From Anaerolineales bacterium (GTDB lineage: Bacteria > Chloroflexota > Anaerolineae > 4572-78 > J111), in assembly GCA_012032575.1 (NCBI GenBank), contig JAAUSP010000089.1, forward strand, positions 1 through 18,087: a stretch of DNA of 18,087 nt, read 5' to 3'. Of this stretch, positions 1 through 18,087 are shown in pieces. How positions within the stretch are numbered: the first letter of the stretch is position 1; each line of letters begins with the position of its first letter. A model generated the notes under the pieces. It was not told where the DNA came from. It saw nothing but the letters and a program-made list of their open reading frames with translations, and ran no database searches. The position numbers and the translations under genes are program-made.

Positions 1-745
1 TTGATTAAATTCAAGCTGGGTATACCCGGTAATTCGAGTGACCGCCTCGCTCATCCATTCCAGATCGGCCGGCCTGCGGGTCAAAATGAAAGGCATAAGC
101 ATAGTCGGAGGTCATTTCCGAAATAACCCGGTAGCGCATTTCCGAGGCGCGCAGCGCCTGTTCGGTTTGACGGGCGCGGGCCAGGGCCTGGGTCAGGTTA
201 CTCACCGCCAGGTGTAGGAATATACCCGCCAGGATAAACAAGGTTGCCAGAACAAACCAGGCTAAAAACGGGGTCATTGGCTCAGTTGGCGGCGGTAAAA
301 GGCCGACCCTATCCGCATAGATGAGCCAGGCAGAGGTTGCCATACTTAATGCTGCTACAACCAGGCCGCTGCGTCTGCCCAGAAGCAGGCCGGACGCCAA
401 ACTCAGGATGATATACGCTCCAAATAACGGCGAAATGAAGCCAATCCCGTGGGTCATAATCATCAGGGTGATTAACCCCCAACCCATCAGTGAAAATTGC
501 CAACTGGCCCATTGTTCCCAGCCGCGCCTGACTAACCCCAACGTGACAACAGCCCAAACAAAGAATAACCCACTCCCAAATGAGTCAAAACTCATATTCT
601 GGGCCGCAAAAATATAGATAAGCAGGTAAATAAGCTGAAACCCAATATTACTCCACAGCAGGATATGCAGCAGAGTGGCTTTTTGGCTTTTAATCTCATC
701 GGAAAATTGGGGCGGGGTCAGATATTTTTTGACCAACTCAACCAT
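1..745 (-). CDS. Six-TM PAS sensor protein, partial and frameshifted
   Basis: Membrane-bound sensor whose C-terminal output lies beyond the window, so kinase or cyclase identity is unknown. About 200 residues form six hydrophobic segments (roughly 22-47, 56-73, 82-103, 106-122, 125-143, 158-180), then a short helical linker (ALARARQTEQALRASEMRYR) into the start of a PAS domain. The PAS frame breaks near bases 65-80. The next frame reads ADLEWMSEAVTRITGYTQLE, a clear PAS continuation open to base 1. A product such as DPQGRPDLEW would be restored by two added G residues, so a sequence error is plausible. The ATG at 743-745 overlaps the stop of the upstream GGDEF/EAL gene (ATGGTTGA), implying translational coupling. 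It is the last visible gene of the minus-strand signalling operon. Family assignment beyond 'membrane sensor plus PAS' is not possible. Confidence 0.8.
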
Positions 746-2544
746 ACATTCGCCCTTCTTGTAGCAGCCGGGTCATCGCTTCGGCAGGCAAAGGGGGACT
801 AAATAGAAAACCCTGCCCTTCGTCACATCCCTGCTCTTGCAAAAACTGGAGTTGTGTCGGTGTTTCAATCCCTTCGGCAATAACCTTTAACCCCAGCCGG
901 CGGGCCATTGTGACAATGGTGGTGACAATGGCGCTGTCGCTGCCGTCATGATTGTAGATATGGCGGATAAAAGACTGGTCTATCTTTAAGGTATGTACAG
1001 GCACTCGCTTTAAGCGGTCTAATGAGGAATAACCCATGCCAAAATCGTCAATGGAGAGATGCAGGCCCATATTTCCAAGCTGCTGCAAGTTACGCAGAGA
1101 TAAGTCAGCCTCATGCAGGGCTGAACCTTCGGTTATCTCCAGTTCCAGCGCCGCTACAGCCAGGCCCGTTTCGGCCAAAATAGATTCAATCCTGACGGGC
1201 AAGTTGGGGTCACGTAATTGGCAGACGGAGAGGTTAACCGCCGCCCGCAGCCAGGGGTAACCCGCCTCATGCCAGCCTTTGAGCTGAGTACAAACGGCCT
1301 GTAACGTCCACACGCCGACCGGCACAATTAAACCGGTGTCATCTAGCAACGTGATAAAATCCTGAGGGGGCGCAAAGGCATAGGCCGGATTTTGCCAGCG
1401 CAGCAGGGCTTCAACGCCAACGATGCGGCCGGTGATTAATGAAACAAGCGGCTGGTAATAAAGTTCGAATTCCTGTCGCGCTAGCGCCTGCCGCAAATGC
1501 CTTTCCATTTCTAATAGGGTTACTGAATTAGCCCGGAGGCCAATCTCAAAAAATTCAATTTGGCCCCGCCCCTGTGTTTTGGCCTGGTGCAGCGCCACAT
1601 CCGTATCACGCACAATCTCCTCAGGCTGCTGGTACAACTGCTTGGGTGAAGTTTTGTCCATTAAAACAATGCCCACACAGGCCGTAACAACAATTTGATG
1701 GTCCTCTATGGCAACAGGTTTGGCGATGGTATCTTGAATCTGGCGGGCCAACCGGCTAATCTCATTGGGGTTGCCGGCATTATTCAAAAGGATGGCAAAT
1801 TCATCTTCACCCAGATAGGCTACCAGGTCGCCAGGCCGTAACATTTGTTGCAGGCGGCGAGCGACGGTAACAAGTAGTTGATTGCCGGCCTGGTAGCCTA
1901 AACCGTCGTTGATGAGCTTGAAACGATCCAGGTCGAGTTGAAGCAGGGCAAAATTGTATTGCTGATCTTGTTGGGTTTGCTGTAGTAACTCGCTCAGATA
2001 AGATAAAAGTAAAGTTCGGTTTGGTAACTTGGTAAGTTGGTCGTAAAGGAAACATCTGGAGTAAACGGCTCTCAACCCGTTCACGGCTAGCGATTTCTGC
2101 TTGAAGCTGCTGGTTAACCTGAGCCAATTCACTGGTGCGCTGGGCTACCAGTTGTTCCAACTGCTTTTCCCCCTGATACTTGATCAGCGCCATCTCGATG
2201 GTGGCATAGAGTTCCTGCTCACTAAAGGGTTTGAGCAAGTAACCAAAAAAATGGGTTTGCTTGACCCGCTGGAGGGTGACATCATCCGCATTGGCGGTCA
2301 GATAAACCACCGGCAGATTAAAGTGTTGCCGGAGATGCAGGGCTGTTTCGACGCCATCCATGCCCCCCGGCAAACGAATGTCCATCAGAACCAGATGCGG
2401 CGCGATTTCCGCCGCCAGGTGGATAGCTTCCTCCCCCGAAGCCGCAACAGCAGGCGCCTCGTACCCCAACTTTTCCAAACTTATCTGTAGAGATAAGCCA
2501 ATAATTCCTTCATCTTCAACGACTAATATCCGTGTTTTGGGCAT
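738..2544 (-). CDS. Response regulator with REC, GGDEF and EAL domains (frameshifted)
   Basis: Cytoplasmic c-di-GMP turnover protein, split into two frames. The first frame (ATG at 2542-2544) is a receiver domain with acidic pair D11/E12, phospho-acceptor D55 (LMDIRLPG), T83 and K105, followed by a coiled coil ending VESRLLQMF. The second frame resumes at LYDQLTKLPNR, the start of a GGDEF domain. One extra base near 2048-2052 explains the break. The GGDEF signature is GEDEF rather than GGDEF, and the usual GHxAGD segment is GYQAGN, so cyclase activity is doubtful. The inhibitory RxxD (RPGD) is kept. The EAL domain keeps EALLRW, NLS, LEITE, DDFGMGYSSL, LKID, AEGIE and QGFLFS, so phosphodiesterase activity is likely. 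It starts 4 bases after the PAS gene and overlaps the sensor gene by 8 bases. Inference: a phosphorylation-controlled c-di-GMP phosphodiesterase. Confidence 0.88.
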
Positions 2545-2548
2545 GGGT

Positions 2549-3010
2549 TCAACTCTTTGCAGTACCAGACTTTAGTCGTTTTTCATTGAGTTTTTGTTGT
2601 GCTTGCTGCTCTCGAAGCGCCTGAGCCGTAACATCGCTGATGCTAACCAGAAGCCGCTGTGGCCGGTGCAGCCATAATTCAATTTCCAAATCAAAGTAGC
2701 GAGCTTCACCGGCCTGTCCAGCCCGATAAATTCGGCACAGCTCAAACGGCCCCCCCTGACCGTGAGCCAGCCGGGTTAAAATGTCTTCAACCCCAATCAA
2801 CTCAGGAAACAAACTGGGTAGGGCCTGACCGACCACGGTTGTGGTTGGCTCGATAGCCCACTGAGCCGCAGCGTCACTGCTCGCCTCAATAATAAGTTGA
2901 GCGTCGGTGAGGAGCCAGGCGGTCCGTGGATGATTGGCCCACTCGGCCTCAACCCAAGCCCTGATTTGTTTATCCATGGCGAATATTAGAGTTTGATCGT
3001 TCAAAATCAC
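2549..3010 (-). CDS. Free-standing PAS-domain protein
   Basis: Small soluble protein consisting of one PAS-like fold and a C-terminal helix. Residues about 30-125 carry the pattern WLLTDAQLIIEASSDAAAQW, then VGQALPSLFP, a mid-domain helix and a closing strand LLVSISDVTAQ, typical of PAS/PAC ends. The last 25 residues (ALREQQAQQKLNEKRLK) look like a coiled coil. No output domain is present, so it may act as an adaptor for a neighbour. The start is uncertain: GTG at 3008-3010 sits 14 bases after the GTPase stop, while ATG at 2975-2977 gives MDKQIRAWVE. Neither has a clear Shine-Dalgarno sequence. The product ends 4 bases before the response-regulator start. Ligand and partner cannot be read from the sequence. 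Confidence 0.72.
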   Translation of the reverse strand: MILNDQTLIFAMDKQIRAWVEAEWANHPRTAWLLTDAQLIIEASSDAAAQWAIEPTTTVVGQALPSLFPELIGVEDILTRLAHGQGGPFELCRIYRAGQAGEARYFDLEIELWLHRPQRLLVSISDVTAQALREQQAQQKLNEKRLKSGTAKS

Positions 3011-3024
3011 CGGGTACTTGAGGT

Positions 3025-3567
3025 TTAGCTGATGAGCAGCCGGGCCAAAGATTGAAAGGCAGCCTCGACCGCATCACCAGTTTTGGCGCTGGTCAGATAG
3101 AGCGGCGCACCCAGACTTGAGGCGGTGGCCTCAAGCTGGGGCAGGGTCAGCCGTTGCTCGTTGATGAGATCGTATTTATTAGCCACTATCACCAGCTTGG
3201 CTCCCGGACTGAGCTTCTGTAGGTCCGAGGCATAACCGTGAAGGTTGGCTAATGTAACCGGCCGGGTGAAATCGCAAACCAAAATAGCCCCGGAAGAACC
3301 GCGCAGATAATTGGCCCGCGCTTGGCTAAACTTTTCGCTGCCGGCCAGGTCCCACAGAATCAGGGTTAGTTGCAGCCCTTGTTCATAAGCAGGCATCACC
3401 ATCGTTTTGCGGTCAATTTTAACCCCGATAGTGCTCAGATATTTGTCCTCAAAAGCACCTTCGACATAGCGGCGCACCAGGCTGGTTTTGCCTACGGCAA
3501 AATCACCCAGCAGGCAAACTTTCTTACTAAACTGAAGCAAAGGTTGTTTAACCTCTTCCTGCAACAA
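3025..3567 (-). CDS. Ras/Rab-like small GTPase
   Basis: Single-domain P-loop GTPase of 180 residues, about the usual size of Ras-like G domains. Visible motifs in order: G1 GDFAVGKT (21-28), switch I with T46 in STIGVK, G3 WDLAGSE (72-78), G4 NKYD (130-133) and G5 TSAK (159-162). The residue matching the Ras catalytic glutamine (DTAGQE) is serine here (DLAGSE), suggesting slow intrinsic hydrolysis or help from a partner. There is no C-terminal prenylation motif or membrane helix. The start is an unusual TTG at 3565-3567, backed by GGAG seven bases upstream; the gene begins 22 bases after the membrane-protein stop. Context suggests that the adjacent longin/roadblock-like membrane protein is its regulator or target, by analogy with MglA-MglB and Rag-Ragulator pairs. 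The class is certain from the motifs; the function is inferred. Confidence 0.93.
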   Translation of the reverse strand: MLQEEVKQPLLQFSKKVCLLGDFAVGKTSLVRRYVEGAFEDKYLSTIGVKIDRKTMVMPAYEQGLQLTLILWDLAGSEKFSQARANYLRGSSGAILVCDFTRPVTLANLHGYASDLQKLSPGAKLVIVANKYDLINEQRLTLPQLEATASSLGAPLYLTSAKTGDAVEAAFQSLARLLIS

Positions 3568-3589
3568 ATGGTATCTCCAATCCGCTAAT

Positions 3590-4999
3590 TTACGGGGTAG
3601 GACTTGGAGTAATCAGCGCTTCCGGAACCGGCGCTAACAGCGTAATCCAACTGCTTTGAACCCAACCAATGATTTCTACATCAGGGTCTTCGGGAAATGG
3701 CACTCTGATGCGGTACCACTTGCCAAATTGGGCCAGAACCTCAATCGGCGCGCCCAGCGGGGCTACCAGGCTGGTCCGTTCCGCGTCATCGGATGGCAGG
3801 TCGCGCAGAAAAACATTCCCCACCATAACCCCGGTAAAGGGTGATGGCGTGGGGGTAAAGGTAGCGGTCGGCCTCGGCGTAGAGGTGGCTGTTGGCGGTT
3901 TGGGGGTAGGGGTCGAAGTGTTGGTTGGTGTGGGCGTGGGCGTATGGGTTGAGGTCGGAGTGGGTGTGACAGTGTAAGTCGGCGTCGGTGTAACCGTGGG
4001 CGTATGGGTTGAGGTCGGGGTGGGCGTATAAGTGGCTGTCGGGGTAGGCGATGGCTGAGCCAGAGCCACCAAACTACTTTCGACGTGCCAAATCCACCCG
4101 CCACACAGCAGCAAGGGTGGTAAAATAATCAACCCACCCATACCAAAAAGTAAAAATCGCTGAAAAGCGGAGAGCGGCCCGCGTTTGGAACTGCTCCGGG
4201 CTACGGGAAAGGCAGCCATTAAAATCTTGTCGGCCGTTTTGATCAACTTGTCATCGCTGCCGTCAAAATTTTTCAGGCTTTCATAATGTTTCTGATGAAT
4301 GGGAATCAGCGCCTGGCGCATTTTCTCCCTGAATCCGGCCGGTTCCACTCCATCCAGCACAATCGCCAGGTAAGCCGCCCCCCCGGCCTGTAGCAAAATA
4401 TGGAGCGACTCGTACTCAATCGCGCCCAGTTCGCCGCTGGTATCCCGGCCAAAAGCCTCGCGGGCAAAATCGCGGATTGCCGTCAACATCCCGCTGACCA
4501 GGTCTCGATTTTCAGCCGGTTCCGGGTCAGCGGAAATATGGTGGATTAACAAACCCGAGTCACGCTGGATCAGGAAAATTTCCTTAATGGAAAAAGGCAG
4601 AGCGGCGCGCAGGTTGTATTCAGCCGATGACACCCCCTGGGCGCGGGCAACCCAACGCCGCACCGGATTTTGCCGCACCCCCTCCCGCAGCCGTGTATCC
4701 ACGGTTTTAGCCAATTCCTGGATGGCCTCGCCCATGGCTTTATTAATCGTTTGGCCGATAACCGGATAAAGGGCGTCAATGATATCTTCGCGGGCCTGAT
4801 AAACCTGGCGGCGCAGCGCTTCGCCGATAACCGGGGCTAACGCCCTGGCAATCTCATCACTCGATTGCGCAATTTGTTCTTCCAGAATATCGGCGATGAC
4901 CGGGCTGATTTTATCTATCAGGGCGTCAGGTTTAAGCAATACCGTGCGCAGTTCATCCAATGCCTCCTGGCCAATGATAGGTTCTGGATTGGCGGGCAT
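3590..4999 (-). CDS. Single-pass membrane protein: 23-residue repeats, longin/roadblock-like domain, TM helix, PT stalk, SH3b
   Basis: Protein of 469 residues spanning the membrane once. Residues 31-99 are three 23-residue repeats sharing a PVI core (prolines 33, 56, 79). Residues about 135-240 ([19 protein letters not shown] and on to a LAIVLDG strand) resemble the longin/roadblock-like domain found, as I recall, in cyanobacterial OmpA-family proteins with the same N-terminal layout. A basic stretch (RSSSKRG) precedes a TM helix at about 282-304, placing the N-terminus inside. Residues about 316-390 are Thr/Pro/Ser rich. Residues about 392-460 look like a bacterial SH3 domain ([21 protein letters not shown], [10 protein letters not shown]) that could bind peptidoglycan. 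A TPSPTP tail follows. The start ATG lies 3 bases after the coiled-coil gene, with AGGAATAAGG upstream. Inference: a transmembrane link between the wall and the neighbouring GTPase. Confidence 0.85.
3936..4018 (-). repeat. 60-base tandem period in the Thr-Pro linker coding region
   Basis: The 23-base plus-strand word at 3936-3958 (GTGGGCGTATGGG then TTGAGGTCGG) recurs exactly at 3996-4018, a period of 60 bases or 20 codons. It encodes repeated [11 protein letters not shown] units in the extracytoplasmic stalk of the membrane protein. Surrounding DNA is rich in related GTGGG words. The period keeps the frame, so copy number can vary without breaking the gene. Confidence 0.8.
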
Positions 5000-5002
5000 A
5001 CC

Positions 5003-5821
5003 TTATTCCTGCGACGTGTGATTTAACCCTTCCAGTAAACCGACCACATTGGTACCCGTTTCGAGCCGGGTGGCTACTTCAATCAGCATGCTGGCCAGGG
5101 CCTTGCGGTCGGTCTTTTGATTGTTCAGGCGTTCGGTCACGCGGCGTAGCTCGGCTAACAAGTCATCAGCGCCCTGCCGGGTGTCACGTTTGAGCGTATC
5201 CAGCTTGCGTTCGTTCTGAATCCGGTTGTCGTCAACTACCGCCCGCAGAGATTTCAATTCATGCTCCTGCTGCAAAACGGTTTTGCGCAGTTCCGTTACC
5301 TGATCCTGGCCGGAATGAGCCAGCATTTCTTGCTGTCGGACCTGGGCATGAAGCTGCTGGAGCATCGTTTCAACCGTGCGCAGCCGTGATATCTCCCGCC
5401 GTAACTCCTCGTCGGCCTGGCGGCTTTCCCGTTCCAGGGTTTCCAGCCGCTGCATTTGGACCTGTTCAAAGTCGCGCATCTGCTCCTGCATGTGGCGTAA
5501 ATCGCCCAGAACGCGATCTACCTGGCGCTTGGTGTCGGCAAAGGTGCGGTCGTATTCCTGCATCTGGTCGCCAAAGATGATCTCACGCACACGGTTAACT
5601 TCAGCGCCGCGCAGCCGCTGCTGGGCCAAATCCGGCCCAAGCAAAAGCTCGCGCACCCGATCCAGCTCCTCTTGCGAGGCTGGTTTAGCGGCTGCCTTTT
5701 GCTCCACCGGCACCGGTACCGGCCTGACTGCTGGCGTTTCCTCAGGAGGCGTTGTGAGCTTTGAGCCTTCGTCGGTCCCCAGTTTGGCTTGAGTATGGTT
5801 GTTTGTCATTTGCTGGTTCAT
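5003..5821 (-). CDS. Coiled-coil protein, first gene of the GTPase operon
   Basis: Soluble 272-residue protein with no signal peptide or membrane segment. Residues 1-50 are a low-complexity Pro/Ala-rich tail. Residues 55-64 (RVRELLLGPD) and 77-86 (RVREIIFGDQ) repeat one motif 22 residues apart. A related motif (LRTVLLKPD) occurs at residues 17-25 of the membrane protein encoded next. From about 90 to 235 the protein is rich in Glu, Gln, Arg and Leu in a long coiled-coil pattern. The C-terminus has a compact conserved-looking segment, DRKALASMLIEVATRLETG. I recall similar coiled-coil proteins with this C-terminal signature in cyanobacteria, but cannot name a family. The start ATG at 5819-5821 has AAGGAG seven bases upstream. 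Three bases separate it from the next gene. Likely a scaffold or effector of the GTPase module (inference). Confidence 0.8.
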   Translation of the reverse strand: MNQQMTNNHTQAKLGTDEGSKLTTPPEETPAVRPVPVPVEQKAAAKPASQEELDRVRELLLGPDLAQQRLRGAEVNRVREIIFGDQMQEYDRTFADTKRQVDRVLGDLRHMQEQMRDFEQVQMQRLETLERESRQADEELRREISRLRTVETMLQQLHAQVRQQEMLAHSGQDQVTELRKTVLQQEHELKSLRAVVDDNRIQNERKLDTLKRDTRQGADDLLAELRRVTERLNNQKTDRKALASMLIEVATRLETGTNVVGLLEGLNHTSQE

Positions 5822-5941
5822 GGGTTTGCTCCTTGCATCTAATAAACAAAGTCAGTTAATAAAACCGGGTGGAGTGACACACGCCCCCGGATCGAAAACG
5901 CCATTTTGACTATAACATAAAACATGAGGGGCACCATCAGC

Positions 5942-5962
5942 ATTGTGTAAAGATTGTGTAAA
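5942..5962 (-). promoter_or_regulatory. Candidate OmpR/PhoB-type operator (11-base direct repeat)
   Basis: The plus strand has ATTGTGTAAA twice with a period of 11 bases. Read on the minus strand, this is TTTACA-N5-TTTACA, about 120-140 bases upstream of the first gene of the signalling operon. This spacing matches direct-repeat sites bound by PhoB/OmpR-family regulators; Bacillus PhoP sites are TT(A/C/T)A(C/T)A with 11-base periods. No convincing -35/-10 pair was found between it and the gene, and no such regulator is encoded in the window. Confidence 0.35.
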
Positions 5963-6007
5963 TATTCCAGAGAAATGATGCTCGCCTGACTAAGAAATGA
6001 GAATTAA

Positions 6008-6089
6008 TTACTTGTGTGCTTCGCCTGAGATTGGAGATTACGACTAAAAATCTCCCAATCTCCAATCTCCCAAATGCACAAGTTATTTA
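6008..6089. repeat. Intergenic word-repeat palindrome (GAGATTG type)
   Basis: A perfect 13-base inverted repeat, GAGATTGGAGATT (6029-6041) against AATCTCCAATCTC (6059-6071), with a 17-base loop. The arms are themselves built of repeated GAGATTG/AATCTCC words. An outer pair, AATTACTTGTG (6008-6018) and CACAAGTTATT (6079-6089), matches at 10 of 11 positions, giving a nested palindrome. It lies in the 471-base gap between the signalling operon and the URO-D-like gene. The rest of that gap (about 6090-6260) shows no gene. Confidence 0.75.
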
Positions 6090-6267
6090 CGCCCCATTCC
6101 TAAACAGTGAGTGTCCCCCTGGCAGAAGCGGGAAACTCACGCCTGGACTCAAAGAGGCCACCGCCCGAACGGCGGTAGGGCCAAACAGCCCTCGGGCAGG
6201 CCAGCGCAGGGCGAATAAAGTATGATCCGTTGTGTGTATCTGGTCTACCTATGATACCACATTTCTC

Positions 6268-6282
6268 CCCTGGAATCCAGGG
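6268..6282 (-). terminator. Weak hairpin after the URO-D-like gene
   Basis: CCCTGG-AAT-CCAGGG lies 11 bases past the stop of the minus-strand URO-D-like gene. The stem is six base pairs of high GC, but no T-run follows on the minus strand. It could be a weak terminator or chance. Confidence 0.25.
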
Positions 6283-6292
6283 TATTTGAGGA

Positions 6293-7459
6293 CTAATATC
6301 GGCCATAATCCCTGGCAGTTTGACACATCAATTCCAGCATGCCCGGATTGTTGTGGAAAATTTGCCCGGTAGAGCGCAAAATATAGCCGCCCCCTTCCGC
6401 TGCCGCATCAATACAACGTTTGACTTCGTCCCGCACGTCATCGGGATTGTCACTCTTGAGGATGTGCTCATTGAAACCGCCAAACAAACAGACCCTCTGC
6501 CCCACCCGCTGCTTAACATCGGCCAGCTCAAAGTCGCCCGACGTCTTTTTGGAGGTGATCGTTTCCAGCGCGTCGGGGCCGGTATCAATCATATCTTCCA
6601 GAAATTGAGTCCCCCGGCCGCAGTTGTGCAGACTCACCAGATAGCCGGCGGCGTGCGCGGCGGCAATACACTCTTGCTGGTACGGCTGGATGAACCCCCG
6701 ATAGACCTTGGGAGCCAGCCCCACCCCCACCCAGGTTTCATTCATCGAGATGGAGTGCAGCCCTGTTTCGCCCAAACGCCGGTAATAAACCTTGAGCCAA
6801 TCGGTGCATATCCGCATCAAACTATGCACAAACTGAGGCCGGTCGTAGATGTCCATCGAAAGATTGACAATCCCCCGCACCTGCGCCGCCATATCCCACG
6901 GGCCGGGACAGTGATGCAGCCACCAGGCTTTCTCGCCTACTTTTTCAACCATCCCTTTTAAGATGGACATGTCATACAATTCGGCGCTGGGAAAATAGCG
7001 CAGGGCTTCCAGCTTGGCTTCCGGCTTGTCGCCTTTGAGCATATAATCCTGCGAAGCCGTGCCGTAGCCATCCTCGGTGCGATAGCTGTAATCCAGGTCG
7101 CCCGCCGGGGTGCGGATGTGATGCTGGTGTTCGCGCCAGCCTTCGCCCCGCGCCCGTTCATAAAAAGTTTCGTGCCAGGTATCGGTTTCCAGCGGCCGGG
7201 GAAAAAGCATGCGTGGCCAAATCTCCATCTCGCCGATGTGCTGGCTGTAGGTGGTAATCATCGGGTCGAGGCCAAAATCGGCCTGCATTTTGACAATGCT
7301 GCCCAGCGGATCGTCAATCCACCATTGCAGCATGTCTAACATAGACTTGTTTTCCGGCTTGAGCGGCCGGATCAGCGGCAACCCCAACCAGCAGTGGACC
7401 GGCACCCGGTCGGGGATGCCCCGTTTAAAGGCGATTCGAGTTCGTTCGGCTACTTGCAT
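6293..7459 (-). CDS. Uroporphyrinogen decarboxylase superfamily protein (not HemE-like)
   Basis: Intact 388-residue protein resembling the URO-D fold family that includes corrinoid-dependent methyltransferases such as MtaA and CmuA. Features are an N-terminal MQVAERTRIAFKRGIPDRVP, a mid-protein SMNETWVGVGLAPKVYRGFI, the motif LHNCGRG (His278, Cys280) matching the HxC zinc-ligand pair of MtaA-like enzymes, and GGGYILRSTGQI near the C-terminus, where methyltransferases often carry a third Cys. That Cys is not seen here. The N-terminal arginine signature of true uroporphyrinogen decarboxylases is also absent, so a haem role is unlikely. The ATG at 7457-7459 has GAGGAG eight bases upstream. It is divergently transcribed from a DUF4432 epimerase-like gene and sits near a sugar-acid dehydratase, suggesting a carbohydrate-locus role. 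The reaction is unknown. Confidence 0.82.
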   Translation of the reverse strand: MQVAERTRIAFKRGIPDRVPVHCWLGLPLIRPLKPENKSMLDMLQWWIDDPLGSIVKMQADFGLDPMITTYSQHIGEMEIWPRMLFPRPLETDTWHETFYERARGEGWREHQHHIRTPAGDLDYSYRTEDGYGTASQDYMLKGDKPEAKLEALRYFPSAELYDMSILKGMVEKVGEKAWWLHHCPGPWDMAAQVRGIVNLSMDIYDRPQFVHSLMRICTDWLKVYYRRLGETGLHSISMNETWVGVGLAPKVYRGFIQPYQQECIAAAHAAGYLVSLHNCGRGTQFLEDMIDTGPDALETITSKKTSGDFELADVKQRVGQRVCLFGGFNEHILKSDNPDDVRDEVKRCIDAAAEGGGYILRSTGQIFHNNPGMLELMCQTARDYGRY

Positions 7460-7495
7460 CGGCGATTCTCCTCAAAGGCTGTTAAGATAGTCATT

Positions 7496-7501
7496 ATTAT
7501 A
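7496..7501 (-). promoter_or_regulatory. Candidate -10 box for the URO-D-like gene
   Basis: A perfect TATAAT on the minus strand, about 37 bases upstream of the ATG, in an AT-rich patch of the divergent region. The hexamer 17 bases further upstream (TTTTGA) is a poor -35 match, so the call rests on the -10 box and position. Confidence 0.4.
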
Positions 7502-7524
7502 ATTTGAGTTCAACTACTTCAAAA

Positions 7525-7553
7525 TTGACAAAGCCAGGTGAATAAATTATCTT
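7525..7553 (+). promoter_or_regulatory. Candidate sigma-70-type promoter for the DUF4432 gene
   Basis: TTGACA at 7525-7530, a 17-base spacer, then TATCTT at 7548-7553. The expected transcript start lies about 40 bases before the ATG at 7603. AGGAGG at 7587-7592 is the ribosome-binding site. It overlaps the likely upstream region of the divergent gene, so joint regulation is possible. Confidence 0.5.
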
Positions 7554-7602
7554 CTATCCACCAGCCCAAACCCTGATCCAAAATCCAGGAGGAAACACTA
7601 TT

Positions 7603-8652
7603 ATGCCCCACCTTTTTGGCAAAACCTATTCCAGCGCCGACCTGCGCCGGCGCGTCGGCGATATGTCGCAACTGGCCGGTATCCGCGCCATGAGCCTCAA
7701 CGACGGCCCTGAAACCGGGGTGCGCGCCCTGGATGTGCGCACCGGCAGCGGCCTGCGCTTTACCGTTTTACCGGATCGCGGCCTGGATATTGCCGACGCC
7801 GAGTGGAACGGCACGTCGCTGGTGTGGCATTCTTCCACCGGCATCACCCATCCCGCTTATTTTGAGTCTGCCGGGATAGGCTTCCTGCGCGGTTTTTACG
7901 GCGGACTGCTGGTCACTTGCGGCTTTATGAATGTCGGCGTGCCCACCGAGGACGGCGGCGAACACTTTGGCCTGCATGGCCGGGCCAGCAACCTGCCGGC
8001 GAAACAGGTTCATTACGAAACTGAATGGCAGGGCGATGACTACATTCTGCGGATCAGCGGCAAAGTGCGCGAGACTCGTCTTTTTGGCGAAAATGTGCTG
8101 CTGACCCGCACCCTCACCACCAAACTGGGCAGCCGGACTATTGCCATCACCGACGTATTTGAAAACCAGGGCTTTGCCCCCACCCCGCTGATGGTGCTGT
8201 ATCACATCAATACCGGCTTTCCCCTGCTCGACGACAGCAGCGAACTGCTCATCAATTCGGACCTTATCCCCCGTGATGCCGAAGCCGCCAAAGGGCTGGA
8301 CGTAGCCAGACAGGGCGCACCACCCACGCCCGACTTTAAAGAACAGGTCCACCAGCACCGCGTCACCCCGGCGGCCGATGGCTGGGCCACGGCTGTTCTG
8401 CTCAACCGCCACTTCAATGGCGGCCAGGGTCTGGGCCTGAGCGTCCGTTACCGCCCCGACGAACTGCCCTACTTCTGGCAGTGGCGCATGGTCGGCGAGG
8501 GCGCGTATGTGATGGGGCTGGAACCGGCCAACTGCAGCGTGATGGGCCGGGGTGAAGAACGTCGCCAGGGCCACCTGCCGCTGCTGGCAGCGGGCGAGCA
8601 AAAAACGCATCACCTTGAAATTGAGGTTCTCACCCCGCCGTTTCAGGTGTGA
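7603..8652 (+). CDS. DUF4432 aldose 1-epimerase-like protein
   Basis: Intact 349-residue cytoplasmic protein of the galactose-mutarotase fold, matching DUF4432 in layout. The motif VLPDRGLDIADAEWNG (about 55-70) is typical of the family's early strand. HFGLHGRAS (121-129) and LYHINTGFPLL supply histidines in the positions where mutarotases hold sugar-binding or catalytic His. GLEPANCSVMGR (306-317) holds Glu307, the probable catalytic base by analogy with aldose epimerases. Strong AGGAGG precedes the ATG, and a good promoter lies upstream. It is divergent from the URO-D-like gene and convergent with the broken dehydratase. The substrate is not determinable; family members sit in varied sugar and sugar-acid catabolic loci, which fits this context. 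Confidence 0.85.
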   Translation: MPHLFGKTYSSADLRRRVGDMSQLAGIRAMSLNDGPETGVRALDVRTGSGLRFTVLPDRGLDIADAEWNGTSLVWHSSTGITHPAYFESAGIGFLRGFYGGLLVTCGFMNVGVPTEDGGEHFGLHGRASNLPAKQVHYETEWQGDDYILRISGKVRETRLFGENVLLTRTLTTKLGSRTIAITDVFENQGFAPTPLMVLYHINTGFPLLDDSSELLINSDLIPRDAEAAKGLDVARQGAPPTPDFKEQVHQHRVTPAADGWATAVLLNRHFNGGQGLGLSVRYRPDELPYFWQWRMVGEGAYVMGLEPANCSVMGRGEERRQGHLPLLAAGEQKTHHLEIEVLTPPFQV

Positions 8653-8686
8653 GTAATTTCCTGGTTGAAATTTGTAAAAACGTGTT

Positions 8687-8729
8687 GCGTGTTGCGTGTT
8701 CCGTTGATTTTACGGAACACGCAACACGC
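8687..8729 (-). terminator. 18-bp perfect hairpin between convergent genes
   Basis: GCGTGTTGCGTGTTCCGT (8687-8704) pairs perfectly with 8712-8729 across a 7-base loop. Read on the minus strand, the stem is followed after a few bases by a run of five T residues (AAAAA at 8676-8680 on plus), so it could end transcription of the dehydratase remnant. On the plus strand there is no T-run. The left arm extends a tandem GTGTTGC word (from 8682), placing it in the same class as the other word-repeat hairpins here. Confidence 0.55.
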
Positions 8730-8777
8730 TCATCAAAAACCTCTTTGGCGAAACTTTACGTTTACACTTTCCCCCCT

Positions 8778-10017
8778 TCACCGCCCCAACACCTTCCGAC
8801 CGGCCTCCAGTAACTCGATGATGGCCTCGACATCGTAGACACAGCCCCCCCAGACGCCGCCGCTGGCGTTTTGCAGCGCCGCCCACAGCCGGGTGTCATC
8901 CGGCAGATTCGTATCGGGGGCCAAATCAGGATGGGGCGGGCGGGTGGCCAGCACGGCTGCGCCCTGCTCCGGGCTGTACCGCTGGCCGTCGTGTCCAATC
9001 AGGTCAAGGCTGCCGGTCAGCTCGTTCCGGTCAATCACAATCCGGATGGTATCCCCGTCGCGCACCCGGCCAATCGGACCGCCGGCCAGTGCTTCCGGCC
9101 CAATGTGACCAATACACGCGCCGGTGCTGACCCCGCTGAAGCGGGCATCGGTGATCAGGGCGACCTCTTTGCCCGACGGCAAAAATTTGAGCGCCGACGT
9201 AACCTGATATGTCTCCTCCATGCCGCAGCCGAGCGGGCCGCGCCCCATCAGCACCATAATCTCCCCCGCTTCGATCCGCTGTCCGGCTTGCCCTTTAATC
9301 GCGGCAATCGCCGCCCTCTCGCTGCTAAAAACCCGGGCCGGACCAATTTTGCGATAAACCCCGTCGCTGTCCACCACACTCGGATCAATCGCAGTGCTCT
9401 TGACCACCGCCCCCTCCGGGGCCAGGTTGCCCTGCGGAAACGTGACCGTGCTGGTCAGTCCCCGCTCTCGCGCCGTGGCCGGACTCATAATCACGTCATC
9501 AGGGTCAATCCCATCCTGCGAGAAGAGACGCTCGCGCAGCCGTTTGCGCCTCTCACTTCCTTCCCACAACTCCAGCATCTCGCCCAGTGCCCGCCCCTGG
9601 ACGGTCATGGCCTCGAGCCGGAGCAATCCCTGCCGGCGGAGGTGCAGCATCACTTCGGGCACGCCGCCGGCCAGAAATACCTGCACGGTGGGGTGGTTGC
9701 GGGGACCGTTGGGCAAAACATCCATCAGCCGGGGCGTCAGCCGGTTGAGCCGGGTCCAATCGGCTACAATGGGGCGGGGCAGTCTGGCGGCATGGGCAAT
9801 CGCTGGAATGTGCAGCAGCAGGTTGGTGCTGCCGCTAAAAGCCCGTGTGTGACCATCGCGTTGTATTTTGACTCAACCCAAAAAGGTCAGCGCTGGGGGC
9901 ATTGAGCAAAAATGCCTCATCCAGCGGCAGGCGGCCTTCCGGTCCTTTGGTTGCTGTTTAAACTTCGTATAGAGAAATATTTATTGAATCTATCGCTATG
10001 GGTTCAAATTCAGCCAT
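8778..10017 (-). pseudogene. yjhG: D-xylonate dehydratase (YjhG/YagF family, IlvD/Edd superfamily), internally deleted
   Basis: Remnant of a sugar-acid dehydratase. The N-terminus starts at ATG 10015-10017 (MAEFEPIAIDSINISLYEV), meets a TAA at 9958-9960, then continues in frame as GPEGRLPLDEAFLLNAPSAD and LFGLSQN. From memory, E. coli YjhG reads GPDGELPL...SGDLFGMTMN here. Directly after SQN (about 9864) the sequence jumps to NAMVTHG, then after a one-base loss near 9842-9844 to [17 protein letters not shown] and an otherwise complete C-terminal half ([38 protein letters not shown]) to the stop at 8778. Roughly 250 residues are missing, including all three segments that carry the Fe-S cysteines in this superfamily, so no active enzyme can be made. 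The intact C-terminal frame has ATG at 9723-9725 but no clear ribosome site. Confidence 0.88.
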
Positions 10018-10099
10018 GTCATTTCGACCGAAGAGAGAAATCTTCGAGGCCAATGTAGTCCGGTAGGGATTTCTCTGCCTACGGCCTCGAAATAACATG
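10015..10099. mobile_element. MITE-like palindrome with CATGTCATTTCGA ends
   Basis: Terminal arms CATGTCATTTCGA (10015-10027) and TCGAAATAACATG (10087-10099) are inverted with one mismatch. Inner inverted pairs are AGAGAAATC against GATTTCTCT and TTCGAGGCC (10043-10051) against GGCCTCGAA (10083-10091). No coding capacity. GTCATTTCGA-ended palindromes are, as I recall, common dispersed repeats in several environmental phyla. The left arm contains the start codon of the dehydratase remnant, so the element separates that gene from any older upstream signals. Confidence 0.65.
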
Positions 10100-10220
10100 A
10101 GGGTTGGGCAGTTATTGGACAATAAGAGAAAACAGCATCCGTTGAACCGTTTTTTACCAGTAGGGCACAACAGGTGTAAAATGGGAGATGAACCATCACA
10201 GCAACCTATCGGTTTGACCT

Positions 10221-13052
10221 ATGCCCACGCCGCTATTAACCACCAAACTCTACATTCCCCCCGGCCCGCGCCCAACTTGTACCCCGCCCCCGCCTGATCG
10301 AACGGCTGAATGAAGGGCTGACCGGCACGCCAGGCGTGACCCTTATCTCCGCGCCCGCCGGTTACGGCAAAACTACTCTGGTCAGCGAATGGCTCCATGT
10401 GTTGGGGGTCAGGGGTCAGGGGTCGAGAGGGCGGTGAAATCTAAACCTAACTCCCAACCCCTCGACCCTCAACCCCGATTTCCTGGCTCTCTTTGGAACC
10501 CGCCGATAATGATTTGACCCGCTTTCTCAGTTATCTCATCGCTGCGTTCCAGCAAATCAATCCAGCGGTGGGTCAGACCAGTCAAGCGCTGCTGCAAACG
10601 GGGGGACCGCATCTCCTCAACCCGGAGAGTATTATTTCCAGCCTGATTAATGATCTCGCCGAGAGTGGCGAAGTCCGGCAGGTTTTGGTGCTGGACGATT
10701 ACCACGTTATCGAAACCAAAGCCATCCATGAGACGCTGATCTTTCTGCTGGATCATCTGCCCCCGCACCTGCATCTGCTGCTGGTCAGCCGGACGGTGCC
10801 GCCGCTGCCGCTGTCGCGCCTGCGGGTGCGCCGCCAGATAACCGAAATTCACGCGGCTGATTTGCGTTTTACCCTGGCCGAAAGCATCGAGTTTCTCAAT
10901 ACGGTCATGGGCCTGGGCCTGGCCGAGGACGATATTGCCGCCCTGGAAGCTCGCACGGAAGGCTGGATTGCCGGCCTGCAACTGGCGGCATTGTCGTTGC
11001 AACAGCAGGCGGACCGGTCGGGCTTTATCAAAGCCTTCAGCGGCGATGACCGCTACGTGCTTGATTACCTGCTGGACGAAGTGTTCAGCCGGCAGTCTGC
11101 GCCGATCCAAACCTTTTTGCTGCAAACCTCTATTTTAGACCGTCTCTGCGGCCCTCTGTGCGATGCAGTATTAGGAAAGGATGAAGGCCGCGAAGCGAGG
11201 ATGAAGGATGAAGATACTGGTTTTTTCATCCTTCATCCTTCATCCTTCATCCTTGAACAGTTGGAGCAGGCCAACCTTTTTATCGTCCCGCTCGATACCA
11301 AACGGGAGTGGTATCGCTACCATCCGCTGCTGCTCGATTTGCTGCGCCATCGCCTCCACCAGACGGTTCCGGCCGGCTCCTGGGAAATAGCGGCCTTGCA
11401 CGTCCGCGCCGCTAACTGGTACAGCCGGCATGGCTTGACCGCCGAGGCCCTGACCCATCTCTTTGCCGCCGAAGCCTTTCTCCAGGCCGCCGATTTGGTG
11501 GAGCAGATCGGGGCAACCACGCTGTGGGAACGGGGTGAAATAGCGACGCTCCTGAACTGGCTGACTCAACTACCGCCGGAACTGCTCCATACCCGGCCCA
11601 AATTGTGCCTTTATTACGCCGAAACCCTGTACTTAACCGGGCAACTGAGCGCTATCGAACCCTTTCTGAATTCGGTGGAACGTTATTTACAGCAGGCAGG
11701 CGTAGTTCAGGCCGAAACAAAAAATATACAGGGTGAAGTCATGCCGATTCGGGCGCTGGTAACTGGCGTCCAGGGGCAGCCGGCGCAAATGACCGATGCC
11801 ATTGCTTTGACCCATCAAGCCCTGGCGCTTCTGGACCCCGACGAACCGCGACTTCGTGGCCTGTTGACCATCGGCCTGGCCGAAGCCTATTATCTGAACG
11901 GCCGGATGCTGGAAGCCGCCGAAAATTACCAGCGAGCGATTGAGCTGGGGCAGGCCGGTCAGAACTCTTTCCTGGTCATTGCCGGGCTGACCCGTCTCTC
12001 CGAAGTTCGCCTTATCCAGGGGCAGTTACGCCAGGCCGCCGAACTTTGCCGGCAGATGCGACAATTGACCTTGCCCGGTGCGCATGTCGCCGGCAATTGG
12101 GTCTGGAGCCAACTGCTGCGGGAGTGGAATCAACTCGAGGCGGCCAAAGAACAGGCGCAGGAGTGTCTTCATCATGGCCGGCTCGAAGGAAACCTGCGCA
12201 TCATCATCCAGGCTAATATCACTCTGGCGCACATTCTCCAGGCTCAGGGCGACAGTGCGGCGGCGCACGAGGCGGTTCAGGCTACAGCCCGCCTGCCACA
12301 GCAGCAGCCTGCCGCCGGGGATTTGCCTTCAACGGCCACCCATCAAGCCTGGCTGTGGCTGCGCCAGAACAATCTGGCCGCCGTGGCCCACTGGGCCAAA
12401 TCGCAGCAGTTGCAGCCGGACGACAGCCCCACTTACCGCCACGAAACCGAATATTTATTATTAGCCCGCCTGTTACTCGCCCAGGGCCAGGCTCAAGCCG
12501 CCGTTGACCTGCTGGAACGGCTGCGAACAGCCGCCGCAGCGGACGGACGGCAAGGCCGGATGATCGAAGCGCTGCTGCTGCTGGCGTTGGCCCAACAGGC
12601 GTTGGCAAATCTGCCCGCCGCCCTCGACAGCCTGAGTCGCACTCTTACCCTGGCCGAGCCGGAAGGTTATGTTCGTCTGTTTGTGGATGAAGGTCCCCCG
12701 CTGCTGAATCTGCTGAAACTGGCGGTTGAGCAGAACTATCCTCTCAGCCAAACCTATCTGGCCCGCCTGCTGGGCCGCCTTCGGAGAGGAAACGGACGAA
12801 CCCGATGTGGAGAGCGAGACTGATACCCCACTGTCCGCCGTTCCGTCGCCGCTGGTGGAACCGCTGACCAAACGCGAACGGGAAATTCTGCGGCTCATCG
12901 CCGCCGGTCTCTCCAATGCCGACATCGCCGGGCAGCTTTTTCTCAGCATGGGCACGGTCAAAACCCATACCCGCAACATCTACGGCAAGCTGGGCGTTGT
13001 CAGCCGGACTCAGGCGGTTGCTACGGCCAGAGCCTTAAACCTCCTAAATTGA
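10221..13052 (+). CDS. LAL/MalT-type LuxR-family transcriptional regulator (frameshifted)
   Basis: Large STAND-ATPase regulator, about 940 residues when frames are joined. Order: N-terminal [11 protein letters not shown] typical of the family, then after one extra C in a six-C run (10257-10262) [14 protein letters not shown] and Walker [11 protein letters not shown] (10351-10380). A palindromic insertion follows (10402-10476). A third frame then carries [18 protein letters not shown], Walker [12 protein letters not shown], the family signature [15 protein letters not shown], and [10 protein letters not shown]...[16 protein letters not shown] long helical TPR-like region runs to about 12770. 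One extra G near 12768-12772 shifts into the last frame with [20 protein letters not shown] and [14 protein letters not shown], a textbook LuxR helix-turn-helix. A second insertion lies in frame at 11176-11254. The start ATG has only a weak ribosome site. It is upstream of an efflux operon it might control, but no inducer can be read. The gene may be intact in reality if the indels are errors. Confidence 0.87.
10402..10476. repeat. Word-repeat palindrome (GGGGTCA type) within the LuxR gene
   Basis: The left arm is a tandem of GGGGTCA words (GGGGTCAGGGGTCAGGGGTC, then GAG). The right arm, CCCAACCCCTCGACCCTCAA plus CCCC, reads GGGGTTGAGGGTCGAGGGG in reverse, an imperfect complement. It sits between Walker A ([10 protein letters not shown]) and [11 protein letters not shown], where LAL proteins normally have a short loop. 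TGA at 10435-10437 closes the Walker A frame. Confidence 0.65.
11176..11254. repeat. In-frame word-repeat palindrome (GGATGAA type) within the LuxR gene
   Basis: The left arm AAGGATGAAG...AGGATGAAGGATGAAG (to 11213) and right arm of four TTCATCC words (11225-11254) pair perfectly over about 15 bases with an 11-base loop. Coding frame is kept, adding [20 protein letters not shown] and PSSFIL just before [14 protein letters not shown]. Relatives of this family would go almost directly from DAVLG to the EQLEQANLF helix, so this looks inserted. Confidence 0.7.
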
Positions 13053-13083
13053 GGTCATGTAGTTCCAATAAAATCACCGATTT

Positions 13084-13141
13084 CGTGAAACGTGATGCGT
13101 AAGGGTTTTATGCAAAAAATCATCACGCATCACGTTTCACG
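13084..13141. repeat. 17-bp perfect inverted repeat after the LuxR gene (CGTGATGCGT type)
   Basis: CGTGAAACGTGATGCGT (13084-13100) pairs perfectly with 13125-13141 across a 24-base loop, and the word GCATCACG repeats just beyond. It starts 31 bases past the LuxR stop. It could act as a terminator-like structure, but the T content after the stem is low. A smaller hairpin, ATCTACC/GGTAGAT, lies at 13219-13238. Confidence 0.7.
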
Positions 13142-13307
13142 CATCACGCGGCCAAGCTTTTGGGATGATTTAATCCTGGAACTCCTTTAATCCTCCTCAT
13201 CCTCAAAAATACCCCCCTATCTACCACTTTAGGTAGATGAGTCATCATCCTCTTTGTGGTTTAATCACCAATATCACGAATGATACCAATGACCTCGGCC
13301 ATCTATA

Positions 13308-13423
13308 CCCCCGAATGAATTCGGGGTCTAAGACAAAAAACCCGTTAAAACGGGTTAGATGGTGGGCCCAACCCGTTTTAACGGGTTTTCCATATCAGGC
13401 ATCGAATTCATTCGATGGCTGAT
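13308..13423. repeat. Nested palindrome of three hairpins in the 416-base intergenic gap
   Basis: Hairpin A: CCCCGAA-TGAA-TTCGGGG (13309-13326). Hairpin B: a 20-base perfect inverted repeat, 13337-13356 against 13370-13389, each arm itself nearly palindromic (AACCCGTT-AA-AACGGGTT). Hairpin C: 13394-13406 against 13411-13423, 12 of 13 matched, loop TTCA. The cores of A (CGAATGAATTCG, 13312-13323) and C (CGAATTCATTCG, 13403-13414) are exact inverses, so A and C can also pair around B. The remaining gap 13053-13468 shows no gene. Confidence 0.8.
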
Positions 13424-13468
13424 AGCCGAAACGAAAACTACAGCCACGATAGAAAGACAAACTAAGCT

Positions 13469-13753
13469 ATGAAGCAGCTAAAAGCTTTCTCAAGTTCAGC
13501 CCAACGGTTGAGCCTCGACTGCCCGGCGACGTACCGCATTACCATCCAAGGGCGGCTGGACCGGGAATGGTCAGATTGGTTTGAAGGAATGTGTCTGACC
13601 CCCGCCGCCGACTCGCATGGCGCTACCACCATCCTGACCGGCCTGGTCAGAGATCAGGCGGCGCTGCACGGCCTGCTGAATGCCCTGTACGGCCTGGGCT
13701 TGCCGCTACTGGACCTCACTTGTCTCGAAATTAACCCGACCCCTGAAAAATAG
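13469..13753 (+). CDS. Small conserved-looking hypothetical protein
   Basis: Soluble 94-residue protein with no signal peptide or helix-turn-helix. The central pattern YRITIQGRLDREWSDWFEGM, then TTILTGLVRDQAALHGLLNAL and YGLGLPLLDLTCLEI, suggests a compact alpha/beta fold. I recall similar small proteins in Chloroflexota and cyanobacteria, without an assigned function. The ATG at 13469 lacks a strong ribosome site. The gene ends 14 bases before the lipoprotein start, so it is probably co-transcribed with the efflux genes. Codon use and GC match its neighbours. Confidence 0.65.
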   Translation: MKQLKAFSSSAQRLSLDCPATYRITIQGRLDREWSDWFEGMCLTPAADSHGATTILTGLVRDQAALHGLLNALYGLGLPLLDLTCLEINPTPEK

Positions 13754-13767
13754 AAGGAGAATTTTTG

Positions 13768-15147
13768 ATGAAACCGTCCGCTTTCCTATTTTTTTGCTTA
13801 TGCCTGAGCCTGACCCTGGCAACCACCGCTTGTAACCCGGTGGCCGAGCCGGCGGTGGCTGCCGCGCCTCCGGCCGAAGTTGGTACCTCCGTCGAGGTGA
13901 CTCCGGTTAAGACCGGCAGCATCGCCCTGGTTTTTGATTATTCCGGCACCCTCCAGGCCCAGAGTGATGTGACTTTGGCCCCCCGCGTCTCCGGCCAGAT
14001 TCAGACCGTGCTGGTGGAGGCCGGCGACCCGGTCACGGCAGGCCAGCCGATTGCCCTCCTCGACCGGGACGTTCCCGCCGCTCAGTTGAAACAGGCCGAG
14101 GCTGTCCTGTCTCTGGCTCAGCTTAAGCTGGATAAAATGAACGAAGGGCGCGTCCGGAAGAACTCGAGGCAGCCCAATCCGCTTACCAGATCACCCAGGG
14201 CGCGTTGCAAGATGTGCAGCTTATTGACGACGACGAACGAACTACCGCCGCCGCTACGCTGGCCAATGCCCAGGCGGCCTTAAAACTGGCCCAGTCCGAG
14301 TACGACAAAATCGCCTGGGCCGGCCAGGTGGGCCAAACCCCCCAGGCGCTGACCCTGGAAAAAGCCACCAATGCCTACGAGCAGGCGCTCTCGGCCTACC
14401 AGTTGCAGACCAACCCTTCGGAGGCGCAGCTTGCCCCGTTGCAGGCCCAGTTGACCAAAGCCAAACTCGATCTGGCCCTGGCCAAACAGCCATTCCGCCC
14501 GGTTGACTTTGCGATGGCCAAAGCGGGCATCCAGCAGGCCGAAGCCGCCGTCGAGCTGGCCCAACTACAGCTCGATTACACTACCCTGCGCGCTCCCTTT
14601 GATGGCATTGTCGGCGAGGTTTACATCCACCAGGGCAGCATGGTTGACACCAAATCGGCGGTGGCCCTGTTCATCTCCAACCAGGTCGAGGTCGCGGTCA
14701 ACATCGAAGAGAGCCGGCTGGGCAGGTGGCGAAAGGGCAGCACGCCTCGCTGCACGTCTCGGCGTACCCCGGCGCGGAATTCCCCGGCCTGATTACCAGC
14801 GTCGCTCCGCTGCCGATCAAAAGACGCACACCTTCGTGGTCAAAGTGACGCCGGCTGACCCCAAAAATATGCTTCGCAGCGGCATGTATGCCGATGTGTC
14901 ACTGCTGGTGGATGAAAAAACCCAAACGATGCTGGTGCCGCGCTCGGCAGTGGTTACGGTTGACAGCCAGCGGCTGGTCTACCGGGTCAACGAGGGCCAG
15001 GTTGAGCAGGTCAATGTTACCACCGGCCTCAGCAACGATACAGAAATTGAAATCATCTCCGGCCTCAAAGCAGGCGACAGCATCGTCGTTACCGGGCAGT
15101 CCTCGTTGCAGGATGGGTCGAAGGTAAAGATTGTGCCGGGGTTGTGA
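13768..15147 (+). CDS. RND efflux membrane-fusion lipoprotein (three frameshifts)
   Basis: Periplasmic adaptor of an RND pump, about 460 residues when joined. A hydrophobic leader ends in a lipobox-like TTAC with Cys22. Next comes a first barrel/lipoyl segment (FDYSGTLQAQSDVTLAPRVS, then GQIQTVLVEAGDPVTAGQPI). The helical hairpin follows (LEAAQSAYQITQ, AQAALKLAQSEYDKI, QAEAAVELAQLQLDYTTLRA), then the second lipoyl half PFDGIVGEVYIHQGSMVD, the barrel domain and a C-terminal region (LVPRSAVVTVDSQRLVYRVN, ISGLKAGDSIVVTG). Frame changes near 14146-14149, 14718-14722 and 14805-14808 are each repaired by adding one G to a G run or GC step. The start is ATG 13768, with AGAAGGAGA at 13752-13760. It ends 12 bases before the RND gene. 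The pump substrate is unknown. Confidence 0.87.
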
Positions 15148-15159
15148 GGATAAATTATT

Positions 15160-18087
15160 ATGGGACTTACCAGACTTTCCATTCAACGCCCGCTGACCAT
15201 CCTGATGGTAATCCTGGGCTTCATCGTGCTGGGCTATCGCTCGCTGACCATGCTCCAGGTGGACCGGATGCCCAAAACCGACCTGCCTTACGTCTCGGTG
15301 GTGGTGATATACCCCGGCGCGTCGCCCGAAGATGTGGCCGACGAAGCCCTCAAACCGATTGAAGACGCCGTGGCCGGTATCTCCGGCATTGACGAGATTA
15401 CCTCACAGGCCAACGAGAACTTCGGCTATGTGCTGATTAAATTTAATGAAGGGGTCAACAGCGACCAGGCCGCCATTGATGTCTCGCGCGAAGTGGACAA
15501 GGTGCGCGGCGACCTGCCCGACGACGCCGAAGAACCGACCATCATCAAGGCCGACCTCAACGCCCAGCCGATTATGCAACTGGTGCTGAGCGGGTCGCTG
15601 GGCCACGCCCGTCAGACGGGCAGCGCCCTGTACGACCTGGCCGACAACGACCTCAAGCCGCGCCTGCAAACGGTCGCCGGGGTGGCCTCGGTGGCGATTG
15701 CCGGCGGGCGCGAGCGCGAAATCCAGGTTTACGCCGACCCGGCGCCAGTTGGCCGCTTACGACCTGTCACTGGAAAAGTCCAGCAGGCCCTGGCCCTGGA
15801 AAATGTCACCGTCCCGGTCGGCTCGATTGAGCAGGGACCGCAGAAAAACGCCATCCGCTCGGTCGGCGAGTTCACCAGTTTGCAGGATATTGAAGGCATC
15901 ATTGTCTCCGGCGGGGCGAACCCGCTGACGACGATGGGTTTGGGGCTACCGGCCAGCTTGCTGCCCAAAACGCCGTCGGGGATGGATACGAGCGGTCTGG
16001 TTTATCTGCGCGATGTGGCGACCGTGCAGGCAGGTTTCAAAGATACCAGCCGCCTGGTCCGCTATAACGGCCAGGCCGGGGTGCTGATTACCATTGTCAA
16101 AACCAGCGACGCCAACGCCATTACGACCGCCGACGAAGTGCGCCAGGTTGTGGAGCAGTTCAAGCCAACGCTGCCCGACGGCGCCAAACTGGACATCGTT
16201 ATTGACGATACCACCTTCACCCGCGAGTCGGTCAGCGCGGTCAGCGAAGACCTGCTGCTGGCGGTGCTGATCACCGGCGTGGTTATGCTGCTCTTCCTGC
16301 ATACCCTTAACAGCAGCATCATCGTTATGCTCTCCGTGCCCACCTCGATCATTGCCACCTTCCTGTTGATGTGGGCTTTTGGTTTCAGCCTGAACACCGT
16401 CACCCTGATGGCCCTGACCGTCGCCATCGGTATCCTGGTGGACGACTCGATTGTGGTGCTGGAAAACACCGAGCGCCACCTCAAGCTGCACAAAAAACCG
16501 CGCCAGGCCGCCCTCGACGGCCGGGCCGAAATCGGTATGGCGGCCATTACCATCACCCTGGTGATTGTGGTGGTCTACCTGCCGGTGGCCTTTATCAGCG
16601 GCATTGTCGGCCAGTTCTTCCGCTCCTATGGTATCACCATTGCCGTGGCGACTATTTTCTCGCTGCTCATCTCCTTCACCCTGACCCCCATGCTGGCGGC
16701 CTTCTGGCTCAAAGACGAAACCCGGCCCGAAAAACCGGCCAAAGGGGTGTGGCGGGTGGTTAACGTCCTGTGGCGGCCGTTCGGTTGGTTGTGGCAGCGT
16801 TTTATTCGCGGCTGGGAAGCGATGTTCACCGGCCTGTCGAATCTCTATGCCCTGATCCTGGGCCTGGCGCTCAAGAATGTCCTGACCCAATTCCTGGTGG
16901 TGGTCATCGCCGCTGTGGCCCTGGCCGCCGGGATTTACCTGGTGGTTGGGGGCGTGGTCGGTAACGAATTCCTGCCCCTGGAAGACGATGGCCGGATCAC
17001 GATTGGGGTCGAACTGCCCGCCGGCTCCAGCCTGGCCGCCACCGACCGGGCGGTGCAGCGTATCGAGCAAATTATCCGGGCGGAAGTCCCCGAAACGTCG
17101 CTGATTGTCTCCAACATCGGCACGGAATCGGGCAGCGCCCTGATTGCCAGCAGCGACAAGGCCAACTTCGCCACCGTTATCCTGCGCCTGGTGGACAAGG
17201 CCGAGCGTGACCGCAGCACCACCGACCTGGTCAACGCCCTGCGGCCCGCCCTGGCCCAGACGCCCGACGCCAAAGTTTCCTTTATGCTCAGTTCGTCGGT
17301 CAGCGGGATGAACCAGGACATCGAAATCCGGCTGTACGGGCCGGACCGGGAGGCTCTGATTGACCTGGCCAACCAGGCCGAATCGGCAATTCTGACGGTG
17401 TCGGGGGCGGTAGACCTGCGCAACACCGGGGCCGAACGCTCGCCCGAAACGCAGCTTGTGGTTGACCGCGGCCGGGCCAGAGATGTCGGTTTGACGCCGG
17501 GGCAGGTGCCCGGACGCTGCGCACGGCCGTCAACGGCAGCCAGGTGGGCGATTACCAGCCGGAAGGCCAGACCGAAAAGGTTGACCTGACCCTGCGTATG
17601 AACGACGACGCCCGCCGTGACCTGAAGCAACTGCTCGACCTGCCGCTGGGTTACGTCAACGACCAGGTGATTGTGGTGGGGCAGGTGGCCCAGGTGCAGG
17701 ATACCCTGGCCCCGGCCCGGCTCAGCCGCGCCAACCGCCAGTCCTCGCTGACCATCAAGGTTGGGTCCGCCGGACGGGCCAACGCCGACGTGACCAACGA
17801 CATTGAAGCCGCCCTGCGCACTCAAGTTGATTTCCCGGCCGGCTACGGCTTCCAATTCACCGGCCAGGCCGATTACCAGCGCCAATCGTTTCAGGATTTG
17901 ACCGGCGCGCTGGTGCTGTCCATCCTGTTGATTTATATGCTCCTGGTCGCCCTGTACCAGAGCTGGCTGCAGCCCCTGGCGATCATGTTCGCCCTGCCGG
18001 TGACGCTGGTTGGTGCGTTTGGCGGACTGTGGCTCACCGGCAACACCCTCAATGTGATGTCGCTACTGGGGATCAGTCAATGCTGGC
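15160..18087 (+). CDS. RND-family inner-membrane efflux transporter, HAE1-like, partial
   Basis: Proton-driven pump subunit, about 975 residues visible and cut by the window end. Visible parts: TM1 (about 11-30) after RLSIQRPLTI; porter domain (VVVIYPGASPEDVADEAL, DAVAGISGIDEITSQANENF); TM2-TM4 from about 363, with the proton-relay aspartates in GILVDDSIVVLENTERH (D428, D429); further TM helices; a second porter half (GNEFLPLEDDGRITIGVELP); and ALVLSILLIYMLLVALYQSW near the end. Two compensating shifts, an extra C near 15743-15746 and a lost A near 15773-15777, scramble about eleven residues. The alternative frame reads QLAAYDLSLEK. A one-base loss near 17506-17509 moves the frame; reading resumes as TLRTAVNGSQVGDYQPEGQT. 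The last bases (18075 on) do not match the expected MLxG segment and may hold another indel. GAGGA precedes the ATG. Confidence 0.92.

Follow-up and report, generated by a model that had tools for sequence, protein, structure and literature searches.

A probable Group 1 Rup-type GTPase cluster in an Anaerolineales bacterium, with a membrane protein of predicted longin-like fold and a glutamine-bearing PAS adaptor

The Group 1 Rup GTPase neighbourhoods described from genomes by Wuichet and Sogaard-Andersen in 2014 (PMC4316618) comprise a GTPase without the G3 glutamine, a coiled-coil gene, a membrane protein and an output module. In the parts of that paper drawn on here, a conserved domain often precedes a transmembrane (TM) helix and a peptidoglycan-binding domain of OmpA type and is itself left unassigned, the N-terminal region of the output proteins holds an invariant glutamine, donation of a glutamine in trans is first proposed, and the systems are likened to conservons; the same parts predict no MglB partner for Rup GTPases and record none as characterised by experiment at the time of writing. 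Rup GTPases, chiefly those of Group 1, are reported as very similar or closest to eukaryotic Rab, Ran, Ras and Rho in the cited parts of PMC4316618 and PMC4915359. Among the literature matches listed, mostly without subscription papers, there was neither an experimental Rup study nor a claim of a longin partner.

Three other described arrangements resemble the locus analysed here, as far as the cited parts of the sources go. The actinobacterial conservons CvnA-D (PMC13343842) also place a membrane sensor, a roadblock protein and a GTPase in one operon, but their sensor, CvnA, is kinase-like and their roadblock, CvnB, is a protein of its own, whereas here a predicted longin-like domain is fused to the membrane protein. 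The MglA/MglB pair of Myxococcus xanthus likewise joins a bacterial Ras-superfamily GTPase to a partner of the roadblock/longin superfamily, with signalling links; unlike the present locus, MglB is a separate roadblock GAP and MglA, which lacks the G3 aspartate, belongs to another GTPase family. Eukaryotic longin-Rab pairs (PMC3521125, PMC10933270) share the pairing of a Rab-like GTPase with a longin-fold domain, here by gene linkage and predicted fold, but in our locus one protein joins the domain to a membrane anchor and a wall-type stalk, and its sequence similarity to longins is not significant. Longins have been proposed to derive from MglB-type domains and to have met Rabs later (PMC3521125), and PMC4917890 has 'Longin/Roadblock' listed for Bacteria and places longins in a PAS/GAF superfamily that occurs across all domains of life; the cited part of that paper does not name the present membrane-protein family.

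The window, that is, the whole stretch of DNA analysed, is 18,087 nt from an Anaerolineales bacterium (GCA_012032575.1, contig JAAUSP010000089.1, positions 1 to 18,087, forward strand). It carries a tight run of five minus-strand ORFs (5003-5821, 3590-4999, 3025-3567, 2549-3010 and 1807-2544) with gaps of 3, 22, 14 and 4 bases, the spacing given in the original prediction made from the letters alone. That prediction presented the run as a possible new module passing wall contact to a GTPase and on to c-di-GMP; the novelty does not hold, because Group 1 Rup neighbourhoods of this kind were already in PMC4316618 in 2014, and the window is a variant of a Group 1 Rup system. Like those systems, as far as PMC4316618 is cited here, it has a probable GGDEF/EAL output (histidine kinase outputs are described there too) and a host in the Chloroflexi; it differs in having an SH3b head in place of OmpA and a free-standing adaptor, and the longin-like prediction and several of the family outputs given below set our material apart from that description.

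The first gene encodes a coiled-coil protein of 272 aa (ORF 5003..5821, minus strand), matching the coupled coiled-coil protein of Group 1 Rup systems. The last is one piece of a split gene: REC, GGDEF and EAL, predicted as one protein, are all present, but they lie on two minus-strand ORFs in different frames, a receiver ORF (1807..2544; Pfam Response_reg, E 4e-22) and a GGDEF-EAL ORF (738..2132; GGDEF E 8e-41, EAL E 9e-68). The four nearest GGDEF-EAL homologues besides the window (90, 87, 82 and 74% identical) are unbroken REC-GGDEF-EAL proteins of 600-601 aa. Downstream, an ORF for a six-TM protein and the start of a PAS domain (11..745, minus strand, judged from ORF and sequence) overlaps the EAL ORF end by 8 bases, as predicted, but the PAS part reads as frame-broken close to the window edge and runs off the window; a Pfam search with this ORF gave no matches, and the protein may lie outside the module. 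Elsewhere in the window, an efflux adaptor (13765-15147) is in three ORF pieces, two of which match adaptor families, and an AcrB-type pump is divided between two frames (15160-17589 and 17544-18086). Because these genes are frame-broken too, the assembly looks indel-prone, which is the likely cause of the breaks in the window. Promoter-like and terminator-like sites in positions 1-7600 showed no excess over shuffled sequences, and the whole window had no Rfam match at gathering cut-offs.

The small GTPase (180 aa, 3025..3567, minus strand; Pfam Ras, E 4e-34) is of Rab/Ras type and Group 1 Rup-like. Among proteins of solved structure it comes closest to Rab-21 (E 5e-27), Rab5, Sec4 and a Rab from Thorarchaeota, and the best 60 of 558 PDB matches are all Rab, Ypt or Sec4, plus one Ran. 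In its G3 motif, WDLAGSE, Ser77 (codon 3337..3339, minus strand) stands where Ras has its catalytic glutamine. Across 72 aligned GTPases (the window and 71 of 80 related loci, with the L003 sequence a fragment and L027 missing through ORF picking although counted in the adjacency figures below), glutamine never occurs at this position (Ser 33, Gly 22, Ile 9, Glu 3 and five others), and the G3 aspartate, Asp73 in the window, is invariant in 72/72; alignment A6 includes 65 of the 71 other GTPases. An aspartate kept and a glutamine absent are the marks of Group 1 Rup GTPases, and not of MglA, whose G3 motif is without the aspartate, so that the earlier likening to MglA gives way to a Rab/Rup-like assignment.

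The membrane protein (469 aa, 3590..4999, minus strand) is laid out, by its ORF and an AF2 model built on 74 sequences, as cytoplasmic helix, longin-like domain, TM segment, PT stalk and SH3b. All its parts lie on the minus strand. The model gives a long N-terminal helix (residues 24-107, 4679..4930), within which an ALYPxIG motif (residues 76-82) is conserved in the alignment columns, followed by the longin-like domain (residues 136-267, 4199..4594; alpha/beta core 137-263) and a helix (residues 278-314, 4058..4168) whose hydrophobic sequence marks a single TM segment. The PT-rich stalk (residues 315-387, 3839..4057) is disordered by sequence and low pLDDT, and the SH3b domain (residues 388-454, 3638..3838) shows model strands with pLDDT mostly >90. 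Although the window's own SH3_4 match (E 0.006) is below the Pfam cut-off, SH3_3 appears at E 0.01 or better in 39 of 81 aligned members (relatives of the membrane protein), which bears out an outer wall-type domain; OmpA heads occur in 14 and BON heads in 11, with overlaps between the counts not resolved. Fusion to a wall-type domain, which had been called unusual, is common in the family, and conserved domain, TM helix and wall head together reproduce the Group 1 Rup layout with SH3b as the head. A search with residues 1-310 found at least 626 proteins, the best 120 of which include some with OmpA and BON domains.

For the inner domain, the predicted order of strand-strand-helix-three strands-two helices is that of a longin fold. 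In the Foldseek list longins come ahead of MglB, and the VIA-align rows listed are taken up by longins; MglB is absent from the best 50 of these, to which we give no weight. Structure matches include the DENN, Mon1-Ccz1, TRAPP and Fuzzy-Inturned complexes, by PDB title. The fold analysis thus predicts a longin fold, and the predicted superfamily membership stood, but a longin fits better than the MglB-type roadblock that had been offered alongside it. We accordingly describe the domain as longin-like, a predicted fold of the longin/roadblock superfamily, and infer that it is the conserved domain of PMC4316618, as that paper is cited here. Sequence profiles gave longin matches below threshold only (Intu_longin_1 in 4/81 members, best E 0.019; Sybindin in 1/81, E 0.014), an observation that counts against our best explanation, and families without a plausible link, such as DUF2292 (4/81, E 0.0021), scored no worse. 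A PDB profile search with the longin alignment reached no significance, its matches being a designed protein at E 0.65 and Bet5 at E 0.93. In a longin-profile search of small proteins, the best 120 of 599 matches look like members and fragments of the same family, and nothing in these, few of them named, tied it to the longins of archaea or eukaryotes.

Scanning genome contigs recovered at least 80 loci, mostly from Chloroflexota with others from KSB1, Calditrichota and unclassified bacteria, and including the named strains Chloroflexus islandicus (L014) and Oscillochloris sp. ZM17-4 (L009). In 72 of the 80, a GTPase profile match (>60 bits) sits no more than 4 kb from the membrane gene (49 downstream, 16 upstream and 7 on the opposite strand). 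Five of the eight others (L011, L047, L055, L064 and L070) have a contig end within ~250 bases after the gene, and L041 starts 55 bases from one. In L016 and L051 no GTPase adjoins the gene and the contigs are not cut nearby, which tells against the mechanism favoured below; each of the two genomes does encode a strong Ras-type GTPase at another site (G007, G023). Ras-type matches above 90 bits are few per genome (24 of 30 genomes have one, 5 have two and 1 has four), and chance adjacency is therefore unlikely. Of 201 genomes from the phylum, 8 have a longin-profile match and 9 a GTPase scoring at least 190 bits (11 at the E-value limit), the 8 falling entirely within the 9; in 7 of the 8 the genes lie no more than 2 kb apart, and in the eighth they are on two contigs. 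Fisher's test gives 1.6e-13, on the assumption that the same 201 genomes were drawn for both searches and with genomes that are related and include the centre genome by construction. The anticipated co-occurrence of the two homologues is thus borne out as a conserved module, above chance. In 77/80 loci an ORF of at least 90 aa lies just upstream of the membrane gene, its end no more than 200 nt from the start of that gene; most of these ORFs, not all, share a similar charged composition, the homology check covering tblastn with the window protein, and some may be chance ORFs (L013, L016, L052 and L066 differ in composition). Gene order varies between loci while the gene set is kept.

The fourth gene encodes a free-standing PAS adaptor of 153 aa (ORF 2549..3010, minus strand). 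Its identification as a PAS protein is upheld by the PAS fold of its predicted model, with a Pfam match below cut-off (PAS_4, E 0.012). A roadblock identity was also considered for this protein, with no similarity seen. The adaptor is present in 70/80 loci; the search gave no match in L032, L041 or L051, a further observation at odds with our best explanation. In alignment A3 (57 of the 80 loci plus the window, taking the ORF that adjoins the GTPase or the membrane gene), the only invariant column is Gln139 (58/58; codon 2594..2596, minus strand), which lies in the helix that follows the PAS domain. Surveying the 80 loci gave 82 adaptor matches, of which 80 reach this position and all 80 have glutamine; the other two, L048 (contig cut) and one of two L074 pieces, stop short of it. 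L074 (98 residues) is left out of alignment A5. Gln139 supplies the output module with the invariant N-terminal-region glutamine of Group 1 Rup systems and is presumably the residue described in the cited part of PMC4316618.

The outputs vary between relatives. In L001 and L002, counted as one case because their DNA is 93% identical, an adaptor fused to PAS-GGDEF-EAL is encoded upstream of the coiled-coil gene at a distance of 160 bases, and L056 has an adaptor-GGDEF fusion. Further outputs comprise sigma-54, HD, a class III cyclase and SpoIIE (by partial match), none of them in the 2014 description as cited here, and most outputs in the family are not c-di-GMP enzymes. The proposed c-di-GMP output therefore survives in part: the enzyme is linked to the module in this lineage, but as one output among several. 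The free exchange of wall heads and outputs around a retained longin-like domain, GTPase and adaptor glutamine is as expected of a signalling core.

From the observed gene set, its conservation and co-occurrence and the adaptor-output fusions in relatives, we infer binding, signal direction, wall sensing and glutamine donation, and put the probability of the following reading at roughly 0.6: the window holds a Group 1 Rup-type system in which the longin-like domain sets the Rab-like GTPase and Gln139 of the PAS adaptor completes its active site. The membrane-anchored protein would hold its SH3b head outside on the PT stalk and its longin-like domain inside, and this domain, helped by the coiled-coil protein, would bind or recruit the GTPase and set its nucleotide state. 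The GTP-bound GTPase would dock on the adaptor helices, where Gln139 would complete an active site lacking its own glutamine, making the output both effector and GAP, so that contact with the output would both switch it and end the signal. Since the adaptor is separate and encoded beside the REC-GEDEF-EAL gene, the output in the window genome is most likely lowered c-di-GMP. More tentatively, and on balance doubtfully, the family as a whole could be a bacterial transmembrane Rab-like GTPase/longin pair with swappable wall heads, a near-universal glutamine-lending PAS-helix adaptor and seven or so outputs. If so, the pairing would be older than eukaryotic membrane traffic or shared by transfer, and if the Rup partner is a longin, the origin proposal in the cited part of PMC3521125 can be put to the test in bacteria, a named Chloroflexus strain among them. 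Relative to 2014, the longin-like part and the glutamine-bearing output adaptor make the cluster newly testable, the invariant adaptor glutamine offering one mutable residue for testing effector-supplied GTPase catalysis.

The strongest competing account treats the membrane protein as a static wall anchor or positional scaffold, like polarity landmarks, and has the GTPase respond to inputs from the cytoplasm, for example a PAS ligand. PAS domains commonly bind ligands, this potential ligand-binding domain is found in most loci, and interchangeable wall-type heads fit generic anchoring; a pure anchor, however, would have no need of a longin domain, and we regard this account as a minority prospect to be taken seriously. 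That the inner domain is an MglB-type roadblock and the system an MglA/MglB variant seems very improbable. Profile-profile comparison with ten roadblock stretches from the same genomes found a weak similarity (hhalign probability 12.9%, pairwise E 0.0022, 65 columns) whose register is plausible, and MglB does appear at Foldseek rank 39, but longins stand above it, Robl_LC7 matches 1/81 members at E 0.13, and the GTPase retains the aspartate that MglA lacks in PMC4316618 as cited. The model has helices on both sides of the domain, a roadblock having an N-terminal helix and a single C-terminal one, and its two C-terminal helices resemble those of longins (PMC10933270, in the part cited). Taken together, Pfam, profile-profile comparison and fold ranking do not favour a roadblock/MglB identity.

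Gln139 might instead mark a structural position of a coiled-coil signalling helix rather than a catalytic residue lent to the GTPase. Its place in the helix C-terminal to the PAS domain would suit such a role, and glutamine has the same spacing in 6/30 unrelated PAS_4 domains (a control that keeps L094, L095, L098 and L106, which look misplaced by the motif rule), an observation also against the reading preferred here. Against this, it is the sole invariant column among 58 proteins, it is kept in free-standing adaptors without a downstream kinase, and its spacing from the PAS aspartate position is 13 residues in 57/57, and a structural role alone appears unlikely. We are similarly sceptical that the neighbouring c-di-GMP genes form a separate pathway, in which the six-TM sensor drives REC-GGDEF-EAL and the adaptor's output is encoded elsewhere. 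REC implies a kinase input, c-di-GMP enzymes are a minority among family outputs, and in the single case of L001 and L002 REC-GGDEF-EAL is not adjacent to the module, which, like the broken gene in the window, also weighs against our best explanation; the 4-base gap in the window and the c-di-GMP fusions of the adaptor, in that same case and in L056, speak for a link to the module.

Lowered c-di-GMP under the preferred Group 1 Rup reading would fit the motifs of the enzyme itself, whose cyclase motif is a degenerate GEDEF (1797-1811, minus strand) and whose EALLRW motif is intact. Caulobacter CC3396 is likewise a GGDEF-EAL protein with a GEDEF motif, and GTP bound by that motif activates its EAL domain (PMC4823724, in the part cited). 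The putative phosphodiesterase of the window differs from CC3396 in having REC, a broken gene and a place adjoining a GTPase module.

In several related loci, a class III nucleotidyl cyclase ORF near the module holds a second adaptor, that is, a PAS domain and following helix with the invariant Gln (L013, L025, L037, L046, L056, L060, and L072), and one GTPase locus may thus drive two outputs. An OmpR-type response regulator gene lies directly upstream of the coiled-coil gene in three loci (L021:3759–4481, L028:298–1167, and L044:6306–7136). The genome carrying locus L002 (G001) encodes another GTPase of this family (C1:76401–76907, 235 bits), away from the sole gene found in that genome for the membrane protein with the predicted longin-like domain.

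In the window, a short LxxLRxxLL-like motif was noted by eye in the coiled-coil protein (5003–5821) and at the start of the membrane protein (3590–4999), ahead of helices in both; it could be a docking site common to the two proteins.

At 6293–9725, neighbouring genes encode a URO-D family protein, a DUF4432 protein, and a dihydroxy-acid/sugar-acid dehydratase represented by its C-terminal part, its ORF being short at the N-terminus; together they perhaps form a catabolic cluster. A large MalT-like regulator is encoded at 10493–12823 (TPR_MalT, E = 4e-58). Three ORF pieces make up an efflux adaptor (13765–15147), and the ORFs of an AcrB-type pump (15160–18086) are spread over two frames; these broken genes suggest an assembly prone to indels.
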